Positions 1 to 64,000 of a stretch of DNA of 64,000 bases are shown piece by piece. The notes beneath the pieces were generated by a model. It was not told the origin of the DNA and made no database searches. It saw only the letters and a program-made list of their open reading frames with translations. A program made the position numbers and the translations under genes. The DNA is from Bradyrhizobium arachidis (GTDB lineage: Bacteria; Pseudomonadota; Alphaproteobacteria; Rhizobiales; Xanthobacteraceae), in the NCBI RefSeq assembly GCF_015291705.1, contig NZ_CP030050.1:496001-560000 (forward strand). The letters are read 5' to 3'. Position 1 is the stretch's first letter, and each line of letters starts with the position of its first letter.

Positions 1-69
1 GGCAGCGCCGGCCGGCTCGAGAAGGAGATCCACGATCTCCTGTTTGCCGGCGAAGCAACGGCGCACTAG
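1..69 (+). CDS. ABC transporter ATP-binding protein, C-terminal end only (partial)
   Basis: The first 22 codons of the window are open in frame and end at TAG (67-69); the tail reads RLEKEIHDLLFAGEATAH. The ending RLxxEIxxLL is typical of the last helix of NitT/TauT-family ATPases (SsuB/TauB/NrtD), and the next gene is the matching permease, 11 bp downstream, whose ribosome binding site overlaps this stop. Nothing of the nucleotide-binding motifs lies in the window, so the call rests on context. Confidence 0.6.
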   Translation, partial: GSAGRLEKEIHDLLFAGEATAH

Positions 70-80
70 GGGAGCCGCGC

Positions 81-941
81 ATGGGCGAAGCGAGAATTCT
101 GCTGCGTGACGCGCCGGTCGCCACCATCGGCGCAGGCGAGGTCGAGCGCAAGCTGAGCGTGCTTGAACTGTTGTGGAACGACGGTTTCGTGCGCAAGACC
201 GTCATCATCCTGTTCCTCGCCGCGGTCTGGGAAGCCTACGGCGTCTACCTCGACAATCCCCTGCTGTTTCCGACGCTGCACGACACGCTTCTGACGCTGT
301 ACGACCGCGTGAAGGACGGCACGATCCCGATGCGGGCCTGGACCTCGCTAAAAGTCTTGTTCATGGGCTATTCCGCCGGCATCGTGCTCGCTGCAATCTT
401 CACCATCCTTGCGATCTCCACCCGGATCGGCACCGATTTCCTGGAAACGGTGACGGCGATGTTCAACCCGCTGCCGGCGATCGCGCTCTTGCCGCTGGCG
501 TTGATCTGGTTCGGGCTCGGAAATGGCAGCCTGGTCTTCGTGCTGATCCATTCGGTGCTGTGGCCGGTTGCGCTCAACACCCATTCCGGCTTCAAGAGCG
601 TGTCCAACACGCTGCGCATGGTCGGGCGCAATTACGGCCTGCGCGGCTTGCCTTATGTGGCGAAAATCCTGATCCCCGCGGCGTTCGGCTCGATCCTGAC
701 CGGCCTCAAGATCGGCTGGGCCTTCGCCTGGCGAACCCTGATCGCGGCCGAGCTGGTGTTCGGCGTGTCCTCGGGGCAGGGCGGGCTCGGCTGGTTCATC
801 TTCGAGAACCGCAACCTGCTCGACATACCCGCGGTGTTCGCGGGCCTCTTGACGGTGATCATCATCGGGCTCTTTGTCGAGAACCTGATCTTCCGCGCCA
901 TCGAGCGGAATACCGTCCAGAAGTGGGGCACTCAATCATGA
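81..941 (+). CDS. ABC transporter permease, NitT/TauT (SsuC-like) family
   Basis: A 286-residue inner-membrane permease with about six hydrophobic segments and the cytoplasmic loop motif near residues 195-220 (NYGLRGLPYV then KILIPAAFGSILTGLKIGWA) that docks on the ATPase. The family imports nitrate, sulfonates, taurine or other small anions. Start ATG 81 follows AGGGGAG with 6-nt spacing. The stop overlaps the next start as ATGA (938-941), so it is translationally coupled to the sugar-acid dehydratase gene; this makes a sugar acid or related carboxylate a more likely substrate than the classic sulfonates, which is an inference. The substrate-binding protein should lie upstream of the window. 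Confidence 0.88.
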   Translation: MGEARILLRDAPVATIGAGEVERKLSVLELLWNDGFVRKTVIILFLAAVWEAYGVYLDNPLLFPTLHDTLLTLYDRVKDGTIPMRAWTSLKVLFMGYSAGIVLAAIFTILAISTRIGTDFLETVTAMFNPLPAIALLPLALIWFGLGNGSLVFVLIHSVLWPVALNTHSGFKSVSNTLRMVGRNYGLRGLPYVAKILIPAAFGSILTGLKIGWAFAWRTLIAAELVFGVSSGQGGLGWFIFENRNLLDIPAVFAGLLTVIIIGLFVENLIFRAIERNTVQKWGTQS

Positions 942-2674
942 CCAAGAAGAAAACACCCGATCAGCTCCGCAGCGCGCGCTGGTTCGCGCCCGACGATCTC
1001 CGCTCGTTCGGCCACCGCTCCCGCACCATGCAGATGGGCTACGCACCGGAGGAGTGGAAGGACCGTCCGTGCATCGCGATCCTCAACACCTGGTCGGACG
1101 CGCAGCCCTGCCACATGCACTTCAAGTCGCGCGTCGACGACGTCAAGCGCGGCATCCTGATGGCCGGCGGCCTGCCGATCGAGCTGCCGGCGCTGTCGCT
1201 GTCGGAATCGCTGCTCAAGCCGACCACCATGCTCTACCGCAACCTGCTGGCGATGGACGCCGAGGAGCTCTTGCGCAGCCATCCCGTCGACGGCGTGGTG
1301 CTGATGGGCGGCTGCGACAAGACCACGCCGGCGCTGCTCTTGGGCGCGACCTCGATGAACATCCCGGCGATCTACCTGCCGGCCGGTCCCATGCTGCGCG
1401 GAAACTGGAAGGGCAAGACGCTCGGCTCCGGCTCCGACGGCTGGAAATACTGGGACGAGCGCCGCGCCGGAAAGATCTCCGACAAGGACTGGCTCGACAT
1501 CGAAGCCGGCATTGCCCGCAGCTACGGCACCTGCATGACCATGGGCACGGCTTCCACCATGACGGCGATTGCGGAGGCGATCGGCATGACGCTACCGGGC
1601 GCCTCCTCGATTCCGGCCGCTGACGCCAACCACATCCGCATGGCCAGTGAATGCGGCCGCCGCATCGTCGAGATGGTGTGGGAGGATCTGACGCCGACAA
1701 CGATCCAGACCCGAAAAGCGTTCGAGAACGCGATTGCGGTGGCGATGGCGATGGGCTGCTCGACCAACGCGATCATCCATCTGATCGCGCAGGCCCGCCG
1801 CGCCGGCCAGGACATTGGCCTCGACGATTTCGAGATCGCGAGCCGCAAGGTGCCTGTCATCGCCAACGTCCGGCCGAGCGGCGATGCCTATCTGATGGAA
1901 GACTTCTTCTATGCCGGCGGCCTGCCGGCGCTGATGGGGCAGATCAAGCAGCATCTGCATCTCGACTGCATCACGGTGACTGGCAAGACGCTGGGCGAGA
2001 ACATCGACGGCGCCGAGGTTCACAATGCCGACGTGATCCGCTCGGTCGACAATCCCATCTACAAGGAAGGCGCGCTCGCCGTGCTCAAGGGCAATCTCGC
2101 GCCCGACGGCTGCGTCATAAAGCCCTCTGCCTGCGCGCCGCGCTTCCTCAAGCACACCGGGCCGGCGCTGGTGTTCGACGACTATCCCTCGATGAAGAAG
2201 GCGGTCGACGATCCCAACCTCGACGTCACCGAGGATCACATCCTCATCCTGCGCAATGCCGGGCCGCAAGGTGGCCCGGGCATGCCGGAATGGGGCATGC
2301 TGCCGATCCCGACCAAGCTCGTGAAGCAGGGCGTGCGCGACATGGTGCGCATCTCGGATGCACGCATGAGCGGCACCAGCTACGGCGCCTGCATCCTGCA
2401 CGTCTCGCCGGAGTCCTACATCGGCGGCCCGTTGGCGCTGGTGCAGAATGGCGACCGCATCACGCTCGACGTCGCCGCGCGCACCATCAACCTCGACGTA
2501 TCGGAGGCCGAGCTCGCAAAGCGCCGCGCCGCCTGGAAGCAGCCCGAGCGCCGCTTCGAGCGCGGCTATGGCTGGATGTTCACCAAGCACATCAAGCAGG
2601 CCAATGACGGCTGCGACTTCGACTTCCTCGAGACCGATTTCGGCGCGCCGATCGGCGAGCCGTCGATCTATTAA
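938..2674 (+). CDS. IlvD/Edd family dehydratase, probable L-arabinonate/sugar-acid dehydratase
   Basis: A 578-residue protein that should dehydrate an aldonic acid (L-arabinonate, D-galactonate or similar) to the 2-keto-3-deoxy acid, using a [2Fe-2S] cluster and Mg2+. The three cluster cysteines are visible at C58 (DAQPCH), C126 (GGCDKTTPA) and C199 (SYGTCMTMGTAS), matching the pattern and length of rhizobial L-arabinonate dehydratase (about 579 residues). The start at 938 was chosen because it overlaps the permease stop (ATGA) and begins right before the conserved RSARWFAPDDLRSFGHRSR segment; the frame is open further upstream but that stretch is antiframe permease sequence. Upstream transporter and downstream RraA-fold gene support sugar-acid catabolism. 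The exact substrate cannot be told from the sequence. Confidence 0.9.
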   Translation: MTKKKTPDQLRSARWFAPDDLRSFGHRSRTMQMGYAPEEWKDRPCIAILNTWSDAQPCHMHFKSRVDDVKRGILMAGGLPIELPALSLSESLLKPTTMLYRNLLAMDAEELLRSHPVDGVVLMGGCDKTTPALLLGATSMNIPAIYLPAGPMLRGNWKGKTLGSGSDGWKYWDERRAGKISDKDWLDIEAGIARSYGTCMTMGTASTMTAIAEAIGMTLPGASSIPAADANHIRMASECGRRIVEMVWEDLTPTTIQTRKAFENAIAVAMAMGCSTNAIIHLIAQARRAGQDIGLDDFEIASRKVPVIANVRPSGDAYLMEDFFYAGGLPALMGQIKQHLHLDCITVTGKTLGENIDGAEVHNADVIRSVDNPIYKEGALAVLKGNLAPDGCVIKPSACAPRFLKHTGPALVFDDYPSMKKAVDDPNLDVTEDHILILRNAGPQGGPGMPEWGMLPIPTKLVKQGVRDMVRISDARMSGTSYGACILHVSPESYIGGPLALVQNGDRITLDVAARTINLDVSEAELAKRRAAWKQPERRFERGYGWMFTKHIKQANDGCDFDFLETDFGAPIGEPSIY

Positions 2675-2680
2675 CACAAC

Positions 2681-2781
2681 TGTCATTCCGGGGCGCGCCA
2701 CTTGGCGCGAGCCCGGAATCCATACTCCCGATCGTGGTTATGGATTCCGGGCTCATCGCTTCGCGATGCCCCGGAATGACG
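2681..2781. repeat. Palindromic intergenic repeat (cgtcattccgggg family)
   Basis: The stretch opens with gtcattccggggcgcgcc and closes with the reverse complement pattern gccccggaatgacg, with inner arms around cggaatccata / tatggattccgg. It would fold into a long hairpin between the dehydratase and the RraA-like gene. Copies of the same ends occur at 42942-42983 and 48819-48916. Confidence 0.8.
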
Positions 2782-2800
2782 AGAAGAGAGAGCGTACCAA

Positions 2801-3520
2801 ATGACCAAACTATCCGAAGCCACCCGCAACAAGCTCAAATCCGTCTCCACCGCCACCGTCGCCACCGCTTTGTTCAAGCGTGGCCTGCGCATCCAGATGA
2901 TCCAGGATGTGCATCCCGTCGGCCCCGACCAGCCGACCATGGTCGGCGAGGCCTTCACGCTGCGCTACATGCCGGCGCGCGAGGATCTCAACACCATCGA
3001 TGTCTTCAAGGACCGCTCCCATCCGCAGCGCAAGGCGGTCGAGGATTGCCCGGCAGGCAGCGTGCTGGTGATGGACAGCCGCAAGGATGCGCGCGCGGCT
3101 TCCGCCGGTGCGATCCTGGTGACGCGGCTGATGAAGCGCGGCGTCGCCGGCGTCGTCACCGACGGCGGCTTTCGCGATTCCGCCGAGATCGCCAAGCTCG
3201 GCATTCCCGCCTATCACCATCGTCCCTCGGCGCCGACCAACCTCACGCTGCACCAGGCGATCGAGATCAACGTGCCGATCGGCTGCGGTGATGCGCCGGT
3301 GTTTCCCGGTGACGTCATCCTCGGCGACGCCGACGGCGTCATCGTGATCCCCGCGCATCTCGCCGACGAGATCGCCAATGAGACTTTCGAGATGACCGCG
3401 TTCGAGGATTTCGTCACCGAGGAAGTCGGCAAGGGCCGCGGCATCTTTGGACTCTATCCCGCCACCGATCCGCAGACGCTCACCGATTTTGCGGAATGGC
3501 GGAAGAAGAACGGCCGCTAA
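2801..3520 (+). CDS. RraA-fold protein (possible 2-keto-3-deoxy acid / 4-hydroxy-2-oxo acid aldolase)
   Basis: A 239-residue member of the RraA / demethylmenaquinone methyltransferase-like family, with the hallmark GVVTDGGFRD near residues 122-131 and GDVILGDADGVIVIP near 176-190. Family members are either RNase E regulators (about 160 residues) or class II pyruvate aldolases (HMG/CHA aldolase) in which the Arg-Asp of FRD binds pyruvate and metal. The longer length and the neighbouring sugar-acid dehydratase favour an aldolase or hydrolase acting on a keto-deoxy sugar acid over RNase regulation; this is inference from context. It lies 126 bp after the dehydratase with a hairpin repeat in between and ends before a Rho-independent terminator. 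Confidence 0.82.
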   Translation: MTKLSEATRNKLKSVSTATVATALFKRGLRIQMIQDVHPVGPDQPTMVGEAFTLRYMPAREDLNTIDVFKDRSHPQRKAVEDCPAGSVLVMDSRKDARAASAGAILVTRLMKRGVAGVVTDGGFRDSAEIAKLGIPAYHHRPSAPTNLTLHQAIEINVPIGCGDAPVFPGDVILGDADGVIVIPAHLADEIANETFEMTAFEDFVTEEVGKGRGIFGLYPATDPQTLTDFAEWRKKNGR

Positions 3521-3547
3521 AACCAAAACCAGACCACATCAAGAAAC

Positions 3548-3577
3548 AGGCCGGCCGCATCAAGCGCCGGCCTTTTA
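3548..3577 (+). terminator. Rho-independent terminator
   Basis: Perfect 8-bp stem aggccggc (3548-3555) / gccggcct (3566-3573) with a 10-nt loop, followed by TTTT run-out. It lies 28 bp after the RraA-like gene and closes the transporter-dehydratase operon before the lactonase gene. Confidence 0.85.
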
Positions 3578-3596
3578 TCAAGCAGGGAGGACTTTT

Positions 3597-4688
3597 ATGA
3601 ATTTCACACGACGCAACCTCGTGGCCGGCGCTGGCGCCGTGGCAGCATCCACCCTTCTCGCCCGCGCCGCCGGCGCCCAGTCGTTCGCCTTCACGCCGAA
3701 CCAGCGCTATCCCGATCCCGCCGTCCAGATCCTCGATCCGAGCTTTGGCAAATACCGGCTCTATTCCTCGACGGTCGAGCAGGTCGCAACCGGCATGCGC
3801 TGGGCCGAAGGCCCCGCCTATTTCCCTGAGGGCGGCTATCTGCTGTTCTCGGACATTCCCAACAACCGGATCATGAAGTTCGACGAGAAGACTGGTCAGA
3901 CCAGCGTGTTCCGCGCCAACGCCAACTACGCCAACGGCAATGCGCGCGACCGCCAGGGCCGCCTCGTCACCTGCGAGCACTCCGTCACCCGCCGCATCAC
4001 CCGCACCGAGAAGGACGGCAAGATCACCGTGCTCGCCGACAAGTTCGAGGGCAAGCGGCTGAACGCGCCGAACGATATCGTGGTGAAGTCGGACGAGAGC
4101 ATCTGGTTCACCGATCCCCTGTTCGGCATCAACGGCGAGTGGGAAGGCAAGAAGGAGAAGGCCGAGCAGGCCACCACCAACGTCTACCGCATCGCCAAGG
4201 ACGGCAAGCTCAGCGCCGTCCTCACCGACCTCGTCAACCCGAACGGCCTTGCCTTCTCGCCGGACGAGAAGAAGCTCTACATCGTCGAGTGGAAGGGCAC
4301 GCCCAACCGCAGCATCTGGAGCTACAATGTCGGCGACGATGGCTCGCTGAGCGGCAAGACCAAGCTGATCGACGCCGCCGACCAGGGCTCGCTCGACGGC
4401 TTCCGCGTCGATCGCGACGGCAATCTCTGGTGCGGCTGGGGCTCCAACGGCGCGCTGCAATCCGAGCCGACCGATGTCGGCGGCCGCAAGGTGTTTCAGC
4501 TCAAGGGCAAGCCGGAGGATCTCGACGGCGTGATGGTGTTCAGCCCCGAAGGCAAGCCGCTCGCCTTCATCAAGCTGCCCGAGCGCTGCGCCAATCTCTG
4601 CTTCGGCGGCCCGAAGAACAACCGGCTCTACATGGCGAGCAGCCATTCGGTCTATGCGCTGTATGTCGAGGCGCACGGGGCGGTGTGA
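3597..4688 (+). CDS. Tat-exported SMP-30/gluconolactonase family protein
   Basis: A 363-residue beta-propeller lactonase. Residues 1-28 form a twin-arginine signal (FTRRNLVAGAGAV then a hydrophobic core ending at AGAQ), so it should act in the periplasm. Metal-site residues of the SMP-30 fold are in place: Glu in RWAEGPAYF, Asn in APNDIVV, Asp in GSLDGFRVD. It would open a sugar lactone or a similar lactone with a divalent metal. Start ATG 3597 was chosen for the AGGGAGG box six nt upstream and because the Tat signal begins there. Its position next to a sugar-acid transporter and dehydratase suggests that it makes the acid that is then imported, although a terminator separates the two transcripts. 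Confidence 0.9.
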   Translation: MNFTRRNLVAGAGAVAASTLLARAAGAQSFAFTPNQRYPDPAVQILDPSFGKYRLYSSTVEQVATGMRWAEGPAYFPEGGYLLFSDIPNNRIMKFDEKTGQTSVFRANANYANGNARDRQGRLVTCEHSVTRRITRTEKDGKITVLADKFEGKRLNAPNDIVVKSDESIWFTDPLFGINGEWEGKKEKAEQATTNVYRIAKDGKLSAVLTDLVNPNGLAFSPDEKKLYIVEWKGTPNRSIWSYNVGDDGSLSGKTKLIDAADQGSLDGFRVDRDGNLWCGWGSNGALQSEPTDVGGRKVFQLKGKPEDLDGVMVFSPEGKPLAFIKLPERCANLCFGGPKNNRLYMASSHSVYALYVEAHGAV

Positions 4689-4727
4689 GAGTGTTGGTGG
4701 GGCGGTAGCTCGCCCCACATCCCCACT

Positions 4728-4905
4728 GTCGTCCCTGCCTAGTGCGCAATTGCGCACGGGCGCAGGGACCCATAACCCCAGGGAGCAGTTTGGCGAAGAT
4801 TAACAGTGAACACTTCTTCGCCGGTACTGCTCTCGCACCCTCCCGATACATCACGCGGTATGGGTCCCTGCGCCCGTGCGCAATTGCGCACTAGGCAGGG
4901 ACGAC
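4728..4905. repeat. 178-bp palindromic element with 45-bp perfect terminal inverted repeats
   Basis: Arms 4728-4772 and 4861-4905 are exact reverse complements over 45 bp. Each arm itself contains the 16-bp perfect palindrome gtgcgcaattgcgcac (4743-4758 and 4875-4890). The interior carries cataaccccagggagcag and tttggcgaaga, shared with the element at 62319-62497. It lies between the convergent lactonase and S9 peptidase genes. Confidence 0.9.
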
Positions 4906-4919
4906 GGCTGTGGGTGTCG

Positions 4920-7025
4920 CTACACCCCGGCCTCCGCCATCCCGGCCGCCCACAGCGCGAACGCATACACGATCGCCACCTCATCGAGCCGGTCGAACCG
5001 TCCCGATGCGCCGCCATGGCCGGCGCCCATGTTGGTGCGCAAGAGCACCGGGCCACCACCGCGCATGGTGGCGCGCAGGCGCGCGATCCATTTGGCGGGC
5101 TCCCAATAGGTCACGCGCGGATCGGTCAATCCGCCCATCGCCAAAATCGCCGGATACTCCTTCGCTGCGATATTGTCGTAAGGCGAGTACGACAGGATGG
5201 TGCGAAAATCCTTCTCGCTCTCGATCGGGTTGCCCCATTCCGGCCATTCCGGCGGCGTCAGCGGCAGCGTGTCGTCGAGCATGGTGTTGAGCACATCCAC
5301 GAACGGCACCTCGGCGACGATGCCGGCGAACAATTCGCCTGCGCGGTTCGCGACCGCGCCCATCAGCATGCCGCCGGCCGAGCCGCCATGGCCGACGATG
5401 CGTTTTGCGCTGGTGTATTTCGCATCGATCAGCGCGCGGGCGCTTGCGGCGAAATCATCGAACGAGTTCGTTTTCTTCTCGCGCTTGCCGTCGAGATACC
5501 AGCCCCAGCCCTTGTCCGCACCGCCGCGGATATGGGCGATGGCGTAGACGAAGCCGCGGTCGACCAGCGACAGGCGGTTGGCGCTGAACGAGGCCGGCAT
5601 CGCCATGCCGTAGGAGCCATAGCCGTAGAGCAGCAGCGGCGCCGAGCCGTCGAGCTGGAGCCCGCGGCGATAGAGGATCGAGACCGGCACCTCGGCGCCA
5701 TCCTGCGCCTTCGCCATGATGCGGGTGGTGACATAGTCGGCGACGTCGTGGCCCGACGGAATCTCCTGGCGCTTGCGCAAGGTCCGCGTGCGCTTGACCA
5801 TGTCGTAGTCATAGACTTCCGACGGCGTCGTCATCGACGAATAGGAGAAGCGTAAGTTCGTCGTCTCGAATTCGTAGGAGCCCATCGTGTCGAGCGAGTA
5901 GGCGGCCTCGTCGAAGGCGATGGCGTGCTCTTCCCCGCCGGCGAGATCGCGGATCACGATCGACGGCAGTGCATTGGCGCGCTCCAGCCGCACCAGATGT
6001 CCGGCATAGAGATCGAGGTCGATGATGTAGATGCCGGGACGATACGGGATCAGGTCGCGCCAGTTCTTGCGCTCGGGCGAAGAAAGCGGCGCCGTGACGA
6101 TCTTGAAGTCGATGGCGTCGTCGGCATTGGTGAGGATGAACAGCTCGTCGCCGCGATCGGCCAGCGAATATTGCACGCCGTCCTCGCGCGCCGCGACAAG
6201 GCGCGGCGGCGCCTCGGGGTTGGCGAGATCGATCAGCCGCTGTTCCGAGGTCTCGTGGTCGCCGCCGGCGATCACGCAGAAGCGGCCGCTGGTGCTCTCG
6301 TGCAGATGGGTGAACCAGCCGGCATCCTGCTCCTCATAGACCAGCGTGTCGTCGGCCTGTTTCGTGCCGAGCCTGTGCCGCCACACCTGCATCGGCCGGT
6401 GATTGTCGTCGAGCTTCACATAGAAGAAGCTCTTGGCATCCTTGCTCCAAACGACGCCGCCATCGGTCTCCTCGACGAGATCGTCGAGATCCTTCCCCGT
6501 CGCCCAGTTGCGCACGCGGATCGAAAAATATTCCGAGCCCTTGGTGTCCGCGCTCCAGGCCTGAAGCTTGTGATCGTTCGAGTGCCGGCTGCCGCCGAAC
6601 TTGAAATATTTGTGGTCTTTTGCGAGCGCGTCGCCGTCGAGCACGATATGCTCGTTGCCGCCATCGCGCGGCATGCGGCCGAACAGCTCGTGCTGCCCGC
6701 CCTCGCGGAACCTGCGGAAATAGGCGAAGGGACCATCCGGCGACGGCACGCTGGAATCGTCCTCCTTGATCCGGGAGCGCATCTCGCGCACCAGCGTCTT
6801 CTGCAAGGACGAGGTATGCCCGAGCAGGCTCTCGGTGTAGCCGTTCTCCTCGTCCAGATATTTGCGGATATCAGCATCGAGCACCGCGGGATCGCGCAGC
6901 ACCTCCTGCCACTTCTCGTCCTTCAGCCAGGCATAGTCGTCGGTCACGGTGATCCCGTGCCGGGTGAAGGAATGCGCCCGGCGCGGGGCGACGGGGGGCT
7001 TTGAAGGTGTCTTGGCCTGGGTCAC
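4920..7025 (-). CDS. S9 family prolyl oligopeptidase, oligopeptidase B-like
   Basis: A serine peptidase of about 701 residues: N-terminal beta-propeller (roughly residues 60-400) followed by an alpha/beta-hydrolase domain. The nucleophile elbow GHGGSAGGMLMG, the Asp in GLTDPRVTYWEPAKW and the His in GAGHGGASGR make up the Ser-Asp-His triad. Oligopeptidase B cleaves short peptides after basic residues in the cytosol; no signal peptide is seen. Start: the GTG at 7025 has GAGGA just upstream; an in-frame ATG at 7046 is the alternative, while codons beyond 7059 fall inside a palindromic repeat and are unlikely to be coding. It is followed by the convergent 178-bp element. Confidence 0.88.
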   Translation of the reverse strand: MTQAKTPSKPPVAPRRAHSFTRHGITVTDDYAWLKDEKWQEVLRDPAVLDADIRKYLDEENGYTESLLGHTSSLQKTLVREMRSRIKEDDSSVPSPDGPFAYFRRFREGGQHELFGRMPRDGGNEHIVLDGDALAKDHKYFKFGGSRHSNDHKLQAWSADTKGSEYFSIRVRNWATGKDLDDLVEETDGGVVWSKDAKSFFYVKLDDNHRPMQVWRHRLGTKQADDTLVYEEQDAGWFTHLHESTSGRFCVIAGGDHETSEQRLIDLANPEAPPRLVAAREDGVQYSLADRGDELFILTNADDAIDFKIVTAPLSSPERKNWRDLIPYRPGIYIIDLDLYAGHLVRLERANALPSIVIRDLAGGEEHAIAFDEAAYSLDTMGSYEFETTNLRFSYSSMTTPSEVYDYDMVKRTRTLRKRQEIPSGHDVADYVTTRIMAKAQDGAEVPVSILYRRGLQLDGSAPLLLYGYGSYGMAMPASFSANRLSLVDRGFVYAIAHIRGGADKGWGWYLDGKREKKTNSFDDFAASARALIDAKYTSAKRIVGHGGSAGGMLMGAVANRAGELFAGIVAEVPFVDVLNTMLDDTLPLTPPEWPEWGNPIESEKDFRTILSYSPYDNIAAKEYPAILAMGGLTDPRVTYWEPAKWIARLRATMRGGGPVLLRTNMGAGHGGASGRFDRLDEVAIVYAFALWAAGMAEAGV

Positions 7026-7058
7026 TCGATCCTCATTGCGTCTCATCGGAACCCATCT

Positions 7059-7140
7059 CGTCATGCGCGGGCTTGACCCGCGCATCCATCAAAGACGATT
7101 TCTTGAGCGATGGATTGCCGGGTCAAGCCCGGCAATGACG
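7059..7140. repeat. Palindromic intergenic repeat (cgtcatgcgcgggcttgacccg family)
   Basis: Left part cgtcatgcgcgggcttgacc and right part ggtcaagcccggcaatgacg form imperfect inverted arms, with inner arms gatggat/atccatc. It lies between the divergent peptidase and MBOAT genes. Confidence 0.7.
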
Positions 7141-7289
7141 GCCGTAGAAAGCGGCGGGTCGCCCATAATATGGCGACAAGCCCGCGAATTGCCAGCATGG
7201 CCGTTCCAGCCACTGCGCCAAGTCGCCGGGTTGTTGATCAGCCCCTTCTATGCTTTTACGGGCCATATCCCCGCCGCCGGTCCAGCCTG

Positions 7290-8726
7290 ATGCTGTTCAA
7301 CTCCTATCCGTTCATCCTGCTGTTCCTCCCCGCTGTGCTCGCCGGCTATTTCTGGCTGGGGCGGCGCAGCAATCTGGCGCCCGTGATCTGGCTGGCGCTG
7401 GCCTCGCTGACTTTCTACGCCATCGGCAACTGGCAGTTCGTGGCCCTGCTGCTGCTCTCGATCGCCTTCAACTACGGCGTCGGCCATCTCCTCATCGTGG
7501 CGAAGCTCGCCCCCGGACAACGAAAGGCGGCGCTCGCGTTTGGCGTCGCCGGCGATCTCCTCGTGCTCGGCATCTTCAAATATGCCGGGTTTGCTACCGA
7601 AAACATCAACGCGCTGCTCGGCACGCACATCGCCGTCCACATCCTGCTGCCGGTCGGCATCTCCTTCTACACCTTCACGCAGATTGCGTTCCTCGTGGAT
7701 GCCTGGCGCGGCCAGGTCGCGGCCTATGCACTGCCGCATTACGCGCTGTTCGTGACTTATTTCCCGCATCTGATCGCGGGGCCGATCCTCCACCACAAGG
7801 ACATGATCCCGCAATTCGCGCGCAAGGAAACCAAGCATCCGGACGCGCATCTGATCCTGTGCGGAATCATCATCTTCGCGATCGGCCTGTTCAAGAAGAC
7901 CTGCCTTGCCGACGGCATCCAGCCGCTGGTTGCGCTCGCCTTCGAGGCGCGCTCGCCGAGCTTCGACCAGGCCTGGCTCGGTGCGCTTGCCTACACGTTC
8001 CAGCTCTATTTCGATTTCTCCGGCTATTCCGACATGGCAATCGGCATATCGCTGATGTTCGGCATCTTCCTGCCCGTGAATTTCAACTCGCCCTACAAGG
8101 CCGCCAGCATCGTCGATTTCTGGCGCCGCTGGCATATGACGCTGTCGCAGTTCCTGCGCGACTATCTCTACATCCCGCTCGGCGGTAACAGGCGCGGCCG
8201 CGTGCTGCGCTATGTCAACCTGCTGATCACGATGCTGCTTGGCGGCCTCTGGCATGGCGCCGCCTGGACCTTTGTGGTGTGGGGCACGCTGCACGGCGCT
8301 TATCTTTGCGTCAATCACGCTTTCAACGCGCTGGTGCCTGATGTTCCGGCGTTGCTTGCGCGCCCCGTCCGCATCGCGGGCGCCGCGCTGACCTTTCTTG
8401 CCGTCGTCATCGCCTGGGTGTTCTTCCGCGCCGAGAGCGTCGCCTGGGCGCTGCGGATCCTGCACGCGATGGCCGATCCCTCGAACATCGTCCTCGGCCG
8501 CGAGGAGATCGCGGCGCTGGTGATGATTGCGATCTACGCGGCGCTGGTGTGGCTGGCGCCGAACACGCAAGAGGTCATGGGATACGATCACGGCAACCGC
8601 CGCGTCGGCGAGGCCTTGCGGGCGGGGCGCATGCGTCCGCTGGCCCTCTATGCGGCCTCCCTGGTGCTCGCGTTCGGCATTCTGGGCATTCAGAGCCACA
8701 GCGAATTCATCTATTTCCGGTTCTGA
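7290..8726 (+). CDS. MBOAT family membrane O-acyltransferase (AlgI/DltB-like)
   Basis: A 478-residue polytopic membrane protein with about ten hydrophobic segments, containing the family signatures FSGYSDMAIGISLMFG, NFNSPYKAASIVDFWRRWHMTLS and the active-site histidine region GGLWHGAAWTFVVWGTLHG. Such enzymes pass acyl groups (often acetyl) across the membrane to extracellular polysaccharide or other acceptors. Start ATG 7290 precedes the first membrane segment; the Shine-Dalgarno is weak. The stop overlaps the next start (TGATG), so the partner protein is co-translated, as in algI-algJ or dltB-dltD pairs. No polysaccharide synthesis genes are near, so the acceptor is unknown. Confidence 0.92.
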   Translation: MLFNSYPFILLFLPAVLAGYFWLGRRSNLAPVIWLALASLTFYAIGNWQFVALLLLSIAFNYGVGHLLIVAKLAPGQRKAALAFGVAGDLLVLGIFKYAGFATENINALLGTHIAVHILLPVGISFYTFTQIAFLVDAWRGQVAAYALPHYALFVTYFPHLIAGPILHHKDMIPQFARKETKHPDAHLILCGIIIFAIGLFKKTCLADGIQPLVALAFEARSPSFDQAWLGALAYTFQLYFDFSGYSDMAIGISLMFGIFLPVNFNSPYKAASIVDFWRRWHMTLSQFLRDYLYIPLGGNRRGRVLRYVNLLITMLLGGLWHGAAWTFVVWGTLHGAYLCVNHAFNALVPDVPALLARPVRIAGAALTFLAVVIAWVFFRAESVAWALRILHAMADPSNIVLGREEIAALVMIAIYAALVWLAPNTQEVMGYDHGNRRVGEALRAGRMRPLALYAASLVLAFGILGIQSHSEFIYFRF

Positions 8727-9826
8727 TGCAGGGCACCCCCACACATCTGAGGCGTTTTCTGCTCGCGAGCATCGTGTGCATGCTGGGCGCGGCAGTGCTG
8801 ACCTATGTCGTCGATCCCCTGCAGCTGTTCCGCGCCTCGCGTCTCGCCTTCTATTCCGACGACACGCGGGTGCAGAATGCCGGGCTGATCCGCAGCCAGT
8901 CGTTCGACACCGCCTTCATGGGCACCTCGCTGGCGATCCATTTCCGCCAGAGCGACATCGACCGCGCGCTCGGTGTCCATTCGATCAAGCTGGCGATGAC
9001 CGGCTCCAACTCGCGCCAGCAGGCTTTCGTCCTGGAGCAGGCGATCGAGGCCGGCGCAAGGCGCGTGATCTGGGAGATGGACGACTTTATTTTCGTCGAT
9101 GCCGCGGACATCGCGGCCGATCCTTATCTCTCCGTCGATCTCTATCGCAGGTCGGCCAAGGGCATTGCGTCCTATCTGTTCAGCGCGGCCATGGCGAAGG
9201 AATCCCTATTCGGGTTGCTGCGCTCGGTCCCGCCGCTGCGAGAGCCGCTCAGCCGGGCCGCGCCGTATCTCCCGGTCAAGTTCGCACTGGCGAATGTTGA
9301 CGACATCTACGCCCTGCCGCGGGATTTCGACCTCGCGCGCGATTACAATGCGAACAAGACGCTCGCCTCCTTCGCTTATATCACCGCGCCTTCGCGCCGT
9401 CGCTTTCTCGGCGAAGGCTATGGCTATGAGGCCATGGTGCGGCATTTCGAGCAGGACGCCGTCGGTCTGATCACGCGCCATCGCGACGTGACGTTCGACA
9501 TCTATTTCCCGCCCTATTCGATCCTGCAATTCGTCGCGATGCGCGATGCTTCGCCGGAGACACTGAACATCGTCATGGATCTGACGGCAGTCATTGCGCG
9601 GCGCCTGACGCGGCTTCCCAATGTGCGCCTGCACGATTTCCGCGCGATCAAGGCGGTAACGCACGATTTCGCCAATTACGGCGATGTCATACACCATTCG
9701 CCTGTGGTGGACGCGATGGTGCTGAAATGGCTAGCGAGCGGGGAGTATCGCGTCGATCCGAAGAAGCCGACGGCATCGCTGGATGAGCTGAAGGCGCAGG
9801 TCGAGGCGTATCGCGTGGAGCGCTGA
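8726..9826 (+). CDS. Membrane-anchored SGNH-like partner of the MBOAT acyltransferase
   Basis: A 366-residue protein with one N-terminal membrane anchor (residues about 11-28, FLLASIVCMLGAAVLTYVV) and an extracytoplasmic body. The segment FMGTSLAIHFRQSDID resembles the GxS block of AlgJ/AlgX/DltD-type SGNH proteins that work with MBOAT enzymes to place acyl groups on an exported polymer; a clear downstream DxxH is harder to point to, though DFANYGDVIHHSPVV near residues 310-325 fits. The start overlaps the MBOAT stop by one base. Role is inferred from this coupling; a domain search would settle it. Confidence 0.72.
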   Translation: MQGTPTHLRRFLLASIVCMLGAAVLTYVVDPLQLFRASRLAFYSDDTRVQNAGLIRSQSFDTAFMGTSLAIHFRQSDIDRALGVHSIKLAMTGSNSRQQAFVLEQAIEAGARRVIWEMDDFIFVDAADIAADPYLSVDLYRRSAKGIASYLFSAAMAKESLFGLLRSVPPLREPLSRAAPYLPVKFALANVDDIYALPRDFDLARDYNANKTLASFAYITAPSRRRFLGEGYGYEAMVRHFEQDAVGLITRHRDVTFDIYFPPYSILQFVAMRDASPETLNIVMDLTAVIARRLTRLPNVRLHDFRAIKAVTHDFANYGDVIHHSPVVDAMVLKWLASGEYRVDPKKPTASLDELKAQVEAYRVER

Positions 9827-9828
9827 TC

Positions 9829-9978
9829 TTCCCTCTCCCCTTGCGGGAGAGGGTGGCTCGCCGCGCAGCGGCGAGACGGGTGAGGGGTATCTATCCGTGC
9901 GCAAAACTGTTTGTTGAGTTCGCGGAAGCAACCCCTCATCCGGCGCTTCGCGCCACCTTCTCCCGCAAGGGGAGAAGG
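9829..9978. repeat. Long palindromic intergenic repeat (ccctctccccttgcgggagagg family)
   Basis: Left half holds ccctctccccttgcgggag, agggtgg and gcgacgggtgaggggt; right half holds acccctcatccggcgc, ccacctt and ctcccgcaaggggagaagg as its reverse complement. It separates the convergent MBOAT-partner and aminotransferase genes and probably folds as a strong hairpin that ends both transcripts. Confidence 0.8.
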
Positions 9979-10025
9979 AAGAAGAGTTCTCGCAGGGACG
10001 ACGGCGGTGTTTGTGGTTTGCGCCG

Positions 10026-11213
10026 TTACACCGCCACCTCTTCACCGAGATACGACACCGCCGCTTCCAGCCCGCCCTTGCCGTGCGGGATCTTCAGTGC
10101 GTTCAGGGCGACCTCGACCACTCCGAGCGTGCCGAGCAGCATCGGCGCATTCACATGGCCCATATGGGCGATGCGGAAGGCTTGTCCCGAGAGATCGCCG
10201 ATGCCGGTGCCGAGCACGACGCCGCATTTGTCCTTGCAATAGCGCTGCAGCACTGCGGGATCATGGCCGTTGCTCATGGTCACCGTGGTCACGGTGTTGG
10301 AGCGCTCGTTCGCCTCCGCGACATTGAAGCCGAGCACCTGGCCTTCGGCCCAGACGGCGACGGCGCGGCGTGCGGCTTCGCCGAGCAGGCTGTGGCGGCG
10401 GAAGGCGTTCTCCAGTCCTTCCTCGTGCAGCATGTCGATCGCCTGGCGCAGCGCGAACAACAGATGCACCGGCGCGGTGCCGGCATATTTGCGATAATTC
10501 TCGGTGCCCTCGCGCTCGCTCCAGCTCCAATAGGGCGTCGACATGTTCGCCTTCTTGTGCACCTCGAGCGCGCGCGTATTGGCGGCGACGAAGCCGAGGC
10601 CGGGCGGCGTCATCAGGCCCTTCTGCGAGCCGGACATCGCGACGTCCACGCCCCATTTGTCCATCTCGAACGACATGCAGCCGAGCGAGGCGACAGTATC
10701 GACCATGTAGAGGGCGGGATGGCCGGACGCCTTGATGGCCTTGCCGATCGCCTCGATGTCGTTCTGCACGCCCGAGGCCGTATCGACCTGGACCACGACG
10801 ACGGCCTTGATCGTGTGCTCCTTGTCGCGGCGCAGGCGCTCCTCGACCTCGTGCGGCCGCACCGCACGGCGCCAGTCGCCCTTGAGCACCTCGACCTCGG
10901 CGCCCATCAGCGCTGCCGCATTGCCCCAGCCGATCGCGAAGCGTCCGCTTTCCAGCACCAGCACTTTGTCGCCGCGCGACAGCACGTTGCTCAGCGCCGC
11001 TTCCCAGGCGCCGTGACCGTTGGCGATGTAGATGTAGGACTTGCCCTTGGTCGCAAACAGTTTCGAGATGTCACCGAGCAGGCTCTCGGTCAGATCCAGC
11101 ATCTGTTTGGAGTAGATGTCGATCGCCGGACGGTGCATCGCCCGCAGCACCTCGTCGGGCATCGTGGTGGGCCCGGGGATGGCCAGAAATTCCCGGCCCG
11201 CGCGAACGGTCAT
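10026..11213 (-). CDS. Class V aminotransferase, serine-glyoxylate / alanine-glyoxylate type
   Basis: A 395-residue pyridoxal-phosphate enzyme. The Schiff-base lysine is K198 in MSGSQKGLM, the cofactor-binding Asp is D172 in MVDTVASLG, and the N-terminus IPGPTTMPDEVLRAM matches class V glyoxylate aminotransferases. Likely reaction: serine (or alanine) plus glyoxylate to hydroxypyruvate (or pyruvate) plus glycine, in the cytosol. No serine-cycle or photorespiratory neighbours are seen, so the physiological amino donor is open. It starts at an ATG followed by TVRAGREFL and stands as a single gene. Confidence 0.9.
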   Translation of the reverse strand: MTVRAGREFLAIPGPTTMPDEVLRAMHRPAIDIYSKQMLDLTESLLGDISKLFATKGKSYIYIANGHGAWEAALSNVLSRGDKVLVLESGRFAIGWGNAAALMGAEVEVLKGDWRRAVRPHEVEERLRRDKEHTIKAVVVVQVDTASGVQNDIEAIGKAIKASGHPALYMVDTVASLGCMSFEMDKWGVDVAMSGSQKGLMTPPGLGFVAANTRALEVHKKANMSTPYWSWSEREGTENYRKYAGTAPVHLLFALRQAIDMLHEEGLENAFRRHSLLGEAARRAVAVWAEGQVLGFNVAEANERSNTVTTVTMSNGHDPAVLQRYCKDKCGVVLGTGIGDLSGQAFRIAHMGHVNAPMLLGTLGVVEVALNALKIPHGKGGLEAAVSYLGEEVAV

Positions 11214-11319
11214 TGCTATCTTCCTTGTGTCGTGAAGACTGTCTGGTGGGTCGCTGATCTGTTCTTTCTACGCGGCGGGACGGCCCGAGAAAAGCACGGA
11301 AAACGCAGGTCTGGGGCTC

Positions 11320-12042
11320 TTATCTCTTAGTCTCGCGGCAGCCGGCGGCCTCCGCCTCCTCGACCGAACAGAACCAGCGGGTACCCTTGCTGATCTTCAT
11401 CTTGATCTGCGCGTACCAGCGGCTGGTCGGCTGGTGATAGATGCACTCGCCTGATGAGTTGACGTTGCCCTTGATGGTGCAGTCCGGCGAGGGCGCGATA
11501 GGGCCCGAGGCGGACGCGAGCAGCACCGCATGCGCGCCCTCCGGCGGCTTGGTCGCGCCAAGGATCGGAGTCTTCTTGTTGCGCACCCGCCAGTCCCAGG
11601 GCGCGATGAAGGCGCCCTGCCACATCCCGGCTTTTGCCTCACGCGCGGCAGCCTCATCCGGCTCGTAGTCATGGGAGATGCGGGTGTAGGCCAGCGCCCA
11701 GCCGTTATGCACCAGCCATTTCTGGATGTCCTCGCCGCCGACCTCGCAGCGCGCCACAGTGCGGCCGCGCCGGTCGATCGATCGGGTATGGCAGACCCAG
11801 GTCTTGCCTTCGGCATATTTGGCCAGCTCGTCGCGGGCCGCGACACCGCAGGTCCAGCGCTCGGCCTTGGTGTTGAGGCAGAGCTGGTCGACCGCGGGCG
11901 CGTCGATTCCGCCGAGCCGGATCCGCGTGTTGCCGATCACGACGGCGTCGCCGGCGCGGACTTTTGCCGTGCCGCTGATGTCGGCGGCTTCGGCCAGCGA
12001 CGGGACGAGGAAACACAGCGCAATCAGGAATTTTCGCAACAT
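11320..12042 (-). CDS. Secreted SNase-like (thermonuclease-fold) protein
   Basis: A 240-residue protein with a signal peptide (LRKFLIALCFLVPSLAEAA) and a staphylococcal nuclease-like OB-fold domain at about residues 25-135. Visible family motifs are IRLGGIDAP (with the Arg and Asp), RGRTVARC (second Arg) and GGEDIQKWLVHNGWALAYTR. The catalytic Glu that normally follows DAP is Ala here (DAPAVDQ), so nuclease activity is doubtful. A C-terminal region of about 60 residues has several Cys (CTIKGNV, CIYHQP, WFCSVEEAEAAGC) and resembles an SH3/excalibur-like cysteine-rich tail. Start ATG 12042 begins the signal peptide; the open frame upstream runs into a palindromic repeat. Confidence 0.82.
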   Translation of the reverse strand: MLRKFLIALCFLVPSLAEAADISGTAKVRAGDAVVIGNTRIRLGGIDAPAVDQLCLNTKAERWTCGVAARDELAKYAEGKTWVCHTRSIDRRGRTVARCEVGGEDIQKWLVHNGWALAYTRISHDYEPDEAAAREAKAGMWQGAFIAPWDWRVRNKKTPILGATKPPEGAHAVLLASASGPIAPSPDCTIKGNVNSSGECIYHQPTSRWYAQIKMKISKGTRWFCSVEEAEAAGCRETKR

Positions 12043-12160
12043 GCCGGTCCGCGTGTGATGAAAATGGCGATAGAGGCGCGCAATTGTGGTCGGCTTTTGG
12101 CCGGTGGGCCAGCTTATGCCTGGCGATTGAGCTTTCAACTTCCTGTCATTTGAAAGGTCC

Positions 12161-12249
12161 CGTAGGGTGGGCAAAGCGAAGCGTGCCCACGATGTCTTGC
12201 GTGGCGAGAGATCGTGGGCACGGCGCTCCGCGCCTTTGCCCACCCTACG
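12161..12249. repeat. Palindromic intergenic repeat (cgtagggtgggcaaag family, copy 1)
   Basis: Starts cgtagggtgggcaaagcg and ends cgcctttgcccaccctacg, with inner arms cgtgcccacgat / atcgtgggcacg. Five copies lie in this window (12161, 15310, 21782, 50260, 52524). Confidence 0.88.
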
Positions 12250-12278
12250 AGACCTGTGTCCGAGGCACGAGACCGGAC

Positions 12279-14006
12279 TCACCCCCGCGCCATCGCCCGC
12301 TTCGCCACCGCCAGCCCCATCAACACGAACGCCGATGTCACCTCCGGCCCGCCGACCAAAATCCGCGTCGGCGTCTTCATCTTGTTCCACTCATAGGCGC
12401 GGAACGGGCCGCGTCGGCCGCCTTCGCCAAGGCTTGCGATGATCACGTTCAGCGCCGGCGCGAAGGCGCGCGGATCGGCGCCGAGATGGCCGAGCGCGAT
12501 CAGCGCCAGCGCGGCGTCGAACGCGTTCATCTCGGCGGTCATCAGCTCGCCCTTGACGTAGGACAGCACGCGGTGGCGGATGAAATCGAAATCGCCGTCG
12601 GGATCGATCGCCGCCTGCGCCGCCAGCGGCAGGGCCAGGAACGCCGCATAGCAGCGGCCGAAATAGGCGCTGTAGAGCTCCGGCAGATAATAGATGTGCG
12701 AGCGCGGATTGGCGAAGGCGCCGCTCGCGGCAAGCCGCTTCTGGAAGCCGATGATCCGGTGCACGGTGGCGAGCCGCGCCGGCGTCTCCAAAATCTTCCA
12801 GCGCGCGAGGTTGCGAAAGCTCACCTCGAGAATGTCGAGATTGAGCGTCGGATCGAGATCGTTGCCGTAGGGGCGCTCGCCCCTGAGATTGTCGATCCAG
12901 GTCGCAACGCCGCCCTCATAGTCGATATTGTCGTTGAGCGGCACGGTCACGCGTGGCTCGTTTACGCCCGCGCGCACTTGATAGCCGGCATAGAAATCCA
13001 GCAGCGGCTGGTCGATGATCGCATCAAGGCAGCCGGCCTGCGTCGCGGCGGAGATCGAGCACGCCGTGGTGTCGCAATCCGGCACATAGACGCCGAAGCC
13101 GAGGTCCTGCTTGATCTGCGCGAAGTAGCGCGAGAAGCGCGGATGCGGCGGAGGGGCCAGCGCGGTGATGACGTTGAACCGCGCGCCGTCGATGCCCTCG
13201 ACCTCTTCGCGGCTGATGTTGACGCAGAAATCCACCATGTCGGCGATCGCGCGCTCGGCTGCGGTCTTGTCCGCGGGCGTGGCGAGCCCGGTCTCGACAT
13301 AGCTCAGCAGCGCCTCGATGAAGAACGCATCGTAGTAGGCCGAGCGGTGACGGATCTGCACCGGCTCCCACATCGGCTCGGCGATGCCTTTCCAGGGCGG
13401 ATTGACCACGGCGCGCGCGTGCGTGCGCGCGATGAAGACGCGGGCGAGATTGAACAGCAGCGACGAGTTCTTGTAGCCGCGCGCATTCAGGCCCGTCAGC
13501 GCCATGGTCAGCTCACGGCCGCGGAAATCGGGATCGCCGATCAGGTTGAAGGCGGCATAGGTCGGCAGGAAACCGTTCTTGCGATACGAGCCGAGCAGAT
13601 GTTGCGCGCAGTCGCGGATCACGCCGTCGATCTGCGCTGGCTGCGGCATCGTACCAGTGAATGCCGCCGGCGGCGGTTTGGGATGATCGAGCGCGATGCT
13701 GTCGACGAGATCGGCGACGGGCTGGCCGACCGCGGCCCAGTCCGGCTCGGCATCGTCGCGGGCGCGGGTGAGCGCCTCGCGCAGCCGGGTCAGCTTCGCC
13801 TCTTCGCGCAGCTCGGGCAGTCCGGCGCGGCGGAGCAGCAGGCGCAATGCGGGATTGCCGAGCGCGGTCTTGTAGAATTTGGCCAGATGCGGATCGCCAC
13901 TGGTCGTCGCCGCCAACACGGGATCGCAGACGTCATAAAGAGAGGGGCCGTCCTTGCGCGCTGTCAGCGCCCGGCAGGCGGCACCGGCGAAATAATGAAA
14001 GCTCAT
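12279..14006 (-). CDS. Conserved-looking protein of unknown function, 575 residues
   Basis: I do not recognise this protein. It is soluble-looking (no clear signal peptide; the N-terminus FHYFAGAACRALTARKDG is not strongly hydrophobic), rich in alpha-helical, aromatic and Arg residues, and has Cys-containing stretches such as CVNISREE and CDTTACS. The alternating helical pattern in the second half (LDILEVSFRNLARWKIL, HRIIGFQKRLAASG, YLPELYSAYFGRCYAAF) would fit an alpha/alpha-toroid or a helical-repeat fold, which is a guess. ATG 14006 was chosen because the upstream open frame is short and lacks coding character. It is convergent with nothing and divergent from the pseudo-caspase gene across 426 bp. 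Confidence 0.7.
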   Translation of the reverse strand: MSFHYFAGAACRALTARKDGPSLYDVCDPVLAATTSGDPHLAKFYKTALGNPALRLLLRRAGLPELREEAKLTRLREALTRARDDAEPDWAAVGQPVADLVDSIALDHPKPPPAAFTGTMPQPAQIDGVIRDCAQHLLGSYRKNGFLPTYAAFNLIGDPDFRGRELTMALTGLNARGYKNSSLLFNLARVFIARTHARAVVNPPWKGIAEPMWEPVQIRHRSAYYDAFFIEALLSYVETGLATPADKTAAERAIADMVDFCVNISREEVEGIDGARFNVITALAPPPHPRFSRYFAQIKQDLGFGVYVPDCDTTACSISAATQAGCLDAIIDQPLLDFYAGYQVRAGVNEPRVTVPLNDNIDYEGGVATWIDNLRGERPYGNDLDPTLNLDILEVSFRNLARWKILETPARLATVHRIIGFQKRLAASGAFANPRSHIYYLPELYSAYFGRCYAAFLALPLAAQAAIDPDGDFDFIRHRVLSYVKGELMTAEMNAFDAALALIALGHLGADPRAFAPALNVIIASLGEGGRRGPFRAYEWNKMKTPTRILVGGPEVTSAFVLMGLAVAKRAMARG

Positions 14007-14432
14007 GAAATACCTGGTCGCGGGGGCCTTGGTCAGGAGCGGCCGGCACGCTCCCATCCGCGCGCCACCCCCGTGCCAAGTCTTTGAAAAAGCTACCCGG
14101 ATTCGCGGGAAATACAAACGTGATGATGGTCACAGAAAAACTCGGCACGGAGGCTGCATGATGAGACTCCGGAAGGCTACGGGGACGCAAAAAATCCGCA
14201 TATTGGGCCGGGAGAATTAGTTAACATATTCAGTGTCTTAGCTCAAATTTAGGGCAATCTATTGCCCCGCGGGCGATATCCGGTTAAGGGTTTGTTTGGT
14301 GCGGCGCCGCAAATTGTGCGCAATTCGGGGGCACATCCCCGGCCACTCCCTCAAACCTAAAGCCGCTATCGCGCTACTCAAACTGTGTGCGCGCGCTTGG
14401 CTGGTCTTTGGCACTGACAGGAATGAAGCGAG
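14007..14432. other. 426-bp divergent intergenic region
   Basis: No credible gene. It holds the upstream regions of the 575-residue protein and of the pseudo-caspase gene. An AT-richer patch at about 14215-14265 (ttagttaacatattcagtg and neighbours) stands out against the GC-rich surroundings and is the best place for a promoter. No clear hairpin or repeat family is seen. Confidence 0.5.
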
Positions 14433-15281
14433 ATGAATTTAAGGCAGCTCGACATTTCCCGACGCACGATCGCAGTCGCCGCAGCCCTCATCGGCACGGT
14501 ATCGCTGGTGATCGGCGCCCATGCTGCCCTCAACATGCGCGCGCTCGATGCCGCCAAGGCCGTTTCGACCGACCAGGTCACCGGCTCGATCGGCCAGACC
14601 TCGCGCCTCGCCCTCGTCATCGGCAATGGACATTACCCCGACGCCAGCGCGCCGCTGACGCAGTCGATCAACGACGCCCGCGCGCTGTCCTCGAGCCTGC
14701 GCAAGAGCGGCTTTGACGTCGACATGGTGGAAGACGCGACCAAGGACGACATGGTCCGCGCCGTCAACCGCCTGAAGTCGCGGATCAAGCGCGACACCGT
14801 CGTCATGCTGTTCTTCGGCGGCTTCGGCGTGCAGGCCGGCCGCGAGAGCTACATGCTGCCGGTCGACGCCGTGATCTGGAAGGAAAGCGACGTCCGCCGC
14901 CAGGGCGTGTCCATCGAGGGCGTGCTCGACATGATGAAGCAGCAGGGCGCCAAGGCCAAGCTCGTCGTCGTCGACGCCTCCCGCCGCAACCCCTATGAGC
15001 GCCGCTTCCGCTCCTACAGCCATGGTCTTGCGCCGATCAGCGCGCCCGACAATGCGCTGATCCTGTCCTCGGCTTCGCCCGGCAAGGTCGTCGACGACGG
15101 CAAGGGCGAGCACAGCGTGCTGGTCGGCGAGTTCCTCAACAACCTCAATGCGCAGGGCAGCGCCGAAAGCGTCTTCAACAAGACCCGCGTCGCCATCTCC
15201 CGCGCCTCCGAAGGCGACCAGGTCCCGACCGTGTCGTCCTCGCTGCTCGAGGACGTGCAGTTCAACGAAGCCGGCGGCTAG
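14433..15281 (+). CDS. Caspase-fold (peptidase C14-like) protein lacking both catalytic residues
   Basis: A 282-residue protein with an N-terminal membrane anchor or signal (about residues 12-33) and one caspase-like domain (residues about 57-280). The fold markers are RLALVIGNGHYPD, QSINDARALSSSLRKSGFDV and ESYMLPVDAVIW. The two catalytic sites are substituted: the usual SGHG with His is GGFG (VVMLFFGGFGVQ), and the usual DACRxNP with Cys is DASRRNP. It therefore cannot be a Cys peptidase and is probably a binding or scaffold protein in the envelope. A paralogue with the same substitutions is at 40203-41744. Confidence 0.88.
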   Translation: MNLRQLDISRRTIAVAAALIGTVSLVIGAHAALNMRALDAAKAVSTDQVTGSIGQTSRLALVIGNGHYPDASAPLTQSINDARALSSSLRKSGFDVDMVEDATKDDMVRAVNRLKSRIKRDTVVMLFFGGFGVQAGRESYMLPVDAVIWKESDVRRQGVSIEGVLDMMKQQGAKAKLVVVDASRRNPYERRFRSYSHGLAPISAPDNALILSSASPGKVVDDGKGEHSVLVGEFLNNLNAQGSAESVFNKTRVAISRASEGDQVPTVSSSLLEDVQFNEAGG

Positions 15282-15309
15282 TTTCTGCTCTCTCGTCTTG
15301 TGAAGCGAT

Positions 15310-15402
15310 CGTAGGGTGGGCAAGGGCGCAACGCGCCGTGCCCACCATCTTTCAAAGATCTCGATAGAAGACGTGGGCACGCTTCGCTTTGCCCACCCTA
15401 CG
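15310..15402. repeat. Palindromic intergenic repeat (cgtagggtgggcaaag family, copy 2)
   Basis: Begins cgtagggtgggcaagggcg and ends cgctttgcccaccctacg, with inner arms gtgcccacc / gtgggcac. It lies between the convergent pseudo-caspase and adaptor genes, where it can act as a bidirectional hairpin. Confidence 0.88.
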
Positions 15403-15411
15403 AAGCCGTCC

Positions 15412-16299
15412 CTACTTCGCCGCTTCCGCGGCCATCACCGGCCGCACCGGGTCGCCTTCGCGCAGCAGCGCGCCGGCGCGGGCGACGACGATGTCGCCTT
15501 CGTTGAGGCCGTCGCGCACCTCGATATTGCCGCCCGACATCAAGCCGATCTCGACGCGCTTGGTCTCGACGCGGTTGCGGCGGATCACCTGCACCACAGT
15601 GCCGGCGGACGAATATTGCACGGCGGTGAGCGGCACCGCGACGTTGCAGCTCTGCCCGGTCTTGATCAGCGCGCGCCCGCTCGCGTTGAGCAGCAGCCGC
15701 TTCTGCGAGGAGATGCCGATATAGACCATGCCCTGCTGGATGTTCGGCTCGACGGTCGGCCCGATGCGGCGCACCTTGCCGTCGAGATCGCCGGCGCCGG
15801 CAATGCGCACCGTCGCCTGCTGGCCAACCGCGAGCTTGCGGATATCGGTGGTCGCGACCAGACCAACCAGATCGTATTCGCTGCGCGCCACGATCGTGAA
15901 CAGCGCCTCGCCCTTGGCCGAGGCCAAATTGCCGATCTGCGCCGTCGAGGTCGCGATCACGCCCGCCACGGGCGCGGCGACCTGAAGCGTGCCGCCTTCG
16001 GGCAGCGCGAGGCGCGCCAGCACCTGGCCGGCCGTAATGGTGTCGCCGGCTTCCGCCAGCACCTCCGTCACCTTCAGGCCGGGACGCTCGGGCCGCACCG
16101 AGGTTTCCTCGCGCGCGATGATGGTGCCGGTGGCCTCGACGATGTCGGAGAAGCAGGATTTTGCCGCCTTCAGCACCGTGACCGCCGGCCCCTTCGGCGC
16201 CTCGTCTTCGGCGGCGCGCGCGGCAGGAGCGGACAGCAGCAGCAGTCCGGTGAGCGCAACGAGATGTCTGGAAAAGAAACGCGCAGGCAATGGACGCAT
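15412..16299 (-). CDS. HlyD/RND-type periplasmic adaptor without an adjacent pump
   Basis: A 295-residue membrane-fusion-type adaptor with a signal peptide (LVALTGLLLLSAPAARAA). A split lipoyl domain (VTEVLAEAGDTITAGQVLARL and VAAPVAGVI) and a beta-barrel region (VGQQATVRIAGAGDLDGKVRRIGPTV) are visible. A Cys near the mature N-terminus (KSCFSDIVEATGTI) matches the one in the adaptor at 38294-39223 (NACFSDLVRVTGFF), so the two belong to one subfamily. Unlike that one, no RND or ABC transporter gene sits next to it. It may serve a pump encoded elsewhere. Confidence 0.85.
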   Translation of the reverse strand: MRPLPARFFSRHLVALTGLLLLSAPAARAAEDEAPKGPAVTVLKAAKSCFSDIVEATGTIIAREETSVRPERPGLKVTEVLAEAGDTITAGQVLARLALPEGGTLQVAAPVAGVIATSTAQIGNLASAKGEALFTIVARSEYDLVGLVATTDIRKLAVGQQATVRIAGAGDLDGKVRRIGPTVEPNIQQGMVYIGISSQKRLLLNASGRALIKTGQSCNVAVPLTAVQYSSAGTVVQVIRRNRVETKRVEIGLMSGGNIEVRDGLNEGDIVVARAGALLREGDPVRPVMAAEAAK

Positions 16300-16453
16300 C
16301 GGTCATTCCGGTTGGGGCCTTGACGGCCTCATCGATAGCAGAAGCAACCGCGGCGGGCCATGGGCCGGCCGGATGAGAATGCCGCAGCGCAGGCGGCGCG
16401 ATGCCGCCTGTAGGATTAGTCTTTGAAATGACGAAGAGGTTCGCCGTTGCCTC

Positions 16454-16480
16454 TTACCCTCCCCCTCCAGGGGAGGGTAA
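16454..16480. terminator. Hairpin terminator candidate after the beta-propeller lactonase gene
   Basis: Perfect 11-bp stem ttaccctcccc (16454-16464) / ggggagggtaa (16470-16480) with a 5-nt loop, 12 bp past the stop of the minus-strand gene at 16492. There is no strong T-run, so it may be a palindromic repeat acting as terminator. Confidence 0.6.
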
Positions 16481-16491
16481 GCGAAGCGCCC

Positions 16492-17607
16492 TCACGGCAG
16501 GCTCAAGAACTCCACCCAGTTCGGCTTCTTGCCGGTCGGATAGGACTTCAGTTTCCCCAGCGCGCCGCTGCTTTGGTCGATCGCATAGACCGTCATGCTG
16601 TCGGAGAGCTCGCCGACCGCGGCGAGGTAGCGCCCCGTGGGATCGATGTGGAAGCCGCGCGGCTGCTTCTCGGTAGGCACGCTGCCGATCGTGGTCAGCT
16701 TGCCGCTGGTCGCATCGACCTTGTAGGCGGCGATCGTGTTGGTGGTGCGCTCGGAGGCGTAGAGGAAGCGGCCGTCGGGCGTGATGTGGATGTCGGCGGC
16801 CCACGGTTTGCCAGTGAACCCTTCCGGCAATGCGGTGGTGCGCTGGATCTCGTCCCACGCGCCGCTTTTGGCCTCATAGGTGAATGCGGCGACGTCGCCG
16901 TTCAGCTCGTGGATCATGTAGACGAACTTGCCGTTGGGATGGAACACGAAGTGTCGCGGTCCCGATTTTTCCGGCACCTTGTGGGTCGGCGGATCGTTCG
17001 GCGTCAGCATGCCCGCGGTGGCATCGAACGCGAAGCTCAGCACCTGGTCCGAGCCGAGATTGGTCGCGAACACGAAACGGTTGTCGGGCGATGGCAGGAA
17101 GGCGTGCGCGTTGAGCCCGGTCGGAATCACCTGCTTCGGCTCGCCGACAACGCCGTTGGCCTGAAGTGGATTGAGCGCGACCTTGTTGCCGCCATAGGAG
17201 GCGCTGAACAGGAATTTGCCGCTATGGTCGACGGCGATGTTCGCCATGCTGTCGGCGAGCGGCCCGTTGCCGATGTGGCTGAGCTGGCCCGTCCTGGGGT
17301 CGATCGCAAAGCTCACCGCGAGGAACGGCTGCGAGCGCACCCCGGCGATCAGCACGCGGTGGTCGGGCGTGATCGCGAGCGGCGTCGAGGAGCCGGGCTT
17401 CTCGACGCCGGTGAAGGCCGCGGTCTGCACCGCCGTCATCTCGCCGTTGTCGGCCAGCTTGAACACGCTGATGTCGTTGCTGTCGGCGTTGCCGACATAG
17501 GCGAAGGTCTCGGCCATGCCGGGGCGGACTCCAGAGATGAGGGCGAGCAAAGCAAGTGTGGTGGCGATCGCAGCGCCTGATGCGCCGCGGCGTGTCGGTC
17601 TCAACAT
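16492..17607 (-). CDS. Secreted lactonase family beta-propeller (6-phosphogluconolactonase/YbhE-like)
   Basis: A 371-residue seven-bladed propeller of the cycloisomerase 2 / YbhE lactonase family, with blade repeats such as TFAYVGNADSNDISVF, GKFLFSASYGGNKV, NRFVFATNLGSDQVL, GKFVYMIHELNGDVAAF, GRFLYASERTTNTIAAY and the terminal GRYLAAVGELSDSM. Residues 1-32 are a signal peptide (IATTLALLALISGVRPGMA), so unlike cytosolic 6-phosphogluconolactonase it acts outside the cytoplasm, probably on a non-phosphorylated lactone. Start ATG 17607 has GGAGGA five nt upstream. Single gene; hairpin just downstream. Confidence 0.87.
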   Translation of the reverse strand: MLRPTRRGASGAAIATTLALLALISGVRPGMAETFAYVGNADSNDISVFKLADNGEMTAVQTAAFTGVEKPGSSTPLAITPDHRVLIAGVRSQPFLAVSFAIDPRTGQLSHIGNGPLADSMANIAVDHSGKFLFSASYGGNKVALNPLQANGVVGEPKQVIPTGLNAHAFLPSPDNRFVFATNLGSDQVLSFAFDATAGMLTPNDPPTHKVPEKSGPRHFVFHPNGKFVYMIHELNGDVAAFTYEAKSGAWDEIQRTTALPEGFTGKPWAADIHITPDGRFLYASERTTNTIAAYKVDATSGKLTTIGSVPTEKQPRGFHIDPTGRYLAAVGELSDSMTVYAIDQSSGALGKLKSYPTGKKPNWVEFLSLP

Positions 17608-17733
17608 GGGGCTCCTCCATCAAGCCGGTGCGGCCCGGTCCTTTTGCCCTGGAGGATAGCGGGAGCCGCGCCGCCGCACCAAATCCCAATTAAGATCGAT
17701 CAATGCCGAAATTGTATCGGTTGTGCGGGACGG

Positions 17734-17871
17734 CTAGCGCACCGCCGCCGTCAGGCTGCGGGAGGGCAAATGCGGGCCGGTCGCATAGTCGGGTGCTCCG
17801 AGCACGCCCCACACCGCGACCGCAACCAGCGCGCAGGTCAAGATCGTCCAGACCACGAGTCGTTTCCGCAT
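17734..17871 (-). CDS. Small single-pass membrane protein (hypothetical, 45 residues)
   Basis: ATG 17871 opens a 45-codon frame whose residues about 5-26 (LVVWTILTCALVAVAVWGVL) form one membrane helix, followed by a short soluble tail ending TAAVR. Third positions are mostly G/C as in neighbouring genes. The ribosome binding site is weak (GGATC region), so this is a tentative call. No function known to me. Confidence 0.4.
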   Translation of the reverse strand: MRKRLVVWTILTCALVAVAVWGVLGAPDYATGPHLPSRSLTAAVR

Positions 17872-18003
17872 CAGGCCAGATCCATCATCCGTTCGATACC
17901 CCCATCGCCGCCAGCGATCGTGCACTGCAAACGGCGACGATCCTATGAACTCATTCACAAGTGAAAACAGCGAACCAATGCCGCGCCCGCGCATTGACCC
18001 GTC

Positions 18004-18180
18004 ATGCCCCGCGAAAACGATCTTGAAGGCAAGCCCGACATGGGCGGCAAGCATGGCGGTCAGGCCGGCCAGCCGAAGCCGCCGCCGCGCCCGCGCCAGG
18101 GCCCGCGCGATGAGGACGTCGTGGCAAAGCGCCACACCGGCCAAACCGATCGCAGCGCCCCGCCGACCAAATCAAAATAG
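18004..18180 (+). CDS. Small hydrophilic disordered protein (hypothetical, 58 residues)
   Basis: ATG 18004 to TAG 18180. Composition is Gly/Pro/Gln/Lys/Asp-rich (GGKHGGQAGQPKPPPRPRQ and KRHTGQTDRSAPPTKSK), with no membrane segment, suggesting a disordered or nucleic-acid/protein-binding tail. About three quarters of third codon positions are G or C, which supports coding. It is opposite to a longer minus-strand open frame that looks less protein-like. The Shine-Dalgarno is poor, so the call is tentative. Confidence 0.45.
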   Translation: MPRENDLEGKPDMGGKHGGQAGQPKPPPRPRQGPRDEDVVAKRHTGQTDRSAPPTKSK

Positions 18181-18276
18181 CGCCTCGCCCGCGCCGTACT
18201 TTCATTGGGAACAGCGGCCTCGTCTTGCCGTTACCTTGATCCCGCGGGCGGAGGAGTGCGAAAGGGAGGCTGGCAC

Positions 18277-18399
18277 GTGTTTTGGATCTATTGGGACACC
18301 GCCTGGTCGCTGATCATCAGCGGCATCTGGGTCGCCACCATCGTCAGCCATCCCGACGCCGAGTTCGTCGAAATCCAGGCGGCCCGGCAGGTGAAGTGA
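18277..18399 (+). CDS. Small single-pass membrane protein (hypothetical, 40 residues)
   Basis: GTG 18277 is preceded by GGGAGG with 7-nt spacing, a strong ribosome binding site that decides the start. The 40-residue product begins FWIYWDTAWSLIISGIWVA, a Trp-rich membrane helix, then HPDAEFVEIQAARQVK. It is the best supported of the small frames between 17.6 and 18.46 kb. No function known to me. Confidence 0.5.
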   Translation: MFWIYWDTAWSLIISGIWVATIVSHPDAEFVEIQAARQVK

Positions 18400-18460
18400 G
18401 CCCGCGCACGTCGCGCAGCCGTAGGGCTGACTGATCCGCCTTGCGATCTCAAGGTGAAGC

Positions 18461-18820
18461 TCAGATCATGCTGCCGGGCATGAAGCAGCGGATCAAGGCG
18501 CGGCCGTTGACGTAATAGGGCCAGACCATGGTGCGGCCGGCGCGGTTCGGCTCGGTGATCACGGCATCGTCGGGCACCTCGATCCAGGCGCCCTGGAGCC
18601 TCACGCGATAATGTCCGTCGCGCGTGTCCCAGTCGACATCGTCGAGCGCGGTGCCGTCGGCATCGGCGCAGCAGGGGCCGCCGGCCTTGCTGTGCAGGCT
18701 CTCGAACCAGCCCTTGAGCGGCGAGTTGGCGTAGCGGCCATCGTCGCGGGCCTGCGCAGGCAGGCCGATCATCGCGATGGCCGCCAGAAGAGGGATCATC
18801 CTGAAAGTCACGACCGCCAT
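18461..18820 (-). CDS. Secreted small hypothetical protein, 119 residues
   Basis: ATG 18820, with GAGGCG upstream, begins a signal peptide (RMIPLLAAIAMIGLPAQA) and a mature part with a Cys pair (GGPCCADADG) and one more Cys near the end (ALIRCFMPGSMI). The central stretch HYRVRLQGAWIEVPDDAVI reads as a small beta-rich domain. I do not know the family; similar short secreted proteins with a CCxxxDG motif are common in Bradyrhizobium-like genomes as far as I recall. Single gene. Confidence 0.72.
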   Translation of the reverse strand: MAVVTFRMIPLLAAIAMIGLPAQARDDGRYANSPLKGWFESLHSKAGGPCCADADGTALDDVDWDTRDGHYRVRLQGAWIEVPDDAVITEPNRAGRTMVWPYYVNGRALIRCFMPGSMI

Positions 18821-18993
18821 GTCGCCTCGCTCGATCCGCGCACGCGCGAGCGCGCAGACGCGAAGCCTGCTGCGAGGCGCGTGATGCATGTTGGCTGCCG
18901 CCCGCCGGCCAGAGTTCCAGCCGCCTCGGCAGGGCGATAACCGCAAGGCCTGAGGTTTGATCCTATTTTGGCGCGGTGAGCTCGCCGGGGCTA

Positions 18994-21657
18994 CTACGCC
19001 GCCACCGCCTGCGCCGACAGCAGCTGTTTCAGCTTCGCGGCCGGTACGGCCGGGCTGAATAGCCAGCCCTGCATCTGGCTGCATCCGAGCTGGCGCAGCA
19101 CCTCGCGCTGGGCCTCGGTCTCGACGCCTTCGGCCGTCGTCGCCATGTGGCGCGCGGCGGCCATGTGCACCACGGCCTGCACGATCGGCGAGGAATCCTC
19201 GGACTGGCCGATGTCGCTGATGAAGCTGCGGTCGATCTTGATCTTGTCGAAGGGGAAGCGGTGCAGATAGCTCAACGATGAATAGCCGGTGCCGAAATCG
19301 TCGAGCGCGATCCGCACGCCGAGCTCGCGCAGCTGCTGCAGGATAGTGAGCGCCTCCTCGTCGTCGCGGATCAGCACGGTCTCGGTGACCTCGAGCTCGA
19401 GCCGGCCGGGTGAGAGGCCCGACTCCGCAAGCGCCGCGGCGACCTTCAGCGCCAGCGTGCTCGATCGGAATTGCACCGGCGAGACGTTGACGGCGACGTG
19501 GATATCGCCCGGCCAGCTCGCCGCCTCGGTGCAGGCCTGCCGCAGGACCCATTCGCCGATCTCGCCGATCAGGCCGGTGTCTTCCGCGACCGGAATGAAG
19601 TCCGCGGGCGAGACCATGCCGCGCTCGGGATGGCGCCAGCGCACCAACGCCTCGCAGCCGGTGACGACATTGGCCGCGAGGTCGACCAGCGGCTGGTAGT
19701 GCACCTCGAACTCGCCGCGGGCGAGCGCCTGGCGCAGATCGAGCTCGAGCTGGCGGCGCTGCCGCGCCTTGGCGTCGTATTCGGGGATGAAGATGCGGAA
19801 GGTGCCGCGGCCCTCGGTCTTGGCCGCATACATCGCAAGATCGGCGCGCTTGAGCAGATCGTCGAGATTGTCGCCATGGTCGGGCGCGATCGCGATGCCG
19901 ATGCTGGCGTCGGTCGGGATCTCCTGGCCCTTGCAGTTCACCGGCGTGCGCAGTGCCGTCAGGATATTGTCTGCCAGCGCGGCCAGCTCCGGCTCATCGC
20001 AGGTGCCGGCCTTGATGATGGCGAACTCGTCGCCCCCTAACCGTGCGACGAGATCGTTGCCGCTGACGCAGGCGCGCAGACGGTTCGCCACCTGGCGCAG
20101 CAGCTCGTCGCCGACCTCGTGTCCCAGCGAATCGTTGACGCCCTTGAACTCGTCGACGTCGATATAGAGGATCGCGAACGGCTTGCCCTGGGCGAGCTCG
20201 GCGACGCGGCGCTCCAGATGGCCGCGCATCAGCACGCGGTTGGGCAGGTCGGTCAGCGCGTCGTAATGCGCCATATGTGCGATGCGCTCGTCGGCGCGGA
20301 TGCGCTCGGTGACGTCGTCATGGGTGGCAAGCCAGCCGCCGGCAGCACCAGGCTGGTTCTTGACCTCGATCAGACGGCCGTCGGCGGTCTCGACGATGGC
20401 GCTCTGCGTGCGTCCGACATTGTCCAGGATGTCGTCGCAATAGGCATCGACGTCGCCGTGGAACGATCCGGTGTCGTAGCGGTGCTGGATCACGTCGCGG
20501 AAATAGGCGCCGGGCTTCACCACGCCAGCGGAAAGGCCGTACATCTCGATGTAGCGGCGATTGCAGACGATCAGCCGCTGGTCCCGATCGAACATCAGGA
20601 GGCCCTGCGTCATCGTGTTCATCGCGGTGTCGAGCCGCTGCTTCTCCACCGAGAGGCGGTTGGTCATCTGGCGGAAGATCAGGAACAGCGTGAGCACGAG
20701 CAGGCCGATCGACAGCACAGCCACGAACACGAAGAACTTCGTCTGCGTGCGCCAGGTGGCGAGCGTGGCGTCCAGCGACTTGGTCGCGACCACGACCAGC
20801 GGCTCGCCGGTCAGGAGGCGCGAGGCGACGATGCGGTCCTTGCCGTCGATCGGGCTTGCGAGCTGCGTGGTGACGAAGGTGCGTTCGAACACCGACCGCT
20901 GCTCCGGCGTGCCGTTGCGGAAATTCTCTCCGATCATGGCATCGACATGCGGAATGCGCGCGAGCAGCTGGCCGTTCTGGTGATGCATCGCGATCGAGGA
21001 TTCCTCGCCGAGCCCGCTCGAGGCGAAGAAGGATTCGAGCTGCTCCGGCGAGATCGCGCGCGAGACCATGCCGAGGAATTCGCCGTGCGGGCCGGAGACG
21101 CGCCGCGCGAACACGATGGCGGGACCGTTGCCGAACCGGCCGGGAACGACCTCGATCTCCTCCTGCGACGTCGGATCATTCTTCAGGCGGTCGAAATAGC
21201 CGCGGTCGGCGACCGAGATGTCGGCGACCGGCCAGCGCCGCGACGAGTTGATCAGAACGCCCTCGGCATCGAACACGTTGGCGCCGGCGACGTCGGACCA
21301 GCCGCTGGCTTTCGCGCGCAGCACCTCGTGCATGGCGAGCGTGCCCATCTCGCTGCGGAAGACGTTGGCGGATTCGATGCCGTGGCTTTCGAGCTCGGCG
21401 ATGACGCTCTTCTGCAGCACCGCGAAATCGGCGAATTCGCGGTCGAAGTGCCGGGCCAGCAGCCGGACGGAGTTTTCCAGGCTGTCGCGGCCGCTTTCGA
21501 TCGCATTCTGGCGGAAGCGGTCGACGGTGAGCGCGGTGCCGATGGCCATCGCGACCATCAGCACGAAGCCGCCGCCGATCAGCCACGTCAGCGGCGCTCC
21601 CTGCCAACGGCGCAGCAACGCGCGCATCCGCGCGGTCCATCGGATTGATGTGCCCAT
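18994..21657 (-). CDS. Membrane dCache-PAS-GGDEF-EAL cyclic-di-GMP signalling protein
   Basis: An 887-residue inner-membrane protein. TM1 about 22-45, periplasmic dCache-like sensor about 50-300, TM2 about 308-328, PAS domain about 340-455, GGDEF domain with intact GGDEF at 541-545, and EAL domain with EAL at 669-671 (GCEALVRWRHPERG). The inhibitory I-site (RxxD five residues before GGDEF) lacks its Arg (SGND instead), so feedback inhibition by product is unlikely. The EAL part retains the loop EVTETVLI, DDFGTGYSSL and the downstream Lys (FDKIKIDRSF), so phosphodiesterase activity is plausible; net direction cannot be told. The start lies 17 bp inside the region before TM1. Stands alone. Confidence 0.93.
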   Translation of the reverse strand: MGTSIRWTARMRALLRRWQGAPLTWLIGGGFVLMVAMAIGTALTVDRFRQNAIESGRDSLENSVRLLARHFDREFADFAVLQKSVIAELESHGIESANVFRSEMGTLAMHEVLRAKASGWSDVAGANVFDAEGVLINSSRRWPVADISVADRGYFDRLKNDPTSQEEIEVVPGRFGNGPAIVFARRVSGPHGEFLGMVSRAISPEQLESFFASSGLGEESSIAMHHQNGQLLARIPHVDAMIGENFRNGTPEQRSVFERTFVTTQLASPIDGKDRIVASRLLTGEPLVVVATKSLDATLATWRTQTKFFVFVAVLSIGLLVLTLFLIFRQMTNRLSVEKQRLDTAMNTMTQGLLMFDRDQRLIVCNRRYIEMYGLSAGVVKPGAYFRDVIQHRYDTGSFHGDVDAYCDDILDNVGRTQSAIVETADGRLIEVKNQPGAAGGWLATHDDVTERIRADERIAHMAHYDALTDLPNRVLMRGHLERRVAELAQGKPFAILYIDVDEFKGVNDSLGHEVGDELLRQVANRLRACVSGNDLVARLGGDEFAIIKAGTCDEPELAALADNILTALRTPVNCKGQEIPTDASIGIAIAPDHGDNLDDLLKRADLAMYAAKTEGRGTFRIFIPEYDAKARQRRQLELDLRQALARGEFEVHYQPLVDLAANVVTGCEALVRWRHPERGMVSPADFIPVAEDTGLIGEIGEWVLRQACTEAASWPGDIHVAVNVSPVQFRSSTLALKVAAALAESGLSPGRLELEVTETVLIRDDEEALTILQQLRELGVRIALDDFGTGYSSLSYLHRFPFDKIKIDRSFISDIGQSEDSSPIVQAVVHMAAARHMATTAEGVETEAQREVLRQLGCSQMQGWLFSPAVPAAKLKQLLSAQAVAA

Positions 21658-21781
21658 CCAGCCCTCCCGTGGGATGCAAGATGCAGCAAAACCGACAAGA
21701 CCCCGTTACCAGTAAGGGTTAGGAAAATATGAATCGGAATGGAATCAGAGGCTTGGGTTCCCTATGCGGGCGCCTACGAGA

Positions 21782-21875
21782 CCGTAGGCTGGGCAAAGGC
21801 GCCCTTGCGCCGTGCCCACCATCTCTTCGTGGCGGCAAAAAGCGCGTGGGCACGCTTCGCTTTGCCCACCCTACG
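21782..21875. repeat. Palindromic intergenic repeat (cgtagggtgggcaaag family, copy 3)
   Basis: Begins ccgtaggctgggcaaaggcg and ends cgctttgcccaccctacg; inner arms gtgcccacc / gtgggcacg. The left arm has one substitution (ggct for gggt). It lies upstream of the EAL gene and downstream of the next minus-strand gene. Confidence 0.85.
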
Positions 21876-21892
21876 AAGCTACCGAGCGGCTC

Positions 21893-22588
21893 TCACCGCT
21901 TGATCTCCCACTCCAGCGCCTCCGCATTGCCCTTGGCGAACATCGCCGGGACATCGAACTTGCCGATCTTGAGGTCATAGCGGCATTTCCAATCCGCCAA
22001 TCCCTTCACGGCGACGTTCTTCGGATGCTTGTCCATCGCCCCCGACAGCGAGATCACGAGGTAACGGTTGTTGGGCCAGTCGACGCCGAGCCAGCGATAG
22101 GCATCTTCGGTGCCTTTCATCAGATTGGCCGAGATGTGGTAGTCGAGCTTCATGTTCTTCGTATCGGGCCGGCTGTGGAAATAGGCCCAGGCAAGATCGC
22201 TGAGCGATTTCCGGGTCGCATTGACGAAGGCGCCGTTCTCGACATGGTAGAGGAACAGATCCTGCGAGCCCGAGCCCGTCTTCTGCATCCGCACCAGCCA
22301 TTGCGAATCGGCGGTGAAGCGGAAGCCGGCGCCATAGCCCTGCTCCGGCTTCAGCTCCGTCATCTGCTCGCCGCGTCGGGCCCAGACCTGCCATTTGACC
22401 TCGAAAAGGTCTTCACTGTCCTTCATGTACTGCTCGAGCTTGGTCGCACCGTCGGGCGAGGTGAAGGCGAGATCGGCGTTGTCGGTGAGGACGAAGCCCG
22501 GCGGCGGGCCGGATGCGGCGAGCGCGGGGGAGGCGGCAAGGAACAGGGCAAGCGCCAACCATGGCGCGGGACGGCAAAATCTGGTCAC
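21893..22588 (-). CDS. Periplasmic hypothetical protein, 231 residues
   Basis: Signal peptide at residues 1-24 (PWLALALFLAASPALAA), then a single soluble domain with many aromatic residues (FEVKWQVWARRGEQ, QWLVRMQKTGSGSQDLFLYHVENG, YRWLGVDWPNNRYLVISLSG). It ends EALEWEIKR. I do not recognise the family. It is divergent from the LysM gene across a 170-bp region that must hold both promoters. Confidence 0.75.
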   Translation of the reverse strand: MTRFCRPAPWLALALFLAASPALAASGPPPGFVLTDNADLAFTSPDGATKLEQYMKDSEDLFEVKWQVWARRGEQMTELKPEQGYGAGFRFTADSQWLVRMQKTGSGSQDLFLYHVENGAFVNATRKSLSDLAWAYFHSRPDTKNMKLDYHISANLMKGTEDAYRWLGVDWPNNRYLVISLSGAMDKHPKNVAVKGLADWKCRYDLKIGKFDVPAMFAKGNAEALEWEIKR

Positions 22589-22758
22589 GGAAGAAATCCC
22601 TAAAATAAATGCCGCGCTGCGGCCTTGCGCATTGGACTCCGGCGGGGCGGTGCCGGTTCATCCGAAAGAGTGATCATCCCATCGGCCGACTTGCTGCCGC
22701 AGCGAAATCGGCGCAATTTGCTGCCATCGGCTGATTTGCGATCCAAGGTTCTGCATCG

Positions 22759-23778
22759 ATGTTGACCGCTTCCAAGGCCTTCATTGCGTTCTGTCTGCTC
22801 GCATTGGTTGGCACCGCGCTGGTGATCGGGCCCACCGAGCTGCGCCGGCTGTTGCCGGGCGGGGAGAAGACCGAGGTCGCCGCCAAACCTGAGGTCAAGG
22901 CCGCGAAGCCTGAGGCCAAGGCTGAATCCAAAGCCGAAGCCAGGCCGGATGAGTCCAGGCTTGCCGCCGCGCAGCCTGCACCATCGGCGTCCCCCGAGCC
23001 GGTCGTCCCGCCAAAGGCGGCGGCTCCGCTCGCCGAGACGCAGAAGCAGATTGCGGCACTCGGCGAGCTCGCCCCGGCCAATCCGCCGGCGGCTGCGGCC
23101 GATGCCGGCCCCCGGTTCGACGTCGCGCGCGTCGACGATCACGGCGAGGCTGCGGTGATCGCGGGGCAGGCCACGCCGGGTGCCAAGGTCGAGCTGCTGC
23201 GCGACGGCAAGCCGCTCGACTCCGTGGTGGCCGATGCGGCGGGCCAGTTCGTGATGACCCCGTCCCAGCTCCCCGCCGGCTCCTATGAACTGACCCTGCG
23301 CGCGACAGCGTCCAACGGCACCGTCACCCAGTCCGCCCGCACCATGCCGGTGATCATCGCCGAAGCCGCGCCGCCGCCGGCGCGCCCGGCACCTGCCGCG
23401 CGGCAGGCCGAGAAGCCCGACGACAAGTCAGACGTCGTGGCCTCCCTGCCGTCAGCTGCGCCGCGCCTCGCCTCCGCGCCAGAGAGGTCGGCGGCCCGTC
23501 CGCGGCTGATGGGGACGCCGAAGCCGAAGGTCCTGGCGCGCGCGCCGACCGCCAATGCGGTCGCATCGGCCTCGCCGGCAGAGGTCTTCAATACCGCGCC
23601 GGCCGATGCGGGCGGCAGCCGCGTGATCTCGCGCGGCGACAGCCTGTGGGCGCTCAGCCGCCTCGCTTACGGCGATGGCGCCCGCTATGCGGTGATCTTC
23701 AACGCCAACCGCGACAAGATCCACAACCCGAACCTGATCTATCCCGGCCAGACCTTTGTGCTGCCGAAGGCACACTGA
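22759..23778 (+). CDS. LysM peptidoglycan-binding protein with Ala/Pro-rich linker
   Basis: A 339-residue envelope protein: N-terminal membrane anchor (AFIAFCLLALVGTALVIG), a charged Ala/Lys/Glu/Pro-rich linker (about 40-115), an Ig-like or Big-type domain (about 120-200, ATPGAKVELLRDGKPLDSV), a second Pro/Ala linker and a C-terminal LysM domain (about 285-338, VISRGDSLWALSRLAYGDG with YPGQTFVLP). The LysM module should bind peptidoglycan glycan strands. Third-position and residue composition match its neighbours. It is followed 106 bp later by the LTXXQ gene on the same strand. Confidence 0.88.
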   Translation: MLTASKAFIAFCLLALVGTALVIGPTELRRLLPGGEKTEVAAKPEVKAAKPEAKAESKAEARPDESRLAAAQPAPSASPEPVVPPKAAAPLAETQKQIAALGELAPANPPAAAADAGPRFDVARVDDHGEAAVIAGQATPGAKVELLRDGKPLDSVVADAAGQFVMTPSQLPAGSYELTLRATASNGTVTQSARTMPVIIAEAAPPPARPAPAARQAEKPDDKSDVVASLPSAAPRLASAPERSAARPRLMGTPKPKVLARAPTANAVASASPAEVFNTAPADAGGSRVISRGDSLWALSRLAYGDGARYAVIFNANRDKIHNPNLIYPGQTFVLPKAH

Positions 23779-23884
23779 TGATTTCTGCGACGCTTTGACC
23801 GGCGCGGGGTCGGAACCTTTGGTTCCGCTCTGAGTCATCTCTGTACCGCGCACTGCGTGCCTGGCGCTGGAGGAGGGCCAAGAG

Positions 23885-25186
23885 GTGGTCAACTCAGTGG
23901 TCAATTCGGTCGTCATGCGGAGGCCTCGCATGGGACTGGTGCTGGCGGGCGCAGTCCTCGCGACTTTGGCGGTGCTGCTGCCGAGCAAGGCCGAGGCACA
24001 GTTCGGATTACGGGGCGGTCCGCTCGGCGTCGCCCGCTTCGCCGTCGGCCACATGATCGGCATGTCACGCCTGCGCCATTCCCGCATGGCGGTGCGGGGC
24101 GGCCGATACCGCTCCGCCGCGCTGAGATCGCAGGATCCGCGCGGTGCCGAGCGCGGTCAGCCGCCCAATCCCTACATCGTGCGTGCGGCGCTCACGGCGC
24201 AGGCCGCGCTGTCGGGCTGGCGTGGCGGCCGCCGCCCGCAGGGCTGGTGGCGTCATCCCGACGGCAGCTATGGCTGGGCCGGCCCAGTGTTCTGGCCGTT
24301 CGCGCAGGACGATCTCGCCAACGCCGTCATCCTCGGCGATATGACCAGCCTCTCGCTCTATGGTTATGGCGACATCTATGCCGCGATCTTCGCGCCCTAT
24401 GCCGCGACCGAGCTCGCCGCCTATACCGCGCCGCAAGGCCGGCGCGCGCGCAAGGTTCCGTCGGCGCAGAATGTCTGTGATGCCAGCGATCCCGCTGGCT
24501 TCCCCATGGATCGCATCGTCACCGCCGTGCAGCCGAACGAAGTGCAGCGCGCAGCACTCGACGATTTCAGTGCCGCCTGGCTAGCCGCCCGCGACAGCAT
24601 TCGCGCGGCCTGCCCGGCAGAGGTGCCCGCGACCGCGGCGGATCGCCTCGGCCTGATGCGCGAGCGCATCGAGGCGATGATCAAGGCGACCGACGCGGTC
24701 GCAGCGCCGCTGGCTAAATTCGAGGGCCTGCTCGACGACGGCCAGAAGAAAAAGCTCGATGCGCTCGGCCAGGAGCGTCGCGCCGCGCTCGCGGCCGGCC
24801 AGAAGAAGGATGCGCAGGCGGCAAGCGCCTGCGAGGCCGACAACGATCCGCGCTATGACGTGCAGGCGCAGCGCCAGTACGAGCAGCTCGTGCAGCAGCA
24901 ATGGCCCGCCGCCGACATCGCCGCGACGCTCAAGCTCGACGACACCGGCCGCGCACGCCTCGACGTGCTTCAGGACACCACGCTGCGCACCATGGAGACG
25001 CTGAGCCCGTGCACAGCGAAGGCCGCAGCGACCCCGCAAGCCCGCCTCGCCGCGGTGAAGGCGCGGCTCGGCGCCATGCTGGAGGCGGTCAAGACCGTCG
25101 GCGATGCGCTCGATGATTTCGAGGCGGATTTGACCGACGAGCAGAAGGCCGCCTTCGAGGCCATCGGCCCGAAGCGGGGCGCGTGA
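23885..25186 (+). CDS. LTXXQ (Spy/CpxP-like) motif envelope protein, 433 residues
   Basis: A GTG start at 23885 is chosen because a strong GGAGGAGG box lies upstream; an ATG at 23915 is the alternative and would still keep the signal peptide (MGLVLAGAVLATLAVLLPSKAEA). The second half is helical and carries LTXXQ-type repeats: LDDGQKKKLDALGQER, LDDTGRARLDVLQDTTL and LTDEQKAAFEAIGPKRG. Small Spy/CpxP members are periplasmic chaperones; this protein is far longer, with an N-terminal Gly/Arg/Trp-rich region (GWRGGRRPQGWWRHPDGSYGW) of unknown role. Confidence 0.82.
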   Translation: MVNSVVNSVVMRRPRMGLVLAGAVLATLAVLLPSKAEAQFGLRGGPLGVARFAVGHMIGMSRLRHSRMAVRGGRYRSAALRSQDPRGAERGQPPNPYIVRAALTAQAALSGWRGGRRPQGWWRHPDGSYGWAGPVFWPFAQDDLANAVILGDMTSLSLYGYGDIYAAIFAPYAATELAAYTAPQGRRARKVPSAQNVCDASDPAGFPMDRIVTAVQPNEVQRAALDDFSAAWLAARDSIRAACPAEVPATAADRLGLMRERIEAMIKATDAVAAPLAKFEGLLDDGQKKKLDALGQERRAALAAGQKKDAQAASACEADNDPRYDVQAQRQYEQLVQQQWPAADIAATLKLDDTGRARLDVLQDTTLRTMETLSPCTAKAAATPQARLAAVKARLGAMLEAVKTVGDALDDFEADLTDEQKAAFEAIGPKRGA

Positions 25187-25222
25187 GCGCAGAGGAATCA
25201 CATTGAGAGCCGTTCCTCCGGC

Positions 25223-25357
25223 CATCCTTCGAGACGCCCGCTTTAGGCGGGCTCCTCAGGATGAGGACCGAGTGCGCGGCAGCAGCTTCAACCGGCGCGG
25301 TGCTGTTTAGCTTCATCCTGAGGAGACCGCTGGAAGCGGTCGTCTCGAAGGACGAGG
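25223..25357. repeat. Palindromic intergenic repeat (catccttcgagacg family)
   Basis: Left part catccttcgagacgcccgc with ctcctcaggatgagga; right part cttcatcctgaggagacc with gtctcgaaggacgagg, the reverse complement order. It lies between the convergent LTXXQ and RTX genes. A second small hairpin (ccctcccc / ggggaggg) sits at about 25395-25417. Confidence 0.8.
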
Positions 25358-25472
25358 CGCGCGCTCAGGCCGTCCAGGACGCCATATGCGATCGCCCTCC
25401 CCCACAAGGGGGGAGGGACCGGAGAGAGCAATTCTTTTGGCTCGACTCGTTCGACTTCAACGCATCCCGCTT

Positions 25473-28223
25473 CTAGCTGAAGAAATGGCCGCCCGAAGCC
25501 AGCGAGTAAGCCTGCCACTGATGATCGAGCAGGATCGTCTCGTGGCTGCCGTTGCTCTGGCTAATGTCGATGACGAGGTCGTTGGCGCCGCCGCGATGGG
25601 CAGTGACGTCGGCCGAGTCCTTGACGAGATCGACCAGCGCCGCCATCGACTTCACCACCGCGCCGGAGCCGGCGCCTTCGCCGTTATCGAGCACGGCCGC
25701 GGCATGCGCACCTGATGAGGCGAAAGTGCCGGCCTCGTAGTCGTAGAACACCAGCGCGTCACCCTTGTTGAAGTTGAGGTCGAATACGGTGTCGGTGGCG
25801 CGCTGACCGGCCGCCTGGTCGGTGCCGTTGAAGCGGAACTGATCGGCGCCGGCGCCGGCGTAGAGCAAATCGTTGCCGCCGCCGCCGTTGAGCACGTCGG
25901 AATGCTGGCCACCGATCAGGATGTCGTTGCCGCCCTTGCCGTCGAGGAAGCTGCCGACCGGGCTGAACAGTTTTGCGATCAGCAGATTGTTGCCGTCGTT
26001 GCCTTCGACGAGATTGTCGGCGATCGCGGTGATCTTGGTGCCGCCATTGCCGTCGGACGACAGCTGGAAGTTCAGGCCCGAGGCATAGGCATGGGAGTCG
26101 AGCTGCAGCGTGATCGTGCCGGACTTGCTTCCGGTGAGGGTGAGGACGTTGTCGGCCGACAGCGTCACCTGGCTGGCCTTGCCGATGCCGGCGAGGTCGA
26201 TGGTGTCGCCGACGCCGAAGCCTTCGATGGTGTTGTCGAGATGGCCGTGGTCCAGCGCCGCCTTGTCGATCTTGAGCGTCTGCGCGCCGTCCTCGAAGGT
26301 GATCGCGCCTGTGCCGGCGGCATCGAGCGCCGCGAGCTCCAGCGTTCCGGCATGCAGCGTCGTGCCGCCGGTGTAGCCGTTGCTCTGGCTCAGCACCGTT
26401 GTGCCGGTGCCGGCCTGGTCGAAGGCGCCGTTGCCGGAGATCGTCGCATTGAACACGAAGACGTCGGAATGGGTGGACGCGAACACGCCATTGTCGGTGA
26501 CGGCGCCCGTGAGCGAGCCGCCATCGGCGAGCGCGAGCCTGGCGCCCGCGTCGATGGTGATGCCGGAGGCGAAGCTCTCGGCATCGGTGACGCTCCAGCT
26601 GCCGGCCTTGACGTCGAGCAGCTCGAAATTCACCGTATGCGCCAGCGTGCCGGAGCCGTTGCCGAGCAGGTTGAACGTATCGATGCCGTCGCCGCCATCG
26701 ACCGCCGCGGTGAAGGTCGCGCCGGTGTAGTCGTTCACGATGTCGTCGCCGCCACCGAGCGCGACGCTGCCGTCAATCGTGCCGTGGTTCGTGATGATGT
26801 CGGCGAAGGTGTCGGTGATGGAGATCGCCTCGCCATTGCCGCCGTGGATCAGGCCCCAATTCTCGACCGTCGTCGGCGCGAAGGCGTTGCCGAGGTTGGA
26901 ATCGTCGACCGTAATCGCCCGCTCGACGCTCGAGATCGTGCCGTAATTGACGATGCTTCCGCCGCCGATCGTGATCGCCTCGGCCAGGATGCCATCGCTG
27001 TGGCCCGTCGTGGTGATCGAGCCGTAATTCGTCAGCGCGATCAGGCCATCGACGTCGATGCCGTCGCCGTCGCTGACGCCGTCGGCATGGCCGGTGATGA
27101 GGCCGGAATTGAGGATGGTCGTGGTGGTCGTGCTCGCGGTGTCCATGTTGATGCCGGAGCCGGCATCGCCGATGATGCTGCCGCCCGCATCGTTGCTGAT
27201 CGTGATCGGCTGGTCGCCGGTGATGCCGTGGCGCGTGCCCTCGATGGTGCCGCCGGCATGGTTGTTGACGACGCCACCGGCATTGCCCTGGAAGTCGACG
27301 CCGTCATTGGTGTCGCCGGCCGTGCCGCCGCCGAAGATCTTGCCGTAATTGTCGACGACCATGTTGACGCCGCCGCGGACCGCGTCGGCATCGGCCGCCT
27401 TGATCACACCGGTCGCCTCGTTGATGAGGTGAATGCTGCCGCTGGTCGAGACCAGATCGGTGAAATCGATCGCCTGGCCGTTGGCGGATCCGGTTCCGGT
27501 CGACTGGATGGTGCCGGCATTGTCGACCGTGACCGAATAGGTCGCGGTCGTGGTCAGCGTCGAGGCCGTGATGCGCACCGCATCGCCCTGCGACTGGATC
27601 ACGCCATGCTGCTCGTTATCAAGCGTGAACGAGGTGATGTTGGTGAGGTTCGACGTGTTCAGATTGATCGCGCGGCTCGCCGAGGCGGTCGCGTCGATCA
27701 GGCCGTCATTGGTGATGGTGATGATGCCGGCACCGGGGCGGATCGCATCATTGCCGGAGGCGCCGATCACCGCGCCGGTGTGATTGGTGATGTTGATGAC
27801 TTCGGTGGCCGACACGATCGCGGCGAAGTCGAGCGCCTGCCCGCTCGAGGCCGCAATGATGTTGCCGCTGGCGTCCACCGCGCCGGAGACGATGCTGCCG
27901 GAATTGTCGACGGTGATGGTGCCGGTGGAGAGTGCGGTGTTGATGCGGAACGCATCGTCGCCCGTGATCAGCTTCGCGCCGGCCTCGTTGGTGAAGCTGA
28001 GATTGCCCGTCGTGAAGGAACCCTTGGTGTCGATGCCGCGGCTCGTCGCCAGGATGGTGCCGGCATTGTCGATCACCACGGTCTGCCCGGCCGCGCCGCC
28101 GGTCCAGGTGATGTCGGTGGTGTCGGACAGCGTGCCGCCGGCCTGGATGATGCCGGTGTCGGTATTGCCGACGGTCTTTGCGGACGTGACTGTGGAACCG
28201 CTTGCCACGGTGAAAGAAGCCAT
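25473..28223 (-). CDS. Large secreted repeat protein with RTX calcium-binding C-terminus
   Basis: A 916-residue protein, Gly/Thr/Asp/Asn-rich and nearly Lys- and Cys-poor. Residues about 1-560 are beta-helix-type repeats of the form VDNAGTI, ITNDGLIDATASASRAINL, IVNYGTISS; residues about 600-680 hold an autotransporter-associated-repeat-like segment (NGYTGGTTLHAGTLELAALDAAGTG). RTX nonapeptides occur near 750-830 (GGNDILIGGQ, LNGGGGNDLLYAGAGADQF). No signal peptide at the N-terminus and no outer-membrane barrel at the C-terminus, so export by a type I secretion system via the C-terminal signal is the expected route. No such transporter genes are near. Likely role: surface or biofilm adhesin; that is inference. 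Confidence 0.85.
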   Translation of the reverse strand: MASFTVASGSTVTSAKTVGNTDTGIIQAGGTLSDTTDITWTGGAAGQTVVIDNAGTILATSRGIDTKGSFTTGNLSFTNEAGAKLITGDDAFRINTALSTGTITVDNSGSIVSGAVDASGNIIAASSGQALDFAAIVSATEVINITNHTGAVIGASGNDAIRPGAGIITITNDGLIDATASASRAINLNTSNLTNITSFTLDNEQHGVIQSQGDAVRITASTLTTTATYSVTVDNAGTIQSTGTGSANGQAIDFTDLVSTSGSIHLINEATGVIKAADADAVRGGVNMVVDNYGKIFGGGTAGDTNDGVDFQGNAGGVVNNHAGGTIEGTRHGITGDQPITISNDAGGSIIGDAGSGINMDTASTTTTTILNSGLITGHADGVSDGDGIDVDGLIALTNYGSITTTGHSDGILAEAITIGGGSIVNYGTISSVERAITVDDSNLGNAFAPTTVENWGLIHGGNGEAISITDTFADIITNHGTIDGSVALGGGDDIVNDYTGATFTAAVDGGDGIDTFNLLGNGSGTLAHTVNFELLDVKAGSWSVTDAESFASGITIDAGARLALADGGSLTGAVTDNGVFASTHSDVFVFNATISGNGAFDQAGTGTTVLSQSNGYTGGTTLHAGTLELAALDAAGTGAITFEDGAQTLKIDKAALDHGHLDNTIEGFGVGDTIDLAGIGKASQVTLSADNVLTLTGSKSGTITLQLDSHAYASGLNFQLSSDGNGGTKITAIADNLVEGNDGNNLLIAKLFSPVGSFLDGKGGNDILIGGQHSDVLNGGGGNDLLYAGAGADQFRFNGTDQAAGQRATDTVFDLNFNKGDALVFYDYEAGTFASSGAHAAAVLDNGEGAGSGAVVKSMAALVDLVKDSADVTAHRGGANDLVIDISQSNGSHETILLDHQWQAYSLASGGHFFS

Positions 28224-28349
28224 GATCCCTCCCTGACGTGCCCTGGAAATGCGGCGCCGGCCGGCGCTGCGAAAATGCTTGGGACGAGAGCGGTATCGGG
28301 GGGAGATGACGGCGGGATGACGCGGTGTGGATCGCGTCCTATGAAAGAC

Positions 28350-29216
28350 TTAGCCGCACGCCCAATCGAACTTCATATCCCCGAAGTCGAGCTGCGCATT
28401 GCCGCCGCCGAAATTGTAGCCGCCGAAATATTCCTCGAACTCGATATAGAACGGGCTCATCTCCGGCACCGCCTGGCACGGCCGCATGGTGCCACCGAGA
28501 TGGTTGTGGGCGTGGTCCTTGCTCCAGTCATGCAGGCGGAAATTGTCGCGGCCAGGGACGCCGCCGACATAGTAGTAATAGGGCTGATAGCCGGTCGGCG
28601 GGTTTTCCCTGGTGTGCTCGTCCTGCGGCCCCTTGCCGGCATTGGGATCGTTCGCGCGCGGGCTCAAGGTGATCGCGCGGGTCTCGCTCAGATCGGCGCG
28701 CGGTGACGCTGAAAACATCTTCTTCGCGTAAGGCGCCGCGGCCTCGAAGAACGCGCAGGCGCCGCCGACATCGAGCCAGCGCGGCCGGTCGGCCGTCGCC
28801 AGCGCAAGCGGCGCCGGCGGCGTCGCGAACGCGCCGTCATATTCGGTTTTGGTCAGCAGCAGCGCGGCATATTCGTAATCGAGAATGTCGGTCATGCGCG
28901 AGAGCCGCGGATGCGCTGGCCGTGCCATCACCGCTTCGCGGATTTCAGGACCATCGGGCGCGCCGCCGTCATTGTGATCGGGCGCAGTGGCAAAGAACGA
29001 CACCGCGACGATGTCCGCGCCATGCACGCGATAATCCTCCGGCAGCAGCAGCGTGAAGCCGTGCATCAGCGGATAGCCGGTGACGGGATCGAGCGGCCAT
29101 TGCTCGGATGTGATGCCCGGCGGCAGCCCGTAAACCCAGCCCTGGTCGCGTGCCCGCTCAGTGGGACGGTCCAGCATCTGCAAATCATACGCGCGCGAAG
29201 GCAAGGCAAACGCCAC
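28350..29216 (-). CDS. Hypothetical protein, 288 residues, Tyr/Gly-rich
   Basis: GTG 29216 has GGGAGA seven nt upstream, which decides the start. I do not recognise the family. The N-terminal half reads like a soluble domain beginning AFALPSRAYDLQMLDRP and containing a GFTLLLPEDYRVHG segment; the C-terminal half is rich in Tyr, Gly and His (TGYQPYYYYVGGVPG, HDWSKDHAHNHLGG, YIEFEEYFGGYNFGGG) and ends with Cys-Gly. The His-rich segment HAHNH could bind metal. No signal peptide is clear. It precedes the RTX gene on the same strand by 126 bp. Confidence 0.72.
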   Translation of the reverse strand: MAFALPSRAYDLQMLDRPTERARDQGWVYGLPPGITSEQWPLDPVTGYPLMHGFTLLLPEDYRVHGADIVAVSFFATAPDHNDGGAPDGPEIREAVMARPAHPRLSRMTDILDYEYAALLLTKTEYDGAFATPPAPLALATADRPRWLDVGGACAFFEAAAPYAKKMFSASPRADLSETRAITLSPRANDPNAGKGPQDEHTRENPPTGYQPYYYYVGGVPGRDNFRLHDWSKDHAHNHLGGTMRPCQAVPEMSPFYIEFEEYFGGYNFGGGNAQLDFGDMKFDWACG

Positions 29217-29442
29217 AGGCCGTCTCCCATCGGAAATTGAGCCTCGACGCCGAGGCGATGGTTAGTCGCAGCGAGGGGAGATGTGGTTCGGGATGGGAAG
29301 AACGCGATGATGCCATTCTGCCAGTGTTTTGCCCGACGCGTCAAAGGCAATTTCGCAAAATCCGTAGCTCCGGCGAAAATTTGGCGTCGTGCCGGAGCCT
29401 CGGCTACTGTGCATGGGGTTGTTTTCGAATCTTAGTTGGCTT

Positions 29443-31890
29443 CTACCCGCGCCGCCGCGCGACCGACGCATCGACCACGTTCTCGACCCCCTCGCGCCAG
29501 CTCAAAATCTCCATCGCAAGCACGGGATGATTAAAACCCTTGAGCTGGAGATCGTCGAGCGCGCGCGCCTCGACCCAGGGCTCGACCATGCCGTAGACGC
29601 GGCGGCTGACCACGATCTGGTTCGGCTTGGCCTCGCTGCAGAGACGGGAGGCGAGATTGGTGACGCTGCCGATCGCGGCATATTCGAGCCGCTGCTCGAA
29701 GCCGACCTGGCCGAGCGTGGCATAGCCGAGCGCGACGCCGATGCCGAACCCGAGGCTATGGCCGCGGTTGCGCCAGCGCTCGGTCAGCGGGCCGATGGTG
29801 TCGCGCATCTCCACCGCCATCTTCACGGCGCGCTTGGTGTGGTCCTCGAACTGGATCGGCGCGTTGAACAGGATCATCACGCCGTCGCCGGCATATTTGT
29901 CGAGCGTGCCCTCATACTTGAAGATGAGCTGGCCGAGCGCGGCGTGGTATTCGCGCAGCACGTTCATCGCCTCTTCCGGCTCGGTGGCTTCCGTGAACGC
30001 GGTGAAGCCGCGCAGATCGCAGAACACCACCGTCACCTCGCGGCGCTGGCTGGTGAGCAGCCCCTCGGGGCTGTCGGAGGAGGCGATCAGCTGCGCCACC
30101 TGCGGCGCCAGGAAACGCTCGAGCTTGCGGATGCGCTCGATCTCGCCGAGCTGGGTCTCGACGCGCTCCTCCAGCGACTTGTTCCAGTCCTTGAGCTGCT
30201 CGGTCTGCACGCGCAGCTTGTCGGCCTGGGCGCGCACGGTCTCGTTCGCGGTCTCGAGCGCGTGGCTCTTGTGATCGACCTCGGTGAACAGCCGCGCATT
30301 GCGCATTGCCAGCACGGCCTGGTTGGCGAAGGTGCGCATCAGGCCGATGATGCTGGCGGCGAACGCGCCACTGGCGCGGCGCAGTACCACCAGCGAGCCA
30401 AGCGTGCCCTGCTGATCGACCAGCGGCACCACCAGCACCGAGTGGAAGCCGGCATCGATCGCGGCATCGCGCAGCGGCTGCTCGGCCGCGTGGTCGAGAT
30501 CGGCAATCGCGATCGGCTCGCCGCTCTCCGCGGCATCGCTCAGGATGTTCTCGCCTTCGCCGATGGTGACGTGTGCGCCTTCGGCCGACTTGTCGATGCC
30601 GCCCGCCTCCACCAGGTTGAAGCTGTGTGCCTCTGCGTCATAGCCGTAGATCAGCACCGCGTCGGCGTGGGTGATCTCGATCGCGCGCGCGGCAATGGTC
30701 GGCAGCACGGCGTTGAGATCGAGCGAGGAGGCCACCGCGCGGCCGACCTCTTCCAGCACCTTGAGCTCGTGGTTCGACTGCGCGAGGTCACGGGTGCGCT
30801 CCTCGACCTTGGTCTCCAGGTTCGAATAGGTCTCCTGGAGCTGGGTCGCCATGCGATTGAACTGGCCGGCGAGGTCTTCGAGCTCGTCGGAGGTGTGCAC
30901 GTCGATGCGGTGGCTGAAATCGCCCTCGCCGAGCTTGTGCGCGCCGTCGCGCAGCGCGGTGATCGGGATGATCATGCGGCGGGCGAGCAGCGTCCCGGCG
31001 AGGATCGCCACCATCAGGCCCATGCCGATCAAAAGCGCGATGCGCACCAGCTGGTCGCGGATCGGCGTCAAGGCTTGCGTGGTCGGCTGCTCGAACAGCA
31101 CGCTCCAGCCAAGTTTCGGAACGGTGCTCGCAGCGCTCATCACCGAATGGCCGTTGAAGTCGGTACCCGATGTTTCGGATTCGCGCCCCGGCGCGATCGC
31201 AGCCGCCACCTGTGGCAGCTTCGACAGGTCCTTGCCGACGTCGGGCCCCTTCGACGACGTCGCCAGCACGCGGCCGCGCGGATCGACCACATAGGCGAAG
31301 GCGGCCTTGCCGACCTGCGCGTCGGACAGGAAGTCGGAGAGGAAGCTGAGATCGATCTCGGCGACTGTGACGCCGGCGTTGAAGCCGGAATGCGCGACCG
31401 AGATCGACATGATCGGCCGCTGGTCGACGAAATAGGCCGGCGAATAGCTGACGCCGCGGGCCACCGTGTCGGTGAAGCGCATGTCGCGGGAGAGGTCGGC
31501 ATTGCCGCCGGTCGTGGTCGACTGGCGCGAGACGCGCAGCACCTCGCGGCCCTCGCCGTTGAGCTGGAACAGCTGGTTGACGACCGAGACCTGGTGCAGC
31601 AGTTGGGCGTAGTCGGCGCGGCGCTTCTCGAGCGTGTCCTGGCTCGCCCGCGTCACCCAGCTGATCTGGCGCTCGAGCTCGGAGATCGACTGTTCCATGC
31701 GCCGGGCGACGGCCTGCGCCCTGTCCTCGAGCCCGTCGGTCAGCGATGTCTTGGTGGCGCGGTAGGAGATCCAGGTCTCCATCGCGCCGTTGACGGCGAG
31801 CACGAACACGACGAGGCCGACGAGGGAGACGACATATTTGGCGAACAGGCCCTCGCGCAGAAACCGTGTCTTGTCGTTCGCCCCTGCCAT
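29443..31890 (-). CDS. Membrane adenylate/guanylate cyclase with dCache, HAMP and GAF domains
   Basis: An 815-residue class III nucleotide cyclase. TM1 about 17-35, periplasmic sensor about 40-280, TM2 about 282-304, HAMP about 305-357, GAF domain about 380-535, coiled coil about 540-590 and cyclase catalytic domain about 615-790. Metal-binding Asp residues are intact: D625 (FCDLRGFT) and D669 (AGDGVMILF). It should make cAMP (or cGMP) in response to a periplasmic and a cytosolic signal. Start ATG 31890 follows AGAGGA. A Crp-family regulator lies at 34445, about 2.5 kb away, which could use the product. Confidence 0.93.
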   Translation of the reverse strand: MAGANDKTRFLREGLFAKYVVSLVGLVVFVLAVNGAMETWISYRATKTSLTDGLEDRAQAVARRMEQSISELERQISWVTRASQDTLEKRRADYAQLLHQVSVVNQLFQLNGEGREVLRVSRQSTTTGGNADLSRDMRFTDTVARGVSYSPAYFVDQRPIMSISVAHSGFNAGVTVAEIDLSFLSDFLSDAQVGKAAFAYVVDPRGRVLATSSKGPDVGKDLSKLPQVAAAIAPGRESETSGTDFNGHSVMSAASTVPKLGWSVLFEQPTTQALTPIRDQLVRIALLIGMGLMVAILAGTLLARRMIIPITALRDGAHKLGEGDFSHRIDVHTSDELEDLAGQFNRMATQLQETYSNLETKVEERTRDLAQSNHELKVLEEVGRAVASSLDLNAVLPTIAARAIEITHADAVLIYGYDAEAHSFNLVEAGGIDKSAEGAHVTIGEGENILSDAAESGEPIAIADLDHAAEQPLRDAAIDAGFHSVLVVPLVDQQGTLGSLVVLRRASGAFAASIIGLMRTFANQAVLAMRNARLFTEVDHKSHALETANETVRAQADKLRVQTEQLKDWNKSLEERVETQLGEIERIRKLERFLAPQVAQLIASSDSPEGLLTSQRREVTVVFCDLRGFTAFTEATEPEEAMNVLREYHAALGQLIFKYEGTLDKYAGDGVMILFNAPIQFEDHTKRAVKMAVEMRDTIGPLTERWRNRGHSLGFGIGVALGYATLGQVGFEQRLEYAAIGSVTNLASRLCSEAKPNQIVVSRRVYGMVEPWVEARALDDLQLKGFNHPVLAMEILSWREGVENVVDASVARRRG

Positions 31891-32148
31891 CCCGATCCTC
31901 TTGCGCCGCCATCGACGCCGGCGCTACGGGCCGTACCAGCCCCGGCAGCCTTCTACCATAATTTGGGCCAAGGGATCGTTCCGTGACCGTCCCGGGACCG
32001 GCTGAAAACAGCAGGTGTGGTTACCCGTTGTGGACGGCAGGGCTGCTGGACTGGCGGTGAAATGTCGCAGCCTCATCCGTTCGGAGGAAGCTGCGGATGG
32101 CGGGCTCATGTAAGGGGGAACGTGGAGTCCCGTCCGTTGGTCCGCCAA

Positions 32149-34209
32149 TCACCGATTGAAGAGCTGCCGCAGCACATCGTTCATGGGCTGGCTGTCCTGC
32201 TGCGCCGCCGGCGGGTCTTCCAGGGCCGGGGGTGCGGGCGAAGCCTGCGGTGCCGGCGGGGAGGGTACTGCCGGCAGGCTGCGGCTGCGGCCGGTGCCCG
32301 TCGCCGTACCTGTTCCGGCACCGCTGGAAAGCCCCTGCTGGATCAGGCTGCCTATCGCCTCGCCCAAGGGGCCGCCGAGCAGATTGTTCTGGCCCGGCTG
32401 CTGGGTTTGCGGATTGGCATTGCCGGGCACGTTGCCGCCACCCGGCGCGGTCGCGCCGCCGAGGCCGAGGCTGCCCAAAATATTGCCGAGCCCGGCGCCG
32501 TCGGGGCCGAACAGGCCTTTGCCCATCTCGCGCAGCTTGGCATAGGCAGCCTCGGGATTATCGAGCATGCCGGCCATGTCAGGATAGATCTTCGGCTGCG
32601 ACCAGCTGCCCTGGATCATCACGGGGATGCCGAAGCCGACCGGCTCATTGGTGCGGCCCTGGCCTTCGGTCGTCATCACCAGCTTCGGCTCGACGCGAAA
32701 ACCCATCATCTTGGTGTCGAGTGCGATCGTGCCGGCGCCAGTCACCCGTACCAGCGGCCCGATCAGGTTGAGATCGGTCGTCACCGCCTGACCCTTGTCG
32801 ATGCGGAAGGAGGCCGAGAGCTGCGACAGGTCCGTGCTCTGCTCCTGGCTGCTGTTCTGGCTGTCTTGCCAGCCGGACAGCGTGCCCGATGTCAGCGAGC
32901 GGATCATCTGCGCGACGTTGATGCCGCGAATGGCGCCGTCCTGGAAATTGACGAAGGCCGTGCCCTGCATGTTTGCCATCAGCGCGCGCTGGCTGGTGCC
33001 GGCACTGCGCAGCGCGAGTTTGGCCTGCAGCTTGCCGTCGATGCGGTCGAATTCGGCAAGGCCCTGCAGCAGCGGCAGCGCGCGCACGCCGACGAGGTCG
33101 GAATGCATGGCAAAGCTCGGCGCGCCGGTGGTCGCATCCAGGATCACCTCGCCCGAGACCTGGCCGCCATAGGCGCCGAGATTGGCGGTGCCGGCCTTCA
33201 GCACGCCGCCGGCGAGCTTTGCATCGAGGGCCAGCGGTGCGAGGCGGGCATCGCCGATCATGGCCTCGTTCGCGGAGAACCTGATTTGCGCATCGACATA
33301 GTTCAGTCCGGAGACGTCGATCGGCGCATCGCTCCAGGGTCGCCCGGACGCGCCGTCAGGGGATTTCGCCAAGGGAATCGCCAGCCGCTGGAAGTCGAGA
33401 TCGAGCTTGACCAGCGGCTTGCTCGCGATGTCGACGGACGCCCAGCCGTTGAACGCGCCGTCGCCGAGCGTGCCGTTGATGCCGTTGATCATCACGATGT
33501 CGCCGTTCAGCCGCATCTCGGCGTGGCCGGCGAGCTGGGACTTCAGCACATCGGGCATGTCGATGGCGAAATCCACGGGGATCGTGGGCCGGTCGGTCGG
33601 CGGCGCCGGCGTCGCTGCCTTGATGTCGAACCTGGTCGGATGCTCGCCGACGCGCGCGGTGCCGGTGATGTTGACCTTGCGGTCGCGGTCGACGACGGCA
33701 TCGGCGTTGATGGCGCTGATACGACCTTCGACGCGATCGCGCAGCCGCGAGAATGCGACCTCGCCGTCGGTGATCTTGACGCGGTCGATGGTGGCGCCGT
33801 CCGTGTCGAGCGCGAGCGGCTTCGACGAAGTGCCGGCATTCGGCAGGCGCTCACGCAGCAGCGGCTGATAGAGCACGGGACGGGTGACGACGAGCTCGCT
33901 GATCTTCGGACGGCCCGACCATACGCTGGCGAGCGACATGTCGGCCTGCACGCTGTCGACCGTCAGGCGCGTGATGCCGCTACGATCCTTGGGATCCTGG
34001 AGCGTGAGATCGTTCAGCGTGACGTTCAGCGTCGGCCAAACGCTGATCTTGGTGGTGCCGTCGATCGACAGGCGATAGCCGGTCGCGCTCTCGACCCGCG
34101 AGGCAATCGTCGAGGTCAGGAAGCCGGAGGGGACCCCGACCACCAGCAGGAGTGCGATCACGATGATGACGGCGGCCACCGCCGCGCCGGCGAATTTCAC
34201 TGCTCTCAT
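32149..34209 (-). CDS. AsmA family protein
   Basis: A 686-residue envelope protein with an N-terminal membrane anchor (FAGAAVAAVIIVIALLLVVG) and the AsmA-like start GFLTSTIASRVESATGYRLSIDGTTKISVWPTLNV. The large periplasmic part is beta-rich (bridge-like lipid transport family) and the C-terminal quarter is a Gly/Pro/Gln-rich tail (about residues 570-686). AsmA proteins are linked to phospholipid transport and outer-membrane homeostasis. ATG 34209 was chosen because it starts the anchor and has a GGAAAG box; in-frame upstream ATGs have no ribosome site. Single gene divergent from the Crp-family regulator. Confidence 0.88.
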   Translation of the reverse strand: MRAVKFAGAAVAAVIIVIALLLVVGVPSGFLTSTIASRVESATGYRLSIDGTTKISVWPTLNVTLNDLTLQDPKDRSGITRLTVDSVQADMSLASVWSGRPKISELVVTRPVLYQPLLRERLPNAGTSSKPLALDTDGATIDRVKITDGEVAFSRLRDRVEGRISAINADAVVDRDRKVNITGTARVGEHPTRFDIKAATPAPPTDRPTIPVDFAIDMPDVLKSQLAGHAEMRLNGDIVMINGINGTLGDGAFNGWASVDIASKPLVKLDLDFQRLAIPLAKSPDGASGRPWSDAPIDVSGLNYVDAQIRFSANEAMIGDARLAPLALDAKLAGGVLKAGTANLGAYGGQVSGEVILDATTGAPSFAMHSDLVGVRALPLLQGLAEFDRIDGKLQAKLALRSAGTSQRALMANMQGTAFVNFQDGAIRGINVAQMIRSLTSGTLSGWQDSQNSSQEQSTDLSQLSASFRIDKGQAVTTDLNLIGPLVRVTGAGTIALDTKMMGFRVEPKLVMTTEGQGRTNEPVGFGIPVMIQGSWSQPKIYPDMAGMLDNPEAAYAKLREMGKGLFGPDGAGLGNILGSLGLGGATAPGGGNVPGNANPQTQQPGQNNLLGGPLGEAIGSLIQQGLSSGAGTGTATGTGRSRSLPAVPSPPAPQASPAPPALEDPPAAQQDSQPMNDVLRQLFNR

Positions 34210-34444
34210 GTCGACTTTCCAGCGGCGGACCATCGGCGTCGAAACCGGCAAATACCGGTACTTTGCGCCGCGTCCTTTCCGCCTGAGTTTATCCCGGGAC
34301 GGGAAGTGGTTCCAAGCGGTCAAAAATAGTCAGGGGGAGCTGCAAAGTTATGTGACTTATGACACACTTCCCCGGCGCGGTTTTACGCGATCCTGATGTT
34401 GATGGTTCCAAGCGATTTGCCAAGAAATTCACAAGGACATTGAA

Positions 34445-35119
34445 ATGAGCAAGCAGGCCGAATTTGCGGTCATCCTGAAGATGAACGCGATGTTCGCCGA
34501 CCTCGGCGCAGATGAGCTCCAGCGGCTGTCCAATCTCTGCCACACCCAGCATCTGGGCAATGGCGAGGTGCTGTTCCAGAAGGGCGACCCCGGCGACGCG
34601 CTGTTCGGCGTGCGCCGCGGCCAGGTCCGTATCGAGACCGGCGCCTCCGATGGCAGCCGACTGACGCTGAATTTCATGGGACCGGGCGATTTGTTCGGCG
34701 AGGTCGCGGTGCTGGACGGCCAGAGCCGCACGGCGGACGCGACCGCGGGCGAGGCCAGCGAATTGTTCGTGCTGCGGCGCGAGGATTTCCTCGGCTTCCT
34801 CGAGCGCGAGCCGAAAGTCGCGATCAAGATCATCGCGCTCTTATGCCAACGCATCCGCTGGCAGAGCGAGCGCATGGAGGAATCCATGTTGCAGCCGCTG
34901 CCGGTGCGGCTGGCACGGCGGCTCTGTGCCCTCGCTGCCGATTTCGGCTCCGAGGTGCACATCTCGCAGGAGCAGCTCGGCATCTTCGTCGGCGCTGCCC
35001 GCGAGAGCGTCAACCGCCAGCTCCAGGCCTGGCGCAAGGAAGCGATCCTCGATCTTCAGCGCGGCCGGATATTGCTGCGGAACATGGCCAAGCTGACGGC
35101 GATCGCACGGAACGAGTGA
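34445..35119 (+). CDS. Crp/Fnr family transcriptional regulator
   Basis: A 224-residue regulator: N-terminal cyclic-nucleotide-binding fold (about 15-125) with FGEVAVLDGQSRTADATA, the phosphate-binding cassette; central helix; C-terminal winged helix (about 150-220) with recognition segment ISQEQLGIFVGAARESVNRQLQAW. No Fnr-type cysteine cluster is seen at the N-terminus, so cAMP-like binding rather than O2 sensing is favoured. A possible partner is the nucleotide cyclase at 29443-31890. Divergent from asmA-like gene and convergent with the RND operon. Its targets are unknown. Confidence 0.9.
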   Translation: MSKQAEFAVILKMNAMFADLGADELQRLSNLCHTQHLGNGEVLFQKGDPGDALFGVRRGQVRIETGASDGSRLTLNFMGPGDLFGEVAVLDGQSRTADATAGEASELFVLRREDFLGFLEREPKVAIKIIALLCQRIRWQSERMEESMLQPLPVRLARRLCALAADFGSEVHISQEQLGIFVGAARESVNRQLQAWRKEAILDLQRGRILLRNMAKLTAIARNE

Positions 35120-35150
35120 AGTCACTAGCTCCGCGCTTCTGGCATCGCAA

Positions 35151-38100
35151 CTACTCCGCCGCCGGGTGCACGATGTTCTTCGGCGCCGGCGCCGCATTCG
35201 CGGCCTCGTGATGGCCGTCCGTCTCGGCATCCTCGCTGTGCACGATCAGCCGCTTGCCGAAGCGCCAGATCAGCGCGCCGAGATCGTCCATCACCATGAA
35301 CATCGCGGGCACGAACACCAGCGACAGGATGGTCGAGAAGATCAGGCCGCCGATCACCGCGAGTGCCATCGGCGAGCGGAACTCGCCGCCGGCGCCGACC
35401 GCGAGCGCGCTCGGCATCATGCCGGCGGCCATCGCGATCGTGGTCATCACGATCGGACGGGCGCGCTTCATGCCGGCGTCGATCATCGCCTCATCGCGCG
35501 GCTTGCCGCCGTTGATCGCCTCGATCGCGAACTCCACCAGCATGATGGCGTTCTTGGTGACGATGCCCATCAGCATCAGGATGCCGATCCAGACCGGCGT
35601 CGTCAGCTGCTTGCCGGTGACGAGCAGGGCCGCGATCGCGCCGCCGATCGACAGCGGCAGCGAGAACAGGATGGTGATCGGTTGCAGGAAAGTGCCGAAC
35701 AGCAGCACCAGCACTGCATAGACCATCATCAGGCCGGCCGTGATCGCGGTGGCAAAGCCGTCGGATAACTCGTTGAGGCTTTCGGCATCGCCGGACGGTG
35801 AGACCTTCACGCCCTTCGGCAGGCTCTTCATCACCGGCAGTTCGTAGATCTTCTTGGTGGCATCGCCGAGTGCTGCGGAGCCGACGAGGTCGGCGGCCAC
35901 GGTGGCCTGCCGCTCACGATCGTAGCGGTTGATGCTGGTCGGGCCCTGGTCGAGCTTGACGTCGGCGATGACCGAGAGCGGCACGCCGCCCTTCTCGCCG
36001 TGCTCGCCGAGCGGCACGCGCAACTGCTCCAGCGTCTTGAGATTGCCGCGCGCGGCGTCCTCGAGCTGGACGCGGATCGGCACCAGGCGGTCGCCGACGT
36101 CGAACTTGGCGAGCGCGGGGCCGACGTCGCCGATGGTGGCCACGCGGATGGTCTGCGACAGGCTTTCGGTCGAGACGCCGAGGCGCGCGGCAAGGTCCGC
36201 ACGCGGCTCGATGCGGAGCTCAGGGCGCTCCAGCGCGGTTTCCGAGATCACGTTGGAGATGGTCGGAATCCGCTTCATCTGCGTCGCAAGCTCGCTGGCG
36301 ACGTTGTTGACGATGTTGGCGTCGACGCCGGTCACCACCAGCGAGATCGCGCGCAGGCCATTCTCGTCCAGGAACCAGAAGCGGATATCGGGAACGTTCT
36401 CCAACTCCTGGCTGATCGAGAATTCGAGCTCGCGCTGGGTGATGTCGCGGTCGCTCTTGGGCGTGTAGTTGATGATCAGGGCGGCGCGCCGGACTTCCTG
36501 GGTCCCGGGCGGAACGCGGCCGCCGTCGACGAAGATGCTCTTCACCTCGGGTCGCTTGCGCAGGCGCGCGACGATGTCCTCGGTGACCTTTTCGGTGTAG
36601 GCGAGCTGGGTGCCTGGCGGCAGCTCGAGGGCAAGCAGCGAGCGCGCGCTGTCCTGCGCCGGCAGGAAGCCCTGCGGCAGCAGCGTGATGCTCCAGATCG
36701 AGGCGGCGAAGATGCCGAAGCCGATCAGCACGGTGATGAAATAGTGCTTCACCGACCACGACACGATGCTGTGGTAGGTCCGCAGGATGCGGCCGGGCGG
36801 CGGCTCCTCGTGTGCGTGATGCTTGAGGAAGTAGGCTGCCAGCATCGGCGTCACGAAGCGTGCCGCGAGCAGCGAGAAGAACACCTGCACCGAGACGGTG
36901 ATGCCGAACTGCTTGAAGAACTGTCCCGCGATGCCCGACATGAAGCTCGCGGGCGCGAAGATCGCGATGATGGTGAGCGAAATCGCGATCACGGCGAGGC
37001 CGATCTCGTCGGCGGCTTCCAGCGCGGCGCGGTAGGGCGATTTGCCCATGTTCATATGCCGCACGATGTTCTCGATCTCGACGATGGCGTCGTCGACCAG
37101 GATACCTGTCGACAGCGTGATGGCGAGGAAGCTGACGAGGTTCAGCGAGAAGCCGAGGATGTCCATCGCCCAGAACGCCGGGAAGATCGACAGCGGCAGC
37201 GAGATCGCGGCAATGATGGTCGCGCGCAAATCGCGCAGAAACAACAGCACGATGACAACCGCGAGGATGGCGCCTTCGAACAGGGTCGAGATCGCCGCCT
37301 CGTAGTTGCCCTTGGTGTATTCGACCGAGGTGTCGATCAGCTTGAGATCGACGTCGGGATAGGCGGCCTTGAGCGCGTCGATGCGCTTCTGCACGGCGGC
37401 GGCGACCACCACGTCGCTGGCGCCCTTGGAGCGCTTGATGCCCAGCGCGACCACCGGCTCGCCGTTGAAGCGGGCGAAGGTGCGGCGGTCGGCGATGGTG
37501 TCGGTGACGGTGCCGAGATCGTCGAGACGGACCTCGCCGCCGCCGAACAGCGGGATCATGGTGCCGGCGAGATCGCTCAGCGTCTTGGCGCCGGCCAGCG
37601 TGCGGATCGCCTGGTCGTTCTTGCCGATCTCGGCGCGGCCGCCGGCGACGTCGACATTGGTGCCGCGCAGGCTCTGGCTGACATTGACGGCGGTGAGCCC
37701 CATGGCCTGGAGACGGTCGGGATCGAGTGAAACCAGGATCTCGCGCTCGACACCGCCGATGCGCTCGACCTGGGCGACGCCGCGCACGCCTTGCAGCGCG
37801 CGCTTGACCACGTCGTCGACGAAATAAGAGAGCTGCTCGGGCGTCTTGCCGGGTGCGATCGCGGCATAGGTGACGATCGGCAGGCCGATCACGTCGACGC
37901 GCTGGATCAGCGGCTCGGTGACGTTCTGGGGCAGGTTCGACCGCACACGCGTCACCGCGTCCTTGACGTCGTTGAGCGCGCGGTCGGTGTTGGTCTCCAG
38001 TGCGAACTGGATCGTGGTCACCGACAGGCCGTCGGTGATCGACGAGGTGATGTGCCGCACGCCCTCGACGCCGGAGACGGCGTCTTCAACCGTCTTGGTG

Positions 38101-38294
38101 ACCTGGGATTCGAGCTCGGCGGGCGCCGCGCCGAACTGCGAGACCGCGACCGAGATCACGGGAATGTCGGCCGAAGGCAACCGCGTCACCGCGAGCTTGG
38201 TGAAGGAGACCCAGCCGAGAATCAGGAGGATGATCGAAAACACCACCGACGGCAGCGGATTGCGGATCGACCATGCCGAGATATTGAGAGCCAT
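35151..38294 (-). CDS. RND efflux transporter permease (AcrB/MexF-like)
   Basis: A 1047-residue inner-membrane RND pump with 12 predicted helices and two large periplasmic loops. The proton-relay region reads STGILVDDAIVEIENIVRHMN (two Asp) and GIVTKNAIMLVEFAIEAING (Lys), both conserved. The N-terminal SIRNPLPSVVFSIILLILGW is typical. Start ATG 38294 overlaps the adaptor stop by one base (TGATG), so the two are translationally coupled. No outer-membrane channel gene is near. Substrate not determinable. Confidence 0.95.
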   Translation of the reverse strand: MALNISAWSIRNPLPSVVFSIILLILGWVSFTKLAVTRLPSADIPVISVAVSQFGAAPAELESQVTKTVEDAVSGVEGVRHITSSITDGLSVTTIQFALETNTDRALNDVKDAVTRVRSNLPQNVTEPLIQRVDVIGLPIVTYAAIAPGKTPEQLSYFVDDVVKRALQGVRGVAQVERIGGVEREILVSLDPDRLQAMGLTAVNVSQSLRGTNVDVAGGRAEIGKNDQAIRTLAGAKTLSDLAGTMIPLFGGGEVRLDDLGTVTDTIADRRTFARFNGEPVVALGIKRSKGASDVVVAAAVQKRIDALKAAYPDVDLKLIDTSVEYTKGNYEAAISTLFEGAILAVVIVLLFLRDLRATIIAAISLPLSIFPAFWAMDILGFSLNLVSFLAITLSTGILVDDAIVEIENIVRHMNMGKSPYRAALEAADEIGLAVIAISLTIIAIFAPASFMSGIAGQFFKQFGITVSVQVFFSLLAARFVTPMLAAYFLKHHAHEEPPPGRILRTYHSIVSWSVKHYFITVLIGFGIFAASIWSITLLPQGFLPAQDSARSLLALELPPGTQLAYTEKVTEDIVARLRKRPEVKSIFVDGGRVPPGTQEVRRAALIINYTPKSDRDITQRELEFSISQELENVPDIRFWFLDENGLRAISLVVTGVDANIVNNVASELATQMKRIPTISNVISETALERPELRIEPRADLAARLGVSTESLSQTIRVATIGDVGPALAKFDVGDRLVPIRVQLEDAARGNLKTLEQLRVPLGEHGEKGGVPLSVIADVKLDQGPTSINRYDRERQATVAADLVGSAALGDATKKIYELPVMKSLPKGVKVSPSGDAESLNELSDGFATAITAGLMMVYAVLVLLFGTFLQPITILFSLPLSIGGAIAALLVTGKQLTTPVWIGILMLMGIVTKNAIMLVEFAIEAINGGKPRDEAMIDAGMKRARPIVMTTIAMAAGMMPSALAVGAGGEFRSPMALAVIGGLIFSTILSLVFVPAMFMVMDDLGALIWRFGKRLIVHSEDAETDGHHEAANAAPAPKNIVHPAAE

Positions 38295-39223
38295 CAGCGT
38301 ACCCGCGTGCGATCGAGTTCATCGGCGAACATGGTCTTGATCTGGTCGCCGTCATGCAGCGAAGAGCCGGCGTCGGCCACGACGATCTCGCCGACCTCGA
38401 GACCTTCCAGGATTTCCGTCGCGGTGTCGGACGTCAGCCCGACCCGCACCTTGCGCGTCTCGACGATGTTGCCTTTGACGACCTGCACGGTGAGATGGTC
38501 GATCGCGGTCTTGGGAACCGCGACGCCGCAGCTTCGCTTGGCATCGATGGAGGCGCGGGCGAATACGCCGACCTTCAGCGAGGGATTGTTGGTGACGCTG
38601 ATGCGGACGCGGCCGAGCTGGGTGGCGCGGTCGATCTCGGGCGCAACCAGGCGGACCCGGCCGATCAGGTCGGGCGCGTCGTCGCGGCTGATGCGCACCG
38701 TCGCGCCGGGGCTGAGCTTGGGCATGTGCACGGCCGGGACCTGCGCATCCAGCTCGATCTCGTTGTTGACTGCGATGCGGAACATCGGGCCGGCCTGCGG
38801 GGAAGCGGGCGCGCCGACGATGGTGCGGACCTCGGTGACGAGGCCCGGCGCGGGCGCCTTGAGCGAGATCGGGCCTTGCGGACCGGGCCGCTGCGGCTGA
38901 CCCGGAATCTGCGGCGGCGGGGTCAGGCGCGCCAGCTCCTGGTTTTCGGTGACCATGGTGCCTTCGGTGACGAAGACGTCGGTGACCCTGGAGCCTTCCT
39001 GGTCGGCGACGACGACGGCCTCGCGGCGCGGCACGAAGAAGCCGGTCACGCGCACGAGGTCGGAGAAGCAGGCATTGGTCGACTTCGTCACGATGACGAG
39101 CGCCTCGCCCGGCGTTTCCTTCGCCTCGGGACGATGCCGATGCTCGAACAGATAATAGCCGACGCCGAGTACGACGACGAACAACACGGTTCCGGCGGGT
39201 TTGAGATATTCGGAGACGTTCAT
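38294..39223 (-). CDS. RND efflux periplasmic adaptor subunit
   Basis: A 309-residue membrane fusion protein with an N-terminal membrane helix (PAGTVLFVVVLGVGYYLF), a lipoyl/beta-barrel region (TPPPQIPGQPQ linker, then SLKAPAPGLVTEVRTIVGAP, PKLSPGATVRISRDDAPD) and the conserved Cys motif NACFSDLVRVTG. It connects the RND pump encoded by the following gene to an outer-membrane channel. ATG 39223 was preferred over a TTG 84 bp upstream because it starts directly before the membrane helix. Confidence 0.9.
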   Translation of the reverse strand: MNVSEYLKPAGTVLFVVVLGVGYYLFEHRHRPEAKETPGEALVIVTKSTNACFSDLVRVTGFFVPRREAVVVADQEGSRVTDVFVTEGTMVTENQELARLTPPPQIPGQPQRPGPQGPISLKAPAPGLVTEVRTIVGAPASPQAGPMFRIAVNNEIELDAQVPAVHMPKLSPGATVRISRDDAPDLIGRVRLVAPEIDRATQLGRVRISVTNNPSLKVGVFARASIDAKRSCGVAVPKTAIDHLTVQVVKGNIVETRKVRVGLTSDTATEILEGLEVGEIVVADAGSSLHDGDQIKTMFADELDRTRVR

Positions 39224-39381
39224 CGCCGGATTGTCCTGGCCTGGCTCACGGCCATCCGCACGAGGCCTATCAAGAGCGTTTCCCTGAAATAAAGCGGCGC
39301 CCCGCAAGGCTGCGGGACGCGCTCCGGAAGCAAGACTTTACACCACATCACGACGGGTCATTGCAAAGGATTGCGTCGCGC

Positions 39382-40056
39382 TCACTTCGATGCGGTGGTC
39401 TTGTTTTCCATATTGACGACCTGCACGCGGCGGTTGACCTCCGCCATCGGCTGGCTCGGATCCTTCAGCTTGCTCTTGCCGTAGCCGACCGTGACGAGGT
39501 CGGTCGCGGAGATGCTGTATTTTTCGACCAGATAGCGCTTGATCGAGTCCGCGCGGCGCTCCGAGAGGTCCTGGTTGTAGGCCTCGCTGCCGGCAGCGTC
39601 GGTGTGGCCGGCGACCACGAAGGTCGAGCCCTTCAGGTCGGCGCTGGTCAGCGCGCGGCCGAGCGCCTGCACCGAGGGCAGCGACTTGGCGCTGATATTG
39701 GCGGAGTTGTAGTCGAACGTGATCTCGAGATCGATGTTCGGCTTGTCCTTGGCGACTGACGCGATTTCCTCGCGCTCGGTCGACGACAGCGAGCGGGTCG
39801 AGCGGCCGCGCACGGACTGGATCAGCTTGGTCTCCGCCGCGTTCGGCGCGGGATCTGCCTGCGGAGCGCCAATCGAGAGGCCGCGGGTCAGCGGCTTCTT
39901 CGGCGGAGGGGCCAGCGCGCGGACGATCTCGTCTTCGGTGACGTTCTTGCTGTTGCCGTCTTCGCCGGCGACGGCGGGTGCGGCCTGCAGCGACAGCGCG
40001 GCGCCGATCGCCATGACCGACAGGATCGCGGTAAGTCCTTTTGCAGCAAATCTCAT
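39382..40056 (-). CDS. OmpA family protein
   Basis: A 224-residue secreted/outer-membrane protein: signal peptide about 1-29 (LTAILSVMAIGAALSLQAAPAVA), a Pro/Ala-rich linker, and a C-terminal OmpA domain (about 115-222) with VVAGHTDAAGSEAYNQDLSERRADSIKRYL, which binds peptidoglycan meso-diaminopimelate. Start ATG 40056 has GGAGGG eight nt upstream. It is followed (upstream on the same strand) by the TPR pseudo-caspase gene, which could share a transcript (146 bp gap). Confidence 0.93.
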   Translation of the reverse strand: MRFAAKGLTAILSVMAIGAALSLQAAPAVAGEDGNSKNVTEDEIVRALAPPPKKPLTRGLSIGAPQADPAPNAAETKLIQSVRGRSTRSLSSTEREEIASVAKDKPNIDLEITFDYNSANISAKSLPSVQALGRALTSADLKGSTFVVAGHTDAAGSEAYNQDLSERRADSIKRYLVEKYSISATDLVTVGYGKSKLKDPSQPMAEVNRRVQVVNMENKTTASK

Positions 40057-40202
40057 TGCCAGTCCCTCCTGCGCAGCCGACCTGCGCGGTTCCCAAAATT
40101 CCTTGCAATAAGCCCCCGGAAAGGCCGCTTGCGGCATCCGTTCTTTAGTCTTGCTTGGGCCGCCGAGGTTCGAGGCGTGTGCTGCCTCAACTCAAAAAAA
40201 TA

Positions 40203-41744
40203 CTAGCGTACTCCGTAGCTTGCGAATTCCTGAACGATGTTCGGATCCATCGCCTTGGCATTGGCGATGTCGAGCGCGCCTTCCTGGGCCGAGCCGTTGC
40301 GCTGCTTGGCGAGCCCCCGCCCGTAGAGCGAGGAGGTCAGGCGCGGGTTGATCCGCAAGGCCGCGTCGAAATCGGCGATGGCGTTCTTCACCGCGCCCGA
40401 TTTGAGGTTGACGAGCCCCCGGCTGTCCAGCGCATCGACGAAATTCGGCCGCAGCCGCAGCGCCTCGTTGCAATCCTTCAGAGCGCCCTGGAGGTCGCCG
40501 ACCACGGTGCGGGTCCAGCAGCGGTTGTTCAGTGCCTCGACGTCCTTCGAGTTGATCCGCAGCGTGTCGTCGAAATCCTTGATGGCGAGGTTGTAGGCAC
40601 CCTTGCTGGCATAGACCTGGCCGCGCCGGTACAGCGCGTTCACGTCATCAGGATTGGCGGCGATCTTGGCGGTCAGGCCCTTGATGGTGGGATCCTCAGC
40701 CAAAGCGGCCGCGCTCGGCCCGCTATCCACGCTCGGGGCGGGGGTTGTCTCGGCCGGCTTCGCCGGTGGTGGCGGCGGGGGTAGGGCGGCCTCGACCTGC
40801 GGCTTCGGCGAGGGCGCCGGTGCGGGCGTAGGGGGAGGCGCAGGAGCAGGCGCGGGCGCTGCAACCGTGTCGGCCGGCTTCGGCGGCGGAGGTGGTGAGG
40901 GCGGCGCCGGTGGTGCCGGCGGCGGGTTGTTGGCGACGACGGGCGGAGCGGGAGGCGCGGGCGGTGGCGTCGTTGTCGGGCGCGATCCGCCGGCTCCCGG
41001 AATGAACGAAAAATCTTCGGCCAGGGAAGAGGATATCCACGGCACCTGCTCGCCGCGCGAGGCGCGGGTGACACCCATCTTGGTGCGGTTCAGCGTCTCC
41101 TCCGCCATCAGGTCGGGGACGCGGATCTCCTTGAGCAGTTCCTGCACGAACAGGCTGTGCTCGCCGCCGGCGTCCGACACCACCGAAGCCAGCGCCGCCG
41201 AATACATCACCAGCGTGCCGTTCGGCGCGATCACCGGGGTGAGGCCCGCCGAGAAACTGCGGAACCGGCGCTCGAACGGATTGCGCCTGGACGCATCGAC
41301 CAGCGCGATCTTGACGCCGGCACCGCGGGTGTTGAGCTCGCCGAGCACGGTCTCGAGGCTGAAACCGTCGCGGCGCACGTCGGATTCGGTCCAGATCTGC
41401 GCATCGACCGGCAGCATGTAGCTTTGGCGCGCCGACTGGATGCCGAAGCCGCTGAAGAACACCAGCGCCACCGATCCGGGCTTGATCTTGCCATAGAGCT
41501 TCTCGAAGGCGCGGCGCATGCCGTCGCCGGTCAGGTTCTCGCCGATCTCCACGGAAAAGCCATCGCGCTTGAGCTCGTCGGCAACGTCGCGCGCGTCGTT
41601 GATCGGTTCCTTCAGCGGGGCATCCGCATCCGGATATTTGGCGTTGCCGATGATCAGCGCATAGCGGTCGCCGGCGGCCAGGGACGGCGCAGCCGGGACA
41701 AGCGAAATGAGGAGGGACAGAAGAACGAGAAAGCGAATTTTCAT
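40203..41744 (-). CDS. Caspase-fold pseudoenzyme with C-terminal TPR repeats
   Basis: A 513-residue secreted protein: signal peptide (FLVLLSLLISLVPAAPSLA), caspase-like domain about 25-250, a Pro-rich linker about 255-345 (repeats of PPAPP) and about four TPRs from about 355 to 510 (for example ALYRRGQVYASKGAYNLAIKDFDDTLRINSKD). Catalytic positions are substituted as in its paralogue at 14433: SGFG for SGHG (LVFFSGFGIQ) and DASRRNP for DACRxNP. So it is not a protease; the fold plus TPRs suggest a scaffold in the periplasm. Start ATG 41744 begins the signal peptide. Confidence 0.9.
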   Translation of the reverse strand: MKIRFLVLLSLLISLVPAAPSLAAGDRYALIIGNAKYPDADAPLKEPINDARDVADELKRDGFSVEIGENLTGDGMRRAFEKLYGKIKPGSVALVFFSGFGIQSARQSYMLPVDAQIWTESDVRRDGFSLETVLGELNTRGAGVKIALVDASRRNPFERRFRSFSAGLTPVIAPNGTLVMYSAALASVVSDAGGEHSLFVQELLKEIRVPDLMAEETLNRTKMGVTRASRGEQVPWISSSLAEDFSFIPGAGGSRPTTTPPPAPPAPPVVANNPPPAPPAPPSPPPPPKPADTVAAPAPAPAPPPTPAPAPSPKPQVEAALPPPPPPAKPAETTPAPSVDSGPSAAALAEDPTIKGLTAKIAANPDDVNALYRRGQVYASKGAYNLAIKDFDDTLRINSKDVEALNNRCWTRTVVGDLQGALKDCNEALRLRPNFVDALDSRGLVNLKSGAVKNAIADFDAALRINPRLTSSLYGRGLAKQRNGSAQEGALDIANAKAMDPNIVQEFASYGVR

Positions 41745-42126
41745 AATCAGCGCGGTCCAGCCAAAAAGGCGCCGTTCCCAGCTTGCGCCGCGGCGACCTT
41801 AACTTACGCTCCAGGCATTATCAAACCCGGGAAGGGGGGCGTCAACCGCTTGGAGATTCGGGATAATCGCGACGATTGATCGCAACGCATGGGCGCGCCG
41901 GGAGGAGAATGAACAGGCTGTCATGATTGCGGCTCGAGCGATCCGGTTCGATCTTTACGGCAGCAAGTTAGGGCAGCCGGGGCGAAGAGAATGTGATTGG
42001 TCTCACTTCGCGGACTCACATGGCAGGCTCGCGGTCATCGCAGCCTCCGGCGTTTGACCTTTCTTGCGGACAATGGCTTGGTGCGCCCGATCGTCCCGCA
42101 AGATCCAACTCAAGAAAAGCAAGACC
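41745..42126. other. 382-bp divergent intergenic region
   Basis: Holds the 5' regions of the TPR pseudo-caspase and the metallo-hydrolase at 42127. No credible ORF with a start and ribosome site, no repeat family from elsewhere in the window, and no clear hairpin was seen. Confidence 0.5.
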
Positions 42127-42933
42127 ATGGGAAACGCCTACGAAATCTACGCGCTGCGCTATGCGACGATGTCGCCGCGCACCCCCAACATGAACTTCCT
42201 GGCCCCGGACCCGCATGACAGCGCGGCGCAGGACCTCGACTATTTCGTCTGGCTGATCCGAGGGAAGGGCCGCGACATCCTGGTCGATACCGGCTTCAAT
42301 GCCGAGGAGGCGAGCGCGCGGGCGCGCAAGCTGACGCTGAATCCGGTCGATGCGCTGGAGCGCTTCGGTGTCGCTGCGTCAGCCATTGCCGACATCATCG
42401 TGACGCATCTGCATTACGACCATGCCGGCAATCTCGACCGTTTCTCGAACGCGCGCTTCCATCTTCAGGAGCGCGAGATGGCTTACGCAACCGGCCGCTG
42501 CATGTGCAACGGCCTGCTGCGACATCCATTCACGGTCGAGCACGTCACGCAGATGGTGCGCCATGTCTATGGTGAGCGCGTCACGTTTTATTCCGGCGAC
42601 GGCGAGGTCGCACCCGGCGTCACCGTGCATCGTGTCGGGGGCCATTCGGACGGCTTACAGGTGGTCAAGGTCGAGACCGCGCGCGGGCCGGTGGTGCTCG
42701 CGTCCGACGCCGCGCACTACTACGCCAATCTCCAGCGCAGGAGCCCGTTCCCGATCGTCTACAATGTCGGCGACATGGCGGCGGGCTGGGAAACGATCGA
42801 GCGTCTCGCCGGGCATCCTGATCGATTCATTCCCGGTCATGATCCGATCGTGACGGAAATCTATCCGCGCGCCAGTGACAAGGTCGATGCCTGGGCGCTG
42901 CATCTGCCGCCGACAAGGTCGTTTGCGAAATGA
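42127..42933 (+). CDS. Metallo-beta-lactamase fold hydrolase, N-acyl homoserine lactonase-like
   Basis: A 268-residue MBL-fold hydrolase. The complete zinc motif HxHxDH is present (VTHLHYDHAGN), with the third His (GGHSDGLQVVKV) and the bridging Asp (VVLASDAAHYY) in order, and a final His in FIPGHDP. Closest family by pattern is AHL lactonase (AttM/AiiB type), which opens the lactone of quorum signals; other lactonase functions remain possible. ATG 42127 was chosen because homologous proteins start near GNAYEIYALRYATMS. It is not obviously in an operon. Confidence 0.85.
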   Translation: MGNAYEIYALRYATMSPRTPNMNFLAPDPHDSAAQDLDYFVWLIRGKGRDILVDTGFNAEEASARARKLTLNPVDALERFGVAASAIADIIVTHLHYDHAGNLDRFSNARFHLQEREMAYATGRCMCNGLLRHPFTVEHVTQMVRHVYGERVTFYSGDGEVAPGVTVHRVGGHSDGLQVVKVETARGPVVLASDAAHYYANLQRRSPFPIVYNVGDMAAGWETIERLAGHPDRFIPGHDPIVTEIYPRASDKVDAWALHLPPTRSFAK

Positions 42934-42941
42934 CGCGATAG

Positions 42942-42983
42942 CGTCATTCCCGGTTCGCCGCTATCGCGGCGCCCCGGAATGAC
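42942..42983. repeat. Short palindromic repeat (cgtcattccgggg family)
   Basis: cgtcattcccggttcgccg followed by ctatcgcggcgccccggaatgacg: a 42-bp hairpin with the same ends as the 2681 and 48819 elements but no long interior. It directly precedes the marR-tail copy at 42992. Confidence 0.75.
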
Positions 42984-42991
42984 GGAAGAAG

Positions 42992-43072
42992 CTAATACGC
43001 CTGCTTGGCGTCGGCCTCTTCGCTGGTCTGGATCAGGTCGAGACTCGCTTCGATCCTGCGGAGCAGCGCCGA
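42992..43072 (-). pseudogene. Duplicated 3' end of marR (tail fragment)
   Basis: These 81 bp align to the last 81 bp of marR (43966-44046) with 9 mismatches (89% identity), same strand, same phase, both ending in the codons for SLDLIQTSEEADAKQAY and TAG. Upstream of the fragment there is no MarR sequence, so it is a tail remnant, not a gene. With the intact marR end it forms a direct repeat flanking the methyltransferase gene. Confidence 0.88.
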
Positions 43073-43160
43073 GGGCGCCGGTTTGAGTCTCAATCGGCAA
43101 TTCCGGTCTGACCTTTTCTTCGGACGTGTGCGGTCTGCGAGACGGGCGGCAGATATGGTG

Positions 43161-43937
43161 TCAACGAGTGTCGGCAGGATCCCCACAAGCGACAATATCG
43201 CGGGGAGATTTTCGAGCCGCTAGCTCCGGCGGAGAGAATATCGCCAGGTATCCTCCGTCGCCTGCGAGCTTATATGTGGCGACCTCGCGATAGCCGACGG
43301 CACTCAATTCGCAGCGCAAGAGCGCAATTGGCGTGCCATGCTTCGACGTCGGAAGCTCGAGATCGACAATTCCAACCCACGTACCCGGCTTCAAGGCGGG
43401 CGCAAGATTGTAGAGGAAGGCATAGGGTTGGGCTATCTCGTGATACATATGCACAAGGATTGCGGCATCCAGTGAGGAAGCGGGCAGACGCGGGTCGTGT
43501 GGTTCGCCGAGTGCGAATTGCACGTTCGTCAACTTCAGAAGTTCTGTTCGCCTGGCGAGTTCGATGAGGTAATCCCGCGTGACGTCCTGGGCAATGACAG
43601 AGCCGGCGGGTCCGACGAGGTGCGAGAGCCTGACCGTGTGGTAGCCACCGCCGGCTCCAATGTCGCCGACTGTCATGCCTGGTTTCAGTTCGAGAATACG
43701 TGCGATTTGACCGGCCTCATTGAGGGCGTCGCGGCGCTCTTCGGCGGAACGGCGTGGGCTGACGATCCGTGCAACAGGACGCTGTGGTGAGGGAAACTCG
43801 TTTGCAGCGACTCCGGGGGGAGCCAGATGACCTATGTCAGCGGCGTATGCGCGAGTCGCGGCAAGCGCCGCAAGGAGCATCGCTATATGAGCCAGTGCCG
43901 TCACGGGCCTACCAAGTTTCCTCAACCGGACCCCCAA
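43161..43937 (-). CDS. Class I SAM-dependent methyltransferase with apparent signal peptide
   Basis: A 258-residue methyltransferase-fold protein. SAM-binding motif I is clear (VGDIGAGGGYHTVRL), with the following acidic residue in AQDVTRDYL and motif IV-like DAAILVHMYHEI. Residues 1-33 look like a signal or anchor (ALAHIAMLLAALAATRAYA), odd for a SAM user. Codon use is poorer in G/C at third positions than in neighbours (for example in the last 30 codons ATA, TCT, CTA, CGA, AAA, TCT, ATT, TGT, CCT, ACT, CGT), and the gene lies between two copies of the marR tail: likely acquired. Substrate unknown. Confidence 0.78.
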   Translation of the reverse strand: MGVRLRKLGRPVTALAHIAMLLAALAATRAYAADIGHLAPPGVAANEFPSPQRPVARIVSPRRSAEERRDALNEAGQIARILELKPGMTVGDIGAGGGYHTVRLSHLVGPAGSVIAQDVTRDYLIELARRTELLKLTNVQFALGEPHDPRLPASSLDAAILVHMYHEIAQPYAFLYNLAPALKPGTWVGIVDLELPTSKHGTPIALLRCELSAVGYREVATYKLAGDGGYLAIFSPPELAARKSPRDIVACGDPADTR

Positions 43938-43965
43938 ACGCCGACGTCCGCGCCTCCATGAATCC

Positions 43966-44508
43966 CTAATACGCCTGCTTCGCGTCGGCCTCTTCGCTGG
44001 TCTGGATCAGATCGAGGCTCTCCTCGATCTTGCCGAGAAGCGCGGACAGTTGCTTGCGCTCCTGCGCGGAGAGGCAGGCGAGGATCTCGTCTTCCCGCCG
44101 CAGCAGCTGCGGGAACAGCTCTTCATAGAGCGCGCGGCCCTTCTTCGTCAGTTGCAGGCGAAATTCGCGCCGGTCGGCTTCGTTCTCGACGCGCTCGATC
44201 AATTGCGCATTCAGCAGCGTGGTCACCGCGCGGCTGATGGTGGATTTGTGCGTGCGGGTGCATTGCGAGATGTACTGCGCACTGCAGGCATCGTTGCGGA
44301 AGCCGAGCGTGGCGATCACGCGCCAGGCCGGAATGTCGAGGCCGTGACGCTCCTGATATTCGACCGACAGCGCGGCACTGACTTCCGCCGCGAGCCGGTT
44401 GAGGCGGAACGGCACGAACTTGAACAGATCGAGGCGCGCCTTCGGTCGCGGTGAAGCCTCGTCGGCTTGCCGCGTCTTCAGCGCGATGTCGCTGGATGTC
44501 CTCGCCAA
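43966..44508 (-). CDS. MarR family transcriptional regulator
   Basis: About 180 residues with the MarR winged-helix layout: FVPFRLNRLAAEVSAAL, then WRVIATLGF, CTRTHKSTISRAVTTLLNAQLIER (recognition helix) and EADRREFRLQLTKKGRALYEEL (wing and dimer helix). No in-frame ATG lies near the expected N-terminus; TTG 44508 with GGAG eight nt upstream is chosen, other starts are possible. It is divergent from the FAD-hydroxylase/homogentisate operon (110 bp apart), which it probably represses until an aromatic ligand binds. See the palindrome at 44557-44576. Confidence 0.85.
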   Translation of the reverse strand: MARTSSDIALKTRQADEASPRPKARLDLFKFVPFRLNRLAAEVSAALSVEYQERHGLDIPAWRVIATLGFRNDACSAQYISQCTRTHKSTISRAVTTLLNAQLIERVENEADRREFRLQLTKKGRALYEELFPQLLRREDEILACLSAQERKQLSALLGKIEESLDLIQTSEEADAKQAY

Positions 44509-44528
44509 GGAGAGCGCTCCGAATTCCA

Positions 44529-44576
44529 GTTGACGGCCGGCCGGCTCCGGTCCAAAATAGTTGCACGTGAGACTAT
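44529..44576 (+). promoter_or_regulatory. Candidate promoter with overlapping MarR operator
   Basis: TTGACG (44530-44535) and CAAAAT (44553-44558) are 17 bp apart and fit a sigma-70 type promoter toward the hydroxylase gene. The 20-bp imperfect palindrome ATAGTTGCACGTGAGACTAT (44557-44576, 16 of 20 positions symmetric, CACGTG core) overlaps the -10 end. A MarR dimer bound there would block transcription. Prediction by eye only. Confidence 0.5.
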
Positions 44577-44618
44577 CTAGCAGATCAGTCCTCTCCTGAC
44601 CAGAGCCGAGGTTAGCGC

Positions 44619-46238
44619 ATGGCGCAGGCCAATACGCAAAAGGCCAAAACCCAGTTCGGCTATCGCCGCCACCCCGACCAGGATCGCCCCGGCCCAAATC
44701 CGGCCGAGCATCCGGTGGTGGTCGTCGGCGCCGGCCCGGTGGGGCTGTCGCTGGCGATCGATCTCGCCCAGCGCGGCCAGCGCGTCGTCCTTCTGGATGA
44801 TGCCGACCGCATCGGCGAGGGCTCGCGCGCGATCTGCTTCTCGAAGCGTTCGCTCGAATATTGGGACCGGCTCGGTGTCGCCGACCGCATGGTCGAGAAG
44901 GGCGTGGTCTGGAGCGTCGGCCGCATCTTTCATGGCGAGTCCCAGCTCTATCAGTTCAACCTGCTGCCCGAGGACGGTCATAAGCGGCCGGCCTTCATCA
45001 ACCTCCAGCAATATTACGCCGAGGCCTATCTGGTCGACCGCATCGGCGATCTGCCCGCGATCGACCTGCGCTGGCGCAACAAGGTGACGGCGCTGGAGAG
45101 CCGCAACGATTCCGTGGCGCTGACGATTGATACGCCGGAGGGCGCCTATCGCCTGCACGCGCAATATGTCGTCGCCTGCGACGGGGCGCGCTCCTCGTTG
45201 CGGCAGATGGTCGGCGCCGAGTTTGCCGGCCAGGTGTTCGAGGATCAGTTCCTGATCGCCGACGTCAAGATGACGGCGGAATTCCCGACCGAGCGCTGGT
45301 TCTGGTTCGATCCGCCGTTCCATGCGGGACGCTCGGCGCTGCTGCACCGGCAGCCCGACGATGTCTGGCGCATCGACCTCCAGCTCAATCGCTACGCCGA
45401 TCCCGTGGTCGAGAAGAAGCCGGAGAACGTGCGGCCGCGGATCGCGCGCATGCTCGGCCACGACAAGTTCGATTTCGAGTGGATCTCGCTCTACAAATTC
45501 CAGTGCCGGCGGATGGACCGCTTCATCCACGGCCGCGTGATCTTTGCCGGCGATTCCGCGCATCAGGTCTCGCCGTTCGGCGCACGCGGCGCAAACTCGG
45601 GGCTCGAGGACGCCGAGAATCTCTCCTGGAAGCTCGACCGCGTACTCCGTGGCACTTCGCCGGCGAGCCTGCTCGAGAGCTACCATCTCGAACGGAGCTT
45701 CGCGGCGGACGAAAACATCCGCGAATCCACCCGCTCGACCGATTTCATGGCGCCGAACTCGCATCAGGAGGCGCGGCTGCGCAAGGCGGTGCTGTCGCTC
45801 GCCAAGGAGACCGAGTTCGGCAAGCGTATGGTCAATGGCGGCCGGCTCTCGGTGCCGTGCAGCTATGACTCGCCGCTGTCATCGCCCGACGCAGATGCGT
45901 GGCGCGGTGGCCCGTCTCCCGGCTGTTCCATGCTCGACGCCCCCGTTGCCGGCGAGCAGGCCTATCTGACCGATGCGTTCCGCAAAGGTGGAACGGATTT
46001 CACCTTGCTGTCGTTCAGGAACGGAGCGGCGATCGATGCGCCGGGAGGCCTGAAGGATATTCGCGTCGGTGGCGAGGGCGGACTTGCCGATCCCCAGGGC
46101 CTGGTCGCAAAGCGCTACGACGCCGCGCCGGGCGCAGCCTACCTGCTCAGGCCCGATGGCTATGTCGCGGCGCGCTTCCGCCATCCGACGCGCGAGGCGA
46201 TTGCGGCGGCGCTGTCGCGCGCCACAGGCGTCAATTGA
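44619..46238 (+). CDS. FAD-dependent aromatic hydroxylase (MhpA/PheA-type flavoprotein monooxygenase)
   Basis: A 539-residue group A flavin monooxygenase. The ADP-binding GxGxxG (VVVGAGPVGLSLAIDLAQRG), the DG motif (VACDGARSSLR) and the FAD ribityl GD motif (GRVIFAGDSAHQVSPFGARG) are all present; a thioredoxin-like C-terminal domain follows. Such enzymes hydroxylate phenols using NAD(P)H and O2. As the first gene of a homogentisate operon it may make homogentisate from 3-hydroxyphenylacetate (MhaA-like), giving a second entry besides 4-hydroxyphenylpyruvate; this is inference. Divergent from marR. The next gene starts 9 bp after its stop. Confidence 0.87.
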   Translation: MAQANTQKAKTQFGYRRHPDQDRPGPNPAEHPVVVVGAGPVGLSLAIDLAQRGQRVVLLDDADRIGEGSRAICFSKRSLEYWDRLGVADRMVEKGVVWSVGRIFHGESQLYQFNLLPEDGHKRPAFINLQQYYAEAYLVDRIGDLPAIDLRWRNKVTALESRNDSVALTIDTPEGAYRLHAQYVVACDGARSSLRQMVGAEFAGQVFEDQFLIADVKMTAEFPTERWFWFDPPFHAGRSALLHRQPDDVWRIDLQLNRYADPVVEKKPENVRPRIARMLGHDKFDFEWISLYKFQCRRMDRFIHGRVIFAGDSAHQVSPFGARGANSGLEDAENLSWKLDRVLRGTSPASLLESYHLERSFAADENIRESTRSTDFMAPNSHQEARLRKAVLSLAKETEFGKRMVNGGRLSVPCSYDSPLSSPDADAWRGGPSPGCSMLDAPVAGEQAYLTDAFRKGGTDFTLLSFRNGAAIDAPGGLKDIRVGGEGGLADPQGLVAKRYDAAPGAAYLLRPDGYVAARFRHPTREAIAAALSRATGVN

Positions 46239-46246
46239 GGTTTCGC

Positions 46247-46471
46247 ATGCCGCTTTCGACCAGCTCGAACTTCGCACGCCCCGACGACGCCTTCCGCGCC
46301 ATCGTCGAGGCGCATCGCGGTCTCACCGAGGAGCAGAGCGCCGATTTCGACGCGGCGCTGGTGCTGATCCTCGCCAACCATATCGGCGACATCGACGTGC
46401 TGCGCGAGGCGATTCGGCTCGCGAAGCGCCGCATGATCGACGGCCAGCAGCAACAACAGCAACAACAATAA
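46247..46471 (+). CDS. DUF2783 family small protein with C-terminal poly-Gln
   Basis: A 74-residue protein starting at ATG 46247, ten bases after the hydroxylase stop. The core DDAFRAIVEAHRGLTEEQSADFDAALVLILANHIGD matches the DUF2783 pattern found next to aromatic hydroxylase genes. The last eight residues are all Gln, encoded by a CAG/CAA run (46444-46468), which is likely length-variable. Function unknown; the consistent neighbourhood suggests a helper of the hydroxylase. Confidence 0.82.
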   Translation: MPLSTSSNFARPDDAFRAIVEAHRGLTEEQSADFDAALVLILANHIGDIDVLREAIRLAKRRMIDGQQQQQQQQ

Positions 46472-46506
46472 CCCAGAACCTGAAGCAAAGACTTAAGGAT
46501 GACCTG

Positions 46507-47463
46507 ATGGCGAAGAACTTCGCATCCACCGGCGATCTCTCCGAAAAGAAGATCACCTTCTCCGAGATCGGCACCGATCTCTACGCCTTCACCGCCGAGG
46601 GCGATCCGAACACCGCAATCATCGTCGGCGATGACGGCTGCCTCGTGTTCGACGCGCAATCGACGCCGGCGATGGCGAACAAGGTGATCGAGCGCGTCAA
46701 AGCCGTCACCGACAAGCCGATCAAATATGTCGTGCTGTCGCACTATCACGCCGTGCGCGTGCTTGGCGCCTCCGCCTACAAGGCGCAAGGCATCGTGGCC
46801 TCGCAGGAGACCCATCGGCTGATCGCCGAACGCGGCCAGCAGGATTGGGATTCCGAATACGGCCGCTTCCCGCGCCTGTTCCAGGATGCTGCCAGCATTC
46901 CCGGCCTGACCTGGCCGACGCTGACCTTCGAAGGCGAGATGTCGATCTATCTAGGCAAGCGCGAGGTGCGGCTGATGCAGCTCGGCGCGGGTCACACCTC
47001 GGGCGACATCGTCGCCTGGGTGCCGGATGCCGAGGTGATGTTCTCCGGCGACCTCATCGAATATCACTCGGCCTGCTATTGCGGCGATGCGCATTTGCGC
47101 GAATGGCCGCTGACGCTGAACGAGATCCGCAACTTCAATCCCAAGGCGATCGCACCAGGCCGCGGCGATGCGCTGAAGGGCGTTGGCACGGTGCGCGAGG
47201 CCATCGCGATGACGCGTGACTTCGTCACCTCGCTTTATGGCGCGGCCGAGATCTCGGTCGCCAAGGGACGTACGCTGAAGGAATCGATGGCGGCGACGCG
47301 CGAGGTGATGGACCCGAAGTTTTCCAGCTTCGCCATCTACGAGCACTGCCTGCCGTTCAACGTGTCGCGTGCCTATGACGAGGCGTCGGGGATCGACGAT
47401 CCCGTGATCTGGACCGACAAGCGCGACCAGGAAATGTGGGCCGCCCTGCAAGGAGGAGGATAG
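46507..47463 (+). CDS. MBL-fold hydrolase with a degenerate metal motif
   Basis: A 318-residue metallo-beta-lactamase fold protein of the homogentisate operon. The first metal motif reads [13 protein letters not shown], keeping both His of HxH but with Val and Arg where Asp and His are normal; [25 protein letters not shown] keeps the third His and the bridging Asp. It may bind a single metal or none. ATG 46507 begins right after the DUF2783 gene and precedes [11 protein letters not shown]. Similar proteins recur beside flavin hydroxylases in rhizobial clusters as far as I recall; its reaction is unknown. Confidence 0.8.
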
Positions 47464-47465
47464 TC

Positions 47466-48812
47466 ATGAACATCAATACCTCGCCTGATCAGATCGTCCG
47501 CAGCTCGGCGCAGGTGACGCCGGGCTACATGTCCGGCTTCGGCAACAGTTTTGAGACCGAGGCGCTGCCGGGCGCGCTGCCGATCGGCCGCAACTCGCCG
47601 CAGCGCTGCGCCTACGGCCTCTATGCCGAGCAACTGTCGGGCTCGCCCTTCACCGCACCGCGCGGCACCAACGAGCGCTCCTGGCTTTATCGCATCCGTC
47701 CCTCGGTGAAGCATTCCGGGCGCTTCGAGAAGGTCGATGCCGGCCTGTGGCGCTCGGCGCCGTGCCATGAACACGACCTGCCGATCGCGCAGCTGCGCTG
47801 GGACCCGACGCCGCTGCCGAAGGAGGAGGTGACGTTCCTCCAGGGCGTGCAGACCATGGCCACGGCGGGGGATGTGAACACGCAGGCAGGCATGGCCGCG
47901 CATGTCTATCTCATCACCAAGTCGATGGTGGACCAGCACTTCTACAATGCCGACGGCGAACTGCTGTTCGTGCTCCAGCAGGGCAATTTGCGCCTCGCCA
48001 CCGAGTTCGGCCGCATCGATGCCGAGCCCGGCGAGATCATCGTGATCCCGCGCGGCGTGAAGTTCCGCGTCGAGATTCCGAACGGGCCTGCGCGCGGCTA
48101 TCTCTGCGAAAACTACGGCGGCGCCTTCACGTTGCCGGAGCGCGGGCCGATCGGCGCCAATTGCCTCGCCAATGCGCGCGACTTCTTGACGCCGGTCGCA
48201 AACTACGAGGACAAGGACACGCCGACCGAGCTGTTCGTGAAATGGGGCGGCTCGCTGTTCAAGACGACCCTGCCGCATTCGCCGATCGACGTCGTCGCCT
48301 GGCACGGCAATTACGCGCCCTACAAATACGATCTGCGCGCGTTCTCGCCGGTCGGCGCGATCAGCTTCGACCATCCCGATCCGTCGATCTTCACGGTGCT
48401 GACCTCGCCGTCCGAGACTGCGGGCACGGCGAATATCGATTTCGTGATCTTCCCCGAGCGCTGGATGGTCGCCGACAACACCTTCCGGCCGCCGTGGTAT
48501 CACATGAACATCATGAGCGAGTTCATGGGCCTGATCTACGGCGTCTACGATGCCAAGCCGCAAGGCTTCGTGCCCGGCGGCATCTCACTGCACAATTGCA
48601 TGCTGCCGCACGGCCCCGATCGCGACGCGTTCGAGCACGCCAGCAACGGCGAGCTGAAGCCGGTGAAGCTGACCGGCACCATGGCCTTCATGTTCGAAAC
48701 CCGCTATCCGCAGCGCGTCACGGAGCATGCCGCGAAGTCCTCGACACTCCAGGATGATTACGCGGATTGCTGGAAGGGCCTGGAGAAACGGTTCGATCCG
48801 AACAAGCCGTAA
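47466..48812 (+). CDS. hmgA: Homogentisate 1,2-dioxygenase
   Basis: A 448-residue cupin-type Fe(II) dioxygenase that cleaves homogentisate to maleylacetoacetate in tyrosine/phenylalanine breakdown. N-terminal [19 protein letters not shown], substrate-loop [25 protein letters not shown] and the metal-ligand region [20 protein letters not shown] (His and Glu) plus HGPD are typical; length matches the family. ATG 47466 follows GGAGGAGGA. It is in the operon behind the metallo-hydrolase (2 bp gap) and followed by fahA after a palindromic repeat. Confidence 0.97.
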
Positions 48813-48818
48813 TTGTTT

Positions 48819-48916
48819 CGTCATTCCGGGATGCGCCGAAGGCGCAGGCCCGGAATCCATAACCACGAGCGTGAGTATGGATTCCGGGCTCGCGCTCCGC
48901 GCGCCCCGGAATGACG
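48819..48916. repeat. Palindromic intergenic repeat (cgtcattccgggg family)
   Basis: cgtcattccgggatgcgcc at the left, gcgccccggaatgacg at the right; inner arms cggaatccataac / tatggattccgg. It interrupts the hmgA-fahA interval (139 bp) yet both genes read the same way. Confidence 0.85.
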
Positions 48917-48951
48917 GCGGAGAGAGTTTCAAAAAATCCGGCAGGAAACCA

Positions 48952-50223
48952 ATGCCCCACCCCAACGACCCCAGCCTCCGCTCCTTCATCGAGGTCGATC
49001 CCGCCTCCGATTTCCCGATCCAGAACCTGCCCTATGGCGTGTTCTCGACCGCGGCCAATCCGACGCCGCGGGTTGGCGTCGCCATCGGCAATTACGTGCT
49101 CGATCTCTGGGAGCTCGAGCAGGATTCGCGACTCGACGTCGGGCTGCTCGGCGTGTTCTCCGGGCCCTCGCTCAATTCCTTCATGGCGCTCGGACCGAAA
49201 GTCTGGACCAGGACGCGCGCGCGCATCAGCGAGCTGTTGCGTGCGGATTATCCCGAGCTGCGCGACAACGAGGAGCTGCGGAAGCAGGCGCTGGTGCCGA
49301 TGCGAGATGCAAGATTGCATCTGCCGTTCGCAGTGTCCGGCTACACCGACTTCTATTCCTCGAAGGAGCACGCCACCAATGTCGGCGTGATGTTCCGCGG
49401 CAAGGACAATGCGTTGCAGCCGAACTGGCTGCACATGCCGATCGCCTATAACGGCCGCGCCTCCACCGTCGTGGTCTCCGGCACCAAGGTGAAGCGCCCG
49501 CGCGGGCAGCTGAAGCCGCCGAATGTGGACGTGCCGAGCTTCGGTCCGTGCAAGCGGCTCGATTTCGAGCTGGAGATGGGCGTCGTGGTCGGTCAGCCTT
49601 CGCCGATGGGCGGCATGCTCACGGAGAGCCAGGCCGAAGAGATGATCTTCGGCTTCGTGCTGCTCAACGACTGGAGCGCGCGCGACATCCAGCAATGGGA
49701 GTATGTCCCGCTCGGGCCGTTCCTGGCGAAAGCGTTCGCGACCTCGATCAGTCCGTGGGTGGTGACACGCGAGGCGCTGGAGTCGTTCCGCCTGAACGGG
49801 CCGGAGCAGGAGCCCGTGCCGCTGGATTATCTCAAGCAGGCGGGGCCACAGAACTACGATGTCGAGCTCGACGTCTCCTTGCGCGCCGCCGGTGCCAACG
49901 CGCCTGCCAGCATCAGCCGCACCAATTTCAAATACATGTACTGGTCCTCGGTGCAGCAGTTGATGCACCACGCCTCCTCCGGCTGCGCCATGAATGTCGG
50001 CGATCTCCTCGGCAGCGGCACCATCTCAGGTCCCGAGAAGAGCCAGCGCGGCAGCCTGCTCGAGATCAGCTGGAACGGCACCGAGCCGGCCGAGCTGCCC
50101 GGTGGCGCCAAGCGTTCGTTCCTCGAAGACGGCGACAGCCTCGTGATGCGCGGCTGGTGTCAGGGCAACGGCTATCGCGTCGGGTTCGGCGAGGTCGAAG
50201 GGACGATTCTGGCGGCGGAGTAA
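48952..50223 (+). CDS. fahA: Fumarylacetoacetase
   Basis: A 423-residue hydrolase that splits fumarylacetoacetate to fumarate and acetoacetate, the last step of the homogentisate route. The metal-ligand residues are visible in GYTDFYSSKEHATNVG (Asp), DFELEMGVVVG (two Glu) and LLNDWSARDIQQWEY (Asp), and the catalytic His is in KEHATNVG. ATG 48952 lies after the repeat; no strong ribosome site is seen. Maleylacetoacetate isomerase, needed between HmgA and this enzyme, is not in the window. Confidence 0.96.
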   Translation: MPHPNDPSLRSFIEVDPASDFPIQNLPYGVFSTAANPTPRVGVAIGNYVLDLWELEQDSRLDVGLLGVFSGPSLNSFMALGPKVWTRTRARISELLRADYPELRDNEELRKQALVPMRDARLHLPFAVSGYTDFYSSKEHATNVGVMFRGKDNALQPNWLHMPIAYNGRASTVVVSGTKVKRPRGQLKPPNVDVPSFGPCKRLDFELEMGVVVGQPSPMGGMLTESQAEEMIFGFVLLNDWSARDIQQWEYVPLGPFLAKAFATSISPWVVTREALESFRLNGPEQEPVPLDYLKQAGPQNYDVELDVSLRAAGANAPASISRTNFKYMYWSSVQQLMHHASSGCAMNVGDLLGSGTISGPEKSQRGSLLEISWNGTEPAELPGGAKRSFLEDGDSLVMRGWCQGNGYRVGFGEVEGTILAAE

Positions 50224-50259
50224 TGGCCGCGCGTGCAGTCTCGTAGCGCGCTCCGGTGT

Positions 50260-50338
50260 CGTAGGGTGGGCAAAGGCGCGAGAGCGCCGTGCCCACCATC
50301 TGCTTGTGGTGGGCACGCTTCGCTTTGCCCACCCTACG
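50260..50338. repeat. Palindromic intergenic repeat (cgtagggtgggcaaag family, copy 4)
   Basis: cgtagggtgggcaaaggcgc at the left, gcgctttgcccaccctacg-type right arm; inner arms gtgcccacca / tggtgggcac are adjacent. Lies between the convergent fahA and DUF1272 genes and probably ends both transcripts. Confidence 0.88.
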
Positions 50339-50342
50339 AGAC

Positions 50343-50654
50343 CTATCGTTTCTCCGGCGGCACGTCGCGTACCCGCGCGCAATGCGCCGCGACATCCTCC
50401 ACGCTGTACTTCAGATGCACCCGCTTGTCGGACGGCGCCTGCTTGCTCGTGCACACGCCCGGCCGCCATTCCTGCGTCGGCCTGATCGGGCGCGGAGCAA
50501 AACCGCCGCCGCAATTCGGGCAGACGTTGGAGAGCTTGGTCTCGACGCAGTCCGCGCAGAACGTGCATTCATAGGAGCAGATCCGCGCGTCCGTTGCATC
50601 AGGCGGCAGGTCGCGGTCGCAATATTCGCAGTTCGGTCGAAGCTGGAGGGCCAT
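50343..50654 (-). CDS. DUF1272 zinc-ribbon-like small protein
   Basis: A 103-residue protein with Cys clusters CEYCDRDLPPDA, ICSYECTFCADCVE and NVCPNCGGGF, matching the DUF1272 pattern. The four-Cys pairs should bind zinc. The C-terminal tail (HLKYSVEDVAAHCARVRD) is not part of the ribbon. Function unknown. It is divergent-free and convergent with fahA. Confidence 0.9.
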   Translation of the reverse strand: MALQLRPNCEYCDRDLPPDATDARICSYECTFCADCVETKLSNVCPNCGGGFAPRPIRPTQEWRPGVCTSKQAPSDKRVHLKYSVEDVAAHCARVRDVPPEKR

Positions 50655-50725
50655 GGCTAAATCTCCGCAAGCAGGCGATCATCGCAGATCGCGCGCGTAG
50701 CGCGAATGCCGTAGTTCCCTCGATT

Positions 50726-51220
50726 TCAGCCGGGCTTGATCTCCTTCAGCGGCAGCTTTGAGCTTTCCTTGAGACGATCGAGCACGATGGATGAGCGCAC
50801 ATGAGCGACGCTCTGGTGCGGCATCAGCACGTCGTTCACAAGGTTGGAAAGGCCCTTGAGGTCGCGCAGCACCGCCTTGAGCACGTAGTCGGCATCTCCC
50901 GTCAAGGAATAGGCCTCCTGGATCTCGTCGATGCGGTTGACCAGGGCACGGAAGCGCTTTGAATTGTCCGGCGAATGGGTCGCGAGCCCCACCTGGATGA
51001 AGGCGATCACGCCGAAGCCGAGCGCCTCGCTGGAGAGGTCAGCGTGATAGCCCGCGATCACCTTCTCTTCCTCCAGCCGCATCCGCCGCCTCGAGCATTG
51101 CGAGGCCGAGAGGCCCGCGACCTCGGCGAGCTCCTGGTTAGTGAGGCGACCGTCATCCTGGAGCGCGGTCAGGATCTTGAGGTCAAAGGCGTCCACGGAG
51201 ATCATGCGTCTTTTACCCAT
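50726..51220 (-). CDS. Lrp/AsnC family transcriptional regulator
   Basis: A 164-residue regulator with an N-terminal winged helix (FDLKILTALQDDGRLTNQELAEVAGLSASQCSRRRMRLEE) and a C-terminal RAM ligand domain (VIAFIQVGLATHSPDN, then SLTGDADYVLKAVLRDLKGLSNLVND). It is divergent from hpd with 107 bp between starts and probably controls it in response to an amino acid such as tyrosine or phenylalanine; that is inference. ATG 51220 is the longest sensible start, ATG 51205 an alternative. Confidence 0.9.
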   Translation of the reverse strand: MGKRRMISVDAFDLKILTALQDDGRLTNQELAEVAGLSASQCSRRRMRLEEEKVIAGYHADLSSEALGFGVIAFIQVGLATHSPDNSKRFRALVNRIDEIQEAYSLTGDADYVLKAVLRDLKGLSNLVNDVLMPHQSVAHVRSSIVLDRLKESSKLPLKEIKPG

Positions 51221-51224
51221 TTCG

Positions 51225-51239
51225 TGCACGGATCGTGCA
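51225..51239. promoter_or_regulatory. Candidate Lrp operator in the lrp-hpd intergenic region
   Basis: TGCACG (51225-51230) and CGTGCA (51234-51239) are exact inverted arms with a 3-bp spacer, right in front of the lrp-type start codon. It would fit an autoregulatory site for an Lrp/AsnC dimer. Seen by eye only. Confidence 0.45.
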
Positions 51240-51327
51240 TAGGATAGCCAAATCCCGTCTCGTTTGCACGCTCCTCGCGCGTCCGATGAAGGATAGTCCC
51301 TCTCTAGCCGCCATTTGGGAGAACACC

Positions 51328-52446
51328 ATGGGTCCGTTTCCGCACGATGCACCGCCGGCCACAATCACCGCCGACAATCCGATGGGCACCGACGGGTTCG
51401 AGTTCGTCGAATATGCGCATCCCAATCCGGAAGAACTGCACGCGTTGTTCAAGTTGATGGGCTATGCGCCCGTCGCGCGCCACCGGACCAAGAAGATCAC
51501 GGTCTATCGCCAGGGCGACATCAACTATCTCGTCAATGAGGAGCCCGGCACCCACGGCTTCGAGTTCGTCGCCGCCCACGGCCCCTGCGCGCCGTCCATG
51601 GCGTTTCGCGTCGTCGATGCCAAGGCGGCCTATGAGCGCGCGATTGCGCTCGGCGCGGAGCAAGCGGATGTGTCGTCGGCGCAGAAGACGCTCGACGTGC
51701 CCGCGATCAAGGGCATCGGCGGCAGCCTGCTTTATCTCGTCGATCGCTACGGTGCCAAGGGCTCGGCCTATGATGCCGAGTTCGAATGGCTCGGCGAGCG
51801 CGATCCGCGACCCCATGGTGCCGGCCTGTTCTATCTCGACCACCTCACCCACAACGTCCATCGCGGCCGTATGGATGTCTGGGCCGGCTTCTACGAAAAG
51901 CTGTTCAACTTCCGCCAGATCCGCTTCTTCGACATCGAGGGCCGCGCCTCCGGCCTGTTCTCGCGGGCGCTGACTAGCCCAGACGGCAAGATCCGGATTC
52001 CGATCAACGAGGACGCCGGCGATTCCGGGCAGATCGAGGAATATCTGAAAACCTACCGCGGCGAAGGCATACAGCACATCGCCTGCGGCTGCCGCGAGAT
52101 CCACGGCACGATCGAAGGCCTGCGCGCCGCCGGCCTGCCCTTCATGCCGTCGCCGCCAGAGACCTATTTCGAGAAGATCGACGCACGCCTGCCCAAGCAC
52201 GGCGAAGACGTCGTACGGTTGCAGCGGAACGGCATCCTGATCGACGGCGAAGGCGTGGTCGATGGCGGCCAGACCAAGGTGCTGCTGCAGATCTTCTCGG
52301 CGAACGCGATCGGCCCGATCTTCTTCGAATTCATCCAGCGCAAGGGCGACGACGGCTTTGGCGAGGGCAATTTCAAGGCCCTGTTCGAGTCGATCGAGGA
52401 GGACCAGATCCGGCGCGGGGTGTTGAAGGTGGGTAACGCGGCGTAG
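51328..52446 (+). CDS. hpd: 4-hydroxyphenylpyruvate dioxygenase
   Basis: A 372-residue Fe(II) dioxygenase that makes homogentisate from 4-hydroxyphenylpyruvate. Iron ligands of the vicinal oxygen chelate fold are visible: His in LDHLTHNV, His in GIQHIACG and Glu in FFEFIQRKG. Start ATG 51328 follows GGGAG with 7-nt spacing. It supplies the substrate of hmgA encoded 2.5 kb upstream on the same strand, and is divergent from the Lrp regulator. Confidence 0.96.
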   Translation: MGPFPHDAPPATITADNPMGTDGFEFVEYAHPNPEELHALFKLMGYAPVARHRTKKITVYRQGDINYLVNEEPGTHGFEFVAAHGPCAPSMAFRVVDAKAAYERAIALGAEQADVSSAQKTLDVPAIKGIGGSLLYLVDRYGAKGSAYDAEFEWLGERDPRPHGAGLFYLDHLTHNVHRGRMDVWAGFYEKLFNFRQIRFFDIEGRASGLFSRALTSPDGKIRIPINEDAGDSGQIEEYLKTYRGEGIQHIACGCREIHGTIEGLRAAGLPFMPSPPETYFEKIDARLPKHGEDVVRLQRNGILIDGEGVVDGGQTKVLLQIFSANAIGPIFFEFIQRKGDDGFGEGNFKALFESIEEDQIRRGVLKVGNAA

Positions 52447-52485
52447 GGCGCCGCGTTAGGCGCGAGCTGCGCCTACATCACCGGT

Positions 52486-52520
52486 GTCGTCCCCGCGAAG
52501 GCGGGGACCCATAACCCCAG
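52486..52520. repeat. Truncated copy of the 178-bp palindromic element
   Basis: gtcgtccccgcgaaggcggggacccataaccccag matches the left end and interior start of the elements at 4728 and 62319 and then breaks off into a cgtagggtgggc-type repeat. Confidence 0.7.
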
Positions 52521-52523
52521 TGT

Positions 52524-52618
52524 CGTATAGGGTGGGCAAAGCGGAGCGTGCCCACCACCTTTATCGAATTGCGGAAAGAACGTGGGCACGGCGCTTCGCG
52601 CCTTTGCCCACCCTACGC
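52524..52618. repeat. Palindromic intergenic repeat (cgtagggtgggcaaag family, copy 5)
   Basis: cgtatagggtgggcaaagcg at the left, cgcctttgcccaccctacgcg at the right. Sits between convergent hpd and the CaiB-family gene. Confidence 0.85.
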
Positions 52619-52638
52619 GATCTTTGCCGGGGCTAGAC

Positions 52639-53745
52639 CTATCGCTTCCACGCGGCCGTCACCGCACTGATCTCCGCACCCTCCGGCTCACGCACCGCCG
52701 ACGGCGTGCGTGAGAATCTCGGCGCGGGCGCAGGCTGCTTCACGCCGTGGCGCTCGAGAAAGACCTCGCGCGCCACCATGTGCGGATGCTGCGTCGCTTC
52801 CGACATGGTCAGCACTGGCGCAAAGCAGATGTCGGTGCCTTCCATGATCCTGCACCAGTCCTCGCGCGTCTTGCTCTTGAACACGGCCTTCAGCTTCTCC
52901 TTCAGCGCCGGCCAGGCCTTGGGATTCATCTGCGCGTCGAAATCTGCGTCAGTCAGGCCCGCGTGCTCGCGCAGCAGCGCGTAGAACTGCGGCTCGATCG
53001 AGCCGATCGAGACGAAGTGGCCGCAGGCGCATTCGTAGACGCCATAGAAATGTGCGCCGCCATCGAGGAAGTTCTGGTTACGCCCTTCGGTCCAGCGGCC
53101 GAGCGTCGTCATGTCGAAGAAGAACGACATCAGCGATGCTGCGCCGTCGCACATCGCGGCGTCCACCACCTGTCCCTTGCCGGATTTCTGCGCTTCCAGC
53201 AGCGCGGCGAGCACGCCGACGACGAGATAGAGCGCGCCGCCGCCGAAATCGCCGACGAGGTTGAGCGGCGGCACCGGTGCTTCCTTGGTGCCGATCGCGG
53301 CGAGCGCGCCGGTGATGGAGATGTAGTTGATGTCATGGCCGGCCGCGTTGGCGAGCGGGCCTTCCTGGCCCCAGCCGGTCATGCGGCCGTAGACGAGTTT
53401 TGGATTGCGTGCGAGCACCACATCGGGGCCGAGCCCGAGCCGCTCCATCACGCCAGGACGAAAGCCCTCGACCAGCGCATCGGCGCTGGCGAGCAGGTCG
53501 AGCACTTGCGCGATCGCCGCCTTGTCCTTGAGGTCGAGCTCGATCACCTTGCGGCCGCGGCCGGCCACCGACTTCATGCTCTTCCTGGCGCCGACGCGGT
53601 CGAGCGTCACGACATCGGCGCCCATGTCGGCCAGCATCATGCAGGCGAACGGGCCGGGCCCGATGCCGGCGAATTCGACGACGCGGAAGCCCGACAGCGG
53701 GCCGGAGGTGCGGACGGATGTGTTCTGGGCTGGTTTATCGAGCAC
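52639..53745 (-). CDS. CaiB/BaiF (AMACR-like) CoA-transferase family enzyme
   Basis: About 368 residues of the class III CoA transferase / alpha-methylacyl-CoA racemase family. Characteristic blocks are LSGFRVVEFAGIGPGPFACMMLADMGADV, RMTGWGQEGPLANAAGHDINYISITGAL (His and Asp region) and NLVGDFGGGALYLVVGVLAALLE (Asp). Arrangement fits AMACR-type racemases (epimerising 2-methylacyl-CoA in branched-chain or bile-acid type catabolism) better than formyl-CoA transferase. GTG 53745 is chosen because GAGG lies nine nt upstream and the longer frame begins poorly. It is downstream of the CO-dehydrogenase-like cluster but a terminator separates them. Confidence 0.85.
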   Translation of the reverse strand: MLDKPAQNTSVRTSGPLSGFRVVEFAGIGPGPFACMMLADMGADVVTLDRVGARKSMKSVAGRGRKVIELDLKDKAAIAQVLDLLASADALVEGFRPGVMERLGLGPDVVLARNPKLVYGRMTGWGQEGPLANAAGHDINYISITGALAAIGTKEAPVPPLNLVGDFGGGALYLVVGVLAALLEAQKSGKGQVVDAAMCDGAASLMSFFFDMTTLGRWTEGRNQNFLDGGAHFYGVYECACGHFVSIGSIEPQFYALLREHAGLTDADFDAQMNPKAWPALKEKLKAVFKSKTREDWCRIMEGTDICFAPVLTMSEATQHPHMVAREVFLERHGVKQPAPAPRFSRTPSAVREPEGAEISAVTAAWKR

Positions 53746-53888
53746 GTTTTTGTTTCCTCGGGTCGCGGGCAAATGCCGGTGGTCCGGCAAGCGCCTCCGA
53801 CGTTGCTCTTGGGGGCGAGTTAATTGGCTGATTAACTTTTCTCGCCTTCACGCCAGCGAGGCAAGCGCTTTTCACGCATGGGCGCATA

Positions 53889-53920
53889 ATAAAAGCGGCG
53901 CGCATTTCTGCGCGCCGCGG
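53889..53920 (-). terminator. Rho-independent terminator of the cox-like operon
   Basis: Perfect 10-bp stem gcggcgcgca / tgcgcgccgc (53895-53904 and 53909-53918, loop of 4). Read on the minus strand it is followed by TTTTATTAT, a proper terminator 34 bp after the stop of the coxM-like gene. Confidence 0.88.
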
Positions 53921-53952
53921 AAAATTTGTGTCGAGGCGCTAGAGCGCGAGTG

Positions 53953-54753
53953 TCACCCGGCCGCAGCTACCGCGCGCTGCGCCATCACCTTGACGAGGTT
54001 GGCGCGGTACTCCGCCGTGCCGTGGATGTCGGCCAATAGTCCGCTCGCGGGGATGCTGACGCTGTCGAGTGCGGACGGCGACCAGTTCGCCTTCAGCGCG
54101 GCTTCGATGGCGCCAACCCGCATCACGCCGCTCTGCGAGGCGCCGGTGGCGGCGACGCGGATCTCGCCGGATTTCGTCTGCGCGACGAACACGGCGGTCA
54201 GCGCGAAGCGTGAGGCAGGGTGCCGCATCTTGGCATAGCCCGCTTTCGCCAGAACCGGGAACGACACGGCGGTGATGATCTCGCCGTCTTCAAGTGCCGT
54301 GGTGAACAGGCCCTTGAAGAAATCCTCCGCCGCAATCGACCGCTTGTTGGTCTTCACGGTGGCGCCGAGCGCGAGCAATGCGGCCGGGTAATCCGCGGCG
54401 GGATCGTTGTTGGCGATCGAGCCGCCGATCGTGCCGCGATACCGCACGGCGGGATCGCCGATCAGCGACGCCAGATAGGCGAGCGCGGGGATCGCCTTCT
54501 TCGCGACATCGCTGGTCGCCACATCGTAATGCGGCGTGGCGGCCTTGATGGTCAGCGTGTCGCCGGCGGCCTCGACACCGATCAGCTCCTTGATCTTGCC
54601 GAGGTCGATCAGGTCGGAGGGCCCCGCGAGGCGCTGCTTCATCACCGGCAGCAGCGTCTGGCCGCCGGCGAGGAATTTTGCCTCGCTGCCCTTGCCGAAC
54701 AGACTGGCGGCTTCGTCGACCGAGGAGGCGCGATGATAGGTGGTCTGGTACAT
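53953..54753 (-). CDS. FAD-binding subunit of a CO-dehydrogenase/xanthine-oxidase-type enzyme (CoxM-like)
   Basis: A 266-residue flavin subunit with the FAD-binding block AKFLAGGQTLLPVMKQRLAGP and the diphosphate loop YRGTIGGSIANNDPAADYP. It passes electrons from the iron-sulfur subunit to an external acceptor. Start ATG 54753 has GGAGG. Last gene of an S-L-M operon (13 bp after coxL-like stop). Confidence 0.93.
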   Translation of the reverse strand: MYQTTYHRASSVDEAASLFGKGSEAKFLAGGQTLLPVMKQRLAGPSDLIDLGKIKELIGVEAAGDTLTIKAATPHYDVATSDVAKKAIPALAYLASLIGDPAVRYRGTIGGSIANNDPAADYPAALLALGATVKTNKRSIAAEDFFKGLFTTALEDGEIITAVSFPVLAKAGYAKMRHPASRFALTAVFVAQTKSGEIRVAATGASQSGVMRVGAIEAALKANWSPSALDSVSIPASGLLADIHGTAEYRANLVKVMAQRAVAAAG

Positions 54754-54766
54754 GTTCGTTCCTCCC

Positions 54767-57109
54767 TTAAGCCGCGTGGATCGTGCGCCACACCCGGTCA
54801 GGGGTTGCGGGCATTTCCAGATTGTTCTTGCCGATCGCATCCGTAATCGCGTTGATCACGGCCGCGGAGGCGCCGATCGCGCCGGCCTCACCGCAACCCT
54901 TGATGCCCAAGGGATTGCCCGGGCACAGCGTCGTGGTGTGGGAGAGGTTGAACGAGGGCAGATCGTCGGCGCGCGGCATGGAGTAATCCATGAACGAGGC
55001 CGTGACCGGCTGGCCGTTGGCATCGTAGATGGCGTGCTCGAGCAGCGCCTGCCCGATGCCTTGCGCGAGGCCGCCATGGACCTGGCCTTCGACAATCATC
55101 GGGTTGATCAGCCGGCCGAAATCGTCGGCCGCGACGAAGTTGACGAAGGAGGTCTTGCCCGTGCCGGGATCGACCTCGAGCTCGCAGATATAGGCGCCGG
55201 CCGGGAAGGTGAAGTTGGTCGGGTCGTAGAAGGCGCTTTCCTTCAGGCCCGGCTCCATCCCGTCAGGCAGGTTGTGCGCGGTGTAGGCCGCAAGCGCGAC
55301 CATCGGGAAGGCGATCGCCTTGTCGGTGCCGGTCACCTTGAACTCGCCATTCTCGATGACGATGTCGGCTTCCGACGCTTCCAGCGCATGCGCGGCGATC
55401 TTCTTGGCCTTGGATTCCATCTTCTCCATGGCCTTCAGGATCGCGGTGAGGCCGACGGCTGCGGAGCGCGAGCCGTAGGTGCCCATGCCGAACTGCACCT
55501 TGTCGGTGTCGCCATGCACGATCGAGACCTGGCTGATCGGAACGCCGAGGCGATCGGCGACGAGCTGGCAGAACGTCGTCTCGTGGCCCTGGCCGTGGCT
55601 GTGCGAGCCCGTGAGGATCTCGATGGTGCCGACCGGGTTGACGCGCACTTCTGCGGATTCCCACAGGCCGACGCCGGCGCCCAGGCTGCCGACCGCCTTG
55701 GACGGCGCGATGCCGCAGGCCTCGATGTAGCAGGACACGCCGATGCCGCGCAGCTTGCCCTGCGACTTTGCTTGCGCCTTGCGCGCGGCAAAGCCGGCAT
55801 AGTCGATCGCCTTCATCGCCGCATCGAGCGACGCGTTAAAGTCGCCGGTGTCATAGGCCATGATCACAGGCGTCTGGTGCGGGAACTGGGTGATGAAGTT
55901 GGTCCGGCGCAACTGGGCCGGATCGACGTTCAGCTGCCGAGCGGCCGTCTCCATCAGACGCTCGATCAGATAGCTCGCCTCGGGGCGGCCAGCGCCGCGA
56001 TAGGCATCGACCGGCGTGGTGTTGGTGTAGACCCCGATCACCTCGGCGTGGATCGCCGGGATGTTGTACTGGCCCGACAGCAGCGTCGCGTAGAGATAGG
56101 TCGGCACTGACGAGGAGAACAGCGACATGTAGGCGCCGAAATTGGCGTAGGTCTTCACCTTCAGGCCGATGATCTTGTTGTTGGCGTCGAACGCCATCTC
56201 GGCATGGGTCACATGGTCGCGGCCATGCGCGTCGGTGAGGAAGGCTTCGGTGCGGTCGCCGGTCCATTTCACGGGACGGCCGACTTTCTTCGAGGCCCAC
56301 AACGCCACCATCTCTTCCGGATAGATGAAGATCTTCGAGCCGAAGCCGCCACCGACGTCGGGGGCGATCACGCGCAGCTTGTGCTCGGGGGCGATGTTGT
56401 AGAATGCCGACAGCACGAGGCGGGCGACGTGCGGGTTCTGCGATGTCGTATAAAGAGTGAAGTGCTCCTCCGCCGCGTCATAGTCGGCGATCGCCGCGCG
56501 CGGCTCCATCGCGTTCGGCGCGAGGCGGTTGTTGGTGACGTCGAGCTTGACCACGTTGGCAGCCTTCGAGAAGGCGGCGCTGACCGCGCCCTCGTCGCCG
56601 ATCACCCAGTCATAGACCTGGTTGCCGGGTGCCTCGGGGTGGAGCTGCGGTGCGCCAGCCTTGATGGCCGACTGCATGTCGGCGACGGCCGGTAGCTCTT
56701 CGTAGTCCACGACCACGGATTCGGCCGCGTCGCGTGCGAGATTCTTGCTGTCGGCGATCACGACCGCGACGGCCTGGCCGACGAAGCGCACCGTCTCCGG
56801 CGCCATCGCCGGCCATGCGCCCATCTTCATCGGGCTGCCGTCCTTGGAGGTGATGGCCCAGCCGCAGATGAGGTTGCCGACCTTGTCGTCGACCAGCTGT
56901 TGCCCGGTGAGCACCGCGACCACGCCCGGCATCTTCAGCGCGGCGGACGAGTCGATCTTCCGCACCTTGGCGTGCGCATGCGGACTGCGGATGAAATGGG
57001 CATGGGTCATGCCCGTCAGCTTGATATCGTCCACGTACCGGCCCTTGCCGGTAATGAAACGCTTGTCTTCCTTGCGCACGACGCGCGCGCCGATGCCTTC
57101 AACACCCAT
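54767..57109 (-). CDS. Molybdenum-cofactor large subunit, form II CO-dehydrogenase-like (CoxL-type)
   Basis: A 780-residue molybdopterin cytosine dinucleotide subunit of the xanthine oxidase family. The active-site loop reads [11 protein letters not shown], the AYRGAGR signature of form II (putative) CO dehydrogenases, not the AYXCSFR of true form I CO dehydrogenase; the catalytic Glu region near the C-terminus is [17 protein letters not shown]. Form II proteins usually oxidise other substrates (aldehydes, nicotinate-like or other heterocycles), so CO oxidation should not be assumed. ATG 57109 has GGAGGA eight nt upstream. Order S-L-M is typical of form II clusters. Confidence 0.94.
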
Positions 57110-57193
57110 GTCTGGTCCTCCCGACCGGAATTGTTTTCACTGCGCTTTCCCTCGAAAGCAGCAGCGGTGGTTCTTTATTCGAGGCGGGCCGCT

Positions 57194-57679
<486 letters not shown>

Positions 57680-58020
57680 GGTTGTAGTCCTCCCGGGATG
57701 ATTTTGATTGTTTCTAATTAGAGACAGCGGCGTCCGGACTTTGCAACTGGGATTTTGGTCGCCCCGGTCATGGAAAGGTCATCGATCCCGCCGTGGCCGC
57801 AACGACTTGTGCGGGCGGGTCGGGGATTCTGTGGCCGGGCCGGCTGGCCGCGTGGGATGCCAGCCGTCATCCCACCGGTCGGCCTCTGGCCGATCAAGTT
57901 CGCCTTGCGCAGGCGTGCCGAATTTACCGCCCCTTATCGATTCTGCCTTAGTTTTGCGCATCCAGGTCGGGGGGCGGGGCGCCTCCGGATCGCGGCTGAA
58001 TAGAATAAATGGGGGTTGGA
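57680..58020. other. 341-bp divergent intergenic region
   Basis: Between coxS-type (minus) and the first chemoreceptor gene (plus). No credible gene. AT-rich motifs ttgtttctaattagaga near 57708-57724 could be promoter elements. No family of repeats from elsewhere seen. Confidence 0.5.
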
Positions 58021-60060
58021 ATGTCCGGGCGTATCGCGTCGCCGTCTAAGCGCACAATCTTTCCGACCCTCCGGTTCCGCGCCAAGATCATCCTCGGCTT
58101 CGCCGCCGTCCTGGTGATCTCCGCCGGCAGCATGGCCTTCTCCTATTTCGGCTTCGAGCGGGTGTCGGCCGGGGTCGGGTCCTACCGCACCAGCGTTTCG
58201 GAGGCGGACCTTGCCCGCAACATCGACCGCGAGCTGCTCGGCTACCGTTCGGCGGTCAAATATTTCGTCGTCACCGGCAAGGAAGACGACGCCAAGGCGA
58301 CGCTGGACGCTGAAGCCAGCCTGAAGAGCGCCATCGATCAGGCCGTCAAGGGCGCCAAGACGCCGGCGCGGCAGGAGAGCCTCTCCAAGCTGGCCAAGGA
58401 GTTTTCGAATTTCTCCGCGACCTTCGCCAAGGTGCTCCAGGCCAAGCGCGACAGTGCGCTGCTGGTGCAGAACCAACTGACGCGCCAAGCGAATCTCCTG
58501 AAGTACAAGCTCGACGATATCGGCAACAATGCCTCCGATTCCGAGGCGCAGTCGATCGAGTTCGGCACCAAGCAGGTCAACGCCCAGTTTCAGACCGCGA
58601 GCGCCGCGGCCACCAATTTCGTGCTGACGTCCGACCAGGCGATCGCGACCAGCGCGCTGGCGCGGCTGAAATTCGTCGAGAACTCGCTCGGCGCGGTCTA
58701 TTCCATGGACGACAAGATCGTCGCCGGCCTGAAGGACGCCAAGACCATCCTGGTCGCCTATCGCGAAGCGTTGGAGAAGCTGATCGCCAACGCCAAGTTA
58801 GTCGACGAGCTCGTCACCGAGATGAGCGGTTCAGCCGGCGCGATCCTGCAAGGCGCCACCGCCATGAAGGCGGATCTCGTCGCCGAGCAGCAGCGGCTGG
58901 ATTCGGAATCGGAAGCAACCATCGGGAAGACCGAGCAACTGGTGCTGATGCTGGCCGTCGGCGGCACGCTGCTGGGCGCGGTCCTCGCCTTCCTGCTCGG
59001 CACCGGCATCTCGCGTCCGATGATCGCGATGTGCAAGGCGATGCGCGAGCTTGCCTCGGGCAATTTCGACGTCGTCCTGCCCGGGCTGGGGCGCAAGGAC
59101 GAGATCGGTGAGATGGCGGGCGCCGTGGAAGAATTCAAGGTTCAGGCGGTGGCCAAGGCCGAGCGCGATGCCGCCGCCAGCGAAGCCCAGAACAGGGAGC
59201 AGGCGGCCGCACGCCGCTCCGAGCTGATCCACTTTGCCGACGACTTCGAGACCGCGGTCGGCGCCATCGTCTCCAACGTGTCCTCCTCGGCCGTGCAATT
59301 GGAATCGGCGGCGTCCACGCTGACCCGGACCGCCGAGACCACGCAGACCCTGTCGAGCCAGGTCGCCGGCGTCTCCGAGCAGGCCTCCAGCAACATGCAG
59401 TCGGTCGCGACCGCGACCGAAGAGCTGTCGGCCTCGGTCGAGGAGATCGGCCGCCAGGTCCGCGATTCCAGCCGCATCGCCGAAGCTGCCGTGGTTCAGG
59501 CCAAGGAAACCGACGGCCGCATCGGAAAACTCTCGCATGCCGCCCAGCAGATCGGCGAAGTCGTCAAGCTGATCACCGCGATTGCCGAGCAGACCAATCT
59601 TCTGGCGCTCAACGCCACGATCGAGGCGGCGCGGGCCGGTGAAGCCGGCCGCGGCTTTGCCGTCGTTGCCAGCGAAGTGAAGTCGCTGGCGAGCCAGACC
59701 GCGAAGGCGACCGACGAGATCTCCTCGCACATTGCGGGCATGCAGGGCGCCACCGCCGAATCGGTCGCGGCGATCAAGGAGATCGGCGCCACCATCGGTC
59801 AGATCTCGTCGATCTCGACCTCGATCGCGAGCGCCGTCGAGCAGCAGGGCGCCGCGACGCAGGAGATCGCCCGCAGCGTCCAGACCGTGGCACAAGGCAC
59901 CCAGACCGCGGCCACCGACATCGGCCAGGTCAACCGCGGCGCCGCCGAGACCGGCTCGGCCTCGGAAGAGGTGCTGAACTCGGCCAAGTCGCTCTCATCC
60001 GAAAGCACCCGCCTTCGCGCCGAGCTCGACCGCTTCATGGCGAATATCCGCGCGGCGTAA
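58021..60060 (+). CDS. Methyl-accepting chemotaxis protein (tandem copy 1)
   Basis: A 679-residue chemoreceptor. TM1 about 22-42, periplasmic helical sensor about 43-310 ([15 protein letters not shown] and following helices), TM2 about 310-332, HAMP with [22 protein letters not shown], and a C-terminal signalling domain with the conserved hairpin tip [31 protein letters not shown]. Start ATG 58021 matches the paralogue at 60267 (both start MS.. right after GGGGG-type sites); an ATG 12 bp upstream is the alternative. Adapter CheW/CheA genes are not in the window. The two receptors share the C-terminal half almost completely. Confidence 0.93.
59476..59888 (+). repeat. 413-bp perfect repeat, copy A (in chemoreceptor 1)
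   Basis: Identical, base for base, to 61716-62128 (offset 2240). Neighbouring sequence in the two genes differs at many synonymous sites, so the block is a recent conversion tract, not mere protein conservation. It encodes the hairpin tip and last helix of the signalling domain. Confidence 0.95.
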
Positions 60061-60080
60061 GGCTCTCTATAGCGCCCACC

Positions 60081-60120
60081 CTCCGCTGTCGTCCCCGCGT
60101 TCGAGGGGACGACAGCGGAG
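60081..60120. repeat. Short hairpin, solo end of the 178-bp palindromic element
   Basis: ctccgctgtcgtcccc (60081-60096) and ggggacgacagcggag (60105-60120) are perfect 16-bp arms with an 8-nt loop. The same ends bound the 62319-62497 element after the second receptor gene. It may end transcription of receptor 1. Confidence 0.85.
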
Positions 60121-60266
60121 TGCGCATTCCTGCGACACCTAACCGCCAGTTGCGGTGGCACAAATTTACCACAGCTTATCCTTTGCCCCGTAACGTGCCG
60201 ATGAGTCAGGAAGCGGGCTGCTTCCGGACTGCGCCTGGTTTTCCGCGAATGGAATGGGGTGGGGGA

Positions 60267-62300
60267 ATGTCTGCCAAGTCGAAGCCGAGCTCATCGAAGC
60301 TGTTCACCTTGCGCTTTCGCGCAAAAATCATCCTCGGCTTCGTGGCGGTGCTGGCCATCCTCGCCGTCAGCATGGCTTTCGCATATTTCGGCTTCGAGCG
60401 GATCCAGGGCGCCGTAGCTTCCTACCGGGCTAGCGTATCGGAAGCCGATCTCGCCCGGACCGTGGATCGCGACCTGATCGCCTATCAGGGGCTGGCGCGG
60501 GCCTATACGCTGACCGGCGCGGCGGACGACGAGACCGCGGCCAAGGCGGCGGAAGAGAATCTGAGGGGCGCGATCGCCAAGTCGATGGCGGCCACGACCG
60601 GAGCCGCGCGCCGCGAGCAGGTCGGCAAGCTCGAGGCCGAGTTCCAGCGCTTCGCCAAGATCTTCAGCGAGATCATCACGCTGACGCGCGAGAACAACAA
60701 GATCGCGGCCGACGAGCTCAACAGCGTTGGCAACAAGATTCGCTTCAAGTTCGACGATCTCGCCGACACGGCTGCACTGGCAGGCCTTGCGTCGGTCCAG
60801 ACCACGGCCAAGGACGTCACCTCGCAATATTTGGCGGTCTCCACCTCGGTGAGCGCCTTCGTCGCCAAGCCGGAGCCGAAGAACGCCGACGGCGTCGTCG
60901 CCCGCATCAAGTTCCTGGAGACTCTGCTGGTCTCCATCTATGCCAACGACCAGAAGATCACCGATCGCGTCACCGAGATCGGCAATCTGCTCAAGCAGTA
61001 TCGCACCTCGTTCTCCAAGCTGACCGACAATGTGAAGATCATCGTCAAGTCGAACGGCGAGATGACCAAGTCGGCGGCGTCGATCCTCAAGCTTTCGGCC
61101 GATTTGCGGTCGGACCTGACCGCCGATCAGGAGCGGATCGAGGCGAGCGCCAATGCGACCATCGGCGAGACCGAGCAGTTGATGCTGATGATGGCGCTGG
61201 GCGGCCTCGCCGTCGGCGCGGTGCTCGCCCTGATGCTCGGTAATGGCATCTCGCGTCCGATGATCGCGATGTGCAAGGCGATGCGCGAGCTTGCCTCGGG
61301 CAATTTCGATGTCGTGCTGCCGGGCCTGGGGCGTAAGGACGAGATCGGCGAGATGGCTAGCGCTGTCGAGGAGTTCAAGGTCCAGGCCGTGGCCAAGGCC
61401 GAGCGCGACGCCGCCGCCAGCGAAGCCCAGAACAAGGAGCAGGCAGCGAACCGCCGCTCCGAGCTGATCCGCTTTGCTGATGATTTCGAAAGCGCCGTTG
61501 GCGCCATCGTGTCGAACGTCTCGTCTTCCGCAGTGCAGCTGGAATCGGCAGCCTCGACGCTCACCCGTACCGCCGAGACGACGCAGAGCCTGTCGAGCCA
61601 GGTTGCCGGCGTCTCCGAGCAGGCCTCTTCGAACATGCAGTCGGTCGCAACCGCGACGGAAGAGCTCTCGGCTTCGGTCGAAGAGATCGGCCGCCAGGTC
61701 CGCGACTCCAGCCGGATCGCCGAAGCTGCCGTGGTTCAGGCCAAGGAAACCGACGGCCGCATCGGAAAACTCTCGCATGCCGCCCAGCAGATCGGCGAAG
61801 TCGTCAAGCTGATCACCGCGATTGCCGAGCAGACCAATCTTCTGGCGCTCAACGCCACGATCGAGGCGGCGCGGGCCGGTGAAGCCGGCCGCGGCTTTGC
61901 CGTCGTTGCCAGCGAAGTGAAGTCGCTGGCGAGCCAGACCGCGAAGGCGACCGACGAGATCTCCTCGCACATTGCGGGCATGCAGGGCGCCACCGCCGAA
62001 TCGGTCGCGGCGATCAAGGAGATCGGCGCCACCATCGGTCAGATCTCGTCGATCTCGACCTCGATCGCGAGCGCCGTCGAGCAGCAGGGCGCCGCGACGC
62101 AGGAGATCGCCCGCAGCGTCCAGACCGTCGCGCAGGGCACCCAGACCGCGGCCACCGACATCGGCCAGGTCAATCGCGGCGCCGCCGAGACCGGCTCGGC
62201 CTCGGAAGAGGTGCTGAACTCGGCCAAGTCGCTCTCCAGCGAAAGCACCCGCCTGCGCGCCGAGCTCGACCGCTTCATGGCGAATATCCGCGCGGCGTAA
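60267..62300 (+). CDS. Methyl-accepting chemotaxis protein (tandem copy 2)
   Basis: A 677-residue paralogue of the preceding receptor with the same domain order (TM1, helical sensor about 40-310, TM2, HAMP, signalling domain). The periplasmic part differs strongly ([23 protein letters not shown] and following), so ligand specificity is probably different, while the cytoplasmic half is nearly identical. Start ATG 60267 follows a G-rich ribosome site. The tandem layout without other che genes suggests recent duplication. Confidence 0.93.
61716..62128 (+). repeat. 413-bp perfect repeat, copy B (in chemoreceptor 2)
   Basis: Identical to 59476-59888; see that entry. Boundaries are set by the first mismatches on either side (59475/61715 and 59889/62129). 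Confidence 0.95.
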
Positions 62301-62318
62301 GGCCGCTGTAGCGCCACC

Positions 62319-62497
62319 CTCCGCTGTCGTCCCCGCGAACGCGGGGACCCATAACCACAGGGAGCGGTTTGGCGAAGACTCGGAGTTACCCGCTCGCCCG
62401 ATAACCACTCCCTGTGGTTATGGATCCCGGATCGGCGCTCCGCTCCCGACAACGCTACGCGTCGTCGGGAGCTACGCTTGTCCGGGACGACAGCGGA
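62319..62497. repeat. 179-bp palindromic element (full copy)
   Basis: Left end ctccgctgtcgtcccc, right end gggacgacagcggag, interior cccataaccacagggagc and gtttggcgaaga shared with the element at 4728-4905, which is the same size (178 bp). Confidence 0.85.
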
Positions 62498-62537
62498 GCG
62501 AAGGGCGTAGTCCGAGGGCTCATCCTCACAAACTGTC

Positions 62538-62921
62538 TCACTCCCTCCCGAACGCCCGCTTCAGCTCCACCTTCGCACGCTCCAGCCGCGAGCGCTGCGT
62601 CTTCGGCAGCGTCTTGCCGGCGCGATTGATGTAGAAGGTCAGCATCGACAGCGCCGACCGGTACGCGCCGGTCTTGCGGCGCGAGCTGTGCTCGGCCGAT
62701 CGCTTCAGGGAGGCCGCGATCTTCTTCGCGCTGGTCAGCTTGAATACGCCCTGTTTGAGGTCGAGCGCGTCGCTCTCTTTTGTCACGCGCTGTGACCAGC
62801 GCTTTGGCGCGGCGCGCTTGGTGCTCTTGCGCGCGGTGCTGCGCCGGGCGCTGGTCTTCCGGCGCGCGGTCTTGTGGCCGGCTGTTTTGCGCGAATGTGT
62901 CGTCTTTCTGACATGAGCCAT
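62538..62921 (-). CDS. DUF3175 protein with histone H1-like basic tail
   Basis: A 127-residue protein. Residues 1-42 are Lys/Arg/Ala/Thr-rich (TAGHKTARRKTSARRSTAR) like a histone H1 or Hc tail; residues about 43-127 are DUF3175 (RWSQRVTKESDALDLKQGVF, IAASLKRSAEHSSRRK, RSALSMLTFYINRAGK). DNA binding via the tail is likely, unproven. ATG 62921 has AGGAG eight nt upstream. Single gene. Confidence 0.9.
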   Translation of the reverse strand: MAHVRKTTHSRKTAGHKTARRKTSARRSTARKSTKRAAPKRWSQRVTKESDALDLKQGVFKLTSAKKIAASLKRSAEHSSRRKTGAYRSALSMLTFYINRAGKTLPKTQRSRLERAKVELKRAFGRE

Positions 62922-63093
62922 GCGTCAACTCCTTGCAGCTCCATCGGAAACGGGCGGTATTGGCGGCCGTTCCCAAGGGAACCTGCCTTCGCCGCAGACG
63001 TTGTCGCAGGTGGGTCGAATGCCCCAGCTCCATCATCGCCCCTGTCCACATCCTGTGAACCGGGGCTGCTTTCATTGGTCAGACAACAACGCG

Positions 63094-64000
63094 ATGGAAT
63101 TGCAGCAGAGCCCAGCGTTGAATTATGGACCTGCGATCTCGGCGGCGGCCGCGACTGAGCGCATCGTCGAGACCAGCATTCCTTCGCGGCTCGACGCGCT
63201 GCCGTGGAGCGGCTTTCATACCCGCGTCGTGCTGGCGCTCGGCATCACCTGGATCCTGGATGGGCTCGAGGTGACGCTGGCCGGCGCGCTCTCCGGCGCG
63301 CTGAAGCAGAGCCCGGTGCTGCAATTCTCCAATCTCGATCTCGGCATTGCCAACTCCGCCTATCTCGCCGGCGCGGTGCTCGGCGCACTCGGCTTCGGCT
63401 GGCTCACCGACCGTATCGGCCGCAAGAAGCTGTTCTTCATCACGCTCGCGCTTTATCTCTCCGCGACGGCCGCGACCGCGCTGTCGTGGGATATCGCGAG
63501 CTACGCGGTGTTCCGCTTCCTCACCGGCGCCGGCATCGGCGGCGAATATACCGCGATCAATTCGACGATCCAGGAGCTGGTGCCGGCGCGCTATCGCGGC
63601 TGGACTGATTTGGTCATCAACGGCAGCTTCTGGATCGGCGCAGCAATGGGCGCGGTTGCAGCCATCGTCCTGCTCGATCCCGCCGTGATCGGTCCCGATC
63701 TCGGCTGGCGCCTCGCCTATCTGATCGGCGCGGCCATCGGCCTCGTCGTGCTCTTGATGCGGATGTGGATCCCGGAAAGTCCGCGCTGGCTGATGATCCA
63801 TGGCCGGCCTGACCAGGCCCATGCGATCGTCGATGAGATCGAACGCTCGGTGATCGGCCATGACCAGCATGCGAGCGACGGGCGCTTCGCAAAGATCCGG
63901 CTGAAGATGCGCGATCACACGCCGATCCGCGAGGTCGTGCACACGCTGTTTTTCGTCTATCGCCAGCGCGCGCTGGTCGGCCTCGTGCTGATGAGCGCGC
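63094..64000 (+). CDS. MFS transporter, N-terminal part (cut by window end)
   Basis: Open from ATG 63094 to the window end (302 codons visible, no stop). It shows the MFS start of a first helix (VVLALGITWILDGLEVTLAGAL), motif A in GFGWLTDRIGRKKLFF and the helix 4-5 block FLTGAGIGGEYTAINSTIQELVP. The acidic GLEVTLAGAL and the GEYTAINS segment resemble aromatic-acid or metabolite:H+ symporters, but the substrate cannot be decided. The ribosome site is weak. The transport direction (uptake) is inferred from the subfamily look. Confidence 0.85.
   Translation, partial: MELQQSPALNYGPAISAAAATERIVETSIPSRLDALPWSGFHTRVVLALGITWILDGLEVTLAGALSGALKQSPVLQFSNLDLGIANSAYLAGAVLGALGFGWLTDRIGRKKLFFITLALYLSATAATALSWDIASYAVFRFLTGAGIGGEYTAINSTIQELVPARYRGWTDLVINGSFWIGAAMGAVAAIVLLDPAVIGPDLGWRLAYLIGAAIGLVVLLMRMWIPESPRWLMIHGRPDQAHAIVDEIERSVIGHDQHASDGRFAKIRLKMRDHTPIREVVHTLFFVYRQRALVGLVLMSA

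Follow-up and report, generated by a model that had tools for sequence, protein, structure and literature searches.

The window, by which we mean the whole stretch of 64,000 nucleotides analysed, encodes two caspase-fold proteins. The short one (282 aa; 14433..15281, plus strand) has a single N-terminal hydrophobic segment (residues 13-31); the long one (513 aa; 40203..41744, minus strand) is composed of a signal-peptide-like N-terminus, a caspase domain (residues 27-245), a proline-rich linker and TPRs from about residue 349. Both match PF00656 in a Pfam profile search (E 3.6e-37 for the short and 4.3e-36 for the long protein), and the fold motifs named in the original prediction are read in them: LALVIGN or YALIIGN, NDAR, SYMLPVDA, GGFG or SGFG, and DASRRNP. 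Pfam matches to TPRs are confined to the long protein, where they lie C-terminal to p20 (TPR_1, E 2.2e-17) and are the only domains found besides PF00656, which itself extends beyond p20; the short protein shows no TPR match and no Pfam domain other than PF00656. Over 232 aligned positions the two domains are 50% identical (E 8e-80), and their likeness is thus one of homology, not of chance. PF00656 is matched 21 times in the source genome, a single contig of 9.87 Mb, and alignment of all 21 proteins places Phe at the position of the catalytic His (F131 in the short protein, F100 in the long) and Ser at that of the catalytic Cys (S183, S152) in the window pair, with His-Cys in 18 others and Tyr-Ala in one. 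The His-Cys dyad of an active orthocaspase (C14 peptidase) is accordingly Phe-Ser in both window proteins, as had been predicted, and both are pseudo-orthocaspases, with a p20 caspase domain (PF00656) and a replaced dyad. Among solved structures the domains match the MALT1 paracaspase and metacaspases over p20, with MALT1 best (E 2.3e-17); these are active enzymes with other partner domains, whereas the window proteins have lost the dyad. A single AF2 model of the fold was poor (pLDDT 55.7, pTM 0.58, both active-site loops below 50) and was given no evidential weight.

The long gene is followed on the same strand by, in this order, the genes for an OmpA-like protein of the peptidoglycan-binding type (39382..40137, minus strand; PF00691), directly downstream, a first RND periplasmic adaptor (38294..39307, minus strand; HlyD-type matches, start codon ATG probably at 39223) and an RND permease of 1047 aa (35151..38294, minus strand; PF00873, 761 bits), whose GILVDDAI motif we take to be the proton-relay motif. 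At the other end of the region, the short gene is convergent with the gene for a second RND-type periplasmic adaptor (15412..16299, minus strand; 35% identical to the first) and divergent from that for a 612-aa protein to which no family is assigned (12279..14117, minus strand; no Pfam or NCBIfam match). A Crp-type cyclic-nucleotide-binding regulator (34445..35119, plus strand), an AsmA-family protein (32149..34323, minus strand) and a dCache-HAMP-GAF nucleotide cyclase (29443..31890, minus strand) are clustered with these genes in part of the relatives, and a metallo-beta-lactamase-fold protein (42064..42933, plus strand) marks the outer edge beside the long gene in many of them. By Pfam and NCBIfam, the window holds both the RND permease and the periplasmic adaptor that a tripartite RND efflux system requires; no TolC-type outer-membrane channel was found among the 17 window proteins scanned. 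The likeness to such systems lies in the permease (PF00873) and the HlyD-type adaptors, the difference in the presence of two adaptors together with caspase-fold and OmpA-like genes and in a permease that scores under the cut-off of every NCBIfam model matched (best 686 vs 1250). As separate observations, a pair of Cys motifs that could form a disulfide, CFSD-V close to the N-terminus and SC-VAVP further on, is common to both adaptors; the occurrence of cyclase and Crp-type regulator in one cluster in part of the relatives suggests cyclic-nucleotide control of the pump locus; and a 916-aa protein encoded between the two ends of the cluster (25473-28223) carries an autotransporter-type and an RTX-type calcium repeat.

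Phylogenetic analysis places both proteins within one non-catalytic clade. In a rapidly computed tree with 119 caspase domains and without the two dyad columns (119 of 239 caspase stretches kept at below 93% identity, duplicates from the source genome itself and stretches shorter than 190 residues having been removed beforehand), one branch sets off 91 non-catalytic rows (SH-aLRT 98), among which 37 group around the long protein and 35 around the short one (SH-aLRT 97 each); the tree carries a warning of long branches meeting. A second tree, to which 28 relatives from elsewhere in the class, outside this order, were added (28 loci outside the source genome, among the matches listed, all with His-Cys; 94 of 147 stretches kept at below 82% identity), returns 46 pseudo-caspase rows as one clade nested among His-Cys rows, with SH-aLRT, the one support measure used, at 100. 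Two losses of the Cys are required on this tree, one for the clade and one for the Tyr-Ala gene of the source genome. The Cys was thus lost before the short and long forms split, within one non-catalytic clade nested among His-Cys orthocaspases. The original prediction rested its argument on two diverged paralogues that share both losses; given that the window pair falls inside one such clade, the loss of the Cys counts once, and a parallel double loss is rejected on both trees. The Tyr-Ala gene just mentioned (G000:C1:5697940-5698602, L026), the third caspase gene of the source genome with an altered dyad, lies outside the clade and represents an independent dyad loss on the tree.

The two dyad positions have evolved in different ways. 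Across the 91 clade rows, the His position is occupied by Tyr (45), Phe (39), His (5) and two others (V, I), the Cys position by Ser (74) or Ala (17) and never by Cys; the minimum number of changes on the first tree is at least 19 for the His column and 8 for the Cys column. Five clade rows read His-Ala, with the His kept and the Cys gone. Ser is shared by all of the 80 closest short orthologues (the best 80 of 422 relatives, all short forms), which are Tyr-Ser in 65 cases and Phe-Ser in 15. The Phe common to the window proteins is therefore partly an accident, because the His position toggles between Tyr and Phe among short orthologues and changes at least 19 times on the tree. Free variation at these residues, named beforehand as evidence against an established lineage, is found at the one position and not at the other. 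Dyad letters make a poor class label, since Phe and Tyr interchange often and it is the loss of the Cys that marks the clade. The other contrary outcome named in advance, a His and a Cys supplied from elsewhere in the domain, did not appear in the sequence alignment: 88 of the 91 clade domains are free of any Cys, and no column has His in more than 32 of the 91 rows.

That the lineage is established and kept by selection, as originally proposed, is supported by purifying selection on both forms. Median dN/dS (Nei-Gojobori) is 0.188 for the short form (81 orthologues; 3225 of 3240 pairs used, with dS above 0.1) and 0.088 for the long form (11 orthologues, all 55 pairs), and at least two clade members occur in each of the 11 same-genus genomes sampled, the source genome included. 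Two pocket aspartates, namely those named for TbMC2 (PMC6426788) and mapped here via a MALT1 alignment, are Asp in 91/91 and 89/91 clade rows. Trp149, Glu189 and Arg193 are invariant in all 91, and Arg185 is present in 89, the same column being Asp (21) or Asn (6) in the 27 His-Cys rows; Arg185 and Trp149 together distinguish the clade from these 27 rows. The motif NPFERR was dropped as a signature of the pseudo-caspase clade, some His-Cys relatives carrying it too. At the N-terminus of the short form, [ST]RR occurs in 84 of 104 distinct sequences, with SPR or SHR there in some, in a set that includes a few members of other subgroups and over-long starts; on this motif, the short form is a candidate for twin-arginine export. 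Certain Bradyrhizobium genomes contain extra clade members (L169-L172, L174, L175) of 456-463 aa (Phe-Ser) or 287 aa (Tyr-Ser). One record titled Frankia sp. RB7 (L058) contains a 94% identical short form flanked by genes of Bradyrhizobium type and is probably a contaminating contig.

Proteins of this kind have been described before. Asplund-Samuelsson et al. 2012 noted many substituted dyads in Alphaproteobacteria (PMC3501461, in the portion available to us), and the accessible part of Klemencic et al. 2019 (PMC6426788) defines the pseudo-orthocaspase by a p20 domain in which one or both of His-Cys are replaced and by absence of a p10, counts 582 of them in Alphaproteobacteria, 561 in Rhizobiales, and gives Tyr-Ser, Tyr-Ala and Phe-Ser as the commonest dyads, the Phe-Ser forms consistently having TPRs. 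The protein part of our finding, that is, Phe-Ser pseudo-orthocaspases with TPRs in Rhizobiales, is thus already in print. By its dyad and its TPR matches, the long protein belongs to the Phe-Ser subtype with C-terminal TPRs; the short protein does not, its Phe-Ser domain having no TPR match, and it is an exception to the "consistently" of the available text. Also different from that account is the interchange of Phe and Tyr within orthologues seen here. More distant counterparts are SyOC of Synechocystis and the cyanobacterial pseudo-orthocaspases (PMC7889975, PMC6426788; both consulted in part), which share the non-catalytic p20 and, in Tyr-Ser forms, an N-terminal export-like extension; SyOC itself is from another phylum, has a Tyr-Gly dyad and is proposed to act in oxidative stress. 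What we did not find in print is the pump-cluster setting: the accessible text of PMC6426788 yielded no mention of pump or OmpA neighbours, the word "caspase" was not found in the available part of an RND review that names the BdeAB pump of B. japonicum (PMC8277102), and no report of a linkage between pseudo-orthocaspases and RND pumps was found in the open literature searched (titles and abstract starts, among the matches listed, mostly without subscription papers).

The original prediction treated the two genes as separate, whereas comparison across relatives reveals that the short and long genes bracket one conserved gene cluster. For the long form, 39 loci were scored, each with 5.5 kb or more of downstream sequence; in 32 of them an adaptor and an RND permease follow on the same strand, 25 of the 32 also having the OmpA-like gene; the remaining seven have the OmpA-like gene only (3) or none of the genes (4). 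The 39 comprise 20 loci picked for their neighbours (pump present in 20/20), the window, and 18 others, of which 11 have adaptor and RND; all seven pump-less loci fall among those 18. Around the short form (95 loci), the second adaptor and the 612-aa protein adjoin in 87, the 612-aa protein alone in three and neither in five, so that this uncharacterised protein, a neighbour in 90/95, constitutes a strongly linked family; in the named Bradyrhizobium-type loci, of which 71 of 80 could be scored, both neighbours are present in 71/71. These counts omit loci without room and repeated proteins and set the boundary between long and short at 400 residues of open frame, the lengths of some relatives (e.g., L177) being overestimates, since they are counted from the earliest start that the open frame allows. 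In 20 regions from genomes of the family, chosen for closeness of both genes or (L151, L156) of one, the cluster is more compact than in the window (about 8 to 16 kb) and runs from the 612-aa protein through short form and second adaptor, in some regions also through cyclase, AsmA and Crp, and on through RND permease, first adaptor and OmpA-like protein to the long form, often with the metallo-beta-lactamase-fold protein beyond. A second family also has the caspase-OmpA-adaptor-RND order, in two of its genomes (L176, L177). The pump does not stand beside the extra Bradyrhizobium copies (L174, L175) or the His-Ala members (L186, L190, L204-L206); the RND orthologue lies apart from the pseudo-caspase gene in G009, G079 and G100, and elsewhere in the genome where Tyr-Ala clade members are among the pump-less loci.

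Caspase genes outside the clade offer the comparison. Within the source genome, 18 stretches, each 18-19 kb long, cover the remaining 19 caspase genes, and the OmpA-adaptor-RND order is found downstream of none of these genes. Four stretches contain some RND-family gene (52 to 244 bits vs about 1900 for orthologues), accompanied once by an adaptor (43 bits); in one stretch the caspase gene has an OmpA gene (235 bits) beside it (L238, L243, L247 and L250 being the four RND-family/OmpA stretches listed). At the 12 nearest His-Cys loci in other orders, no gene for an adaptor, an RND protein or an OmpA protein is seen; the downstream sequence spans at least 5 kb in nine and less than 2 kb in three.

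Genome content agrees with the linkage. The clade is present in 69 of 198 genomes of the family, separated by a wide score gap (best E at most 3e-80 vs at least 1e-50), and an orthologue of the RND pump (at least 1340 bits) in 66; all 66 of the latter have the clade, and 66 of the 69 clade genomes have the pump, by bit-score cuts that were set after seeing the gaps and in counts that ignore shared ancestry. The three clade genomes without pump orthologue are two drafts of hundreds of contigs (G081, G173) and one of a single contig (G095). In 31 genomes that have only an RND protein of 1012-1242 bits (55-58% identity), clade members number zero, and in the same search 12 loci of this RND type showed the adaptor and no caspase, OmpA-like or cyclase gene. 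When 297 genomes sampled from the order are considered, the only ones beyond the family to reach clade-like scores are two from a single other family. From the co-occurrence, and with no pump genes seen at the nearest His-Cys loci, the pump link may date from about the same time as the loss of catalysis.

The conserved linkage to pump genes points to a part in the pump or the cell envelope rather than to an enzyme. We put at about even the chances that both proteins, members of an old and catalytically dead orthocaspase clade, serve an RND transport or envelope system in a non-enzymatic capacity, by binding or as a scaffold. The long form, its gene possibly co-transcribed with the pump genes, would be exported to the periplasm, as the signal-like N-terminus suggests, where its dead caspase domain might bind a peptide or protein partner, perhaps via the retained pocket for basic residues; the TPRs and the neighbouring OmpA-like protein would keep it near the peptidoglycan and the adaptor-RND pump, in putative contact with the pump, for which a cargo is presumed. 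The short paralogue, probably membrane-anchored, would serve the same RND machine. A more specific scenario, plausible yet held with somewhat less than even confidence, is that the caspase fold became a dedicated structural or peptide-binding RND subunit, that a single loss of catalysis apparently coincided roughly with the entry of the gene into the OmpA-adaptor-RND cluster, and that duplication of the domain then supplied one pump with two copies. Evidence against an RND part comes from the 7/39 long-form loci without pump and from the unlinked RND orthologues and clade copies. For bacterial pseudo-orthocaspases, no settled function emerges from the literature consulted, the published proposal, in the part of the source available, being photosynthesis; the conserved cluster suggests another role that can be tested directly, in which an inactive caspase domain belongs to an RND envelope system. 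If true, it would illustrate clearly how a protease fold can be retained solely to bind.

The OmpA-like gene invites a different interpretation, in which dead caspase, OmpA-like and AsmA-family proteins organise the periplasm as an envelope scaffold or stress sensor without role in transport, the pump being merely co-regulated. The gene follows the long form, in the same orientation, in 28/39 loci, three of which have no pump downstream, and the AsmA and cyclase genes are clustered in part of the relatives. The co-occurrence of clade and pump in both directions (66/66 and 66/69) argues, however, for the pump as a core part, and we regard a scaffold apart from transport as unlikely, if worth serious attention.

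In animals, pseudo-caspases act as decoys or regulators of caspases (cited in PMC6426788). By analogy, the window proteins could bind substrates of active orthocaspases, or these enzymes themselves, and the 18 His-Cys genes of the source genome, the His-Cys gene found no more than 4 kb away at 10 of 28 long-form loci and the retained pocket aspartates would suit such a role. The 64-kb window has no His-Cys gene, however, nor is there one within 4 kb in 18 of the 28 loci, and the constant neighbours are pump genes, leaving the analogy with a small probability. As regards anti-phage defence, PADLOC models gave weak single-gene domain matches (30.2 and 20.7 bits of the caspase domains to PDLC02987; 26.0 and 20.3 bits of the OmpA-like protein to ZorB models).

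Klemencic et al. 2019 stated pseudo-variants for photosynthetic Alphaproteobacteria only and proposed a role in photosynthesis (PMC6426788, in the accessible part). Judged by PF00124 (photosynthetic reaction-centre), which is matched in 25 of the 198 family genomes, the restriction does not hold for this clade at genome level: 51 of the 69 clade genomes have no PF00124 match, including the source genome and all 11 same-genus genomes, and the clade is absent from seven of the 25 phototrophs. Its presence in the other 18 leaves a positive association (Fisher p 7e-5, shared ancestry ignored), though the counts disagree with photosynthesis as a general role, which we consider highly improbable. 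Fainter still is the prospect of a hydrolase in which Ser acts as the nucleophile with another residue as its new partner. Ser is found in 74/91 clade members, but Ala replaces it in 17, Tyr or Phe fills the His position in 84 and the His columns reach 32 rows at most; a Ser-His pair using the His of GEHS was ruled out, that His varying among members. As an observation on gene order apart from these readings, His-Cys orthocaspase genes are often situated directly upstream of the long pseudo-caspase form (L145, L148, L155, L182, L200, L201, L212), some with an OmpA-like gene of their own.
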